Origin: Acidimicrobium ferrooxidans DSM 10331
Lineage (GTDB): Bacteria; Actinomycetota; Acidimicrobiia; Acidimicrobiales; Ilumatobacteraceae
Assembly (NCBI GenBank): GCA_945900735.1
Contig: CAMDJX010000004.1
Span: 1-46,989 of the forward strand
Direction: 5' to 3'
DNA: 46,989 bases
Position numbers and translations under genes: made by a program. Under the pieces are notes generated by a model, which was given only the letters and a program-made list of their open reading frames with translations, had not been told where the DNA came from and ran no database searches. Positions 1 to 46,989 of this stretch are shown here, piece by piece; positions within the stretch are counted from its first letter, which is position 1; each line of letters begins with the position of its first letter.

Positions 1-113
1 AATGTCTGTTTCAGTTCGGCCCACATGGTGCCGTTGGCCGCATTCTTTTTGGAAGGGCGATTCATGGTCACGGTCACAATGCCGTCTTGGCGCAAAACCT
101 CGAGTGTCTCCAT
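1..113 (-). CDS. Enoyl-CoA hydratase/isomerase family protein, N-terminal fragment
   Basis: The reverse strand starts with ATG at 113 and reads 37 codons before running off the left edge. The visible peptide begins METLEVLRQDGIVTVTMNRP and continues into KKNAANG. This is the N-terminal beta-strand plus the 'NRP...NA' element of the crotonase fold, which hydrates or isomerises acyl-CoA substrates, often in beta-oxidation. The catalytic residues and oxyanion hole lie outside the window, so substrate and exact reaction cannot be told. It is divergent from the small gene at 227. It could be another crotonase-superfamily member; the family assignment is fairly firm despite the short fragment. Confidence 0.7.
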   Translation of the reverse strand, partial: METLEVLRQDGIVTVTMNRPSKKNAANGTMWAELKQT

Positions 114-226
114 CACACAGACGATACTGAGTGGATGGGATTCAATCCGCATCGCAAGCATGTACGCCGCGCAAGCGACTACATCATTGTTGCCTCGGCA
201 ATGGTGGCCATTGTTGCCCTGCTTGC

Positions 227-457
227 ATGGGCTTTGGCCGGCTGACCAACGTGGGTATTTGGGACGGCCAGTTTGGCGAAGTGGAAGTGCGCCGAGTGCA
301 GCCGTACGAAGCGTTGAAGGTGTACGTGTGCCCTGGTTGCAACCGTGACATTCCCGAAGGGATGGGCCACTACGTGTGTGTGCCGAGCGACGCCGCCGAC
401 TTGCGACGCCACTGGCACTACGGGTGCTGGGACAATCGCGTGGTGTCGCAAAACTAA
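227..457 (+). CDS. Conserved small Cys/His protein of actinobacteria
   Basis: This small protein has the segment RRVQPYEALKVYVCPGCNRD, then GMGHYVCVPSDAADLRRHWH and YGCWDN. CPGC plus a downstream H-W-H...C set could form one zinc site. Proteins with this 'YxCPGC...RRHWHxxCW' layout are widespread in actinobacteria, where they are usually annotated only as hypothetical or (misleadingly) as ATP/GTP-binding. The function is unknown. ATG 227 was chosen; an in-frame GTG at 251 is an equally possible start and no clear Shine-Dalgarno decides. Its TAA overlaps the stop of the convergent yraN gene by four bases (454-457), so the two genes share their ends with no room for a terminator. Confidence 0.6.
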   Translation: MGFGRLTNVGIWDGQFGEVEVRRVQPYEALKVYVCPGCNRDIPEGMGHYVCVPSDAADLRRHWHYGCWDNRVVSQN

Positions 458-804
458 AACGCGTCGAGCAACATGTCGAGTTGCGTGCCAAGCACGCACG
501 CCACATCGAAACGCACGCACTGCACTTGATGCACGAGCGGGTCGTTGGCTTCGCGCAGTGCTTGCCGATAGTCGGCGGTTGCTCTACGAATTTTCAGTTG
601 CTTGGCAACCGTCACGGCCTCGGCTGGCGTGCCCATGGCATTGGTTGCGCGCGCCTTCACTTCGCACACCACCAGCACGCCGCAAAGCGTTGCAACAACA
701 TCCAGTTCGCCGCGCTTGCTTCGCCAATTGCACGCAATAATCAAGTACCCGTGTTGTTGATACCAACGCGCAACGTGTTGTTCGGCCCACTGACCGCGCG
801 CCAC
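454..804 (-). CDS. YraN family (UPF0102) endonuclease-like protein
   Basis: The 116-residue protein has the YraN core: GQWAEQHVARWYQQHGY near the N terminus, then NWRSKRGELD and VLVVCEVKAR. D35, E48 and K50 fit the PD-(D/E)XK nuclease fold. The family's cellular role is poorly defined; a link to DNA processing is only inferred. The reading frame is open upstream to 927, but that extension overlaps DUF2469 and does not look like YraN. GTG at 804 gives the normal family length (about 115-125 residues) and places the start 21 bases inside the upstream gene, as expected for a coupled operon. It is the last gene of the rplS operon and is convergent with the gene at 227-457. Confidence 0.85.
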   Translation of the reverse strand: MARGQWAEQHVARWYQQHGYLIIACNWRSKRGELDVVATLCGVLVVCEVKARATNAMGTPAEAVTVAKQLKIRRATADYRQALREANDPLVHQVQCVRFDVACVLGTQLDMLLDAF

Positions 805-824
805 GCGCGCTTGAGCCGTTGCGG

Positions 825-1118
825 CTAGATGTCGAGTGGTGGAAGTTCTTCGACGTTGAGGTCTTTGAAACTGAGTACGCGCACCCTCGGCACGAACCGG
901 CTCTTTCGGTACATGTCCCACACCCACGCGTCGCTTAAGACCACTTCCAAAATTGGGCGCGGCCCGTCGGACAACACCTTCACATCAACGTTGTTGGCCA
1001 GGTAAAACCGGCGATCAGTTTCGATTGCATATTTGAACATGCTGACAACATCTTGATATTCCTGAGCCAGCTGCAACTCGCGCTCGGCCTCGAAATTTTC
1101 GAGATCGTCAGTGTTCAA
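825..1118 (-). CDS. DUF2469 family protein
   Basis: The 97-residue protein reads DLENFEAERELQLAQEYQDV, then FKYAIETDRRFYLANNVDV, DAWVWDMYR and a C-terminal VRVLSFKDLNVEEL. This is the full length and pattern of DUF2469, a family almost confined to actinobacteria and normally found in the rplS region. Its function is unknown; the many acidic residues and conserved aromatics suggest a small soluble binding protein. No ATG or GTG fits, so the start is probably TTG at 1118. It lies 28 bases after rplS and overlaps the yraN start by a short stretch. The lepB and rnhB genes usually found between rplS and this gene are absent here. Confidence 0.85.
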   Translation of the reverse strand: MNTDDLENFEAERELQLAQEYQDVVSMFKYAIETDRRFYLANNVDVKVLSDGPRPILEVVLSDAWVWDMYRKSRFVPRVRVLSFKDLNVEELPPLDI

Positions 1119-1146
1119 TGTGTACCAAAAATTGCAGTGTTGGCAA

Positions 1147-1497
1147 TTATTGGTCGTCGCGCTTTTCGCGGACCTTGGCAGCCTTGCCCTTACGGTCGCG
1201 CAAGTAGTTGAGCTTGGCACGACGAACGTCGCCGCGCTTCATCAACTCGAGCTTGGCAACAGATGGGCTGTGCATTGGGAAGGTGCGCTCGACACCCACG
1301 CCGTAGGACAACTTGCGAACGGTGTATGCCTCGGAGATGCCCGAGCCGGCAATGGAAACTACGTTGCCTTGGAAAATCTGGATGCGCTCTTTGCCACCTT
1401 CAACAACGCGCACGTGCACCTTGACTTCGTCGCCAGGGCCGATCTTTGGAATATCGGTGCGCTTGTATTGGTTGTCGACGAGGTCGGTGGTCTTCAT
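1147..1497 (-). CDS. rplS: 50S ribosomal protein L19
   Basis: The 116-residue protein has the L19 hallmarks: [31 protein letters not shown], the [20 protein letters not shown] segment, FPMHSP and a basic tail [22 protein letters not shown]19 sits at the 30S-50S interface of the ribosome near the 16S rRNA contact. Length is normal for the family (about 115). The ATG at 1497 follows trmD by 11 bases, the standard trmD-rplS pairing. Expression probably comes from the upstream ffh/rpsP/rimM/trmD transcript. Confidence 0.98.
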
Positions 1498-1508
1498 GAG
1501 GATTTCCT

Positions 1509-2258
1509 TTAAATAGTGAAGTGTGAAGGATACGGGACAGGCGGGAACTCTTCCAACAGGCGTTGCTCTGTTTGGGTTAGCGGACCCCTTTTGGCCATCA
1601 GGTCGGGGCGCTTGGCAATGGTGCGATGGAGGGCCTGAGCAAGCCTCCAGCGCTCGATTTGAGCGTGGTTGCCGCCGCGCAGCACCTCGGGCACGCCGAA
1701 GCCCCGGAAGTCGGCTGGGCGCGTGAAGTGCGGCTCCTCGAGTAGCCCCGATTGCCCGAAGCTTTCAGTAATTGGCGACACCGCGTTGCCCATCACGCCG
1801 GGCAGCAACCGAGTGACCGCTTCGATGATGAGACACGCGCCAACTTCGCCACCTGCAAGCACCACGTCGCCTACCGATACTTCTTCGTCGATGAGATGTT
1901 CGCGAATGCGATGATCGATGCCCTCGTAGCGGCCGCACAACAGGCTGAAGCCGTCGAGTGCCGACAACGAGTTGGCAAAGTGTTGATCGAATGGGCGCCC
2001 ACCTGGCGATAGCAACAACAGCGGGCGCGGCGGGTTGGCTTTTTCTACCGAGGTAAACACGGGCTCGGCCGACAGCACCATGCCTGCACCGCCGCCGAAC
2101 GGGGCGTCGTCCACGCTGTGATGCACGTCTGTTGTGTGTTCGCGCAAATCGTGGCAGCGCAAGTCCACAATCTTTTCGTTGCGTGCACGGCCCAGCAAAC
2201 TCTCGGAACAAAACGCGTCCACCAAGTTGGGGAACAATGTGAAGACATCAATCCGCAT
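1509..2258 (-). CDS. trmD: tRNA (guanine-37-N1)-methyltransferase
   Basis: TrmD methylates N1 of G37 next to the tRNA anticodon using S-adenosylmethionine and prevents +1 frameshifting. The protein begins [12 protein letters not shown] and carries the SPOUT knot motifs [25 protein letters not shown] and [13 protein letters not shown], followed by [22 protein letters not shown] and [12 protein letters not shown]. Length is 249 residues, normal for the family. The frame is open seven codons further upstream, but ATG 2258 starts the conserved sequence and is preceded by an AGAAGG-like ribosome site. That ATG overlaps the end of rimM by 11 bases, so the genes are translationally coupled. Confidence 0.97.
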
Positions 2259-2748
2259 CGAAAAGCCCTTCTGGAGCATCGATTACTACCCGGCCATTTT
2301 CGTTGGACACGATGAACGGCGTTGGAACCAGGAAACCATTATCAAGTTCCATGATTGGGTGTGCGGGGTTGTCAATCACGCCAACACATGTACCGAACTG
2401 CGTGCCGCTTGCATCCATCACGACGCTGCCAACAAGTTGGTGCACCCACACCACGCTTGGGTCGTCAATTGCTTCGCCATACACATCGCTGTTTGTTAAA
2501 CGCTCGGCAATGTTGCGGTCGTCCATGCCGGCAAACGACAACAGCCAACGCTCGCCTTGCGGTTTTGCAGTTGCAATTTCGTACCACGTGCCAGCAACCC
2601 ACAGTTTGGATTTTGGCGCGGTGCGTTGCGGATGACTCGAGAAGAAGTCGACATACATTGCGCCACGAACGCCGTGGGGTCGGCCAATGCGGCCAACATG
2701 CAGCAAACCAGTTGGTGGCTGTTGATCAGTCGTCGACGAAGTCGACAT
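2248..2748 (-). CDS. rimM: Ribosome maturation factor RimM
   Basis: RimM helps assemble the 30S head around S19. After a short tail the protein reads LLHVGRIGRPHGVRGAMYV, the conserved RimM opening, then WLLSFAGMDDRNIAERLTN. The C-terminal PRC-barrel region contains VHQLVGSVV, GTCVGVIDNPAHPIMELDNG and VIDAPEGL. The length (166 residues) is normal. ATG 2748 is preferred over the adjacent TTG at 2751. The start lies inside khpA (23-base overlap) and the end overlaps trmD, so the whole khpA-rimM-trmD block is coupled. Confidence 0.95.
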   Translation of the reverse strand: MSTSSTTDQQPPTGLLHVGRIGRPHGVRGAMYVDFFSSHPQRTAPKSKLWVAGTWYEIATAKPQGERWLLSFAGMDDRNIAERLTNSDVYGEAIDDPSVVWVHQLVGSVVMDASGTQFGTCVGVIDNPAHPIMELDNGFLVPTPFIVSNENGRVVIDAPEGLFDAD

Positions 2749-2995
2749 CAATTTCTACGCCGTCACGAACTGCGGCTGCGCGCACAACTGCGCGAATGCT
2801 CATTGCGGTGCGACCGCGACGGCCGATTACGCGGCCCAAGTCGCCTTCGCCAACGCGAACTTCGAGCAGAATTTTGTCGCCATCAGGAAAACCTTCAACC
2901 TTGACGGCCTCTGGGTTGTCGACGATGGAACGAACGACGTGATCGAGCACGGCGGTTGCTACAGGAGCAGGAACGAGATTTGCAGAATCAGTCAC
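2726..2995 (-). CDS. khpA: KH-domain RNA-binding protein KhpA
   Basis: This 89-residue single-KH protein contains VRSIVDNPEAVKVEGFPDGD, then VGEGDLGRVIGRRGRTAMSI followed by VVRAAAVRDG. The GRVIGRRGR loop is the GxxG motif that contacts RNA. KhpA (YlqC) binds small RNAs and, with KhpB/EloR, affects cell elongation in Gram-positive bacteria. It sits between rpsP and rimM as in most Gram-positives. The start is GTG at 2995, 16 bases after rpsP. The C terminus is very acidic (EIDVDFVDD), partly because that DNA also carries the rimM start in another frame. Confidence 0.9.
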   Translation of the reverse strand: MTDSANLVPAPVATAVLDHVVRSIVDNPEAVKVEGFPDGDKILLEVRVGEGDLGRVIGRRGRTAMSIRAVVRAAAVRDGVEIDVDFVDD

Positions 2996-3010
2996 GAGTA
3001 ATGGAAAGAA

Positions 3011-3283
3011 CTACTTGGACTTCTTGGATGCGGTGAACTCTGCCCAGACGCCCGAGATTTCGAGCAGTTTCTTGACACGATCGCTTGGCAATGCGCCTTG
3101 CTTCAGCCACTTCATGGCCTTCTCGTTATCAACAGTGAGCGCTGATGGCTCGGACTGTGGGTGGTAGTTACCAACGATTTCGAGGAAACGGCCATCGCGC
3201 GCAGAGCGCGTATCGGCAGCAACGATGCGGTAATGCGGTTGCTTTGTTTTACCTACTCGGGTGAGGCGAAGCTTTACGGACAT
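3011..3283 (-). CDS. rpsP: 30S ribosomal protein S16
   Basis: The conserved part begins MSVKLRLTRVGKTKQPHYRI and continues VAADTRSARDGRFLEIVGNY, NPQ-like HPQSEP and KWLKQGALPSDRVKKLLE, the full S16 pattern. S16 is needed for 30S assembly. ATG at 3283 gives 90 residues, normal for the family; the frame is open further upstream into ffh but that extension is not S16-like. It lies 11 bases after ffh and 16 bases before khpA. Confidence 0.97.
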   Translation of the reverse strand: MSVKLRLTRVGKTKQPHYRIVAADTRSARDGRFLEIVGNYHPQSEPSALTVDNEKAMKWLKQGALPSDRVKKLLEISGVWAEFTASKKSK

Positions 3284-3293
3284 GGCGGTCAGG

Positions 3294-4664
3294 CTATCGG
3301 GAACCAGGCCGCGAGCCCAACGCCGCAGCCAGATCGGCAGGGATTCCTGCCATGGGGCCACCCTTCTTGCCGCCCTTGCCAGCCATGCCCCCCATGCGCT
3401 TCATCATCTTTTGCATCTCGGAGAATTGTTTCACCAGCTTGTTGACGTCGGAAACCTGGGTTCCACTGCCCTTTGCAATGCGTGTGCGCCGCGAACCGTT
3501 GATGATCTCGGGCTTGCGTCGCTCCTCGGTGGTCATCGAGCGAATGATGGCCTCGGTCACCGTCAGCATGTCATCAGAGATCTGGGCGTTCTTCATTTCT
3601 TTCGTCACGCCGGGCAACATTCCCATCACGTTGGTGAGCGAGCCCATCTTCTTGATTTGTTGTAACTGATCAAGGAAGTCGTCGAGCGTAAATTCGCCCT
3701 CGAACATTTTTGCGGCAGCAGCCTCGGCTTGCTCTTTTTCAAATACTTTCTCGGCTTGTTCGATCAGCGTGAGCACGTCGCCCATGCCCAAGATTCGGCT
3801 TGCCATGCGGTCTGGGTGGAACTGCTCGAAGGCGTCCATCTTTTCGCCGGTTGCCGCAAACGCAATTGGTTTGCCAATCACTTCCTTCACCGATAAAGCC
3901 GCACCACCGCGCGCATCGCCATCAAGTTTCGACAAGATCACTGCGCTGATCGACAACGTTTCGTCAAATGCTTTTGCAACTGTCACTGCGTCTTGCCCCG
4001 TCATTGCATCCACAACGAGGAACGTGTAGTCGGGCTTCACCGCGGCAGAGATGTCGCTGACTTGTTGCATCATTTCGGCATCAATAGCCAAGCGGCCCGC
4101 GGTGTCCACAATCAACACGTCGCGACCAATACGTTTTGCTTCTGCTAAACCTGCGGCCGCGGTTGCAACCGGGTCGCCCGGTGCGGAGAAAACAGGAACA
4201 TTGATTTGCGCGCCAAGAACTTTCAACTGCTCTACTGCAGCGGGACGTTGCAAGTCGGCGCCTACCAACATTGGGTTGCGCCCCTGCGCTTTAAACCATG
4301 CGGCCAACTTTGCGGCGCTTGTGGTTTTACCGGAACCCTGCAAGCCCGCCATCAACACCACCGTTGGCGGCTGCGATGCATACGCAATCTTCAGTGTTTC
4401 GCCACCGAGCATCGCCACCAATTCGGCATTGACGATCTTGATGATTTGTTGGCCCGGGTCGAGCGCCTCGGCAACCTTTGTTCCAATGGCCTGCACACGA
4501 ATGCGCTCGACAACATTGCGAACAACACCGATGTTGACGTCGGCTTCCAGCAATGCCGTGCGAATCTCGCCGAGCATCTCGTTGACGTCGGCCTCGGTCA
4601 GCCGCCCTTTGGCGCGCAAACGCTTAAATACGCCGCCTAATCGGTCGCCAAGTGAATCAAACAT
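3294..4664 (-). CDS. ffh: Signal recognition particle protein Ffh
   Basis: Ffh is the GTPase subunit of the signal recognition particle; with 4.5S RNA it brings ribosomes making membrane proteins to FtsY. The 456-residue protein has the N domain (FDSLGDRLGGVFKRL...), the G domain with GLQGSGKTTSAAKL (P-loop), VGADLQRPAAVEQL, DTAGRLAID and LSKLDGDARGG, and a methionine-rich M domain (GSLTNVMGMLPGV, MTTEERRKPEIINGSRRTRIA, MQKMMKRMGGM) that binds RNA and signal peptides. Length is at the lower end of the actinobacterial range. It lies 35 bases after ftsY, so both halves of the targeting pathway sit in one operon. Confidence 0.98.
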   Translation of the reverse strand: MFDSLGDRLGGVFKRLRAKGRLTEADVNEMLGEIRTALLEADVNIGVVRNVVERIRVQAIGTKVAEALDPGQQIIKIVNAELVAMLGGETLKIAYASQPPTVVLMAGLQGSGKTTSAAKLAAWFKAQGRNPMLVGADLQRPAAVEQLKVLGAQINVPVFSAPGDPVATAAAGLAEAKRIGRDVLIVDTAGRLAIDAEMMQQVSDISAAVKPDYTFLVVDAMTGQDAVTVAKAFDETLSISAVILSKLDGDARGGAALSVKEVIGKPIAFAATGEKMDAFEQFHPDRMASRILGMGDVLTLIEQAEKVFEKEQAEAAAAKMFEGEFTLDDFLDQLQQIKKMGSLTNVMGMLPGVTKEMKNAQISDDMLTVTEAIIRSMTTEERRKPEIINGSRRTRIAKGSGTQVSDVNKLVKQFSEMQKMMKRMGGMAGKGGKKGGPMAGIPADLAAALGSRPGSR

Positions 4665-4698
4665 CGTGCTGCCGAAGGCTACCGATCATCCGCGAGTT

Positions 4699-5796
4699 CT
4701 AGAACAGCGCGTCGACAAATTCGATGGGGTTAAACGCCACCAAGTCGGTAATGGTTTCGCCCAGCCCTACCAACTTGATGGGGATACCCAACTCGGTCTC
4801 GATTGCAAACACAATGCCGCCCTTTGCCGAGCCGTCCAGTTTGGTGAGCACGATCCCCGTCACCTGTGTGGCCTCGGCAAACACCCGCGCCTGGCTCAAA
4901 CCGTTTTGCCCGGTTGTCGCATCGATCACCAACAACACTTCGGTCACTGTGCCCGCGCCTTTTTCGGCAACGCGACGAACCTTGCGCAACTCTTCCATCA
5001 AGTTGGTGTTGCTCTGCAACCGGCCCGCTGTGTCGGCCAGCACCAAGTCGATGTTGCGCGCGTTCGCTGCTTGCACCGCATCAAAGATGACCGACGATGG
5101 GTCGCCGCCTTCTGCACCACGAATGATTTCGGCACCCGATCGCTCGGCCCACGTTGCAAGCTGCTCGCCTGCCGCAGCGCGGAAGGTGTCGCCCGCTGCC
5201 ATCATCACTGTTCGGCCAAGTGCAGTTTGTTGCGCCGAAATCTTTCCGATGCTTGTTGTCTTGCCCGCGCCGTTAACGCCAACCATCAGCCAGATGTTTG
5301 GGCCCTCGATAGTTGCATCAAAACGCAGTTCGCGATCGGTGGAAACCAAGTGCGCGCTCATGTCTTGACGCAGCGCATCAATCAGTTGCTGCGGCGACAC
5401 AATCTCTTTGCTCTTCACCCGCGCGCGCAGCGGTTGCATCAGTTCTTGGGCCACGCGCACGCCAACATCGGCCCGCAACAGCGCCTCTTCCAATTCGTCC
5501 CACGTGGTGTCGGAAATCTCGCTGCGCGTAAGCACCGACGTAACAGCGCCACCAAATGCGCTTCGCGCTTTAGACAACCTGTCGCGAACACTTGCCTTTT
5601 CTACAACTACTGCTACTTCAACAGCAGCTTCTTCAACAATTACTTCCTCAACAACGGCAGCTTTAGTAATCGGTGTGGCGCGCTGCACCACTGGCGCAGC
5701 CGGCTTGCGGCGATTCAGCCAAACAACGCCGAAGCCGAAGACCAAGACAACAACGGCCAACACCAAAAAGATGATGGGAAGCGAAATGTTGTTCAT
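4699..5796 (-). CDS. ftsY: Signal recognition particle receptor FtsY
   Basis: FtsY is the membrane receptor GTPase for SRP. The 365-residue protein starts with a predicted membrane segment (about residues 5-27, FLVLAVVVLVFGFGVVWL) followed by a short linker rich in Val, Ala and Glu. The NG domain then shows DTTWDELEEALLRADVGV, GVNGAGKTTSIGK, AAGDTFRAAAGEQL, DTAGRLQSN and LTKLDGSAKGG. A real N-terminal transmembrane helix is common in actinobacterial FtsY, whereas E. coli uses an acidic amphipathic domain. It lies 12 bases after smc and 34 before ffh. Confidence 0.97.
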   Translation of the reverse strand: MNNISLPIIFLVLAVVVLVFGFGVVWLNRRKPAAPVVQRATPITKAAVVEEVIVEEAAVEVAVVVEKASVRDRLSKARSAFGGAVTSVLTRSEISDTTWDELEEALLRADVGVRVAQELMQPLRARVKSKEIVSPQQLIDALRQDMSAHLVSTDRELRFDATIEGPNIWLMVGVNGAGKTTSIGKISAQQTALGRTVMMAAGDTFRAAAGEQLATWAERSGAEIIRGAEGGDPSSVIFDAVQAANARNIDLVLADTAGRLQSNTNLMEELRKVRRVAEKGAGTVTEVLLVIDATTGQNGLSQARVFAEATQVTGIVLTKLDGSAKGGIVFAIETELGIPIKLVGLGETITDLVAFNPIEFVDALF

Positions 5797-5808
5797 GAAT
5801 TCTCCACG

Positions 5809-8800
5809 CTAGGCGGAGGCTTTGCTCACGCGCTCGACAATCACGCGCGACGAACCACCCGGCTGCATAGTCACGCCAAGCAGGCAGTCGCCCGCTTCCA
5901 TGGTGCGCTTCTGGTGGGTGACAATAAGCAACTGCGCGTCTTGCCGGAATTCGTGCACAAGGCTGAGGAATCGGTGCAAGTTCACGTCGTCGAGTGCGGC
6001 TTCTACTTCGTCCATTACATAGAACGGTGAAGGGCGGCTGCGGAACACTGCGAAAAGGAATGCAAGTGCAACGAGCGAACGCTCGCCGCCCGACAACAGC
6101 GACAGCTTCTTCACGTTCTTGCCGCTTGGCTTGGCCTCTACTTCAATGCCGGTGTTCAGCAAGTCGTTTGGCATGGTCAGCGTCAGTTTGCCCTGGCCGC
6201 CTGGGAACAACATGCCGAACAACTTCTCGAAGTTGTCGCTCACGTCGCTGAAAGCGGAAGCAAACGTTGTCTGAATTTCCATGTCTACTTGCTTGATCAC
6301 CTTGATCAATTCGCGACGCGTGTTCTTCACGTCTTCCAACTGCTCTTCCAAGAACGTGTGGCGCTTCTGCAATTCGTCGTATTCCTCTAGAGCCAGCGGG
6401 TTAATTGGGCCCATCAAACGAAGCTCGCGCTCCAACTCGCGCACGCGCGAAATAGGCGAAACGTTTTCTGGCAACTCTGGCATCGGCGTATCGATTGCCG
6501 CTTGCGGTTCGCACGAGTGGTCGCGGCGCAGCGCCTCCACCGTTCCCTCGAGGCGCATCTTTACTTCGGCCTCTTCTACTTCAATACGGCGGTTTCTTTC
6601 ACGACGCTCCTCGAGACCTTGCTCGTTCGTGGTGCGCTCTTTGCGTGCCTCATCCAAGCGCTGCGAGATTGCGCGCACCTCGTCGCTTTGCCTGCGGCGC
6701 ACTTCTTGCAACTCGGCCTGGCGTGCATCCAACAACCTTGCGTTGTCTGCTGCAACCTTCGTCAGTCGGTTCAGTGCAGTGAGGCTTGCTTCAACCTTGG
6801 TGCGTCGCTCGGCTGCAACAACGCGCGCCTCGACGTCGGCGTTTAAGCGGGCTTCAACATCGGCAAGGCGCGACTCTAGGAATTGTCGGCGCTCTTGCAA
6901 GCCTGCGGTTTTTACTTCTAGGTCGTTGCGCAATACCGACAACAAACCCTGCAACTCGGCTTGCACCGAACGCAGCGCGTCGTATGCACTTGAAAGCTTT
7001 TGGTTGTTCTGCAACGCCGATGCACGGTGCCGCTCGAGCAACGTGAGCGACGAGGCATGCGCGTCGCGTGTTTGCGACATGCGTGTGCGTGCTGCTTGCA
7101 AATCTGCCTGTGTGCGCTTCAACGCGTCGGCCGCGCGCTCGGCACGCAGTTGCGCTTCTTCCAATGCGGCGGCAGTTACGCCGCTTGCGCCAACGCGCAG
7201 GCCAGAGGATGCGAACTTGTCGCCTTCGCCCGTAATCACCACTGCTTCCGGGTGCGCAAGTGCAGCATCCACTGCATCAGCCCACGACTGAACGAACACC
7301 ACCCTGCTCAACAACACATCGAGCAAACGGTTCACTTGTGTTTCGTGTTCGCCAGCCTTTGCGCGCACGTTGGTGCGCAGGCTTGAACCATTATTTATCG
7401 TTGGCGTTGAAGGCACAGTTGTAATTGCGTTCAGCGCAAGCACCGCACCAACCCGGCCACTTTGTCGCAACTCTTGCAAGGCCCGGCGGGCTGCGTCCAC
7501 GTTGCGCGCAACCATTGCCGACAGCGCATCGCCAAGTGCAACCTGCACAGCAACACGGCGCTCGGCATCTATCTCGATCAGTTCGGAAAGCGAGCCAATT
7601 GCGCCTTCCACATCGCGCAGAACGGTTGCACTGGAACGGTTTGCGTCCATTGCCATCTGCAACGCTTCTGCGCGTGCAGCCGAAATGTTGGCGTCGGATT
7701 GCGCTGTGCCAAACAGTGCCATTGCGGCATCCAGCGCTGCCTCGGCCGATGCACGCGCGGTATCGGCTTCGCTTAAGCGTTGCGCAAGTTCGCCCTCGTT
7801 GCGCCCGTCGGCTTCAACAACATTGCGCAGGCGGTCGATGTCTTCGTTCAGCCCACGGCCGCGCGCAGTAAGTTCGCCAACCTTTTGTGTTGCGCGGCGG
7901 GCTTCTTCCAATGTTGAAACGTGGTCGCCCGCAAGTGTGCCTTCGGCATCCACCGCGGCAACTGCAGCAATCTGTTCCGACACGGTGCCAAGTTCGTTAC
8001 GCAACTGCGCGGCGTCGGCTTCCAGTGTTGCAATAACGCCCGAGTCCATCAGTTGGCCGCGGTCGCGCTCGGTCGAGCGATGACGTTCGGCAAGCACGGC
8101 AAGCAAGCCGCGCGCACGCCCGCGCAATTGCTCGATGCGAACCAACTCGTCGTTTACACCGCTGTCGCCGCGAGCACTCAGTTGTGCTTCTGCCGCCATC
8201 ACCGTGGTGTCGAGGGCCGACAACTTGGCGCGCAAACCGCGCTCGGCTTCTTCGCCAGCCAGCTTGTCGGTTGCAAGGTTCTTCAAGCGCGAAGTGAAGC
8301 CCTGAATTTCGCGACCAGCCAAGAACATTTGCAACGAACGCATCTCGGTAATCAATGCACCGTGACGTCGTGCTGCATCGGCCTGTCGTTCTAGCGGCCG
8401 CAAGTTGCGTCGCACTTCGCGCAGCAAGTCTTGCGCGCGCATCAAGTTGCCTTCGGTTGCCTCAAGGCGGCGTTCTGCTTTTTCTTTTCGCTTGCGATGC
8501 TTCAACACACCCGCTGCTTCTTCAATAATTCCACGTCGGTCTTCTGGGCGCGCATTGAGCACCGCATCAATTTGTCCCTGGCTGATGATCACGTGTTGCT
8601 GACGGCCAACGCCTGCATCCGACAACAGTTCTTGCACGTCGAGCAAACGGCACTCCACGCCATTGATTGCATATTCGCTTTCGCCGCTGCGGAACAAAAT
8701 GCGGCTGACGGTTACTTCCGTAAATTCGATGGGCAACAAACCTGCCGAGTTGTCGATGGTCAGCATTACTTCCGCGCGGCCAAGTGCCGGGCGCTTCGCC

Positions 8801-9006
8801 GTGCCCGCGAAAATAACGTCGTCCATCTTTTGGCTTCGCACCGAACTTGGTGCCTGGGCGCCAAGCACCCACGCAATGGCATCCACCACGTTGGATTTGC
8901 CCGAACCGTTTGGCCCCACCACAACGGTGACACCTGGTTCGAGCTCCATCACCGTGGTATCTGCAAAGGACTTGAAGCCCTTGAGGGTTAGCGATTTAAG
9001 GAACAC
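5809..9006 (-). CDS. smc: Chromosome segregation protein SMC
   Basis: SMC forms the ATPase ring of bacterial condensin with ScpA and ScpB. The N terminus reads MFLKSLTLKGFKSFADTTV then VVVGPNGSGKSNVVDAI (Walker A). Long coiled coils flank a hinge region near the middle (around GSLSELIEIDAERRVAVQVA). The C-terminal head has the LSGGERSLVALAFLFAVF signature and VMDEVEAALDDVN (Walker B). At 1065 residues it is about 100 shorter than the usual 1150-1200, apparently in the coiled coils, as both heads and the hinge look intact. The start is GTG at 9006. It is followed by ftsY after 12 bases. Confidence 0.96.
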   Translation of the reverse strand: MFLKSLTLKGFKSFADTTVMELEPGVTVVVGPNGSGKSNVVDAIAWVLGAQAPSSVRSQKMDDVIFAGTAKRPALGRAEVMLTIDNSAGLLPIEFTEVTVSRILFRSGESEYAINGVECRLLDVQELLSDAGVGRQQHVIISQGQIDAVLNARPEDRRGIIEEAAGVLKHRKRKEKAERRLEATEGNLMRAQDLLREVRRNLRPLERQADAARRHGALITEMRSLQMFLAGREIQGFTSRLKNLATDKLAGEEAERGLRAKLSALDTTVMAAEAQLSARGDSGVNDELVRIEQLRGRARGLLAVLAERHRSTERDRGQLMDSGVIATLEADAAQLRNELGTVSEQIAAVAAVDAEGTLAGDHVSTLEEARRATQKVGELTARGRGLNEDIDRLRNVVEADGRNEGELAQRLSEADTARASAEAALDAAMALFGTAQSDANISAARAEALQMAMDANRSSATVLRDVEGAIGSLSELIEIDAERRVAVQVALGDALSAMVARNVDAARRALQELRQSGRVGAVLALNAITTVPSTPTINNGSSLRTNVRAKAGEHETQVNRLLDVLLSRVVFVQSWADAVDAALAHPEAVVITGEGDKFASSGLRVGASGVTAAALEEAQLRAERAADALKRTQADLQAARTRMSQTRDAHASSLTLLERHRASALQNNQKLSSAYDALRSVQAELQGLLSVLRNDLEVKTAGLQERRQFLESRLADVEARLNADVEARVVAAERRTKVEASLTALNRLTKVAADNARLLDARQAELQEVRRRQSDEVRAISQRLDEARKERTTNEQGLEERRERNRRIEVEEAEVKMRLEGTVEALRRDHSCEPQAAIDTPMPELPENVSPISRVRELERELRLMGPINPLALEEYDELQKRHTFLEEQLEDVKNTRRELIKVIKQVDMEIQTTFASAFSDVSDNFEKLFGMLFPGGQGKLTLTMPNDLLNTGIEVEAKPSGKNVKKLSLLSGGERSLVALAFLFAVFRSRPSPFYVMDEVEAALDDVNLHRFLSLVHEFRQDAQLLIVTHQKRTMEAGDCLLGVTMQPGGSSRVIVERVSKASA

Positions 9007-9060
9007 GTCAATCGGCGAGAATACTTGAAAATACGCCTCCCCAAGGCATTTGAAACTGGC

Positions 9061-9912
9061 CTAGCGCTGGCAAACAGGGCAATAACAGGTGGTTCGTCCA
9101 GCAATAATCGTGCGAGAAATCCGTGCCTTTTTGCAGGTGAGACATTGCAGGCCTGCCCGCCCATACACCCGGTGCTCCAGCTGAAACCAGCCGGTATCGC
9201 CCTCGATGTCTACATATTGCGTGTCTTCAAGCGTGCTGCCCCCAGCCTCGATGGCCTTATTCAGCACATGCGTGATTGCCTCGCACAACCGCGTGCATGT
9301 GGCAAGAGTCAATACGCCAGGAATGCGCCGCGGGCTGAGGCGCGCACGGTGCAAAATTTCGTCGGCATAAATGTTGCCAATGCCCGCAACAACATGTTGG
9401 TCGAGCAACGTTGCTTTCAGGCTTCCACGCTTGCCCTTCAAACGCTCGCGAAGTATTTGCGGCGTCAGCTCGTCTTCAATCGGGTCGATACCAAGCCTGG
9501 CAAGTTCGGGCATTTGCGTTGCGGCCTGCTGCGGGTCGAACACCACCACTTCGCCAAACGTTCGGGGGTCGACAAACCACATCTCGCTTGCGGGCCCGCT
9601 GTCGTCTGCATCCAAGTGCATCACCACATGCGTGTGCGGCGGGCGTGTTGCGCCAGCCTCTGCCACCAACACTCGCCCACTCATGCGCAAATGAATCATC
9701 ATCTGCTCGCCCGAGTCGAGCGAACACAACAAATACTTTCCGCGCCTTCCAACATGCGTGATGCGCACGCCCGACAAGCCGTCGATCAGCGCTTCTTTGC
9801 TGGTACGTCGCACCGTTCGTTCGCAGCCAACTTCAACACGGCCAATGCGTTTTCCAACAACGTGGCGAGCAATGCCTCGCCGAACCGTTTCTACTTCCGG
9901 CAACTCGGGCAT
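9061..9912 (-). CDS. mutM: Formamidopyrimidine-DNA glycosylase
   Basis: MutM (Fpg) removes 8-oxoguanine and formamidopyrimidines from DNA and cuts the abasic site. The protein starts MPELPEVETVRRGIARHVVG, with the catalytic Pro (after Met removal) and Glu. It contains GRRGKYLL with the conserved Lys, HLRMSGRV, DPRTFGEV, GIGNIYADEILHRARLSP and a C-terminal four-cysteine finger CLTCKK...CYCPVCQR. The 283-residue length is normal. It is encoded three bases after rnc in the rnc-mutM-smc order typical of actinobacteria. Confidence 0.97.
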   Translation of the reverse strand: MPELPEVETVRRGIARHVVGKRIGRVEVGCERTVRRTSKEALIDGLSGVRITHVGRRGKYLLCSLDSGEQMMIHLRMSGRVLVAEAGATRPPHTHVVMHLDADDSGPASEMWFVDPRTFGEVVVFDPQQAATQMPELARLGIDPIEDELTPQILRERLKGKRGSLKATLLDQHVVAGIGNIYADEILHRARLSPRRIPGVLTLATCTRLCEAITHVLNKAIEAGGSTLEDTQYVDIEGDTGWFQLEHRVYGRAGLQCLTCKKARISRTIIAGRTTCYCPVCQR

Positions 9913-9915
9913 GTG

Positions 9916-10620
9916 TTATTGAAGCTGTGTGTTGTATTCGCGTTGCAGCGTGTCGCACGCAATTTCGGCAGCGATTTGCTCTGCTGCTTTTTTGGAACGG
10001 CCCTTGCCGCTGCCTAATTCGCGCTCGCCAATAATGACGGTTGCATAAAACATCTTCTCGTGGTCGGGGCCTTCGTCTTCCACCTTGTAGTGCACGTGTT
10101 GGTCTAACAACCTGGAAGCAAGCTCTTGCAACCGTGTCTTTGCATCCAACCTGTCCAGCCCGCCAACCGCGTCTGCAATGCGCGGCGCCATCAACGCACT
10201 GACAACACTGTGCGCAACGGTTGGGCCCGCATCCAAATACACGGCACCAATGACGGCCTCGAATGCATCCGACAAAATCGATGTCTTTTCGTTGCCACCC
10301 GCAGCGGCCTCGCCCTTGCCCAACATGATGCACGAACCAATATCCAAATCAACGGCCATCTCGGCAAGTGCAATGGCGTTCACCACGCTCTTGCGCAAGT
10401 CGGTCAGTTTTCCTTCTGGCAATTCGCTGTGTTGCGTGTACACAATGTCGGCAACTACCCAGCCAACAATTGCGTCACCCAAAAACTCCAGACGCTCGTT
10501 GGACTCGAACCCATCGTGTTCCGAAATCCATGAACGATGGCGCATGGCAGTTTCCAACAACGCTTCGTCGGCAAACGTGTGCCCCACTCGGCGGGCAAGT
10601 GCCTGCAGCCGAAGTTTCAT
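9916..10620 (-). CDS. rnc: Ribonuclease III
   Basis: RNase III cuts double-stranded RNA, including rRNA precursors. The protein has the signature NERLEFLGDAIVGWVVAD with catalytic Glu/Asp, then LPEGKLTDLRKSVVN, KTSILSDAFEAVIGAVYLD (second acidic cluster) and a C-terminal dsRNA-binding domain (DAKTRLQELASRLL ... GSGKGRSKKAAEQIAAE). ATG 10620 gives 234 residues and the normal N terminus MKLRLQALARRVGHTF. This ATG overlaps the plsX stop as ATGA (10617-10620), so translation is coupled. The frame extends upstream to 10662, but that part is inside plsX. Confidence 0.96.
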   Translation of the reverse strand: MKLRLQALARRVGHTFADEALLETAMRHRSWISEHDGFESNERLEFLGDAIVGWVVADIVYTQHSELPEGKLTDLRKSVVNAIALAEMAVDLDIGSCIMLGKGEAAAGGNEKTSILSDAFEAVIGAVYLDAGPTVAHSVVSALMAPRIADAVGGLDRLDAKTRLQELASRLLDQHVHYKVEDEGPDHEKMFYATVIIGERELGSGKGRSKKAAEQIAAEIACDTLQREYNTQLQ

Positions 10621-11582
10621 TGGGTGCTCAGTGCCTCGGATATCAACGAGACCATGTTGCATTCCACCATGTCTTTAGCAACTTTGATGCCATTCAACAT
10701 TGCGCGCGCACTAGACGAACCGTGCGAAATGATGCACACGCCATCGACGCCCAACAAAATTGCGCCACCAGTGGAGTCGGGGTCGAACTTTGCATACAGG
10801 TTCAAAAGAGCCGGCATCAACGCCTCGGTGTGTTCTTTGTATTGCGGCTCGCCAATGGAAGCAAACAGTTCTTTCACAATCATGCGCATGGTGCCCTCAA
10901 GTGTTTTCAGCGCAACGTTGCCCGTGAAACCATCAGTAACCACCACGTCGACATCCGGCGTCATGATGTCGCGGCCTTCTACGTTGCCAATGAAGTTGAT
11001 GCCACTGGCAACACTGAGCAACTCGTACGTCTCTTTGCGCAGCGTGTCGCCTTTGCCTGGCTCTTCGCCAATGGACAACAAACCAACACGCGGCTTGTCA
11101 ATGCCAAAACGTGCGCGCGCATACACGGTGCCCATCAATGCAAACTGCGTCATCCATGCTGCCTCTACTTCGGCGTTTGCACCCGCGTCCAACATCACTG
11201 TTGGCGTGCTGCCAGGCACCGGAATTGGTGTTGCAATTGCTGGGCGCTTCACGCCTTTGATGCGGCCCATGCGCAACAACGCACTCGCCATAGTTGCGCC
11301 GGTGTTGCCGGCAGAAATCATTGCGCTTGCTTTGCCGTCGCGAACCAAGTCGGCACTGACAACAAGCGTGGAATCTTTTTTGTTGCGCACGGAAGACGCT
11401 GGGTCTTCGTGCATGTCAATAAATTCGGTTGCTACATGCAACGGCAGTTCGCCAATGTCTTGCAAATCGGCAGGGCCAACAAGCAATACGGGAATGCCTT
11501 CGGCCGCGGCCTGCTTGGCACCTGCAACTATTTCGGCTGGGGCCTTATCGCCACCAAGCGCATCAACTGCAACGGGCAACAT
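10617..11582 (-). CDS. plsX: Phosphate acyltransferase PlsX
   Basis: PlsX converts acyl-ACP to acyl-phosphate for the PlsX/PlsY route to phosphatidic acid. The 321-residue protein starts LPVAVDALGGDKAPAEIVAG and includes VRDGKASAMISAGNTGATMA, RPAIATPIP, VMLDAGAN, VGLLSIGEEPGKG, FIGNVEGRDI, VVVTDGFTGNVALKTLEG and GAILLGVDGVCIISHGSS, all family landmarks. It follows rpmF after 21 bases, the usual rpmF-plsX arrangement, and is coupled to rnc through an ATGA overlap. Confidence 0.97.
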   Translation of the reverse strand: MLPVAVDALGGDKAPAEIVAGAKQAAAEGIPVLLVGPADLQDIGELPLHVATEFIDMHEDPASSVRNKKDSTLVVSADLVRDGKASAMISAGNTGATMASALLRMGRIKGVKRPAIATPIPVPGSTPTVMLDAGANAEVEAAWMTQFALMGTVYARARFGIDKPRVGLLSIGEEPGKGDTLRKETYELLSVASGINFIGNVEGRDIMTPDVDVVVTDGFTGNVALKTLEGTMRMIVKELFASIGEPQYKEHTEALMPALLNLYAKFDPDSTGGAILLGVDGVCIISHGSSSARAMLNGIKVAKDMVECNMVSLISEALSTQ

Positions 11583-11603
11583 GGTTGAGCCCTTCAGTAA
11601 TTA

Positions 11604-11783
11604 CTAGCCAACGTCGACAGCGACGCGACCCTTGTACCAACCGCAATTGCCGCACACTGTGTGTGGCATCTTGGAGGTGCTGCATCGTGGGCAAACACTG
11701 CGCGCTGGGGTGCCGAGTTTCCAGGCGCCTGCCATGTGGCTGCGGCCCTTCATCTTGGACTTTTTCTTCTTTGGTACTGGCAT
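11604..11783 (-). CDS. rpmF: 50S ribosomal protein L32
   Basis: The reverse strand encodes a 59-residue protein beginning MPVPKKKKSKMKGRSH and continuing with C31-x2-C34 and C44-x2-C47 (CPRCSTSKMPHTVCGNCGWY). This is L32 with an intact four-cysteine zinc ribbon. Some actinobacteria carry a cysteine-free paralogue for zinc shortage, so this should be the zinc-requiring form. It lies between the DUF177 gene and plsX as in most bacteria. The ATG is at 11783 and the TAG at 11604-11606. Confidence 0.95.
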   Translation of the reverse strand: MPVPKKKKSKMKGRSHMAGAWKLGTPARSVCPRCSTSKMPHTVCGNCGWYKGRVAVDVG

Positions 11784-11861
11784 AGCGCACTCGTCTTTCG
11801 CTCGTTAAAACTTGATCGGCGAAACGATCAACAATTCGCCGGCTGTTTAGGATATCGGCTC

Positions 11862-12371
11862 TTAGTCGAGCTCACCCCGTAGTTGGTCGAGAATGGCCCA
11901 CCGCTCATCCGTGCGCTGAGCCTGACACCCGCAGGGTGCCGTGGTCAGGTCGGCCCCGCATTGCGGGCACAGCCCTGGGCAATCTGGCCGACACAAGGGT
12001 GCATCGGCCATAGCCAGCAACAGCGTTTCCCGCGCCATGCCCGTGAGATCCAGTTGTTCGCCCGTCATTGGGTACGCATCTGGGTTGTCCACCACTTGCT
12101 GATACAGCTCGTCCACTTCGGCGGTTGCCACTAGGTGCAACTCGCGCAAACAGCGCCTGCACGCCGTTGCCCACTTGCCGGCAACGGTTCCGTTCACCAC
12201 AATTCCGCCGCTCACACTTTCTAAATGCAAATCAACATCGATCTGGTCGGTGTCGGCAATGCGCGCATCATCAAACGCAAACACGCTCGCGGGAACAATC
12301 AGCTGAATGTCTTTCAGCGTGCCTTGCCGCCGCGTCAGCTCGACAACGTTAACGAGAAGTGGGCTTGCCAT
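11862..12371 (-). CDS. DUF177 (YceD) family protein
   Basis: The 169-residue protein matches the YceD/DUF177 family that nearly always precedes rpmF. In plants and cyanobacteria a family member is needed for 23S rRNA accumulation; a role in ribosome or rRNA maturation is inferred here. Visible features are GIVVNGTVAGKWATACRRCL in the middle and a C-terminal cluster of cysteines, PLCRPDCPGLCPQCGADL followed by CGC, likely to bind zinc. It is separated from rpmF by 78 bases. Confidence 0.88.
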   Translation of the reverse strand: MASPLLVNVVELTRRQGTLKDIQLIVPASVFAFDDARIADTDQIDVDLHLESVSGGIVVNGTVAGKWATACRRCLRELHLVATAEVDELYQQVVDNPDAYPMTGEQLDLTGMARETLLLAMADAPLCRPDCPGLCPQCGADLTTAPCGCQAQRTDERWAILDQLRGELD

Positions 12372-12397
12372 AACTACACCGACCGCTTAAAACCGGT

Positions 12398-12985
12398 TTA
12401 GTACAAATCGGTTTCGGCGTGATCAAAAAACGTCGCGCCGTCAACATCACCGCTAGTGGTGTCAACCTGTGCTGGCACTTCTGGTGCAGCACCAACAATG
12501 CGCAAACGCTCGCGGCCTTGCGCAACCGTGCGTGTCAGCCTGTCGAGCAAGATCTCGAAACTGCCCAAGCGCTGATCCAGGAAGTCTTCGGTTTCGTTCT
12601 TCAAACGACGCGAATCGGCTTCGCCTGCTTCAAGAATTTGGCGTGCACGCAACTCGGCTGCACGCACCACTTCGGTGCGCTGCACCATGCGCTCGGCTTG
12701 CACGCGCGCTGCTTCCACAATCTCGTCGGCTTCGCGCTGCGTCTTGGCCATAAATTCGGCGCGCTCTTTCAACATCCAACGTGCCTGACGAATTTCTTCT
12801 GGCATGCAGGCCTGCGCATCTTGCAACAACGCCACCACGTGGTCGCGATCAATTCGCGGCGTGCTGGACAACGGAACGTTGGGTGCCGATGCAATGGTGT
12901 GGATCACGTCTTCCAAAATGGATTCGGTGTCGCCCAATTCAACTTGTACTGGTTCGTCGATCGTTCCGCTGTCGTCGTAACTCAT
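12398..12985 (-). CDS. Coiled-coil protein of the coaD-DUF177 gap, DivIVA/ATP-synthase-b-like
   Basis: This 195-residue protein has a disordered acidic N terminus, then from about residue 45 a long charged helical stretch (DHVVALLQDAQ...EIRQARWMLKERAEFMAKTQ, READEIVEAARVQAERMVQR) that looks like a coiled coil. Actinobacterial genomes often have such a gene between coaD and DUF177, annotated as cell division initiation or DivIVA-like. It lacks a membrane segment. A scaffold role at the division site or pole is only inferred from that family link. Its start overlaps the coaD stop by four bases (12982-12985). Confidence 0.75.
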   Translation of the reverse strand: MSYDDSGTIDEPVQVELGDTESILEDVIHTIASAPNVPLSSTPRIDRDHVVALLQDAQACMPEEIRQARWMLKERAEFMAKTQREADEIVEAARVQAERMVQRTEVVRAAELRARQILEAGEADSRRLKNETEDFLDQRLGSFEILLDRLTRTVAQGRERLRIVGAAPEVPAQVDTTSGDVDGATFFDHAETDLY

Positions 12986-13479
12986 GACTTTGCTCCCTTG
13001 TTGTGCTTTGCTAGCAACGCCTGCTGCACTGGTGCAGTCACCATTGGTGTCTTGATGGTGCCGCCCGACAGCGTGAACTGGCGAATGTACCTACTACTTA
13101 TATAGGAGTGCTCTGGGCGCGAAAACAGCAGCACGGTCTCTACCCCGCTGGCCGCATGGTTCATTTGCGCCATTTGCTGCTCGATGTCGAAGTCGGCACC
13201 GGAGCGCGCGCTCTTCACAATCAGGCTTGCTTCAATCTTGGCTGCCGCATCCACCGTGAGGCCCACAAACTTCTCGACACACACCTTCTTGCCCAGGTGC
13301 GTTACCGACTGGCGAATGAGCTCGGCTCGTTCGTCTGCCGTAAACATGGAGGAGTCTTTGTCGGGGTTGTGCATCACGCCAATGACTAAGTCGCCAAACA
13401 GCGCCACAGCCTGCTCGACCACGTCGAGGTGCCCCAAATGGAAGGGGTCGAAACTGCCGGGGTAAAACGCAACGGCCAT
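12982..13479 (-). CDS. coaD: Phosphopantetheine adenylyltransferase
   Basis: CoaD adenylates 4'-phosphopantetheine to dephospho-CoA, the penultimate step of coenzyme A synthesis. The protein starts AVAFYPGSFDPFHLGHLDVV with the nucleotidyltransferase GSFDP and HxGH motifs. It continues with VIGVMHNPDKDSSMF, ADERAELIRQSVTHL, SARSGADFDIEQQMAQMN and FSRPEHSYISSRYIRQF. The last segment replaces the usual 'SSSxVKE' with SSRYIRQ, a minor oddity. Length (165) is normal. It follows rsmD by eight bases. Confidence 0.95.
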   Translation of the reverse strand: MAVAFYPGSFDPFHLGHLDVVEQAVALFGDLVIGVMHNPDKDSSMFTADERAELIRQSVTHLGKKVCVEKFVGLTVDAAAKIEASLIVKSARSGADFDIEQQMAQMNHAASGVETVLLFSRPEHSYISSRYIRQFTLSGGTIKTPMVTAPVQQALLAKHNKGAKS

Positions 13480-13487
13480 AACGTCTT

Positions 13488-14018
13488 CTACGCTAACCGC
13501 TGCAGGAACGAGACGTACGCGCGCCCGTAACGCTTCACCCTGGTCACCTCAAAGCCCGCGATAGGTGGGTTTTCCAGCGTCATGTCACGGTCGCTTTCGG
13601 CCACCACCAAGTCGGCATCGATCTGGGCCAGCAACGCATTCCATTTCTTGAACTCGTACGGCGGGTCGGCCAACACCACGGTTGCGTCGCGCACCAACCC
13701 AATGTTCGACATCACATCGCCTCGCACCACTGTCGATCGGTCTTCCAAACCCAACGTTGCAAGGTTGCCGCGCAACACTTCCAACGCGTCACGATCTCGT
13801 TCAATAAACGTGCAGTGTGCTGCCCCGCGCGACAACGCCTCAATGCCAAGCGCACCGCTTCCCGCAAACGCATCCACCATTCGCGCCCCAACAACCACAC
13901 CCAAACTGCCCAACGCATTAAACGTTGCCTCGCGTGCTTTGTCGGTGGTGGGCCTTGTCTTTGTTCCCTCGGGGGCGTCAATTCGCCTGCCTCGCAACTC
14001 GCCCGCTACCACTCGCAT
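13488..14018 (-). CDS. rsmD: 16S rRNA (guanine-966-N2)-methyltransferase RsmD
   Basis: RsmD methylates G966 in 16S rRNA with S-adenosylmethionine. The sequence begins MRVVAGELRGRRIDAPEG and TRPTTDKAREATFNAL, then VVDAFAGSGALGIEALSRGA-like SAM motif I (VDAFAGSGALGIEAL), FIERD, VVRGD and the catalytic LADPPYEF. About 176 residues is normal. ATG 14018 starts the conserved sequence; GTG 14027 is a possible alternative. It is next to coaD as usual, but the gene that normally precedes it (recG) is 1.8 kb away, separated by three inserted genes. Confidence 0.93.
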   Translation of the reverse strand: MRVVAGELRGRRIDAPEGTKTRPTTDKAREATFNALGSLGVVVGARMVDAFAGSGALGIEALSRGAAHCTFIERDRDALEVLRGNLATLGLEDRSTVVRGDVMSNIGLVRDATVVLADPPYEFKKWNALLAQIDADLVVAESDRDMTLENPPIAGFEVTRVKRYGRAYVSFLQRLA

Positions 14019-14274
14019 GGCGTTCACGCTATTGCCAACATCCCTTGTTCAACAGTGGTTGAATGAACGCGTGTATAACGACGACGATCAGGCTTTGTTC
14101 GGCCCAGCCGAGCCACCGTCCGAGTCGATTACCTGCGTGGATTGCGGCGGCACCTGCCACCTGCTCACCCACCCGCCGGAAGACAACCTCTGGCAAGTAG
14201 GCGACGTGGTTGCCTACCGCTGCAGCGACTGCCTCGACCGCTGGGATCTGGTGCTCGCCCCCCTCGGCGAATAG
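14017..14274 (+). CDS. Small zinc-ribbon-like protein, unknown function
   Basis: The protein of up to 85 residues carries ITCVDCGGTCHLLTHPPED and then VGDVVAYRCSDCLDRWDL. Two C-x2-C pairs spaced about 27 residues apart suggest one zinc ribbon. I do not recognise the family. The longest frame starts at ATG 14017, which shares the palindromic CATG with the rsmD start on the other strand; a shorter start at GTG 14071 is at least as likely because it leaves room for a promoter. The codon choice (C or G at most third positions) matches the surrounding core genes, so I take it as real. It reads toward the TetR gene. Confidence 0.6.
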   Translation: MAFTLLPTSLVQQWLNERVYNDDDQALFGPAEPPSESITCVDCGGTCHLLTHPPEDNLWQVGDVVAYRCSDCLDRWDLVLAPLGE

Positions 14275-14322
14275 TTAACAAAGAATTTAACCCTTGAACT
14301 AGCCCAGCGAGATATATCACTC

Positions 14323-14334
14323 TATTATTGTTAT
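14323..14334 (+). promoter_or_regulatory. -10 box for a leaderless TetR transcript
   Basis: TATTAT at 14323-14328 lies six bases before the ATG of the TetR gene, with no Shine-Dalgarno sequence between. A -10 box at that distance would start transcription at or next to the A of the ATG, giving a leaderless mRNA, which is common in actinobacteria. No good -35 lies at 16-18 bases upstream (TTGAAC at 14294 is too far). Confidence 0.5.
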
Positions 14335-14952
14335 ATGGCAGTAAATAACTTTTCTAATGAGCCTGATTCCAAGAGCCGCATTCTGGAAAGCGCCCGCACC
14401 GAAATTCTTAAAAACGGAATCATCGGCATGCGCGTGTCCGACGTGGCCCGGGGCGCCGACACTTCCATCACACTTATCTACCGCTACTTCGTCGACCGCA
14501 ATGGTGTACTTGCCCGCGTATTAGGCGACATGTACGACGAGTTCCGCCTGTCGTTTCAAACCAGAGTAGAAGCTTGGCTTGCAGTAAACGACTTGCTCTC
14601 GCTCGAAGATTTTGCTCGCCTCATGCCAAACCCTGCTGAAGAAACAAAGCATGCGCGCGACTTCCGCGTTCAAGTGCTTGCAACAGCACTCGAGAACCCC
14701 GAGTTGCACGAGCGCATCAAAGCTGTCACCACGACTACCTACCGCTGGATGCGCGACACCATCGAAGCAAACCGCCACAAGCTGCCGGTAGAAGAGCGCG
14801 GCTTCGATGCCCGCTTCATGACCGTCATCATGTTCAACCTGATGTTCGTCTATTACGACTTGGTGGATGAAGACAAGATCTCGGCCGACGACTACCGCGC
14901 AATGCTGGTCAATCAGATCCGCAATTCGGCCCAAAGAACTGTTGCTTCTTAA
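14335..14952 (+). CDS. TetR family transcriptional regulator
   Basis: The N-terminal helix-turn-helix region is visible: SKSRILESARTEILKNGIIG, then MRVSDVARGADTSITLIYRYFVDRNGVLARVL, the TetR DNA-binding pattern with 'IYRYF' in the recognition helix. The remaining 140 or so residues form the helical ligand-binding domain, whose effector cannot be told. Length (205) is typical. The neighbours are a zinc-ribbon gene upstream and a convergent lipoprotein gene six bases downstream. It is part of a three-gene insertion between rsmD and recG, so it may regulate itself or the zinc-ribbon gene, but no operator was identified. Confidence 0.85.
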   Translation: MAVNNFSNEPDSKSRILESARTEILKNGIIGMRVSDVARGADTSITLIYRYFVDRNGVLARVLGDMYDEFRLSFQTRVEAWLAVNDLLSLEDFARLMPNPAEETKHARDFRVQVLATALENPELHERIKAVTTTTYRWMRDTIEANRHKLPVEERGFDARFMTVIMFNLMFVYYDLVDEDKISADDYRAMLVNQIRNSAQRTVAS

Positions 14953-14958
14953 CCCAAC

Positions 14959-15681
14959 CTACTTGCAGTAGTCACTCGTCTTTCCTTGATTTGTGCCGTC
15001 ACGAGAAGGAAGTGATTTCACCGCCACGCTGTCAGCTTGAGGCAATGAGTCAAGCCAACATATTCCGTAAGAATCTGCCGGATACTGAGAATGAGCGCTT
15101 GCCCAAGCAGGATCATTCGATGCTTCATTTTTCTGACGCATGTCGTAAACGCCGAAATCCACAAAGACATTGTTGAGGAATCCAACTTCCGCGGCGATCA
15201 CTTCACCGACCATTACAGGGACGGGTGGGCTTACCGGGTCAGTGCGAGTGTCTTCTTTTATCGGAAATGCATTGACTACCGCCTCAAATTTGGCGGTCAA
15301 TTTTCTTAAATGATCGAATCGGAACGAAACTCCACAATCTCCTTCAAACTCAAAGAGATACTGAATCTCTCCCATCTCTTTATAACGAACAACACGGGTG
15401 ATTTTGCCACTGAGTGGAATCTTTACCGTTACCGAATTATCGGTTGCATTATCAAAACCAAAACCACCATGCGCTTTATAATTTCCGCCTCGCTCCTGCC
15501 CTGGATAAAGAATCGATGTGACCTGTGATAGGTCAACGGGCGTTTGAAGAAGTGGAGTTGGACATGATGACGATGGAGTGGCACCGCCTGCGCTGTTTTG
15601 TACGTCATCATCACTTAGTCCACCACCACAAGCTGTTAGCAACAAAGAGAGAATTGCGATTGGCAAAATAAGTTTTTTCAC
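14959..15681 (-). CDS. Lipoprotein with an M23 (LytM)-like domain, probably inactive
   Basis: The N terminus MKKLILPIAILSLLLTACGG is a lipoprotein signal with lipobox LTAC (lipid on Cys18). Residues 57-180 resemble the M23 peptidase fold: YPG..., YKAHGGFGFD (about 69-77), PLSGKITRVV, RFDHL (121-125) and FVDFGVYD (173-180). In active M23 enzymes the last element is HxH and the first is HxxxD. Here the HxH position reads F-V-D and the H-to-D spacing is five residues, so zinc binding is likely lost. I infer a cell-surface structural or regulatory LytM-like protein. An AGGAG ribosome site about seven bases before the ATG supports the start. Identification rests on motif pattern only. Confidence 0.6.
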   Translation of the reverse strand: MKKLILPIAILSLLLTACGGGLSDDDVQNSAGGATPSSSCPTPLLQTPVDLSQVTSILYPGQERGGNYKAHGGFGFDNATDNSVTVKIPLSGKITRVVRYKEMGEIQYLFEFEGDCGVSFRFDHLRKLTAKFEAVVNAFPIKEDTRTDPVSPPVPVMVGEVIAAEVGFLNNVFVDFGVYDMRQKNEASNDPAWASAHSQYPADSYGICWLDSLPQADSVAVKSLPSRDGTNQGKTSDYCK

Positions 15682-15789
15682 TGAAAACTCCTAAGTAGTT
15701 AATGAGGAACGTTTTTTACAAATAGCACCTGGACTCGCCTCATTTCCTCCACATTAACCTCGTCGAAATCACTCAAACCACTACGAGCG

Positions 15790-17916
15790 CTAGCTCTTAA
15801 AGAGAAATTCCTCTTCCTCCGGGGTAAGCAACAACTCCAGTTCGTCACGCAGGCCGGCATGCCCACCCAAGGTTGGGTCGCTATCCACTATGGAAAACGC
15901 AGCCTCGCGCGCCATATCAATCAAGTCGCGGTCGCGTCGTAACGATGCCAGCTTCAAGTCGCTTGCACCCTTCTGCGCCGTGTTCATAATCGTTCCTTCT
16001 CCGCGCAGCTCCAAGTCCACCTCGGCCAAGTAAAACCCATCGGTCGAATCCACCAGCGCATCCACGCGTGGCGACGACGTCTCGGGGTCGCTTGTTTGCA
16101 GCCAACATTTGGACGCAATCTTTCCGCGCCCTACTCGCCCGCGCAATTGGTGCAACTGCGCAATGCCAAACCTGTCGGCATCCAGCACCACCATCATCGT
16201 TGCGTTCGGCACGTCGACACCCACTTCAATCACAGTGGTTGCCACCAATACATCCAGTTCGCGGTCGCGAAACTTGTTCATCGTTTCTTCTTTGTCATTC
16301 GACGACATGCGCCCGTGCAACAACCCAAGCCGCAAACCCTGCAATTCTTCTTGGCCCAAGCGTTCGAACACTTGCTCGGCCGACGCAACTTCCAACTTGT
16401 CGCTCTCTTCAATAAGCGGGCACACCACGAAACCTTGTTGCCCCGCCGCAACCGCGTCGCGCATTTCGCCCCACATCATTTGTTCCAACAACGGCCCCGC
16501 CGCCCACTTGGTAACAATCGGTGTTCGCCCCGGCGGCAGTTCGTCCAACACGCTCACGTCCAAGTCGCCGTACACCGTCATTGCTGCGGTGCGCGGTATG
16601 GGCGTTGCTGTCATCACCAGCACGTCGGGCGTAGATGCGTCGGCGCCCTTCTTGCCGAGCGCCGCGCGTTGCTCCACGCCAAACCGGTGCTGCTCGTCAA
16701 TCACCACCACGCCCAGGCTGGCAAACTGCACCCCGTCCTGAATCAGTGCGTGTGTACCTATAAGTACGTCTATTTGCCCGCTGGCCAAATCGCTCAGCAG
16801 TTGCTTTCGCCTGTCGCCTGTTACCCGGCTTGTCAGTAACTCCACTCGCAACTGCCTGTCGCCAAACAAGTTGTTTGGGTCTGGCACCTGCAGCCCATCA
16901 AGCAACCTAGTCACACCAACAAAATGTTGCTCGGCCAACACTTCGGTGGGCGCCATCAACGCGCCTTGGTGCCCGCCTTGCACGGCTGCCAACATTGCGG
17001 CCACCGCAACCACCGTCTTTCCACTTCCCACATCGCCTTGCAACAACCTGTGCATTGGGTGCGGGCCTTGAAGGTCGGTTTCTATTTCACCAATCACTCG
17101 CGCTTGTGCCGACGTGAGGGGAAACGGCAATGCCGCAACAAATCGTTTCTGTAACTCGCCACCAACCTCATGACGAATGCCCGTGCTGTCGCGCTCGAAC
17201 GCGCGCTTGCGCGCCACCAACACCAACTGCACGCGCAACAGTTCGTCAAACGCCAATCGTTTGCGCGCGTCGTCCTTCCTCGCCAACGTGTCGGGCAGGT
17301 GTATGCCCCACAACGCAGTGGTTCGATCGACAAGCCCATAGGTTTCGCACACCTGTTGCGGCACCGGGTCGAGCAACCCGCGCACCTTGCATCGCTCCAG
17401 TGCGTTTTCTATCCATCCCGCCAACTCCCACGTGCTCACATTCGCCTTTTCGCTTTGCGGGTAAATCGGCACAATGCGCCCCGTGCGGTCGCCAATCAAA
17501 TCAACAATCGGGTTCGTCATTTGCAATGCGCCCTTGTACATGTCGGCCTTGCCAAACATGGCCACGTGCAACCCCTCATACATTTGCTTTGCCCGCCATG
17601 GCTGATTGAAAAATGTTGCGGTCAACCTGCCCGTGCCGTCGCCCACCGACACCGACACCATGGTGCGCCCACCCTTCATCGGCCGCTTGCTCACGCTGCG
17701 CACTTCCACCAACACCAACGCTTCTTGCCCCGGCACCAAGTCGCTCACTCGCGCCTCCGCGGTGCGGTCTACCCATCGCCTCGGGTACGTGGTCAACAAC
17801 TCCAGCACGTTGTCGATACCAAATTCGTGCAGCGCAGCCTTGCGCTTTTCTCCTACGCCTTTGAGGATCTCTACATCCAGCCCCTCAAGTTCGCGCAGCG
17901 TGATTGGCTCGGTCAC
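15790..17916 (-). CDS. recG: ATP-dependent DNA helicase RecG
   Basis: RecG remodels stalled replication forks and branched DNA. The 708-residue protein has an N-terminal wedge/OB region (LEGLDVEILKGVGEKRKAAL, then RWVDRT and VEVRSVSKRPMKGGR). The helicase motor shows LTSAQARVIGEIETDL, LLQGDVGSGKTVVA (Walker A), MAPTEVLAEQHF, VVIDEQHRFGVEQR (DEQH box), MTATPIPRTAAMTVYGDLDV, LLHGRMSSNDKEETMNKF, ATTVIEVGVDVPNATMMVV and QLRGRVGRG. The start is GTG at 17916. It lies 12 bases after fakA. The usual downstream partner rsmD has been displaced. Confidence 0.97.
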   Translation of the reverse strand: MTEPITLRELEGLDVEILKGVGEKRKAALHEFGIDNVLELLTTYPRRWVDRTAEARVSDLVPGQEALVLVEVRSVSKRPMKGGRTMVSVSVGDGTGRLTATFFNQPWRAKQMYEGLHVAMFGKADMYKGALQMTNPIVDLIGDRTGRIVPIYPQSEKANVSTWELAGWIENALERCKVRGLLDPVPQQVCETYGLVDRTTALWGIHLPDTLARKDDARKRLAFDELLRVQLVLVARKRAFERDSTGIRHEVGGELQKRFVAALPFPLTSAQARVIGEIETDLQGPHPMHRLLQGDVGSGKTVVAVAAMLAAVQGGHQGALMAPTEVLAEQHFVGVTRLLDGLQVPDPNNLFGDRQLRVELLTSRVTGDRRKQLLSDLASGQIDVLIGTHALIQDGVQFASLGVVVIDEQHRFGVEQRAALGKKGADASTPDVLVMTATPIPRTAAMTVYGDLDVSVLDELPPGRTPIVTKWAAGPLLEQMMWGEMRDAVAAGQQGFVVCPLIEESDKLEVASAEQVFERLGQEELQGLRLGLLHGRMSSNDKEETMNKFRDRELDVLVATTVIEVGVDVPNATMMVVLDADRFGIAQLHQLRGRVGRGKIASKCWLQTSDPETSSPRVDALVDSTDGFYLAEVDLELRGEGTIMNTAQKGASDLKLASLRRDRDLIDMAREAAFSIVDSDPTLGGHAGLRDELELLLTPEEEEFLFKS

Positions 17917-17928
17917 GCCCCGCCTCGT

Positions 17929-19614
17929 TTATTCAACGCCAAACAAAAATGGGTACAGCGGTTGCCCGCCTGCATGCACTTCAACTTCTACATCTGGGTG
18001 ATTCTCCGACAAGTACGCAATCACTTCTTCAATCTGTCGTGAAGTTGCCAAGTCGCCCGTAATCATCGTCAATAGTTCGCGCCCCGGCGTGATCAACGTG
18101 TCCAGCAATTGCGTTGTTGCAGCCACCATCGTGCCGCCCACCGCAACCACGCCGTCTCCGCGCACCAACCCAATCCAGTCGCCATTCTTTACTGGCCCCA
18201 CATCGGTGTTCGTGTCGCGCACTGCCTGCGTTATTTCGCCCGTCGCAACCGCCTCGGCCGCATCCGTCATTGCCTCAGCGTTCACTGCCGCATCTGCCTC
18301 TGGGTCGTAAAACACCAACGCCGCCAAAGCCTCGGCCATAGAGCACGTTGGCACCACGCGCACATCTTTCTTCGTCAACGCATTGATCTGGTTGGCAACA
18401 GGAATGATGTTCTTGTTGTTCGGCAAGATCACCACTTGCTGCGCATTCATGTGTTCAACCGCATCCAACAACTCGGCTGTCGATGGGTTCATTGTCTGCC
18501 CACCCGTCACCACACCTTGCACATTCATCTGCCCAAACAACTCGGCCAACCCGTCGCCACTGCACACCGCCACAACAGCGCAGTTCACTGGCGGCAGTTG
18601 CTTCACTGCCGGCCTTCGCACCGGCGCCGTGTGCTCTACACCCAACTCGGCTTCGCGTTGCGCGTGCTCTTCGGCAACTTCTTCAAACAAGTCCGTTACG
18701 CGAATCTTGAATGGCTTTCCACCCAACTCCAACGGCGCCTCTATTGCCGCACCAATGTCGTTGGTGTGCACGTGGCAGTTGTACAGCCCGTCGCCACCCA
18801 CCACCACGATCGAGTCGCCAATCTTGCCCCACGCCTCCATAAACGCTTTCGACTTCGCGTCTTCAATGTTCAACAAGAACATCACTTCGTAACGCAACTC
18901 GCTCACGTCCACCATGCCGTCGTTCGCACCGCGCTGCATCACACGTTCCAATTGCTCGGCGCTTGGCCCGCCACCCTCTTCAGGTTCTGGCAACGGCTCG
19001 CCGTCCACCACATGCAACGCCGAGTCCATCAACAACAAGAACCCCGCACCACCCGCATCAACAACGCCCGCATCTTTCAACACCGGCAATTGCTCGGGCG
19101 TGTTAGCAAGCGCCGTGCGCCCCGCAGCCCGTGCAACATGCAACATCGCCGCCAACGTTGCACCATCGTGCGCCGCACGTTGCGCCGCATCGGCCGTCTC
19201 GCGCACCACCGTCAAAATCGTTCCTTCAATCGGCTTCAACACCGCTTCGTATGCAGCAACACTTGCCGCCTTCAACGCATCAGCAACCTTGGTTGCCGTC
19301 GGCGGCGTGTTCGTGCGCATCGTTGCTGCAAGCCCCCGCAATATCTGGCTCAGGATCACACCACTATTTCCCCGCGCCCCCATCAACGACCCGTGGCTGA
19401 TTGCCTCGCATGTTGTCTCCAACCCCGCGTCGGCCCCTTCAAGCTCGGCCACCACCGCATCCAACGTGCGGGTCATGTTGGTGCCCGTGTCGCCATCAGG
19501 CACTGGGTACACGTTCAGTCGGTTGATGCCCTCTTGGTGGGCGCGCATGGTGTCACGAAAGGTGATCACCGTTTCACGTAAGGCGTCAGCCCCAAATTGC
19601 TCGAGTACGGGCAT
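17929..19614 (-). CDS. DAK2 domain fatty acid kinase subunit FakA-like protein
   Basis: The protein has an N-terminal DAK2 domain: FRDTMRAHQEGINRLNVYPV, PDGDTGTNMTRTLDAV and GSLMGARGNSGVILSQILRG, with Asp residues that hold Mg-ATP. A middle region has ILTVVRETADAA, DAGGAGFLLLMDS and YEVMFLLN. The C-terminal EDD-like part includes VVAVCSGDGLAELF and VVILPNNKNIIPVANQI. This is the FakA layout: it phosphorylates fatty acids held by a FakB protein, and none is in this window. ATG 19614 gives 561 residues, the family length; the frame is open to 19791 but that stretch is not conserved. It is operonic with recG, as in most Gram-positives. Confidence 0.9.
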   Translation of the reverse strand: MPVLEQFGADALRETVITFRDTMRAHQEGINRLNVYPVPDGDTGTNMTRTLDAVVAELEGADAGLETTCEAISHGSLMGARGNSGVILSQILRGLAATMRTNTPPTATKVADALKAASVAAYEAVLKPIEGTILTVVRETADAAQRAAHDGATLAAMLHVARAAGRTALANTPEQLPVLKDAGVVDAGGAGFLLLMDSALHVVDGEPLPEPEEGGGPSAEQLERVMQRGANDGMVDVSELRYEVMFLLNIEDAKSKAFMEAWGKIGDSIVVVGGDGLYNCHVHTNDIGAAIEAPLELGGKPFKIRVTDLFEEVAEEHAQREAELGVEHTAPVRRPAVKQLPPVNCAVVAVCSGDGLAELFGQMNVQGVVTGGQTMNPSTAELLDAVEHMNAQQVVILPNNKNIIPVANQINALTKKDVRVVPTCSMAEALAALVFYDPEADAAVNAEAMTDAAEAVATGEITQAVRDTNTDVGPVKNGDWIGLVRGDGVVAVGGTMVAATTQLLDTLITPGRELLTMITGDLATSRQIEEVIAYLSENHPDVEVEVHAGGQPLYPFLFGVE

Positions 19615-19790
19615 TGACAAATCGTACAGAATCGGCGCCCCCAGCCAAGATCGGGCAGTGTGATGGGTGTCATCACCCTTCCAGATATACCCCCAAATCG
19701 CCCCTGTCAATATGTCTCCAGCCCCTCCTTTCTGACACAATTTCAGACAGACAAAAAGCCAGCCAACCGGCAGGCCAAATGGAGGCAGCA
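19615..19790. promoter_or_regulatory. Divergent promoter region between fakA and the cold-shock-like gene
   Basis: On the minus strand TACGAT (19625-19620) lies six bases before the fakA ATG with no ribosome site, so fakA is probably leaderless; TTGGCT 16 bases upstream is a possible -35. On the plus strand GGAGG (19782-19786) precedes ATG 19791. Two short inverted repeats are present: GGGTG/CACCC (19665-19669 and 19674-19678) and TCTGA/TCAGA (19731-19735 and 19743-19747). Either could be an operator; there is no direct evidence. Confidence 0.4.
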
Positions 19791-20012
19791 ATGCAAGGTG
19801 TAGTCAAGGCCTACGACCCATCAAGTGGTGATGGCGTCATCATGTGCGACTCCGACATGAACGATTATGAACTTGCACCAAACGCCCTCGACGGCTCCAT
19901 CTTTCGCATGCTTCGCCAAGGCCAACGCGTCATCTTCCAACTCAATGCCAACAAGCAAGCAACACAGCTCAGCCTTGGCTCCGAAATCGACATGAAAACT
20001 CCGGGCTACTAA
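19791..20012 (+). CDS. Cold-shock-domain-like small protein
   Basis: The 73-residue protein starts [20 protein letters not shown] and continues [20 protein letters not shown] and [14 protein letters not shown]. The G-x-V-K-x-(Y/F)...G-x-G-x-I layout and later QGQRVIF resemble a five-strand cold-shock domain that binds single-stranded RNA or DNA. However, the RNP1 aromatic residues (KGFGFI in CspA) are replaced by SGDGVI, so nucleic-acid binding may be altered. GGAGG four bases upstream of ATG 19791 sets the start. The stop is two bases before the PEP carboxykinase start, so the two are translated together. A regulatory role toward that enzyme is my inference. Confidence 0.7.
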
Positions 20013-20014
20013 CC

Positions 20015-21805
20015 ATGAGCGGCAAAACACAAAACGCGATACTTAAACAATGGGTAAACGATTGGGCCGACATCTTGCAGCCCGACGACGTCTACTGGTG
20101 CGACGGCAGCGAAAAGGAATACAACGATCTCTGTGAAGACTTGGTCCTTGCAGGCACCTTCACCAAACTGAACGACGCCAAGCGCCCGAATTCCTACTGG
20201 GCACACTCCGACCCGGGCGATGTCGCCCGCGTTGAAGACCGCACCTACATCTGCTCAACAAACGAAATCGATGCAGGCCCCAACAACAACTGGCGCGACC
20301 CCAACGAGATGCGCGCCGAAATGAAGAAGCTCTACACCGGCGCCATGCGCGGCCGCATGATGTACGTCGTGCCTTTCAGCATGGGCCCTCTCGGTTCCCC
20401 CATCGCCCACATCGGCGTGCAACTCACCGACAGCGCCTACGTCGCCGTCAGCATGCGCATCATGACCCGCATGGGCCAAGGAGCACTCGACGCCCTCGGC
20501 AACAATCAGTGGGTTCCCTGCGTGCACTCCGTCGGCGCCCCACTTGCACCCGGCCAAAAAGATGTCTCCTGGCCATGCAACCCCGACAACAAATACATCG
20601 TGCACTTCCCCGAAACCCGCGAAATCCAAAGCTTCGGTTCCGGCTACGGCGGCAACGCCCTCCTCGGCAAAAAGTGTTTCGCTCTTCGCATTGCTTCCGT
20701 CATGGCCCGCGACAACGGCTGGCTCGCCGAGCACATGCTCATTCTCAAACTCACCAACCCACAAAACGAATCCAAATACATCGCCGCCGCATTCCCTTCC
20801 GCCTGCGGCAAAACCAACCTCGCCATGCTCGTCCCCACCATCCCAGGCTGGAAAGCCGAAACCATTGGTGACGACATCTGCTGGATGAAGTACGGCCCCG
20901 ACGGCCAGCTCTACGCCATCAACCCCGAGGCCGGCTTCTTCGGCGTCGCCCCCTTCACCAGCGACGAAACAAACCTCAACGCCATGCGCACCATGTGGGG
21001 CAACTCCATCTTCACCAACACCGCCCTCACATCTGAAGGCGACGTCTGGTGGGAAGGCATGACCAAGGAAACTCCATCCGGAATCACCGACTGGAAGAAC
21101 AACGCCTGGACAAAAGACAACGAAGCACCCGCAGCCCACCCCAACGCACGCTTCACCACCCCCGCCAGCCAGTGCCCCAGCATTGCCCCCGAATGGCAAG
21201 ACCCAAATGGCGTGCCCATCTCCGCCATCTTGTTCGGTGGCCGCCGCCGCACCACTGTCCCACTCGTGACCCAAGCCTTCGACTGGAACCACGGTGTCTT
21301 CCTCGGCTCCATCATGGCCTCCGAAACCACAGCCGCCGCCGGCGGCACCGTCGGCAAGCTCCGCTTCGACCCAATGGCCATGCTCCCCTTCTGCGGCTAC
21401 AACATGGCCGACTACTTCAAGCATTGGCTCCAAGTCGGAACAAAAACCGATAAAGAAAAACTCCCCCAAATCTTCTTCGTCAACTGGTTCCGCCGTGACG
21501 AAGCAGGCAACTTCATGTGGCCTGGCTACGGCGAAAACAGCCGTGTCCTCAAATGGGTCTTCGACCGCCTCAACGGCACCGCCGAAGCAAAACAAACCCC
21601 GATCGGCTACCTCCCCACCACCGACTCCCTCGATACAAACGGCCTCCACATCAACGCCCAAGATCTCGAGGCCATCACCTCGGTGGACGTCCCCGGCTGG
21701 CGCGAGGCCGTCCCCCAAATCCGCGACCACTACGCCGCCTTCGGCGATCGTCTACCAAACGAACTAGCAACTGCCTTAGATGCTTTGGAGAGTTCGCTCA
21801 ATTAG
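20015..21805 (+). CDS. pckG: Phosphoenolpyruvate carboxykinase (GTP)
   Basis: This enzyme interconverts oxaloacetate plus GTP with phosphoenolpyruvate plus CO2 at the entry to gluconeogenesis. The 596-residue protein shows [72 protein letters not shown] (the P-loop with the reactive Cys of GTP-type enzymes), [34 protein letters not shown] and [27 protein letters not shown]-type C-terminal motifs. All are features of the GTP class, common in actinobacteria. Length is normal. It is preceded by a cold-shock-like gene with a two-base gap. It is the last clearly core gene before the defence island. Confidence 0.98.
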
Positions 21806-21857
21806 TTTGCGACTGGCGGTTTAGGAAGACTTTCTATTGAACCGGCCACAAACCATC

Positions 21858-22022
21858 ATGAACAACAACAAATACCCCAGCCTTTGCATCAGATTGAGCC
21901 CGATGATGAAACGACGAATTGCTATCAGTGCAAAAACTCGGCATATTTCTGAAGCAAGAGTTGTACGCGACGCGTTGACAAAACTTTTTGTTGGTTCGGA
22001 ACTTATTGACGAGCAATTGTAA
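21858..22022 (+). CDS. Small ribbon-helix-helix-like protein
   Basis: The 54-residue protein reads KYPSLCIRLSPMMKRRIAIS then AKTRHISEARVVRDALTKLF. A short beta-strand (SLCIRLS), a helix and a second helix with a Val-x-x-Ala pattern fit the ribbon-helix-helix fold used by CopG/Arc-type repressors and many antitoxins. No toxin gene is adjacent: the next gene is convergent and belongs to the restriction operon. The start has no ribosome site, and an upstream ATG-like codon at 21837 is possible. It sits at the left edge of the defence island and could be an island regulator or a solitary antitoxin remnant. Confidence 0.45.
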   Translation: MNNNKYPSLCIRLSPMMKRRIAISAKTRHISEARVVRDALTKLFVGSELIDEQL

Positions 22023-22056
22023 GCGATTTTGTCAAGATTAGAAGCTAACAATCGAT

Positions 22057-23436
22057 TTAAGATTTCGGTTCAATACCTGCAACTTTACGACGATTGGCAA
22101 TTTCTGGGTCAGTGACACCCGCTTTAATCCACTTTTCGGTGGCTTCAGCAGTGAAGTTATTCGTTTTCCATAGGTAGGCAGTCTTTGGGTCGAGTTTTGA
22201 TTCAATCCATGGTCCTAGTACTGACTGCTGGTATCCGTTTTTGTCTTTTTCTAAAACATCTACCGGCCATCCTGCTTTTGCCCATTTAATAATCGTATTA
22301 ATTGTCAGAGAATGGATTTTGATGGCATCGGCAATCCTTGTAAGGCGGAAACCTTTTGACAGCAAATATTGAAACTGTTTTTCTGTAATGCCTGCGTTCA
22401 GTAAATACTTCGCATAATTCGAGTCCATGAAGATGTCTTCAACTGCTTTGACTTTTTCATATAGTTCAAGTTGATTTGGCTCAATTTTTAGTTCTAAAGC
22501 CAACTCGGCATCGTCTGGCTCAAGTCCGTTATCTACTGTTGCAGTTATCATTTCTGCAGAAAATCCTCGCCACTTCACCAAGTTTTCTGCATCTATTGTC
22601 ATCCCTGATGCGGCTAATTGTGTAAGCGTTGATACACACTCAGATGCGATATCTGACAATTCGGACTCTTTGCTATTTTTTGCAGTCCAATGTCGAATCC
22701 GCGTTTGTCGTGGGTATAACTCATCAAGTTGCTTTTCAATCACCTCAAACAATTCTGTGCGAAGGACGGCCGCTTGGTTTGGTTTGAAGCCTGCGTCATG
22801 CCAATTCTTCCAATAATTCTCATCTTCATCTAGTGGGTCTTCGTATTTTGATACTTCAAAACCTAGCTCGCACCACTTAATTGCATCGGCAAAGGAAAGA
22901 CCCGCTTCATAAAACTCATCGTCCGGTGAATACTCTCCAGCATCTGTGTATTTCTTTGCATTCTTAGGGGATACTTTCCACTTAATCCAATCCATTGCGT
23001 CATCAAAATCCTCAAATCCTTCGGCAATCCATTTCAAAGTTTCCTCTAGATTCAAACCTGCATCTCTGAATTGTTCATCCGGAGCCTCAAACAACCCATT
23101 TTTTCTGTGCTGTACTGCTGTTTTAGGGTCAACCTTCCACAAATGCCAACACACCGCTTCAAACAAATCGAATCCTTCTTTAACCCATTGAATTGCGTCT
23201 TCTATTGCAATTCCGTTATACAAATAAAGGCTGTCCGGTGGGTTGAGCGTTCCACTCTTTCTGTAGCGATTTACATCACCTGGTTCAACGTCCCAGACTG
23301 CCCATTCGATAGCTTCACTCGAGGAAAAGCCGTGGGCCTCCCATTCGTCCGGGTCTTTAGAAACTCCACACTCATCAACGAACCATTGTTTTTCGTAGTC
23401 AGCCCATGGTGAGATGTTCTTTGAATGTTTGTTCAT
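22057..23436 (-). CDS. Gly-Phe/Trp 52-residue repeat protein of the type I restriction operon
   Basis: This 459-residue protein is not a known Hsd subunit. Its first half consists of three tandem units with Gly-Phe at residues 36-37, 88-89, 140-141 and 192-193, an exact 52-residue period. Each unit follows GF-x(2)-F/S-x-A-x(2)-W...PK-x-A...PD-x(2)-F/Y...GL/I...A-I/L-x-W. The second half is less regular but again has W-x-x-G-x turns, including EKWIKAGVTDPEIANRRKV at the end. It is acidic, predicted helical, and has no signal, membrane segment or nuclease motif. Its ATG overlaps the hsdR stop (TAATG, 23434-23438), so it is made with the restriction complex. I infer an interaction or control role; the molecular function is unknown. 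Confidence 0.8.
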   Translation of the reverse strand: MNKHSKNISPWADYEKQWFVDECGVSKDPDEWEAHGFSSSEAIEWAVWDVEPGDVNRYRKSGTLNPPDSLYLYNGIAIEDAIQWVKEGFDLFEAVCWHLWKVDPKTAVQHRKNGLFEAPDEQFRDAGLNLEETLKWIAEGFEDFDDAMDWIKWKVSPKNAKKYTDAGEYSPDDEFYEAGLSFADAIKWCELGFEVSKYEDPLDEDENYWKNWHDAGFKPNQAAVLRTELFEVIEKQLDELYPRQTRIRHWTAKNSKESELSDIASECVSTLTQLAASGMTIDAENLVKWRGFSAEMITATVDNGLEPDDAELALELKIEPNQLELYEKVKAVEDIFMDSNYAKYLLNAGITEKQFQYLLSKGFRLTRIADAIKIHSLTINTIIKWAKAGWPVDVLEKDKNGYQQSVLGPWIESKLDPKTAYLWKTNNFTAEATEKWIKAGVTDPEIANRRKVAGIEPKS

Positions 23437-26435
23437 TAGTAGTTCTCACGTATGTACGCATACGCACGGTCGAATAGTTCACCCGCAGGTGGTAAACCAC
23501 TATTCCTCAGAATGAGCCGCAACTCTTGACGAACCGTTCTGTCACCAGGATGCGATGATTGCCATCCTGTTCCACGTACAGGCGACACCAATGAGTCGAC
23601 CTGTTCTACGACAGTCTCAATGACCACTGGGGTGCCATCTGGGCGACATTCTTCAAAGATTTGAGTCAATGCACCTTTGCGAGGGTCTAAGACTTTGATT
23701 TCGCTTATTCGACCTTCATCGTCAGCTTTTTCGGCTTCGAGTAAGTCCTTAGCAAGCTCAAGTAACCGTTTGAGAAAGTCAACACTCTCTTCAGCACTCG
23801 AAATCCGACTGAGACGGAGCATCTCAAGACGCTCAGCCAATGAGCGCCACACCTTTTCTGAAATCTCGTCACCGAACCGCTTCTGAATCCGCTCCTCCAA
23901 CTTTTGGAGCACTTCAAGCGCGTTCAAAGGATTCTTCGCTTCTTTGGTGTCTTCAGGAAACAACGTCAAATCTTTGAGCGCTTCAATTACACCTACGTCC
24001 ATAGCAACTTCTTCTAGCTGTTTGCCATCAATGGTTACGCCGGTGAGGTGTTGGTGCACTATCTCCATTGTCTTTGCACCAAGTTTTTGCCACAACAACA
24101 AGTCAGCTGCTTTGTTAGGTGCAATCGACGAATACACCTTGGCCAGGAACCTGTAGTCCTCTTCAATCGGTCGAAGTTTCATGTCTGGCCACAAGAATTC
24201 AAACAATCCCTGGCAACGCATGAATTGTGCTGCGAACTCTTCGCGCTTAGGCAATGTGTCAAGTATCTGTTGTGCATCATGAATTTGATTAAAAATTAAT
24301 GCACTGCGGTCAACAGATTCAAAGCGGGCAACGGTGTTAGTTACTTCTGCCATCAGTTCAGACAACAGAACTTCAACATCTTCTTGATTCTGACCAGGTA
24401 TTGATGTTGACTTGGTCATCAACGCTTTGGCTAATTCTTTGCCCAGACCGACATAGTCGACCACAAGTCCGTGGAGTTTTTGTTGACCCGTTAATGGATT
24501 GGTCCAGCGACGGTTGGTTCGACAGATTGCTTGAAACAACGTATGCGCCCGCAATGGTTTGTCGAGATACATCGCTCCCTCGATTGGAGCATCAAACCCA
24601 GTCAGCAACTTGGCTGTCACAATCACGAATTTGAGTGGGTCGTTGATGTCACGGAAACGGTTCTTGATTGTTGCCTCTTCTTCGCGCTCCAAATTCCAGC
24701 GTTCCCATTCCTGTGGGTCATCTTTGGATGTGGTCATCACAACCGTACATTCTTCGCCTGGTTCCAACATTTGACTGATGGCGTCGTAATACGCCACACA
24801 TGTCGCCCGGTCATAAGCAACAATTTGCGCTTTTAATCCAAGTGGACCAATACGTGCTCGGTAATGCTCAACAATGTCTTTACAGATTGCTTCAATTCGG
24901 TCTTTGTCTCGCACCACGACCGAAATGTGTGAAGCCTTGGCAGCAAGTTTGCCTTTTTCTTCATCAGTCAGATTCTCTTCTTCCGCCAAATCATCGAAGG
25001 CCTTTTGCAGGGCCTCAGCGCTGAAGTGAAAGTTCACCAGGCGTGTCTCAACGTGCACAGGAAGCGTCGCACCGTCATGAATAGAGCGTTCTACCGAATA
25101 ATGGTTCAACGCACCTTCAGGGTCATCGGGGTCACCGAACATCGCCCACGTGTTGCGGTCATCAGTTGATATCGGTGTACCGGTCAAACCAATGAACTTG
25201 GCGTTAGGTAATGCTGCTCGCATATCGAGACCAAGACGACCTTCTTGTGTGCGGTGGGCTTCGTCAACCATGACCACAATGTTTTCGCGTTCGTTAAGTA
25301 AGCCGGCTTCAGCAAATCGATAAATCGTGGTGATAATCACACCTCGTGCATCGTCACGTAGCAAACGACGTAAATCTTCTTTCGATTCAGCAGTTTTCAA
25401 AGACTGAATACCTACAGATTTAAACTCGGCTTCGGTTTGTTGAATCAGTTCCAACCGGTCCAAAACCACGACAATCGTTGGCGCATCCATGTCCGTTTGA
25501 TGCCGAAGCTTTGCAGCAGCATAAGCCATCGCAAACGTCTTGCCAGAGCCCTGGTGATGCCACACCAACCCTTGGCGTTTCTTTGGGTCACGGCAACGAG
25601 CAATAATCGCTGCCACCGCTTCAACTTGTGGGTATCGGGGAATCACTTTCACACGAAGAGCACCTTTAGCTGTAGGCCGAGACGTATACAACGTGAATGA
25701 CCTCAGAATGTCGAGCACCATTTCAGGGTTCAACAACAACTCAGCCGAACGGATTACTGACGGCAAACCTGGTGGCATGATTTCATCAGTTGTGGAAGAC
25801 CAGTTCAGCCACAACTCTGGTGGCTGGCATACAGCCCCATAATGAAACTCTCTGCCCTCAGAAGCGAACGACAATACGTTCGGAACAAAAAACTCTGGGG
25901 TTTTGCGCTCATAAGCATTGTGAATATCGGTTGCGCCATTCAGCCAAGAAATGTTCGCATTGACAGGTGTTTTCATTTCTCCAACAACGACCGGTAAACC
26001 ATTCACCCAAAGCACAATGTCGTAGCGTCGATGTTCACGGCCGGCATGAAACGTTGCTTCAGTCGTAATTCGCAATATGTTCGACTTTGGATTGTCAAAA
26101 TCAATCAGCCGAACCTGAACATCTTTTTCAGTACCGATGTATTTAACCGTCCTACGGCCACACATCCATTGCGCAAACTCTTCGTTAGAGCCAACTAGGC
26201 CGTCATTACGAACCCCAAGTAACACTGCGCGCAATCGAGCGAGAACTTCGCCAGTGCGACCTGGGTTCTCGGCAATCTCAGGATTCAACCGAATTAGTGA
26301 AGCCTCTAAATCATTCGCTAGAAAAACACCGTCAACAGGTCGACCAAGAGTTTCATCGTTGGCATATACCCAACCAAAATTCTCTAAGTGTTTCGCCAAT
26401 CCGTACTGAACTGTTGCTTCGTTCAGTTTGTTCAT
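23436..26435 (-). CDS. hsdR: Type I restriction enzyme R subunit
   Basis: HsdR supplies the endonuclease and the ATP-driven DNA translocase of a type I restriction enzyme. The N-terminal nuclease domain includes RRYDIVLWVNGLPVVVGEMK, with D...E-x-K of the PD-(D/E)XK fold. Then come RYPQVEAV, LVWHHQGSGKTFAMAYA (Walker A), VVLDRLELIQQ, VMVDEAHRTQEG (DEAH), FIGLTGTPI, VTAKLLTGFDAP and ICRTNR, the SF2 motor motifs. The C-terminal helical part contacts HsdM/HsdS. Length (999) is normal. Its start overlaps the upstream hsdS stop (ATGA) and its stop overlaps the repeat-protein start, so the operon is tightly coupled. Confidence 0.95.
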   Translation of the reverse strand: MNKLNEATVQYGLAKHLENFGWVYANDETLGRPVDGVFLANDLEASLIRLNPEIAENPGRTGEVLARLRAVLLGVRNDGLVGSNEEFAQWMCGRRTVKYIGTEKDVQVRLIDFDNPKSNILRITTEATFHAGREHRRYDIVLWVNGLPVVVGEMKTPVNANISWLNGATDIHNAYERKTPEFFVPNVLSFASEGREFHYGAVCQPPELWLNWSSTTDEIMPPGLPSVIRSAELLLNPEMVLDILRSFTLYTSRPTAKGALRVKVIPRYPQVEAVAAIIARCRDPKKRQGLVWHHQGSGKTFAMAYAAAKLRHQTDMDAPTIVVVLDRLELIQQTEAEFKSVGIQSLKTAESKEDLRRLLRDDARGVIITTIYRFAEAGLLNERENIVVMVDEAHRTQEGRLGLDMRAALPNAKFIGLTGTPISTDDRNTWAMFGDPDDPEGALNHYSVERSIHDGATLPVHVETRLVNFHFSAEALQKAFDDLAEEENLTDEEKGKLAAKASHISVVVRDKDRIEAICKDIVEHYRARIGPLGLKAQIVAYDRATCVAYYDAISQMLEPGEECTVVMTTSKDDPQEWERWNLEREEEATIKNRFRDINDPLKFVIVTAKLLTGFDAPIEGAMYLDKPLRAHTLFQAICRTNRRWTNPLTGQQKLHGLVVDYVGLGKELAKALMTKSTSIPGQNQEDVEVLLSELMAEVTNTVARFESVDRSALIFNQIHDAQQILDTLPKREEFAAQFMRCQGLFEFLWPDMKLRPIEEDYRFLAKVYSSIAPNKAADLLLWQKLGAKTMEIVHQHLTGVTIDGKQLEEVAMDVGVIEALKDLTLFPEDTKEAKNPLNALEVLQKLEERIQKRFGDEISEKVWRSLAERLEMLRLSRISSAEESVDFLKRLLELAKDLLEAEKADDEGRISEIKVLDPRKGALTQIFEECRPDGTPVVIETVVEQVDSLVSPVRGTGWQSSHPGDRTVRQELRLILRNSGLPPAGELFDRAYAYIRENY

Positions 26436-27499
26436 GCAGCCCCCAACAACGAATCATACGAGGCTGGAATTTCATGCTCACCCGACAACAAACCGGACAA
26501 CAAACCAGACCGTAGATTCTTTGCATCAACTACAGCTTGTTCCGTTGACTGAATCACCCCATCCATCGATGACACAATCTCTACAATCCGCTTCTGCTCT
26601 TCAATCGGTGGGGCAAAAACAAGTTCATTTCGTAGTACTTTCCTATCAAGACTTGGAACGGTGCTTCCACCAGCAAACCTTTCAAGGCGCATCGTTTCGA
26701 GGGTAAGGGCTGCAAATCTTTCATCGTTTCCCATAAATTCCGTGACGTACAACGTTGTATTTAGAGGCCAATATCCACCCGTCGCGAATAACACTTTTCC
26801 GATGGTTCCACTTCGTCCAGTAATTACTCCAGGAATTGGACCAATTCGTTCGTTATGCCACCCAACAGTTCCATTTGAGGCAATTACTGGAAATTCTCCA
26901 TCAATCCGAGATTGCGTGGGGAGGTCGTGACCACGCTTCAAGAAAACAAAGTCCTCCATTTTTTTTCGGTGTTTTGATGGAAGAACAATCAACTCATGTA
27001 ACACCGCGTTTCGTGCTGCACGGGCTGTGTCAACCTGTTGTTGCAACGCATCAATATAGGCATCAACATAAGACACCACATCCACAATCCGCTTCTGCTC
27101 AGCGGGTGGTGGCAAAAGTACTTGGGTGGAGTAAGCACGGTCACGGTTCAGTCCAGGAACACCAGTTTGTGCATTCAATGAAGGTAAATCCAAAAACCCC
27201 ATAGTGAAGTAAAGAAAGCGAATATCAGTTTCAATTTTTTGTACCACGTAATAGGCCGTGTCAATCACTGAACAAGGTAAGTCCGACCACCAGACCGCAC
27301 CTGCAGTTCCTTTTCGGCCAACCACAATTACAGGAGCTTCATTGACCAAAGGCTCGGAGTGCAGTCCAACTTCCCCAGCAGAACCAAATACTGGAAATCC
27401 TTTTCCATCCCGATTCTCAGCTTTAAGAGGTTTTCCATACTCCAAGGTGATTATTTCGCCGAGGGTGGTCTCGGTCCAGCCGTCACGCATGGTTGACAT
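26432..27499 (-). CDS. hsdS: Type I restriction enzyme specificity subunit, two target-recognition domains
   Basis: HsdS selects the DNA site for methylation and cleavage. The roughly 355-residue protein has two halves, each a target-recognition domain followed by a conserved helix. The first ends with VLLPPPAEQKRIVDVVSYVD and the second with VFAPPIEEQKRIVEIVSSMD. The start MSTMRDGWTETTLGE nearly repeats the neighbouring half-size subunit. The C terminus ends SGLLSGLLSGEHEIPASYD. ATG 27499 overlaps the upstream stop as TGATG; ATG 27490 is an alternative. Complete architecture suggests a functional subunit with a bipartite target. Confidence 0.92.
   Translation of the reverse strand: MSTMRDGWTETTLGEIITLEYGKPLKAENRDGKGFPVFGSAGEVGLHSEPLVNEAPVIVVGRKGTAGAVWWSDLPCSVIDTAYYVVQKIETDIRFLYFTMGFLDLPSLNAQTGVPGLNRDRAYSTQVLLPPPAEQKRIVDVVSYVDAYIDALQQQVDTARAARNAVLHELIVLPSKHRKKMEDFVFLKRGHDLPTQSRIDGEFPVIASNGTVGWHNERIGPIPGVITGRSGTIGKVLFATGGYWPLNTTLYVTEFMGNDERFAALTLETMRLERFAGGSTVPSLDRKVLRNELVFAPPIEEQKRIVEIVSSMDGVIQSTEQAVVDAKNLRSGLLSGLLSGEHEIPASYDSLLGAA
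27081..27118. repeat. Direct repeat, copy in full-size hsdS (central helix)
   Basis: The first 24 bases of this stretch are identical to 27683-27706 in the half-size gene, and both lie in a longer similar stretch covering the conserved EQKRIVD helix. A weaker third copy is near 26579-26611, at the end of the second target-recognition domain. The spacing between copies is about 602 bases. Confidence 0.75.
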
Positions 27500-28128
27500 C
27501 ACAAATTATCTCTTAAGTATTTGTCATATGAATCCGGAATCTCATGTTTTCCAGAAAGCAAATCCGACAAAAGTGCACTTCTGAGCCTTCTTGCCGAATT
27601 AAGGGCATCCGTTGTCATCCTGATTTCTGACGATGACGATGACGACAATGCTTGTATGTAAGCGTCGACAGAAGACACCAAGTCCACAATCCGCTTCTGC
27701 TCAGCGAGCGGTGGTAAAAAGACTTGATGAGGAAGCAATGTTTGTTTAGTTATGTGCTTCATTGTCGTTCCGTGCGACTTCTCAACAAGGTCATCAATTG
27801 CATGGTCAATCACAAGTGGAAGCCATTCATGACTAACTCCGGTTTTCTCGATGACTCGAAACAAGTGTTGATTTAGATAAGCAGAACCACGATTCCATAC
27901 CCGAACTGCAAGCGTCCCAGACCAGGAAAAAACAATGTCTCCATTACTCAAGACACATCTTTCAGGGACATCCACGGTCGTTCTGTCCACTTTCTCCATC
28001 GGGTCAAGCAATTGCTTGATACGAATGACCGCCGTTCCCTCATCCCCCAGGTCGCTCGGTTTGAATGGATATCCATTGATGTATTCCGCAATATCGCCGA
28101 GGGTGGTTTCGGTCCAACCATCACGCAT
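27499..28128 (-). CDS. hsdS: Half-size type I specificity subunit, single target-recognition domain
   Basis: This 209-residue HsdS-like protein starts MRDGWTETTLGDIAEYINGY, has one target-recognition domain, then VFLPPLAEQKRIVDLVSSVD with an Ser-rich turn, and ends SALLSDLLSGKHEIPDSYD. It therefore equals one half of a normal HsdS. Half subunits can pair to form a symmetric specificity, or they may be donors for recombination with the full-length neighbour. Its N terminus, central helix and C terminus are each near copies of matching parts of the downstream hsdS. The start overlaps the end of hsdM by eight bases, so it is certainly co-translated. Confidence 0.88.
   Translation of the reverse strand: MRDGWTETTLGDIAEYINGYPFKPSDLGDEGTAVIRIKQLLDPMEKVDRTTVDVPERCVLSNGDIVFSWSGTLAVRVWNRGSAYLNQHLFRVIEKTGVSHEWLPLVIDHAIDDLVEKSHGTTMKHITKQTLLPHQVFLPPLAEQKRIVDLVSSVDAYIQALSSSSSSEIRMTTDALNSARRLRSALLSDLLSGKHEIPDSYDKYLRDNL
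27683..27720. repeat. Direct repeat, copy in half-size hsdS (central helix)
   Basis: Partner of the repeat at 27081-27118, with 24 identical bases. A second pair of direct repeats marks the two gene starts: 27456-27490 and 28094-28128 differ at only 3 of 35 positions. Both pairs are in the same orientation, so recombination between them would delete or fuse coding segments rather than invert them. Confidence 0.75.
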
Positions 28129-29611
28129 ATCCGGCGGCCTTCAATCGTTCTAGCATTGCCTGTTCAGCTGTTGCCAGGTTTGTGCGTGCTTCGTCTAACG
28201 AAGCAAGTGCTTCTGCGACATCAACTACTTCTGCAGCAGCTGTTTTGAGGTATCGGCCGATGTTCAGGTCGTACTTGTTGCCAGCTATTTCGTCGTGTGA
28301 GACAAGTCGTGCTGCGATGTCTGGTTTTTCTGTTTTTCCGTTTGACTCGTAGACCGAAAAGAGGTCTTCGACGTCGCTTACAGATAGTTCGTTTTGGTTT
28401 TTTCCTTTAGTGAAACGTTTTGAACCATCCACGAAAAGAACATGTTTCTTACGTGCTTTATCTTTGGTCGCTCTAAAGAACAACAGACAAGCTGGGATAG
28501 TTGTTCCGTAGAACAGGTTTGGAGCAAGTCCTATGACTGCTTCGAGCATGTCGTTTTCAATGAAGTATTGACGGATAGCTCCTTCGCTGCTTCCACGAAA
28601 CAACACACCGTGTGGCATGACGACACCAACGCGACCAGTTTCGGGTTTCATCGAAGCAATCATGTGTTGCACCCACGCAAAGTCACCTTTGGTTGCTGGA
28701 GGCACTCCACCGAGTGCACGTTTGTGTGGGTCAATAGCCCACTTGTCTGCACCCCAATCTTTCAAACTGAACGGAGGGTTAGCAACAACCATGTCGAACT
28801 GGTCGAGCTTCCCTTTCGCGTCTGTGAACTTCGGTTCACGCAAAGTGTCCTCGCGACGAATTTGTGCGTCTTCAACTTCATGTATTAACAAGTTCATGCG
28901 ACCAATAGCAGCAGATGTTTGGTTGACTTCTTGACCGTAGAAACGCATGCGACCGACTTTTCCACCAGATTGAACTACTTCGGTTGCTGCTTCAATCAAC
29001 ATGCCAGCAGAACCACATGCCGGGTCATACACCGAATCAGTTGGCTGTGGACCAAGAACTCGAACCAAGAGGTGCACAACAGCACGCGGGGTAAAGAACT
29101 GTCCAGCAGAAGTAGCGCTTTCATCCGAGAAACGCTTCAACAAATATTCGTACCCTCCACCAAGAAGGTCATTAGAAACTGTTGACGGACTTAAATCACG
29201 TTGGCTGAAATGGTCAACCAACCGTTCCAAACGTTCAGCAGGCATCTTGTTGTTGTCAGCCCATGGAGCGCTACCAAATATCTGTGCAAGCCGTGTTGGG
29301 TTCGCTTCCTCAATGCGTTGCATGATGTTTTGAATAACCACACCATGGTTTTCAGCAGCTCGACGCAAATCAGCCCAATGACAGCCCTTCGGGATTTGAA
29401 ACGTGTGAAAGTCGGCTGCTGTTTCATCATCAAGGTCTTTGCCAAACTTGGCGACAGCTTTGGCTTGCTCTTCATCCCAGGTATCACTCAGACGCTTCAA
29501 GAACAGCAGTGGGAAAACGAAGTCTCGAAGATTTGCGGGGTCAACGGGCCCACGCAGAATGTTTGCTGATTCCCATAGCCAGGATTCAATTTCTTGTTGA
29601 GTTACAGCCAC
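28121..29611 (-). CDS. hsdM: Type I restriction enzyme modification (methyltransferase) subunit
   Basis: HsdM methylates adenine in the HsdS target and protects host DNA. The protein has the N-terminal helical domain (LWESANILRGPVDPANLRDF, VFPLLFLKRLSD), then FFTPRAVVHLLVRVL and DPACGSAGMLIEA (SAM-binding motif I) and the catalytic MVVANPPFSLKDWG (NPPF, motif IV of N6-adenine methylases). It continues with GVVMPHGVLFRG and NLFYGTTIPACLLFF. The start is GTG at 29611, with AGGGG (29621-29617) five bases before it. Length (496) is normal. It is the first gene of the operon hsdM - hsdS(half) - hsdS - hsdR - repeat protein. Confidence 0.96.
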   Translation of the reverse strand: MAVTQQEIESWLWESANILRGPVDPANLRDFVFPLLFLKRLSDTWDEEQAKAVAKFGKDLDDETAADFHTFQIPKGCHWADLRRAAENHGVVIQNIMQRIEEANPTRLAQIFGSAPWADNNKMPAERLERLVDHFSQRDLSPSTVSNDLLGGGYEYLLKRFSDESATSAGQFFTPRAVVHLLVRVLGPQPTDSVYDPACGSAGMLIEAATEVVQSGGKVGRMRFYGQEVNQTSAAIGRMNLLIHEVEDAQIRREDTLREPKFTDAKGKLDQFDMVVANPPFSLKDWGADKWAIDPHKRALGGVPPATKGDFAWVQHMIASMKPETGRVGVVMPHGVLFRGSSEGAIRQYFIENDMLEAVIGLAPNLFYGTTIPACLLFFRATKDKARKKHVLFVDGSKRFTKGKNQNELSVSDVEDLFSVYESNGKTEKPDIAARLVSHDEIAGNKYDLNIGRYLKTAAAEVVDVAEALASLDEARTNLATAEQAMLERLKAAGYA

Positions 29612-29999
29612 TTCAACCCCTACCTCTTAAGCGAAATCCGCCTTCCAAGTATGCCTTAGGGGTCTTGCGCGGACTAATCAGGCCTATCAAGGTCTGACCA
29701 GGGCATAGCTAGCTCCCAACCTCCGCTGGAACTCATCCGCGCCAACTTGCAACAAATGATGACCGGACCAGCAGCAAACGAGAACTCCCCGTATCACTAA
29801 AGGCTTGCCCAACCGCACTGAGTAATTGCCGGGTTGATGAAGTGTTCGCAGATAACCGATTTATCCGGTCAATTCGTGTTTATCCCATATCAGCCCCACG
29901 ATTACGACGTAGTGGTCAGCTTGCTCACCTGAAAAACCCGAGTTCTTCTGCCTTGGAAATTTCGTAGAATTGGGTGTTAGCGGTAACACTGGGAGCACC
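29612..29999. promoter_or_regulatory. Divergent intergenic region between hsdM and the GmrSD-like gene
   Basis: No coding sequence is convincing in this 388-base gap. It must hold the promoters of both divergent units. On the plus side TAGAAT (29965-29970) is a plausible -10 and GGGAG (29991-29995) a ribosome site for ATG 30000. On the minus side AGGGG serves hsdM and CATACT is a weak possible -10. A short inverted repeat ACCG/CGGT lies near 29855-29870. No tRNA or attachment-site repeat was seen. Confidence 0.4.
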
Positions 30000-31739
30000 A
30001 TGCAACAAACCAATATTCCGATCGCCTCTTTGATTGATATGTACAAGCGAAAAGAGCTGGCTCTCCCTGCGATTCAACGGCGCTATGTATGGGAAGCAAC
30101 CAAAGTTCGTGATCTCCTTGACTCTCTTTATCGTGGGTATCCATCGGGTTCGATTCTCATGTGGGAAACCGACGAGGACATTGCTCTTCGCGACTCTGCC
30201 ATCTCCCAGCAGCCAAACACTGCTTTTTCGCGCAAGCTACTTTTGGATGGTCAGCAGCGCTTAACTTCTCTAACTTCAGTGCTCAATGGTGAACCTGTGA
30301 CAGTCCGAGGTAGATCAAAAACCGTTGAGATTCTCTTCAATCTTGAACATCCAGATGGACCACCAACAGAAGTGCTTGAAATTCTTGATGATGAAACCCA
30401 CGGAGACTCAGAAGATGGCGATGATGACTTCGACACAGAGGACGTTGAAGGCGAAGAATCTGGTACGTCTGGCCAAGCTCTCATTGAGACTCTGAATCGT
30501 CGTACATTTGTTGTCTACTCGCGCAGCCTTGCTGCCTTGCCGAATTGGGTCAAGGTCAGTGAAATTTTCAGTTCTGATGATGCTGCAATTTTAAAAAAAG
30601 CTGGGATTCGTGACCTTGATGATCCTCGGTATGCGAAGTACTCGGAGCGTTTAGCGAAGTTACGCCGGATAAAGAATTATGAATACGTGGTTCACGTCCT
30701 GGAAAGAGATATGAACTATGAGGAAGTCACCGAGATCTTTGTTCGTGTCAACTCTCGTGGAGCAAAACTCCGATCTAGCGACCTCGCTATGGCGCAGATG
30801 TCGTCTCGTTGGACGACTCTGCTTGAAGAACTTCAAGCTTTCCAAGATGAGTGCGAAGAAAACTGGTTCACTCTTGACCATGGAACGCTCGTGCGTTCTA
30901 TCGCTGTACTTGCAACTAATCAATGCAAATTTCGATCAATCGGCTCAATTCCTATTGACAAACTCCAGAAGTCTTGGAAGGAAGCCCAGGAAGGCTTACG
31001 CTTTGCAATTAACTTTCTTCGTACTCGTGCCGGAATTGAAGACGAGTCTTTGCTTTCATCGCCATTCTTGATTGTGCTGATCGCAGCTGCGACCCAGAAC
31101 AAGAATGGAAAGCTGACAGAGCTGGAACAAAAGCAGCTACTTCGATGGTTTTTCATAGCTAATGCCCGAGGTCGATATGGTCGTGGTTCTTCAGAATCTC
31201 TTTTGAATGCGGACTTGGCCATTATCTACCGTGGGGCTGGAATAGCCGGGCTGCTCGAACCTCTCAAGATTCAGTTCGGGCGTCTCGAGTTTGAACTTTC
31301 GGACATCAAAGGAAAGAGCAAAAAAAGCCCCATGTTCTCAATGGCATACCTTGCTCTCAAAGATCGCGGTGCAAAAGACTGGATGACTGGTCTTGGCCTG
31401 TCGCTAGTCCACCAAGGTAAAAAACACTTTATTCAGCACCACCACATCTTCCCTAAATCTAAACTCAAACGTGCCAATAAGGAAGATAACCAAATCAACG
31501 AGATTGCAAACTTCGCTTTCATTGGTGGCGGCACAAATCGGGAAATAACCAACAAAGATCCAATTGAATATTTACCGAAGATCGCAAAGAAGCAAGGCGA
31601 AGATGTGCTTACCGCGCAGCTAGTGCCACTCGACCCCTCCCTGTGGGAAATGGACAACTATGAAAAATTCCTCGAAGTACGCCGTTCTGCACTTATCGAT
31701 ACGATGAATAGCTTCTTGGAATCCAAATGTGCCGATTAG
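30000..31739 (+). CDS. GmrSD-like DUF262-HNH restriction protein
   Basis: The 579-residue protein starts with a DUF262 (GmrS-like) ParB/Srx-type domain: LPAIQRRYVWEATKVRDLLD, GYPSGSILMW and LLLDGQQRLTSL, the nucleotide-binding and hydrolysis signature. A very acidic insert (EDGDDDFDTEDVEGEE) follows at about residues 140-155. Near the C terminus HHHIFPKSKLKRANKED and TNREITNKDP form the DUF1524 HNH-type nuclease seen in GmrD. Fused GmrS-GmrD proteins are type IV restriction enzymes that attack modified (for example glucosylated) cytosine in phage DNA. GGGAG before ATG 30000 sets the start. It is divergent from the type I operon. The exact target is not shown by sequence. Confidence 0.82.
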   Translation: MQQTNIPIASLIDMYKRKELALPAIQRRYVWEATKVRDLLDSLYRGYPSGSILMWETDEDIALRDSAISQQPNTAFSRKLLLDGQQRLTSLTSVLNGEPVTVRGRSKTVEILFNLEHPDGPPTEVLEILDDETHGDSEDGDDDFDTEDVEGEESGTSGQALIETLNRRTFVVYSRSLAALPNWVKVSEIFSSDDAAILKKAGIRDLDDPRYAKYSERLAKLRRIKNYEYVVHVLERDMNYEEVTEIFVRVNSRGAKLRSSDLAMAQMSSRWTTLLEELQAFQDECEENWFTLDHGTLVRSIAVLATNQCKFRSIGSIPIDKLQKSWKEAQEGLRFAINFLRTRAGIEDESLLSSPFLIVLIAAATQNKNGKLTELEQKQLLRWFFIANARGRYGRGSSESLLNADLAIIYRGAGIAGLLEPLKIQFGRLEFELSDIKGKSKKSPMFSMAYLALKDRGAKDWMTGLGLSLVHQGKKHFIQHHHIFPKSKLKRANKEDNQINEIANFAFIGGGTNREITNKDPIEYLPKIAKKQGEDVLTAQLVPLDPSLWEMDNYEKFLEVRRSALIDTMNSFLESKCAD

Positions 31740-31890
31740 TCAAAATCTTGTTGCAACCAGTCGCAAATGAAATTACCCCTTAAAGTTCGGGAATCATGAT
31801 GCGATACAACGTCCTGAAATTGTCCAAATGCTGCACGAGTGAGTTCGTCACTGCGTTCCTCAGCGTTCGTCCGTGACTTAAGCTGCCCCT

Positions 31891-32823
31891 GTGCTGAATG
31901 ACCAGGAGGAGTTGGCTTTCCGAGAAGCTGCATTTGCCTGGATTCGAGCTCAACAGCTGACAAAGCCGTTTTTCACCAGAGAGGACTTGAGCCAGTTCTC
32001 CTACGGCGGGACAACACATCGGCTCATTGGGCTGTTCACAGGTATATGGAAGGTGACGGCGGTGAGTAACACAGCCATAGCAATTTCTACTGCTTACGTG
32101 CCCGACGGAGCGAAAAGGCCCTACGAGGATGGTGAAGGGCCTGACGGACTTCAACGATATAAATGGCGTGGAACCGACCCGAACCAAAGTGACAACCGTG
32201 CGCTACGCCGGGCAATGGAGCGCAACCTCCCCATGTTCTGGCTGGTGGGGATCGGTTTTCTACCGGGGACGACACAGCAGTTATTTGATGTGCGCTACCC
32301 CGTCTACTTAATAGGTGAAGAACCAGCAGAGCATCAATTTGTGGTGGCACTTGAACAAGACCAAAAGATCATCCCAAGTGGAGAGCCTGTAGCAGTACAA
32401 GAGATTGTAAAGCGATATAACGAGCGCATTGTTAAGGCGCGATACCACCAACCACTATTCCGTGCCCGGGTGATCCATGCCTATGAGGAGCGCTGTGCTG
32501 TTTGCCGCTTGCCATTCACCGAGCTGCTTGAGGCTGCCCATATCCGCCCAGATTCGCAGGGTGGTTCGACAAAGATCAGTAATGGCATGTCGCTATGCAA
32601 GATTCACCACGGTGCATACGACGCGGACATCATTGGGATCTCGCCTGATTACACGATCCACGTGAGGGACTCTGTTCTTGCGACTTTCGATGGGCCAACC
32701 TTGCAGCACTCAATTAAAGAAATGAACGGCGAAACCTTGCGACAGATACCCAAGGAAGCTGCAAGCAAGCCTGACCGAGAGTTGCTGGCTGAGCGATACG
32801 ACAAGTTTCTTAGCGCTTCATAG
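31891..32823 (+). CDS. HNH endonuclease, putative restriction enzyme
   Basis: The C-terminal third has an HNH nuclease with a zinc site: ERCAVCRLPFTELLEAAHIR, GGSTKISNGMSLCKIHHGAY and D. The two C-x2-C/C...H groups plus A-A-H-I and N-G-M-x-L-C are the ordinary HNH_2-type pattern. The N-terminal part includes YKWRGTDPNQSDNRALRRAM and MFWLVGIGFLPGTTQQLFDV, a region found in front of HNH in many actinobacterial 'putative restriction endonucleases' and thought to read base modification. The start is GTG at 31891 without a ribosome site. It follows the GmrSD-like gene by 151 bases on the same strand. Confidence 0.85.
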   Translation: MLNDQEELAFREAAFAWIRAQQLTKPFFTREDLSQFSYGGTTHRLIGLFTGIWKVTAVSNTAIAISTAYVPDGAKRPYEDGEGPDGLQRYKWRGTDPNQSDNRALRRAMERNLPMFWLVGIGFLPGTTQQLFDVRYPVYLIGEEPAEHQFVVALEQDQKIIPSGEPVAVQEIVKRYNERIVKARYHQPLFRARVIHAYEERCAVCRLPFTELLEAAHIRPDSQGGSTKISNGMSLCKIHHGAYDADIIGISPDYTIHVRDSVLATFDGPTLQHSIKEMNGETLRQIPKEAASKPDRELLAERYDKFLSAS

Positions 32824-32886
32824 TGGCCATATCGAAAAATGATCTTGACGGCGTAGCGATTACTCAAAAAAATCCCCTCGGTATGT

Positions 32887-33510
32887 TTAGTTTTTAGGCG
32901 TCTTGTCTCCAGCTCTTACCAAATAACCTTTCTTCGCAAGTTCTTTAGCCAAAGTGCCTTCACGGTCCTTCGCATGTTGCTCCACGTAGAACGGTTTTGG
33001 CGTTAACTTTTTGTTGAGTCCGACAAAATGTGCAGTGACATACTTCGAGTTGAGTCGCTGGTCCTTTGTTGATTTGGCACCATACTTATGCTGATTTACG
33101 CGCTCATCGATGGATTTTGAAGTGAATCCAACGTAGATATGACCTTTTGGCGATTTCTTTACTAGGTGATCCTGTTTCAAATCGATCACATAAACACGCC
33201 ACTCTTTTGCGTTTCCATTCACTGCATGCCCAGCTGCAGAGAGCTTCTCAATCAGTTCATTTTTGCGCCTTTTTGCAACTTCAATTGTCTTCGCCGGCGT
33301 TTTATAGGGAACCAAGTTCAGTAGCTTTGTAAAGTGCCCAACGGCGTACCTTGGACCAGCTCCATTTCTTAATTGTTGAAATCTGACCTCAGGGGACGAT
33401 AGACAATAGTCAACGTACACATGGGGCTTTCTGGGATCTCTCTTTTTCATAGTGTCATCAAACTGAACGACAATTAGGTAATACCACTTAGTCTTTTTCT
33501 TGCCCGACAT
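32887..33510 (-). CDS. Tandem GIY-YIG-like nuclease-fold protein
   Basis: The 207-residue protein is an internal duplication. Copy 1 (about 9-97) reads WYYLIVV...HVYVDYCLSSPEVRFQQL; copy 2 (about 104-198) reads WRVYVIDL...HIYVGFTSKSIDERVNQH. Both continue with a HF-x-L...K...E..A..R...L...L...G pattern. Copy 2 matches the GIY-YIG core 'YVGxTxxxxxRxxxH' with R137 and H141, and has a candidate catalytic Glu in REGTLAKEL (near 184). In copy 1 the Gly is Asp and the His is Leu, so it is probably inactive and may bind DNA or dimerise. ATG 33510 has GGAG five bases upstream. It is the last gene of the leftward RecQ-fusion operon. Confidence 0.68.
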   Translation of the reverse strand: MSGKKKTKWYYLIVVQFDDTMKKRDPRKPHVYVDYCLSSPEVRFQQLRNGAGPRYAVGHFTKLLNLVPYKTPAKTIEVAKRRKNELIEKLSAAGHAVNGNAKEWRVYVIDLKQDHLVKKSPKGHIYVGFTSKSIDERVNQHKYGAKSTKDQRLNSKYVTAHFVGLNKKLTPKPFYVEQHAKDREGTLAKELAKKGYLVRAGDKTPKN

Positions 33511-33550
33511 AGAACTCCGATCCATTGCTGTTTATCAAATACAAAGTTGA

Positions 33551-33949
33551 CTAACTTTCGAAATTAATGTAATCATCCCATTCGGTTGAGACTGTTTTTT
33601 CAAATGGCCCGTCATCACTAAAGTGAATATCACGCCAATAAACCATCTCGCCGGGTAAGTAAGAGCTCGAGTCATTAAATGGCGCTATGTAAGCACCTTC
33701 GCTTCTTCGGGGAGCAACGGCACTTCGTAAAGCGCGCTCGTCTTCTTTCCAAAGTTCAAAGCTGTCTACCACGTCTTTGAGAAGATGTTCCAGCTTTTTA
33801 TTGCGGTAAAGAAGAAGAAAGACAAGTTCGCTCGGGAAATTCACAATATCGCTTAATTCGCTGCGAAGAAGAAATCGGTTGGCCATTGCTTCGTCTAGCT
33901 CACCGTAGTGACTTTCCCATCCCCGCAATATTTGCAACTTTGAAAGCAT
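33551..33949 (-). CDS. Unknown protein of the RecQ-fusion operon
   Basis: The 132-residue protein is not recognised. It is mostly helical at the start (LRGWESHYGELDEAMANRFL, then DIVNFPSELVFLLLYRNKKL) and has a looser acidic C terminus with PGEMVYWRDIHF and a final STEWDDYIN. It has no signal peptide, membrane helix or nuclease motif. It lies between the coiled-coil gene (61-base gap) and the GIY-YIG gene (40-base gap) on the same strand. Its third-position composition matches the island rather than the core genes. A role with the RecQ fusion is inferred only from position. Confidence 0.65.
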   Translation of the reverse strand: MLSKLQILRGWESHYGELDEAMANRFLLRSELSDIVNFPSELVFLLLYRNKKLEHLLKDVVDSFELWKEDERALRSAVAPRRSEGAYIAPFNDSSSYLPGEMVYWRDIHFSDDGPFEKTVSTEWDDYINFES

Positions 33950-34010
33950 TTCGATTTCTACTTTCTGAATATCCTTCTTCGGCGATTATGTCCGGAGTCG
34001 ATGCAACTGA

Positions 34011-34469
34011 TTACTTTTTCCATCCAAGCTTTTTTTGTAGTTTTTCTGGAACAGCGTCAATTTTTGCATTCAAAACGGCTATTTGGTTGGTCAGTTCCGT
34101 CTCCTGCACTTTCTTCTCTTCGACTTTTGCAGCCAGTTCCCTGATTTGGACATCAAGAGAGTTTGCGATCTTTTCAATTCCTTGTTGCATTGCTCCGAGT
34201 TCTGTACTTTGGAGAAAACTAGCAACTGAATGAAGCGAGTTTTCAACGGCAGAATTTGCTCGCTTTAGCTCAGTCGAAATCAACTTGATTTCATCAGCCA
34301 TTCTCCTTACCTGTAATTGCGACTCCGTTATTCCGGCTTCAGCACGGCTTATCTCGGCGCTCGAACTCGCTAGTGCCTCAATCTTTTCAGTAAGCGAATC
34401 CAAGGCAGTGCTGGATTGATTGAACTTAGCGATTATCGACTTTAGTTCCAGATTTCTTTCGTCAGCCAT
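34011..34469 (-). CDS. Coiled-coil protein of the RecQ-fusion operon
   Basis: The 152-residue protein is almost entirely predicted coiled coil: LELKSIIAKFNQSSTALDSL, TEKIEALASSSAEISRAEAG, then VRRMADEIKLISTELKRANS and VEEKKVQETELTNQIAVLNA. The C terminus is basic, ending KKLGWKK, which could touch nucleic acid. There is no membrane segment. A strong ribosome site (AAAGGAGA, five bases before the ATG) and a gap of only ten bases after the RecQ fusion indicate co-expression. It could be a scaffold or sensor subunit for the helicase; sequence alone does not show more. Confidence 0.75.
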   Translation of the reverse strand: MADERNLELKSIIAKFNQSSTALDSLTEKIEALASSSAEISRAEAGITESQLQVRRMADEIKLISTELKRANSAVENSLHSVASFLQSTELGAMQQGIEKIANSLDVQIRELAAKVEEKKVQETELTNQIAVLNAKIDAVPEKLQKKLGWKK

Positions 34470-34478
34470 AATTCTCCT

Positions 34479-37400
34479 TTAATAGATTTGGTTTAATACA
34501 TTCGTTGCGGTAATCAATGCAGAATTGACTTTCCGGTTAAGAGCAATTATTGAAAGGGCAATATCATCGTCTTTGGCTTCTTCAAAGATCGTTGAATCTA
34601 ATTCTTCGAACTTCAGACCTGAATAGTCAAGAACAGCACATACCGCACCAAGGCCATTGGGATTAATCTTCTTTGCTTTTTCAATTAGCCATTTCCCGAA
34701 TCCGGTTAAGTCTTCATATTTTGCGCCATAATTCTTCGAAGACTCTTCAAGACTAAGAAGAATGTTGAATTCAAACTCTGAGAGACTTCCTTCAGGATCT
34801 ACGAATTCTGCCAACGCTCTACCCGCCAGTAAGCCAGGATGGGTTGGATAAGAGGCCAGAAGTCGAGCTGTTGCGGCACGCCACTCTCGCGCATCGTTAG
34901 CTGAATTGAGTGAATTCAACACTCGTTGCCAATTTGAAAACAAGAAGTCTTGATTATCGAGCAGTTTTTCTATTCCAGGCATCAGGTCACCTTCAGAAAG
35001 GAAATCTAGAATGCGTGTTCGCAATTCCTGATCTGCCTCGGGACCCTTCGAAGCACTTTCTCGCGCTGCAAGCCACATCTCACGTAGCGAACGTCTCCTC
35101 GATCGCTCAATCGTGTCGTAGACGAATTCCATTAACGCCAGCCCACAGATCTCTATTGCCTCAATCACCTGTGCATAATCCCGGTTTACGCGTTGAGATA
35201 AGGCCTCTGCCCGTCCGGGCTGACTCCGCTCTACAAAATTCATTAAATTGTTGATCACGGAGTCAGGCGTTACACCATTAACGGTGACTATGAACTCACT
35301 CGAACCCCACTCAACCGTGTAGTCACCGACCACACCCAATAAGGTCAGACGATGAAGTGACTTCTCACGACCTTTTTGATCGCCTGCAAATGGCAGAGAG
35401 AGTTTTCTCATTGTTGGCGCCGGATCGAGAATTCTTGCCACCTCCAATAACCCTGCGTGTTCGCCATCAATCCCGCCGTAGGTTTCGAGATGGAACCACA
35501 TTGATTGGACTACGTCATCCTTAGCAGCCCTCTTGACATCATTCGCCGTGCGAGCGCTTTCTAAATCAATAGCTTCTGATAAAAGCGACTGATTTCTGGA
35601 TTCATCAAACTCGGTCAAGATGAGAGTGCATTGCGCCTCCCGCCGATCTCGTCCCGCTCGGCCAACTTCTTGATAATAGGACTCAATTGATTTAGGTAGT
35701 CCGTAATGGACAACCCAACGGATATTGGGTTTGTCAATTCCCATTCCGAATGCAACTGTAGTTACAAGCGCTGTCACCTGATTTTTCTTAAATGCACTTG
35801 CATTAGTTCTTTTGACTTCATCCCAGTTAATGTTGCCAAATTTTTTGGGCTTGGTTCCCGCATATATCCGCGTGGTTGGAATGACACTACTGATCTCATC
35901 TGATGTGTCTACAACTCCGTGATAACCGTTAACCGTCGGACAGAAAATCAGGCCAGAGTAAGTGTTCTCTCCATCTGGTTCGAAAAAGGTTTGCGGTGAT
36001 TCGCCAAACAAGGTAGGAAGTGACTTGATAACACCACGCAGATCAGACCCAGCGTTGTCTGGAGTGGTCAATCTAATTCGATAATTCAATTCCTTGCGGT
36101 CAAAAGTCTTGGGTCGAATTACGGAATTCGCGGTTCGTTCAATCATTCCGAGCTGGAAAAGAACATCTCTTAGTACCGCTCGCGACGCAGTCCCTGTCAA
36201 GGCAAGAAGTGGCGGGGGTTTGCCTGCTGAATCTTTACAATGATCACGCAAGACATCACCAAGCCCCAAATAGGCGGTGCGGAAATCATGACCCCATTCA
36301 GAGACACAGTGGGCCTCATCAATTACGACAACATTCACAGGTGCGAGCGAGGTCATTTCACGTAGCGCAGACCTAAACGCCTGACTCTTCATTCGTTCAG
36401 GAGATACGAAAATAAAATATGCATCTGCATTCGATACCGCAGACAACAAAGCCTTACCCAGTCCTTGCTTAGTTGTGATGCTCGAAATTCCAATTGTCCG
36501 GTCTATTCCGTGAATCTTCAATCCACCCATCTGGTCGTCGATGAGCGCATTGATTGGGTCGATGACAAGAGTTCGCCCGGGCAAACACAAACCTGCCATT
36601 TGATAAATAATGCTCTTACCTGCCCCAGTCGGCAAAAGAACTGTGCAATCACGCCCTTCAAGGACCTCAGATAATGCTTCATATTGTCCTTGCAAAAAGT
36701 CATTCTTGGCAAAAACAGCCTGAAGAATTGAAACGAGCGCCCTCCGTGATTGCTCCGAAGTTGCCCTGACGGGAATTCGCTCAGTTGTGCCAACAGGAGG
36801 ATTGGCGATGTGGACCGGCGTTGCAGCTGATCTAACAACAATCTCAGGACTACTAGAGAAAGTCGGCAATGAATTAACCGATGTATTCCCTGGCTCGAGT
36901 TTCACGATGAGATCAAGTTCCTGAGGCTGCACTTCGTGATCGGTGTACATGCCCAATTCATCTCGAACATATGACTTCCAGGACCCATCCAACTCGAAAG
37001 AAACTCGCTCAGGAGCGACGCCCTTGTTGCCCCAAAGGCTGTCGAGTGCGAAAAGTAGTCCCAAGTAAGGGCCGATCAATTCGGTAGACAAATGTGTCGG
37101 ATCCTCGACCCTTACCGCCCAACTATTTCCAGCCAAGAATCCTCGAGAGCACCCTTCGATCAAAGCCAGAAGCAGTCGGTGAGTTTGAATGGGGGCCCAA
37201 AACATTCGGTCCAATTCATGATTGGACGGGTTAATGCCACTTAGGACTTCCGTAAGCTTCTGAATTCCCGTTCCCGAATTTGAACGCATCTCAGATGTGG
37301 ATATACGTATTGTTTGAAAACCAGCACTCGACAACGCTCCATCACGTTCGGCGTCGCTCAGGCTTTGGGATTCGTGTTGCAGTCCATCGATTTCAACTAT

Positions 37401-38180
37401 GAAGGCTTTCACACCTGGTGGATGAAAAAGAAAGTCGCAACGTCGACAACTTGCAGTTTCGATACCGTGGGCTCGAAGTAGTAGATCAAATGATGCTTGT
37501 GGAACTACCCACCTAGCGATTTCGGGCCATTTAGCCTTAACCATTTCGAGAAATTCAACCTCTCCAGTTGAATCACCAAATGCATCAATTTCTGAGGGTG
37601 CATGAACTGGAGGAATTGTTGTTTCAAAGGTGATTGTCTTTGGACTTCTCAATCGTGGAGCAATATCACCTGGAATTCTGGACGCAATGATCGATTTCTC
37701 GAGTCCTAAAAGATTAAGAAGCTTTAACTCAGATTCAGGGTGCAACGGTGGTGCATCGCCCCTTGTCAAAAGTTTAAGAAACATGCCAAGGACTCTTCGC
37801 GTATCGGAATCCGCAGGTTCAAAGCTCGGAAGATCCGACCATGCCACCCAGCAAGAATTGAACTGGGCTGGAGAAGCTGAACTTACCGACCTCAGTGAAG
37901 CCCCGACTCCCGCATACCGGGCTTTCCAGCCCGATCTTCTCAGCGTTCCGTCAGTCCAGTCAACTCTGGCAAAAGAACTGAAGTCAGATGCAGATGGAGT
38001 TGCTTTCTCGAAATCGCCTGAAATTTCTGAAGGCTCGCCATCGAAGGTGGTGGTGCACTTACCTTTTGATTTGTTCTTCGCCCAATTGGGGCACGTATAG
38101 AACGGCCCCCTCCTACTCTGCTTGAGCACCATTTGAGTACCACAATCGGGGCATACATTTCCTGCAGTCGGTTTCCCCAT
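34479..38180 (-). CDS. Zinc-ribbon / nuclease / RecQ-helicase fusion protein
   Basis: The 1233-residue protein has three recognisable parts. Residues 9-45 form a topoisomerase-like C4 finger (C10, C13, C30, C42). Residues about 207-315 look like a DUF559/Vsr-type PD-(D/E)XK nuclease: RCDFLFHPPGVKAFIVEIDG with D249, E263 and D265, then H269 and D280. From about 480 a RecQ motor follows: GQYEALSEVL, LLPTGAGKSIIYQ (517-523 P-loop), VIDEAHCVSEWGHDF (621-624), LLALTGTASR, VAFGMGIDKPNIRWVVHYG and YYQEVGRAGRDRRE. The rest (about 400 residues) is helical and not the usual RQC/HRDC. A cut-and-unwind role in defence is inferred. The promoter is described separately. Confidence 0.85.
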   Translation of the reverse strand: MGKPTAGNVCPDCGTQMVLKQSRRGPFYTCPNWAKNKSKGKCTTTFDGEPSEISGDFEKATPSASDFSSFARVDWTDGTLRRSGWKARYAGVGASLRSVSSASPAQFNSCWVAWSDLPSFEPADSDTRRVLGMFLKLLTRGDAPPLHPESELKLLNLLGLEKSIIASRIPGDIAPRLRSPKTITFETTIPPVHAPSEIDAFGDSTGEVEFLEMVKAKWPEIARWVVPQASFDLLLRAHGIETASCRRCDFLFHPPGVKAFIVEIDGLQHESQSLSDAERDGALSSAGFQTIRISTSEMRSNSGTGIQKLTEVLSGINPSNHELDRMFWAPIQTHRLLLALIEGCSRGFLAGNSWAVRVEDPTHLSTELIGPYLGLLFALDSLWGNKGVAPERVSFELDGSWKSYVRDELGMYTDHEVQPQELDLIVKLEPGNTSVNSLPTFSSSPEIVVRSAATPVHIANPPVGTTERIPVRATSEQSRRALVSILQAVFAKNDFLQGQYEALSEVLEGRDCTVLLPTGAGKSIIYQMAGLCLPGRTLVIDPINALIDDQMGGLKIHGIDRTIGISSITTKQGLGKALLSAVSNADAYFIFVSPERMKSQAFRSALREMTSLAPVNVVVIDEAHCVSEWGHDFRTAYLGLGDVLRDHCKDSAGKPPPLLALTGTASRAVLRDVLFQLGMIERTANSVIRPKTFDRKELNYRIRLTTPDNAGSDLRGVIKSLPTLFGESPQTFFEPDGENTYSGLIFCPTVNGYHGVVDTSDEISSVIPTTRIYAGTKPKKFGNINWDEVKRTNASAFKKNQVTALVTTVAFGMGIDKPNIRWVVHYGLPKSIESYYQEVGRAGRDRREAQCTLILTEFDESRNQSLLSEAIDLESARTANDVKRAAKDDVVQSMWFHLETYGGIDGEHAGLLEVARILDPAPTMRKLSLPFAGDQKGREKSLHRLTLLGVVGDYTVEWGSSEFIVTVNGVTPDSVINNLMNFVERSQPGRAEALSQRVNRDYAQVIEAIEICGLALMEFVYDTIERSRRRSLREMWLAARESASKGPEADQELRTRILDFLSEGDLMPGIEKLLDNQDFLFSNWQRVLNSLNSANDAREWRAATARLLASYPTHPGLLAGRALAEFVDPEGSLSEFEFNILLSLEESSKNYGAKYEDLTGFGKWLIEKAKKINPNGLGAVCAVLDYSGLKFEELDSTIFEEAKDDDIALSIIALNRKVNSALITATNVLNQIY

Positions 38181-38187
38181 GCACGTA

Positions 38188-38216
38188 AAACTACCCAGTC
38201 CTTGTACAGGTCACAA
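38188..38216 (-). promoter_or_regulatory. Promoter of the RecQ-fusion operon (leaderless)
   Basis: On the minus strand TTGTGA (38216-38211) is a -35-like box, followed by a 17-base spacer and TAGTTT (38193-38188) as -10. The RecQ-fusion ATG begins seven bases later (38180), with no ribosome site between, so the mRNA is probably leaderless. Confidence 0.55.
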
Positions 38217-38228
38217 ATGATTCTGCTG

Positions 38229-38244
38229 TTAATTACTCAATTAA
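38229..38244. promoter_or_regulatory. Inverted repeat in the divergent RecQ/SF1 promoter gap
   Basis: TTAATT (38229-38234) and AATTAA (38239-38244) form a perfect 6+6 inverted repeat around ACTC, between the two divergent transcription units. It lies just upstream of the leftward -35 box. AAATGATT also occurs twice in this gap (38214-38221 and 38275-38282). These are plausible operators that could co-ordinate the two units; no regulator gene is adjacent. Confidence 0.35.
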
Positions 38245-38308
38245 GGATCAAAAGCCAGTGCGGGGTACCATCAGAAATGATTAATGATTGGAAGATAGGT
38301 GGCTTTTT

Positions 38309-39460
38309 ATGAAATGGATGGTTCCAATAAACGACCTTGACGCCGTTCAAATGCGGGCGATCGAAAGCATCATCGATAATCAAGATCGTAATCATTGGGT
38401 AAAAGGATTTGCAGGGTCAGGCAAAACAGTTGTGCTTACACATGTGCTGGAGAGACTTGCCACGTCAGACCAACCAATCAGAGTTTGCTTCGCGACATTT
38501 ACGCATGCGCTAAAGGATTTGGTTGAATCTGGTTTATCAGACATCGCCAAAAAACGGATCGATATATCGACTTTTAATGGTCTTAAGAATTTACGCAATG
38601 ATTACGATTTGGTTGTTGCTGACGAAATGCAAGACATCCCCAGTCGCCAACTTCCAATTTTGGCGAAGAAATCCGATGTCCTCGTAATTGCCGCAGATTT
38701 TGATCAATCCATTTACCGATCAGCATGCTCTACTGCCGAATTGAACGCTGCTGTAAAGCCAGCGAAAGAACATCAGCTGAGGGAAATACATCGAATTAAT
38801 GACAATATTTTTGAGATTGCGACTTCGGTGTATACCGATGCATACATCGTCAGCCAAACAACGGTTCGACAAGACGAGGAGCAGGCGCGTATTTACACCG
38901 CAGTTTCAGCCAGGGATGAATTTACGACGATGTACCAAGAAGCATTGCGTGTTTCGGCCAAGGAGAGGCCTAGCGCAATACTTCTTCCAAGTAAGGCCCT
39001 TCTTGACAAATTCATCGCAATCATCGCGTCTGAGAATTCCTATTCAGGTACCCCACCAAGTGTAAAAAACGACGATCGCCCAGAAATCGGAGGGCCAGCT
39101 GACCCTTTCAAAGAGATAAACAGCTACCTGAAAAAGAATAGATCCAACCTCCAAGTATTCGGCGGCGGAAGTGGCTCGCTTTACGATAGCGATACGAAGA
39201 AGATGGTCTACTTAATGACCTACCACAGCGCTAAAGGCCTAGATTTTGCGAACGTATTTCTCCCTCATTTGACCTCAGACGTCTCATTAGAGCCAATGAA
39301 AGGATCTAGCGACGACCAGGAGCGAAGAATATTCTTTGTTGCATCAACACGGGCAAGAGAGCGCCTATACCTTTCCTACCATGACGAACCGCATAGATTT
39401 ATTGAAGAAATACCCGAAGAACTTTTACAAACCTTTCACAAGCAGAAGCGTAACTACTAA
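38309..39460 (+). CDS. Small UvrD/Rep-like SF1 helicase
   Basis: The 383-residue protein has SF1 helicase motifs: DAVQMRAIESIIDNQ (Q-like), WVKGFAGSGKTVVLTHVLER (Walker A), VCFATFTHALKD, YDLVVADEMQDIPSRQ (Walker B), VYLMTYHSAKGLDFANVFLP and RRIFFVASTRARERLYLSYH. It lacks the large 1B/2B insertions of UvrD, so it is compact and needs partners to process long DNA. AGGTGG lies six bases before ATG 38309. It is divergent from the RecQ fusion and two-gene coupled to the unknown at 39464. Similar compact helicases occur in several anti-phage systems, but the partner here does not match one I know. Confidence 0.87.
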   Translation: MKWMVPINDLDAVQMRAIESIIDNQDRNHWVKGFAGSGKTVVLTHVLERLATSDQPIRVCFATFTHALKDLVESGLSDIAKKRIDISTFNGLKNLRNDYDLVVADEMQDIPSRQLPILAKKSDVLVIAADFDQSIYRSACSTAELNAAVKPAKEHQLREIHRINDNIFEIATSVYTDAYIVSQTTVRQDEEQARIYTAVSARDEFTTMYQEALRVSAKERPSAILLPSKALLDKFIAIIASENSYSGTPPSVKNDDRPEIGGPADPFKEINSYLKKNRSNLQVFGGGSGSLYDSDTKKMVYLMTYHSAKGLDFANVFLPHLTSDVSLEPMKGSSDDQERRIFFVASTRARERLYLSYHDEPHRFIEEIPEELLQTFHKQKRNY

Positions 39461-39463
39461 TTC

Positions 39464-40525
39464 ATGAGCGAGCCCGCGATTAAACAAACCCTGATAGCCC
39501 TGAATTCAACAGAGTGGTTGAATCTTTGTGCGCGCGGCTCAATTCGAATCGTTAAAAGACGTGCGATTGCCGTTCCAACGAATGCGACCACGAAGGACTT
39601 GGATAAAGTATTCGTAGTTGCCCCTTTCACCAAAGTGTCTTCAGCGGTCGATCTTTTTGTACTCGAAGTCCCGAATAACTGGACAAAGACAGCATCCAAA
39701 CATCGTTCGATGCCCTCCGAAGTTTCGATCCTTAATCTCGCCGATGTTGTCTCTCACCATCCAGTATCACAAGCTCATTTTGAACACTATAAAAACAAAG
39801 GCTTATCTTGCGGTGTGGATCTTCAGGAAGCCAAGTTCGAACAGGCTTGGCTCTCTTGGACAATGAGCGAAACAGTTAAGGATGCTCTTCGGTCAGTGGA
39901 ATTGCTCCAGAAATCACTTGGAATAAAGTCCCTTTCGGAGATCAAGAGACCCGATAGATACAAATGGGAAGATTTAGTGCGCTTGGCATTACGCCCGAAT
40001 GATCCGATTAAACCGAAACCTGCGCATGTTGAGACTCTGATCAGCGGAATAAGAAAACTTGCGGATGCAGTAGCCGGATCCACGGACAGCGAAAGTTTTT
40101 ATCTTGCTTGTGCCATCGAATGGGTAGATCTTCGTTTGAAGAAGGATCCCATGAAGAAGAAGTCGACCAGAGAATTACTAAACAACACTCTTGGGAAATT
40201 GAAAGATGTACCGCTCGCTGAGCCAAGCAGCGAAACCATCGCAGCACTAAAACATTTGTCAGATTCATTTCCAAAAGCTTTCACGGAGGAGATATCAGCC
40301 CTATCAATCGCTCACGCCGTAAGATTCGTAACAGCGGCTCGCTCAAAGAGGTTGAAGCCAGAAATTGCTATTCAAATGTTTAATTCAATAGAAAAATCTT
40401 CCTCTACTTCTGTGCTGCTTTCATTCCTGCTTGCTGTTTCATTAGATGTTGAATTGACCAATCAATTTATTCGTGCATCGACTAAGCAAGATTTTGCTGA
40501 GATGAACTGGGACTTGCCTAACTGA
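39464..40525 (+). CDS. Unknown partner of the SF1 helicase
   Basis: The 353-residue protein starts three bases after the helicase stop and is not recognised. The first 110 residues look like a mixed alpha/beta domain (STEWLNLCARGSIRIVKRR, KDLDKVFVVAPFTKVSSAVD, LFVLEVPNNW). The rest is helical (AKFEQAWLSWTMSETVKDAL, RSVELLQKSLGIKSLSEIKR; WVDLRLKKDPMKKKSTRELL). There is no signal, membrane helix or clear nuclease motif. The operon link makes it the likely effector or specificity partner of the helicase. The stop is at 40525, followed by a short gap to a convergent lipoprotein gene. Confidence 0.7.
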   Translation: MSEPAIKQTLIALNSTEWLNLCARGSIRIVKRRAIAVPTNATTKDLDKVFVVAPFTKVSSAVDLFVLEVPNNWTKTASKHRSMPSEVSILNLADVVSHHPVSQAHFEHYKNKGLSCGVDLQEAKFEQAWLSWTMSETVKDALRSVELLQKSLGIKSLSEIKRPDRYKWEDLVRLALRPNDPIKPKPAHVETLISGIRKLADAVAGSTDSESFYLACAIEWVDLRLKKDPMKKKSTRELLNNTLGKLKDVPLAEPSSETIAALKHLSDSFPKAFTEEISALSIAHAVRFVTAARSKRLKPEIAIQMFNSIEKSSSTSVLLSFLLAVSLDVELTNQFIRASTKQDFAEMNWDLPN

Positions 40526-40541
40526 TCTGAAAAAACATTGT

Positions 40542-40563
40542 GAATGACGATCATTATTCATTC
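40542..40563. terminator. Possible bidirectional terminator between convergent genes
   Basis: GAATGA (40542-40547) and TCATTC (40558-40563) form a six-base inverted repeat between the stops of the unknown (40525) and the lipoprotein (40570). A run of six A (40529-40534) lies beyond it, which is a T run for leftward transcription. The stem is short, so the call is tentative. Confidence 0.35.
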
Positions 40564-40569
40564 GTTAGC

Positions 40570-41712
40570 TCACCAACTATCAACTCTTGAAGAGATGAGG
40601 AACTGAAGCAGATCATCTTGGGGCTGCCTGATGAATTGGTCGAAATCGGTATAAAACTGGTCTATTGATTTACCGAATGCCTTGGAGAAAGCTTTCTCCC
40701 AACCAAGTTCTTGGATTGCAGGGTAAAAGTTGTTGAGGAAGACATCTGGACCGTTCTCCACCATCAGGTAGTTGATTGCCCATATTCCAAATACGTAGGG
40801 CGTTCGACCGTTCTCGGAATCCGAGAGGGTCTTCAGTCGAAGGTTGGGTTCGGCCTCCAACAGCTCCCCCACCTCATACAACGTTTCATACAAGAACCCG
40901 GATAAAGAAGGTATGAGATCGGGGTTATATGTCCCTTTGTCGCTTTCGACGTCTATCTTGCCTTCTTTGCGAAGACGTAAGACGTGGTTCTCGGACATGG
41001 CTATTGCGAGACCTTCCATGAACCATCTGGGTTCTAACAGGTCATATTTGAAAAAGGTTTTAGTTGCTTCCTTCATCCACCCAGTCATCAATTCATAGTC
41101 GGCAAAAGGTTTTGCTTCACTGAGGTTTCGCGCTGCTTCTTGAACAGCATGGAAATACTCGTGGAAGATCGTGATTTGATCAATCTCGGATGGGACTGGC
41201 CATTTACTTGCCAGACCATGGGGGTATGGCATGACGATATAACCCGAAGGCTTGCTGAATGCATTAAAGAATGCCAATGGACCATCGTCCTCATAGGTTT
41301 TGCCTCCTTCCTTGGATTGGTTGGCAAAGTCGACAAATAGGTAGGTGTTCTTGTCGGCTTTGTAGTCGCAATACATGCTCTCGGTTTCAGTCTTCTTACG
41401 AATGACGCAAAACTCGTCACGGAAGGTAAGTGCTGCATCGGGATCGAGGCCTGTCACCCAGATCTCCAAGTCATTTACTGGGCCCCAGATCTCTTCTGCA
41501 CCGGCAACGGTGATTCGAACTCTGTCTTGAACCATTGGGTCAATATCTGGAGCGAAATAGATCTGGGTCTTTGGATATTGATCCGCCGGCAAAGTTGTAG
41601 TGGTTGGTGCTGGCGGTATGGCACTTTGAGCCGATTCGCCCTGGCCACAACCTGCGGGTAGGCAAATAAGACCAATGAGGGCTATTGAGAGATACTTTTT
41701 GTGAAGTTTCAT
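40570..41712 (-). CDS. Lipoprotein with a gluzincin-type HExxH metallopeptidase motif
   Basis: The N terminus has a lipoprotein signal with lipobox LPAGC (lipid on Cys22) and a Thr/Pro-rich linker (about 32-42). In the middle TIFHEYFHAVQEAA carries H184-E185-x2-H188, and RWFMEGLAIAMSE supplies a possible third zinc ligand E233, 45 residues on, the gluzincin arrangement (M1/collagenase-like clan). The protein would act on the outside of the membrane. C-terminal helices include GIWAINYLMVENG and FLNNFYPAIQELG. No natural substrate can be told. A -10 box seven bases before the start suggests a leaderless mRNA. It is convergent with the SF1-helicase operon. Confidence 0.75.
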   Translation of the reverse strand: MKLHKKYLSIALIGLICLPAGCGQGESAQSAIPPAPTTTTLPADQYPKTQIYFAPDIDPMVQDRVRITVAGAEEIWGPVNDLEIWVTGLDPDAALTFRDEFCVIRKKTETESMYCDYKADKNTYLFVDFANQSKEGGKTYEDDGPLAFFNAFSKPSGYIVMPYPHGLASKWPVPSEIDQITIFHEYFHAVQEAARNLSEAKPFADYELMTGWMKEATKTFFKYDLLEPRWFMEGLAIAMSENHVLRLRKEGKIDVESDKGTYNPDLIPSLSGFLYETLYEVGELLEAEPNLRLKTLSDSENGRTPYVFGIWAINYLMVENGPDVFLNNFYPAIQELGWEKAFSKAFGKSIDQFYTDFDQFIRQPQDDLLQFLISSRVDSW

Positions 41713-41719
41713 CTGCTTA

Positions 41720-41725
41720 ATTTTA
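41720..41725 (-). promoter_or_regulatory. -10 box for a leaderless lipoprotein transcript
   Basis: TAAAAT on the minus strand (41725-41720) ends seven bases before the lipoprotein ATG at 41712, without a ribosome site. The position fits a leaderless start. No convincing -35 is visible. Confidence 0.45.
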
Positions 41726-41787
41726 GATCACGATCCAAAAATGAAGACCCAAAAATGCACCATTGGGTGTATTTCTCATATTTCTTA

Positions 41788-41807
41788 AAATTCTTTGAAA
41801 AGAATTT
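41788..41807. promoter_or_regulatory. Perfect 9+2+9 palindrome upstream of the lipoprotein gene
   Basis: AAATTCTTT (41788-41796) and AAAGAATTT (41799-41807) are exact reverse complements separated by GA. A two-base loop is too tight for a hairpin terminator, so a dimeric regulator's operator is more likely. It lies about 75 bases upstream of the lipoprotein start and downstream of the gene ending at 41900. Confidence 0.4.
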
Positions 41808-41899
41808 GTAGAAATCTTGAAAAGATACTTGACACGACTCCAAATATTTTTTGATTTAATGCTTGACAAAACGCGAAGGCCTTATCAATTTGGCGTAAA

Positions 41900-42895
41900 T
41901 CACCAGGGAGAGCCAGCCCCGACATAAGCAATGAGTTTTAAGACGTTGATTATCACAATCGGTTCATCTTCTTCCATGAACTGCAGGAATTCATTCATTA
42001 ATGGGTGGGGCTTAAATCCCTCTTCGATGAGCCAAAGATGGTCGTGTAGCTCGGTGAGAAAATCTCTTTGCTCACTGTCCGTCTGTGACATCACTAAACC
42101 ATCGTTCGGTGGCCACGATGCCCATTCCGCGACGAACGGTGGGAGATTTTTCACTTTGTCAAATATCTCAACGAAAATCGGTGCGCAAACAGGATTTAGC
42201 TCAACCCATTTTGAGGCATAAACCAAGTCGAGGGTGTCTGGCCCATCGCCTTCTTCTTCGGGAACGTACTTGATTAAGTCAAGACAGGACGCAATTTCAT
42301 CTTCCCAGAACCCATCGCATTGGAGTCCACCTTCCCATTCTTGATCAAAACGGAAGTAGAAGTCTTCGATGCCTTGATTCTTATGAAAGAACCGTTGAAG
42401 CCCGAAAACATTTGTACGACCTTCTACATAATGAGCTGTAAAAACTTCAATGCAACCGGGGTTGAAATCTTTAGGGTCTAGCGGTCTTGTTTCCTCGGGT
42501 TCAGGTTCGGGCTTCGGAGTCTCCTCAGCTAAAGGATCGACTGGCTGCATGGGTTGATACGAACCATAGAACCACATTGACACGGGGTATCGACCTTCTC
42601 GAGGGCCGGTTGCATGATGAAGTGCATGAAGTATCGGAAACCACGTGCTGCTCTCACCCTTGCCAGAGATATAACTTCCGGGCGACAACGCGGAAACAGA
42701 TTCATCCGGTACAGCAAATGCTCGAAACCATTCATATGCCCATTCGGCTTCAGGAAAACGCATTCCATATCTGCTTGACTGAACACCCGACTTTGGATCT
42801 TGAACTTCGAGACTGTATTGGCCCGGATGCTCACGCGAGCGCCATAGACGAATATTCCATGTTCCTTCATTAGGTGGGATGTTTGACATAGGCAT
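41900..42895 (-). CDS. Unknown acidic protein with a proline-rich linker
   Basis: The protein of about 331 residues is not recognised. The N-terminal part (WNIRLWRSREHPGQYSLEVQ, then YGMRFPEAEWAYEWFRAFAV) is compact. A linker rich in Pro and Glu (ETPKPEPEPEETRPLDPKDF) joins it to a C-terminal part with GCIEVFTAHYVEGRTNVFGL and repeated acidic helices. It has no signal or membrane segment. ATG 42895 is chosen because the open frame upstream is the shadow of the next gene; ATG 42889 is an alternative. It is 40 bases after the membrane protein at 42936 on the same strand. Confidence 0.65.
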   Translation of the reverse strand: MPMSNIPPNEGTWNIRLWRSREHPGQYSLEVQDPKSGVQSSRYGMRFPEAEWAYEWFRAFAVPDESVSALSPGSYISGKGESSTWFPILHALHHATGPREGRYPVSMWFYGSYQPMQPVDPLAEETPKPEPEPEETRPLDPKDFNPGCIEVFTAHYVEGRTNVFGLQRFFHKNQGIEDFYFRFDQEWEGGLQCDGFWEDEIASCLDLIKYVPEEEGDGPDTLDLVYASKWVELNPVCAPIFVEIFDKVKNLPPFVAEWASWPPNDGLVMSQTDSEQRDFLTELHDHLWLIEEGFKPHPLMNEFLQFMEEDEPIVIINVLKLIAYVGAGSPW

Positions 42896-42935
42896 ATGAG
42901 TTGAAGAAAATGTAGCGCAAGGGTGCTGCAAGCCC

Positions 42936-43496
42936 TTATGCAGGTGTCCCCTGCAGGAACCCTGGGAGCAACCAGTGCTTTGTGCCGTAGCCCGTGTTGA
43001 GCATTGTGTAGAGAACCTCGGGTTGGCCAGAGCGGCCGCAGGCCACCGTGTGAGAGAACTCGTCGTCTTCGTCAACAGTGAGAGACATAAAGGCGTCCCC
43101 ATTGCTAGAGAGAACTTCAGCAATGAATACGTATTCGGCATACCGCATTTTTGAGTCGGGATTGACGAATGATTGATTGCTTGGCAGTTTGAGTGTTTGG
43201 CTTCCCCACCCGGAAACAACAAGTTCACCGTTTGGAGTGGTGAGTGCCCAATCCACGTTTGGTTCGGTGGTTACCTTGAGCGTTGCTCGAGTGTCTGGGT
43301 TGTGTGGGCGGAAATGCACCCTACGAAAATCAATGAGTATGTATGTCCAGAACACCATGGTGCACCAGAACGTGGTGGTGACAGTGGCCTTTTGGCTGGA
43401 TAACACAATGAGTAGGCATATGGCAACGACAACATGTTTGGTGAGCATTCGTTTCTTTTGAAAGAGCTCTTTAAAGGTGAACAATCTGTGGGACAA
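42936..43496 (-). CDS. Membrane protein with two N-terminal hydrophobic segments
   Basis: The 186-residue protein has a short cytoplasmic start, then two hydrophobic segments (KHVVVAICLLIVLSSQ and TTTFWCTMVFWTYILIDF, about residues 20-55) and a soluble rest with PNVDWALTTPNGELVVSG and YAEYVFIAEVLSSNG. Function is unknown. The start codon is TTG at 43496: GGAGG (43507-43503) lies six bases before it, which is a clear reason to prefer it over the internal ATG at 43448. The gene probably forms an operon with 41900-42895. Confidence 0.6.
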   Translation of the reverse strand: MSHRLFTFKELFQKKRMLTKHVVVAICLLIVLSSQKATVTTTFWCTMVFWTYILIDFRRVHFRPHNPDTRATLKVTTEPNVDWALTTPNGELVVSGWGSQTLKLPSNQSFVNPDSKMRYAEYVFIAEVLSSNGDAFMSLTVDEDDEFSHTVACGRSGQPEVLYTMLNTGYGTKHWLLPGFLQGTPA

Positions 43497-43569
43497 GACA
43501 AACCTCCGTTTAGCCCCTAAAGGTAGGTTCGGGGTGTAACACCGGTTACCTCGGAAATCTGTTCATTAC

Positions 43570-43755
43570 CTATGGGATTGACATTTCGCAGTTGATGCAG
43601 TGAAACCTTGGTGCATCCTCGTCGATTACACAACCGCCCAGAACATACTTGCTCTCATCCGGTGGGCCTAATGGCATTCCGTAAATAATGGTTCGAATCG
43701 TTCCTTGTTGTTGGAACTTTGGACAATTTTTCGGCCTTCTAGAACTTTTACTCAT
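43570..43755 (-). CDS. Small zinc-ribbon-like YGMP/LGGC family protein
   Basis: The 61-residue protein reads NCPKFQQQGTIRTIIYGMPL then SKYVLGGCVIDEDAPRFHCINCEMSI. The pattern C-P-x(n)-I-I-Y-G-x-P...LGGC-x-(I/V)-D-x-D-x-P-x-x-x-C-x-x-C is a recurring small bacterial family with a predicted zinc ribbon. In the usual version the first pair is C-P-x-C; here the second Cys is missing (CPKFQQQ), so the site may be incomplete. The function is unknown. It lies 74 bases upstream of the membrane protein on the same strand. Confidence 0.55.
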   Translation of the reverse strand: MSKSSRRPKNCPKFQQQGTIRTIIYGMPLGPPDESKYVLGGCVIDEDAPRFHCINCEMSIP

Positions 43756-43874
43756 ACCGATACTTCAATCCTTGGCTCGTTCATGTTGTTCTTCATCTGC
43801 GAGCAACTTTTGGGCATCATAAATGAATTGGCTAGTCCGAAATAAGTCGGGGCACTAGTGTTCTCCACAACGTC

Positions 43875-44021
43875 ATGCCCCTGCCGTTTAAACGTGAAAG
43901 GGAAATCTTGATGGCGCTCACGTGGAAAGAGGCGGCAGTAGAGGCGCTTCGAGGCTTCGGCTCGCTCGCGGCTGCAAAATGTCCCTTTTATGAGGCTGCT
44001 ACGCTCAGCTCATGGCGCTAA
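43875..44021 (+). CDS. Short ORF overlapping the first pentapeptide gene, possible winged-helix remnant
   Basis: A 48-codon frame starts at ATG 43875 (or 43911, behind GAAAGGGAA) and reads LMALTWKEAAVEALRGFGSL, ending CPFYEAATLSSWR. 'TWKEAAVEAL' is like the first helix of HARE-type winged-helix domains, but the rest of such a domain is absent. Its TAA overlaps the start of the pentapeptide gene by ten bases (44012-44021), which would couple translation. It may be a leader peptide, a truncated gene or chance. Confidence 0.3.
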   Translation: MPLPFKREREILMALTWKEAAVEALRGFGSLAAAKCPFYEAATLSSWR

Positions 44022-44512
44022 GTTTCGAGAATACAGATCTGTCTGGTCGTAGTTTTTCGGGGTCTGATCTTCGAGAGGCAAGCTTTCATCGCTGCCGTCT
44101 TGACCGTGTTGACTTCTCAGACGTAGATCTGTCTCTGGGCCGGATCACCCAGTGCGAGGGGGTGGGTGCATTGTTTCATCGTGCCAAGCTGGTTGGAGTT
44201 CGTTTTCATGGACTCTGGCAATCGTTTCAAGACGGACCAATGGTTGCCGGCTCGATTCTTGCGAAATGTGACTTTGATGGTGCGGATCTGTCAAATGCAC
44301 TTTTGGCTGGCGTTGATCTGACTGAGTCGAATCTTGCCAATACGGTTTTGCGAGGTACGGACTTTCGTGGCACCAAGTCTGAACTACCGAGCAACGTAGC
44401 ACTCAAAGACGCGAAGTTGTCCAAAGTGAATTTGAGTGGAGTGATTGCAGATTCATCAACAGTCTGGCCACTCGAGGTCGATGGTGCGAGATTCGTTTTC
44501 GATAAGCCTTAG
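44012..44512 (+). CDS. Pentapeptide-repeat protein
   Basis: The 166-residue protein has A(D/N)Lxx-type five-residue repeats: FENTDLSGRSFSGSDLREAS, then DFDGADLSNALLAGVDLTES and LANTVLRGTDFRGT. These fold as a right-handed square beta-helix that mimics DNA, as in the gyrase inhibitors MfpA and Qnr, though most family members have unknown roles. A break of about 40 residues (45-85) separates two repeat blocks. No signal peptide is present. It is followed by an unknown gene and another pentapeptide gene on the same strand, a likely operon. Confidence 0.8.
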   Translation: MALSFENTDLSGRSFSGSDLREASFHRCRLDRVDFSDVDLSLGRITQCEGVGALFHRAKLVGVRFHGLWQSFQDGPMVAGSILAKCDFDGADLSNALLAGVDLTESNLANTVLRGTDFRGTKSELPSNVALKDAKLSKVNLSGVIADSSTVWPLEVDGARFVFDKP

Positions 44513-44560
44513 TAATGCGAAATGAGAAGACAGGACAGAAGAGGGTTGGAGACGAGATCA

Positions 44561-45028
44561 ATGGCTGATGAGTTGTCGAAGATTCGAACACATTTTCCAC
44601 AGGCAGCTAGCCAGCTTGAGTCGCTATGTTCAACTGGGGCAGTCAACAGTCCACTTAGCGCCGCTGCGATCAGTGTTTGGGCGTTAACTCAGACGTGGCT
44701 CACCTTCTTGGACGGACAGCAGAATCAATTTGCGTTTGATGACGGGATCTACGACAGCATTGTGGAGTTGGCGGGACAAAGTCCACGATGTTCGATTGAG
44801 GACGAGGCTGAAGCGTGGATGGTCCACTGGGCCGTTGCCATGAGTGATCCCGAGATTCGGTTGGCGCTTGAATGCGCGGTGGAGCGCATAGTTACAGTAG
44901 GAAGATCGCTCGGTGTTTCGATGACCCCAGGCAGCGATCCTCACCGAGAAGTAGCCAGCAATGCCGAAGCAACATTTCACAGCTTGGTTCAAGCGCGTAA
45001 CCGACAGAGTCCTTTCTTTACGAGCTGA
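44561..45028 (+). CDS. Unknown protein between two pentapeptide-repeat genes
   Basis: The 155-residue protein is helical and not recognised. It begins MADELSKIRTHFPQAASQLE and includes AAAISVWALTQTWLTFLDGQ, EDEAEAWMVHWAVAMSDPEI and a C-terminal TFHSLVQARNRQ. No signal, membrane segment or catalytic motif is evident. GGAG nine bases before ATG 44561 sets the start; the frame is open to 44522. It lies 48 bases after the first pentapeptide gene and 79 before the second, so it probably shares their transcript. Confidence 0.6.
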   Translation: MADELSKIRTHFPQAASQLESLCSTGAVNSPLSAAAISVWALTQTWLTFLDGQQNQFAFDDGIYDSIVELAGQSPRCSIEDEAEAWMVHWAVAMSDPEIRLALECAVERIVTVGRSLGVSMTPGSDPHREVASNAEATFHSLVQARNRQSPFFTS

Positions 45029-45107
45029 CTTAACAGAGTCAAACGAATGAAGCATGAGCCAAGAACATCATCAGACACAACAACTACCGAACGAAGGGGA
45101 CAAGAAC

Positions 45108-45473
45108 ATGAGTACAGAAATTGAGTCAGGTGGAAGCTACCGAGGAATGTCACTAAATGGAATCGACCTGAAAGGGCGTGATCTGAGGGACTGCGACTTT
45201 GAAAACGCTGACCTGTCGCAGGCGGACCTTTCGACGTGTGATCTCAGAGGATCTAACTTTCGAGGGGCTCAATTGCGTGGAACAAACCTGCGGCTCGCAT
45301 ATCTGAATCGTTGTGATCTCTCGAACGCTGACTTTTCAGATGCGGATCTGACGGACGCCAACTTGACTGGGTCCAATCGGATTGGAGCGATCTTTATAAA
45401 CGCAAAACTGAAGGGAAGCCGCGACCACAACACCACCTTGGGGGACGGCAAAAAGTGGCATCCAGATGCCTGA
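45108..45473 (+). CDS. Pentapeptide-repeat protein
   Basis: The 121-residue protein is a compact run of pentapeptide repeats: LNGIDLKGRDLRDCDFENAD, LSQADLSTCDLRGSNFRGAQ and LRGTNLRLAYLNRCDLSNAD, followed by FSDADLTDANLTGSN. About 15-17 repeats would form four coils of the square beta-helix. It is smaller and more regular than the protein at 44012. ATG 45108, preceded by GGGGA, is preferred to ATG 45054. The role is unknown; DNA mimicry or protein binding is the family's usual proposal. Confidence 0.8.
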   Translation: MSTEIESGGSYRGMSLNGIDLKGRDLRDCDFENADLSQADLSTCDLRGSNFRGAQLRGTNLRLAYLNRCDLSNADFSDADLTDANLTGSNRIGAIFINAKLKGSRDHNTTLGDGKKWHPDA

Positions 45474-45838
45474 CCGCCGGCGATAGTACGAGGACGCTTG
45501 TTCTCGCTAACCGCGACTGGCCCTAGCAACGAGAGGCACACCAGTCGCACAATATGTGACTGGACTGGAGTGGACTCGTATGCCTAACTCCATGAGAACA
45601 TGCGATTTTCGCAAGTGTTCGTGGGTGGCCAAATTAAAGCATTAAAGAATGACTATTGCAGCCAATCCGAGATCTCATCTCAGATGGCAAAGTTGTTAAG
45701 ACTCCTGGCTTAAGGGCCGGAGGCATCCCAAAAATTCAACATGTCAGAAAACCTGTAACAGGCTGACTAAACCATCGCCACGAAAATAGTGATCATTAGG
45801 TGAAGTCCACCCACAGGCAAAAACTGGCACAATGCGTT
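45474..45838. other. Gene-poor gap with one hairpin
   Basis: I see no credible gene in this 365-base gap. CCAGTC (45541-45546) and GACTGG (45558-45563) form a hairpin extended by ACA/TGT inside, without a T run; it may end the pentapeptide transcript. The remaining sequence is moderately A/T-rich and should hold the promoter of the secreted protein at 45839, though no clear boxes were found. Confidence 0.4.
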
Positions 45839-46543
45839 ATGAGAAAAATCGGTGTAATGCTCGTTGTGTTATTTGTATTGATGCCTGCCTCGGTGGCGAG
45901 TGCGCACGACCCGATCATCTTGACGGCGGAGCAAACCACACCAGCACGTGGACCCCTACTTGTGGATGGCACCATTTCTTTTGCACTGTATGGGTCGTTA
46001 GAAGGCCCCACCGATACACGTGGGTTTCGGGTGCAGTTTCAACAAGATGACCCCATGTACTTGTCGATACTGATACCCGACTTGGCGCCGGAGAATGCAC
46101 TGGAAGATGGTTTGTTGCCCACACTTGAGGTGCTTGACCCAATGGGGGAAGCGAGCACCTATGAGCCAACCGAGCGGGTTACGTTTGCCGAGCCGTATAC
46201 GGGTACGAATTATGTTCGATTGCTTCAGTATGAGGGTGTGGCCTTAGGTGGTATTTACGAGATCACGATTAAGGGTTTGGCTGCAAGCAGGTTCACTGTG
46301 TCGGTTGGAAAGATAGAACAGTTTGGAACGGCTGTAGAAGATATAGACAACCGCGACCTTGGGGTTGCAGGGGTCATGGATTGGTATGCGCCACCGGCTG
46401 AGACGTCGACGGCCACTGCTTCGGATAACTCGAGTGTGGTGTTGCTTGTGTTGCTTGTGTTGCTTGTGGTGCTTGTGGCCGTGGGCGTCGTCGCTGTGGT
46501 TGGTTCGAGGGTGCGTAAGGGACGAAAACTGCAGCAGCCCTAA
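45839..46543 (+). CDS. Exported protein anchored by a C-terminal membrane helix
   Basis: The protein starts with a signal peptide (MRKIGVMLVVLFVLMPASVASA, cleavage probably after ASA before HDP). The mature part, about 180 residues, looks like a beta-sandwich (DGTISFALYGSLEGPTDTRG, PMYLSILIPDLAPENALEDG, NYVRLLQYEGVALGGIYEIT). A Thr/Ser stretch precedes one C-terminal transmembrane helix rich in Leu and Val, then a short basic tail GSRVRKGRKLQQP. The N-in orientation of the tail suggests a surface protein anchored in the membrane. Function unknown. ATG 45839 is used; an in-frame start at 45800 would add a non-signal-like prefix. Confidence 0.75.
   Translation: MRKIGVMLVVLFVLMPASVASAHDPIILTAEQTTPARGPLLVDGTISFALYGSLEGPTDTRGFRVQFQQDDPMYLSILIPDLAPENALEDGLLPTLEVLDPMGEASTYEPTERVTFAEPYTGTNYVRLLQYEGVALGGIYEITIKGLAASRFTVSVGKIEQFGTAVEDIDNRDLGVAGVMDWYAPPAETSTATASDNSSVVLLVLLVLLVVLVAVGVVAVVGSRVRKGRKLQQP
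46442..46477 (+). repeat. Nine-base tandem repeat in the transmembrane helix
   Basis: TTGCTTGTG repeats at 46442, 46451 and 46460, with a one-mismatch fourth copy at 46469. Each unit encodes Leu-Leu-Val in the membrane helix of the exported protein. Because the unit is a multiple of three, copy changes would lengthen or shorten the helix without a frameshift. Confidence 0.7.
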
Positions 46544-46579
46544 CCGGCAACTTCGTTATCGGCATTGCGATGGTAGTTA

Positions 46580-46989
46580 CTATTCCACCATCCAGCGCAC
46601 GAAAGCACCAAGCAGCTCAATTGCGTAAACAATGCCGAAGATAACCAAGATGATTGCGCCGACTGTTTGGGTTTCGTAGCCGCGGATTGCACTGATCAAC
46701 AAGAATCCGATGCCGCCGCCACCGACAATGCCAAGCACCGTAGAGGAGCGCAAGTTGACGTCGAGCATGTACAAGGTTTGGCTCACCAGGTTGGGTAACG
46801 CCTGTGGCAATACTGCCGAAATGAACTCTTGCGTGCGGGACGCGCCCGTAGCGGACACACCCTCGCGAGGGGCCTGTTGCACCTCTTCAAGCGCATCGCC
46901 AATGAGCTTTGCCATGAATGTTGCAGTGCCGATGGTGAGTGCAAGCGTGCCAGGCACGGGGCCAAGGCCCATTGCGGCAACAAAGATGA
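46580..46989 (-). CDS. PhnE-like phosphonate/phosphate ABC transporter permease, C-terminal part
   Basis: The coding region runs off the right edge. The visible part reads IFVAAMGLGPVPGTLALTIG, then IGDALEEVQQAPREGVSATG, PQALPNLVSQTLYMLDVNLR, VLGIVGGGGIGFLLISAIRG and IVYAIELLGAFVRWMVE. The EAA-loop pattern (EALEEV...G....F...LPQ..P) and GIVGGGGIGFLL are typical of PhnE permeases, which with PhnC and PhnD import phosphonates or related phosphate compounds. The frame continues in the same phase to 46989, so the N terminus and the other transporter genes lie outside. The stop is at 46580. Confidence 0.85.
   Translation of the reverse strand, partial: IFVAAMGLGPVPGTLALTIGTATFMAKLIGDALEEVQQAPREGVSATGASRTQEFISAVLPQALPNLVSQTLYMLDVNLRSSTVLGIVGGGGIGFLLISAIRGYETQTVGAIILVIFGIVYAIELLGAFVRWMVE

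Follow-up and report, generated by a model that had tools for sequence, protein, structure and literature searches.

A candidate exchangeable accessory gene behind hsdR, encoding a protein of tryptophan-rich 13-residue repeats

The gene that ends a type I restriction operon in the 46,989-nucleotide stretch of DNA analysed here (the window) encodes a protein of tryptophan-rich 13-residue repeats. The same repeat occurs independently in phages and in bacteria, the gene overlaps hsdR, and different genes have been swapped into the place behind hsdR in related loci. We propose, at what we judge to be roughly even chances, that this is an exchangeable accessory gene in a type I defence cassette, encoding a solenoid that acts as a protein-binding scaffold.

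Position and repeat structure of the accessory gene

The coordinates of the accessory gene and of the adjoining hsd genes are collected in Table 1. The ATG of the accessory gene and the stop codon of hsdR have one base (A) in common, in the sequence TAATG at 23436, as an earlier note on this DNA had described. The same note placed the gene outside the classical type I set, and it is indeed an additional gene that closes an hsdM-hsdS-hsdS-hsdR operon. By its position it could be co-translated with HsdR, and the overlap of the reading frames suggests that its translation may depend on that of HsdR. The other genes of the operon overlap by 8 bases (hsdM/hsdS-half), 4 bases (hsdS-half/hsdS) and 4 bases (hsdS/hsdR). 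On the 3' side, a gap of about 250 bases separates the accessory gene from a convergent PEPCK gene (20015-21805).

Table 1. Features of the accessory gene and the hsd operon, in window coordinates
Feature	Extent	Position	Strand	Remarks
hsdM	496 aa	28121..29611	minus	N6_Mtase, HsdM_N
hsdS-half	209 aa	27499..28128	minus	one Methylase_S domain
hsdS	356 aa	26432..27502	minus	Methylase_S, two stretches
hsdR	999 aa	23436..26435	minus	stop overlaps accessory start by one base
Accessory gene	459 aa	22057..23436	minus	ATG start; 13-residue Trp-rich repeats, one predicted helix each
Super-unit 1	residues 36-87, 4 x 13 aa	23176..23331	minus	
Super-unit 2	residues 88-139	23020..23175	minus	
Super-unit 3	residues 140-191	22864..23019	minus	one compensated insertion/deletion
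Middle segment	residues 218-280	22597..22785	minus	no repeat signal; longer helices in low-confidence model
C-terminal part	residues 281-459	22060..22596	minus	degenerate 13-mers, clearest 410-448; HMM 20.3 bits

Gly-Phe pairs occur at residues 36, 88, 140 and 192, i.e., with the period of 52 that had been noticed earlier, and further pairs at 216, 291 and 362. The period stands far above chance: over residues 1-215, the per-position score at lag 52 was 0.74, whereas no lag in any of 300 shuffles exceeded -0.12. Of two other pairs said to be conserved, Pro-Asp does recur with a spacing of exactly 52 (residues 67, 119 and 171), whereas Pro-Lys is looser, being present in the repeats only at 104 and 157, which are 53 apart. 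The insertion and the deletion in the third super-unit are of one residue each and cancel one another, leaving the register of 52 intact. The 52-residue unit is not, however, the elementary repeat. In residues 1-217, all but one of the eight best lags were multiples of 13 (52, 104, 13, 91, 39, 65 and 26), and in residues 281-459 the top lag was 13. We therefore regard 13 residues as the elementary unit and 52 as a super-repeat of 4 x 13, the 52-residue period being restricted to residues 36-191.

An HMM was built from 28 rows of 13-mers from other proteins, with the accessory protein left out. It gave 58.1 bits on the accessory protein (E = 5.5e-17), when the best of 2000 shuffles gave 8.5 bits, and this score, far beyond the shuffles, places the protein in the 13-residue repeat group as defined here. 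The N-terminal part alone scored 43.4 bits and the C-terminal part 20.3 bits, compared with 9.1 bits for the best of 1000 shuffles, while the middle segment (residues 218-280) gave no score. The next best open reading frame in the window reached 5.8 bits.

A firm match to a characterised enzyme family, which the earlier note had named as an outcome that would count against it, was looked for; no catalytic family for the accessory protein was found in Pfam, NCBIfam or PADLOC, and no PrrC-like anticodon nuclease or NTPase domain in the same three libraries. The HSDR_N/helicase, N6_Mtase and Methylase_S domains, all detected in the adjoining hsd genes, gave no match in it. No Pfam repeat model scored above its cut-off on the 13-mer proteins; PF25296 ("Decapeptide") gave 22.9 bits on a phage member, against a cut-off of 45. 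In titles and abstracts of the literature we found no matching family with a helical 13-residue repeat, the 13-aa repeats of nematode map-1 lying outside the comparison.

Close homologues of the accessory protein were found neither in 60 relatives, nor by tblastn in plasmids or phages, nor by peptide pattern in viral contigs, so that residue conservation gives no pointer to a binding surface. Several candidate matches were rejected. Three PDB sequence matches were at chance level, and repeat-profile matches to an aldolase and a designed TPR were chance hits of one unit. A search of the phylum with profile A2 gave short matches only, one of which, when examined whole, looks by eye like an ordinary tryptophanyl-tRNA synthetase. 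Two matches in the phylum to profile A4 (G481 and G752) were left out of the count, their scores with the independent HMM being 18 bits or none. A wide EA..W..W pattern returned mainly chance matches and a single true phage member, L088.

Relatives of the repeat and the predicted fold

A weak relative from another actinobacterial genome (L003) has the repeat in a plain form, GF-x4-A-x2-W-x3, every 13 residues. A DNA pattern for W-x3-G-F-x-P-x-E-A-x2-W identified phage contigs with long, clean arrays, e.g., WKSYGFTPEEAKK-WSDYGFEFYKASE-WKEFGFSPERAKE. The phage carriers are L060, L062, L055, L057, L061, L065, L066 and L088, and the actinobacterial carriers are the genomes G432, G274, G115, G078 and G811, and a Euzebya plasmid. 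These proteins resemble the accessory protein in their W-x3-G-[F/L/V]-x4-[A/V]-x2-W unit with period 13, but those tested lack a dominant 52-residue super-repeat and have other gene neighbourhoods. The repeat is rare, being found in four genomes in class-wide samples (the first four listed), with G811 a further carrier in the same family.

Several relatives adjoin assembly or remodelling partners, which we count in favour of a scaffold. In two genomes of one family (G432 and G274) the repeat gene comes after genes for a MoxR-type AAA ATPase and a VWA protein, the latter being DUF2201 by Pfam in G432, and the G115 protein is a fusion of the repeat with a J domain. In five related phage contigs (L065, L061, L057, L066 and L088) the repeat gene lies in a contractile-tail region, followed by an uncharacterised 240-aa gene and then, where the contig shows it, by a sheath-like protein; the tail sheath was confirmed by PHROGs in L065, where the repeat gene is at 866-1402. 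Another phage contig has three repeat paralogues, with a portal gene in one of its stretches. The surroundings of the repeat gene in G811 include an Mrr-type nuclease and an ADP-ribosylglycohydrolase. On the Euzebya plasmid the gene is flanked by a helicase on one side and DNA cytosine methyltransferases on the other, and a DndB-family protein is close by.

Single-sequence AlphaFold applied to the accessory protein alone gave a model with a pLDDT of 38.9, in which short helices recur about every 13 residues across residues 29-197; at that confidence it was dropped for claims about the fold. The phage array L060 was modelled with an alignment of nine proteins, the accessory protein among them, and reached a pLDDT of 92.0 (89.9-92.0 over five models). 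This model has a long N-terminal helix and then twelve short helices, mostly of 9 residues, with 4-residue loops. On this prediction, the 13-mer array is very likely a short-helix alpha-solenoid with one 9-residue helix and one 4-residue loop in every 13 residues. The fold of the accessory protein is predicted by carrying this model over from the homologous phage array, on account of its score with the 13-mer HMM.

In alpha-solenoids, tandem helices form an elongated superhelix with Gly/Pro turns, and the usual ligands are proteins or nucleic acids. The modelled array would be like the TPR, HEAT, ARM and mTERF solenoids in its tandem helices, presumably stacked, and its Gly/Pro turns, but the classical units have two or three helices and a length of about 30-45 residues, whereas the 13-mer array would have one helix with a period of 13. 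In the PDB, Foldseek found no natural match with confidence to the L060-type fold, the best being a designed cage (E = 0.038), and the best match by VIA was a designed toroid (Z = 6.5). Foldseek against BFVD gave no matches at E 0.001 or better.

The operon, its surroundings and the place behind hsdR

The hsd operon lies directly behind PEPCK, where congeners have either nothing or small HTH/toxin-like genes. This junction (window 21806 onward, compared with L152 and L155-L158) is empty in two congeners and holds small genes in three, one of these genes having a helix-turn-helix-like sequence by inspection. As to the right border of the island, the congeners' downstream core genes are not present in the window.

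Other features of the surroundings were noted in passing. Two hsdS genes occupy window 26432-28128, a half-size gene (209 aa) with one recognition domain and a gene of 356 aa. Pairing of half-size HsdS proteins is possible and might make specificity combinatorial. A divergent GmrSD_N (DUF262) protein (29970-31739), matching HEC-05 in PADLOC, adjoins the operon. Further defence-like genes in 32887-39460 encode a protein with a weak GIY-YIG match, a DEAD helicase of 1233 aa that also carries DUF559, and an SF1 helicase. Two open reading frames in 44012-45473 are pentapeptide-repeat-like by eye.

The earlier note had proposed looking for recurrent placement of the repeat next to hsdR, and had said that homologues found mostly away from restriction loci would speak against it. 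No such recurrence was seen. A 13-mer repeat protein was found in none of 11 loci of HsdR relatives (35-72% identical), the best score with the 13-mer HMM being 3.5 bits, a comparison that includes the locus of the 72% identical HsdR. Conversely, hsd genes were found in none of 19 repeat-carrying loci (177 kb), although the same query recovers hsdR in 11/11 of the HsdR-relative loci. For the repeat family, homologues thus do lie mostly away from restriction loci. The link of the repeat to restriction is weak, and no sign of one was seen beyond the one genome of the accessory protein.

What stands behind the HsdR relatives is varied: an AAA_21/AAA_15 ATPase (L023), a DUF4268 protein (L035), an unmatched 396-aa protein (L033) and, at L036:7282 (G087), a SIR2-like gene (PF13289 at 23.5 bits, just under the Pfam cut-off) that starts inside the stop codon of the hsdR relative, overlapping it by one base just as the accessory gene does in the window. 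Together with the variable PEPCK junction, these varied genes favour an exchangeable accessory gene over a fixed subunit. The place directly behind hsdR can hold unrelated, partly defence-like genes in otherwise related type I loci, and genes found there merit testing even if they resemble nothing known.

Possible roles of the accessory protein

The accessory gene would be a swappable "cargo" gene that closes the operon on its promoter-distal side. Its product would be a Trp-rich alpha-solenoid in which each 13 residues contribute one short helix and one turn of the form G-[F/L/V], with four helices per 52-residue super-repeat in the N-terminal half, and the overlap of the reading frames would keep its synthesis in step with that of HsdR. 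We consider the protein to be probably a protein-binding scaffold, because it is predicted to be a Trp-rich solenoid, has no recognised catalytic domain, and has relatives with a J domain, MoxR/VWA partners and phage tail genes. That it is related to defence is a little better than an even bet. As a scaffold it would serve the defence cassette: it might attach to the restriction complex, or it might sense or trap a protein of a phage or of the host; control of restriction and the countering of phage inhibitors, both suggested earlier, are possible roles. A partial precedent is PrrC in the EcoprrI type I locus, an extra gene whose product is a sensor of restriction inhibition (PMC12707154). It too is a non-classical addition to a type I restriction operon, but PrrC is an anticodon nuclease, whereas the accessory protein has no recognised nuclease or NTPase domain.

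It is unlikely that the accessory protein is a direct partner of HsdR. A dedicated fourth subunit, which would bind HsdR or the R2M2S complex and hold or control the restriction enzyme, would be served by the stoichiometric synthesis that the one-base overlap and the overlaps of the other operon genes favour. We doubt this reading, since the repeat is absent even from the locus with the most similar HsdR, and since the equal overlap of the SIR2-like gene elsewhere means that such an overlap is no mark of a subunit. Less probable again is a passenger of phage origin, i.e., a tail or head scaffold gene caught in a genomic island without a role in defence. The cleanest 13-mer arrays are indeed in phage contigs, five of them with contractile-tail genes nearby, and the island varies between congeners, but the part of the window that was examined yielded no recognisable phage structural gene, and the close overlap with hsdR points to co-expression with the operon.

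Two readings that involve DNA appear very improbable. In one, the protein would be an acidic DNA mimic like Ocr or ArdA, placed beside hsdR to damp self-restriction. Solenoids are elongated, and the N-terminal half has a pI of 4.37 and a net charge of -26 over 215 residues, the hsd subunits having pI values of 5.4-5.6. However, the ratio of acidic to basic residues is 48:22 in that half and 84:54 in the whole protein, short of the acidic excess of about 6:1 in such mimics, with their few basic residues: 34:6 for Ocr (PMC4872106) and 38:6 for the ArdA protein Orf18 (PMC3969726). Members of the repeat family also range from acidic to basic, so that acidity is no family trait. In the other, equally improbable, a solenoid that binds nucleic acid as mTERF or TAL proteins do would guide or sense DNA in the cassette. 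MTERF4 and MTERF3 do come up in the fold searches (Foldseek E = 0.29, VIA Z = 2.2-2.3), but these weak matches are below significance, designed toroids score higher, and the accessory protein is acidic overall.

The preferred reading, of an exchangeable gene for a scaffold, has a wider and distinctly speculative extension: this class of solenoid, as yet unnamed and built of one 9-residue helix per 13-residue unit, might form a modular protein-binding array on both sides of the conflict between phages and bacteria. It is a tentative thought that phages would use such arrays by their tail or head genes, and bacteria as a swappable sensor or trap co-translated with HsdR. If the preferred reading is right, this would be a helical repeat of very short period that is missing from the family libraries searched, and the clean phage arrays would be good targets for structural work and for repeat-protein design. 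A GW-type variant of the repeat, with units of 13-14 residues, was also seen in a viral-contig protein (L110, 934-1620).
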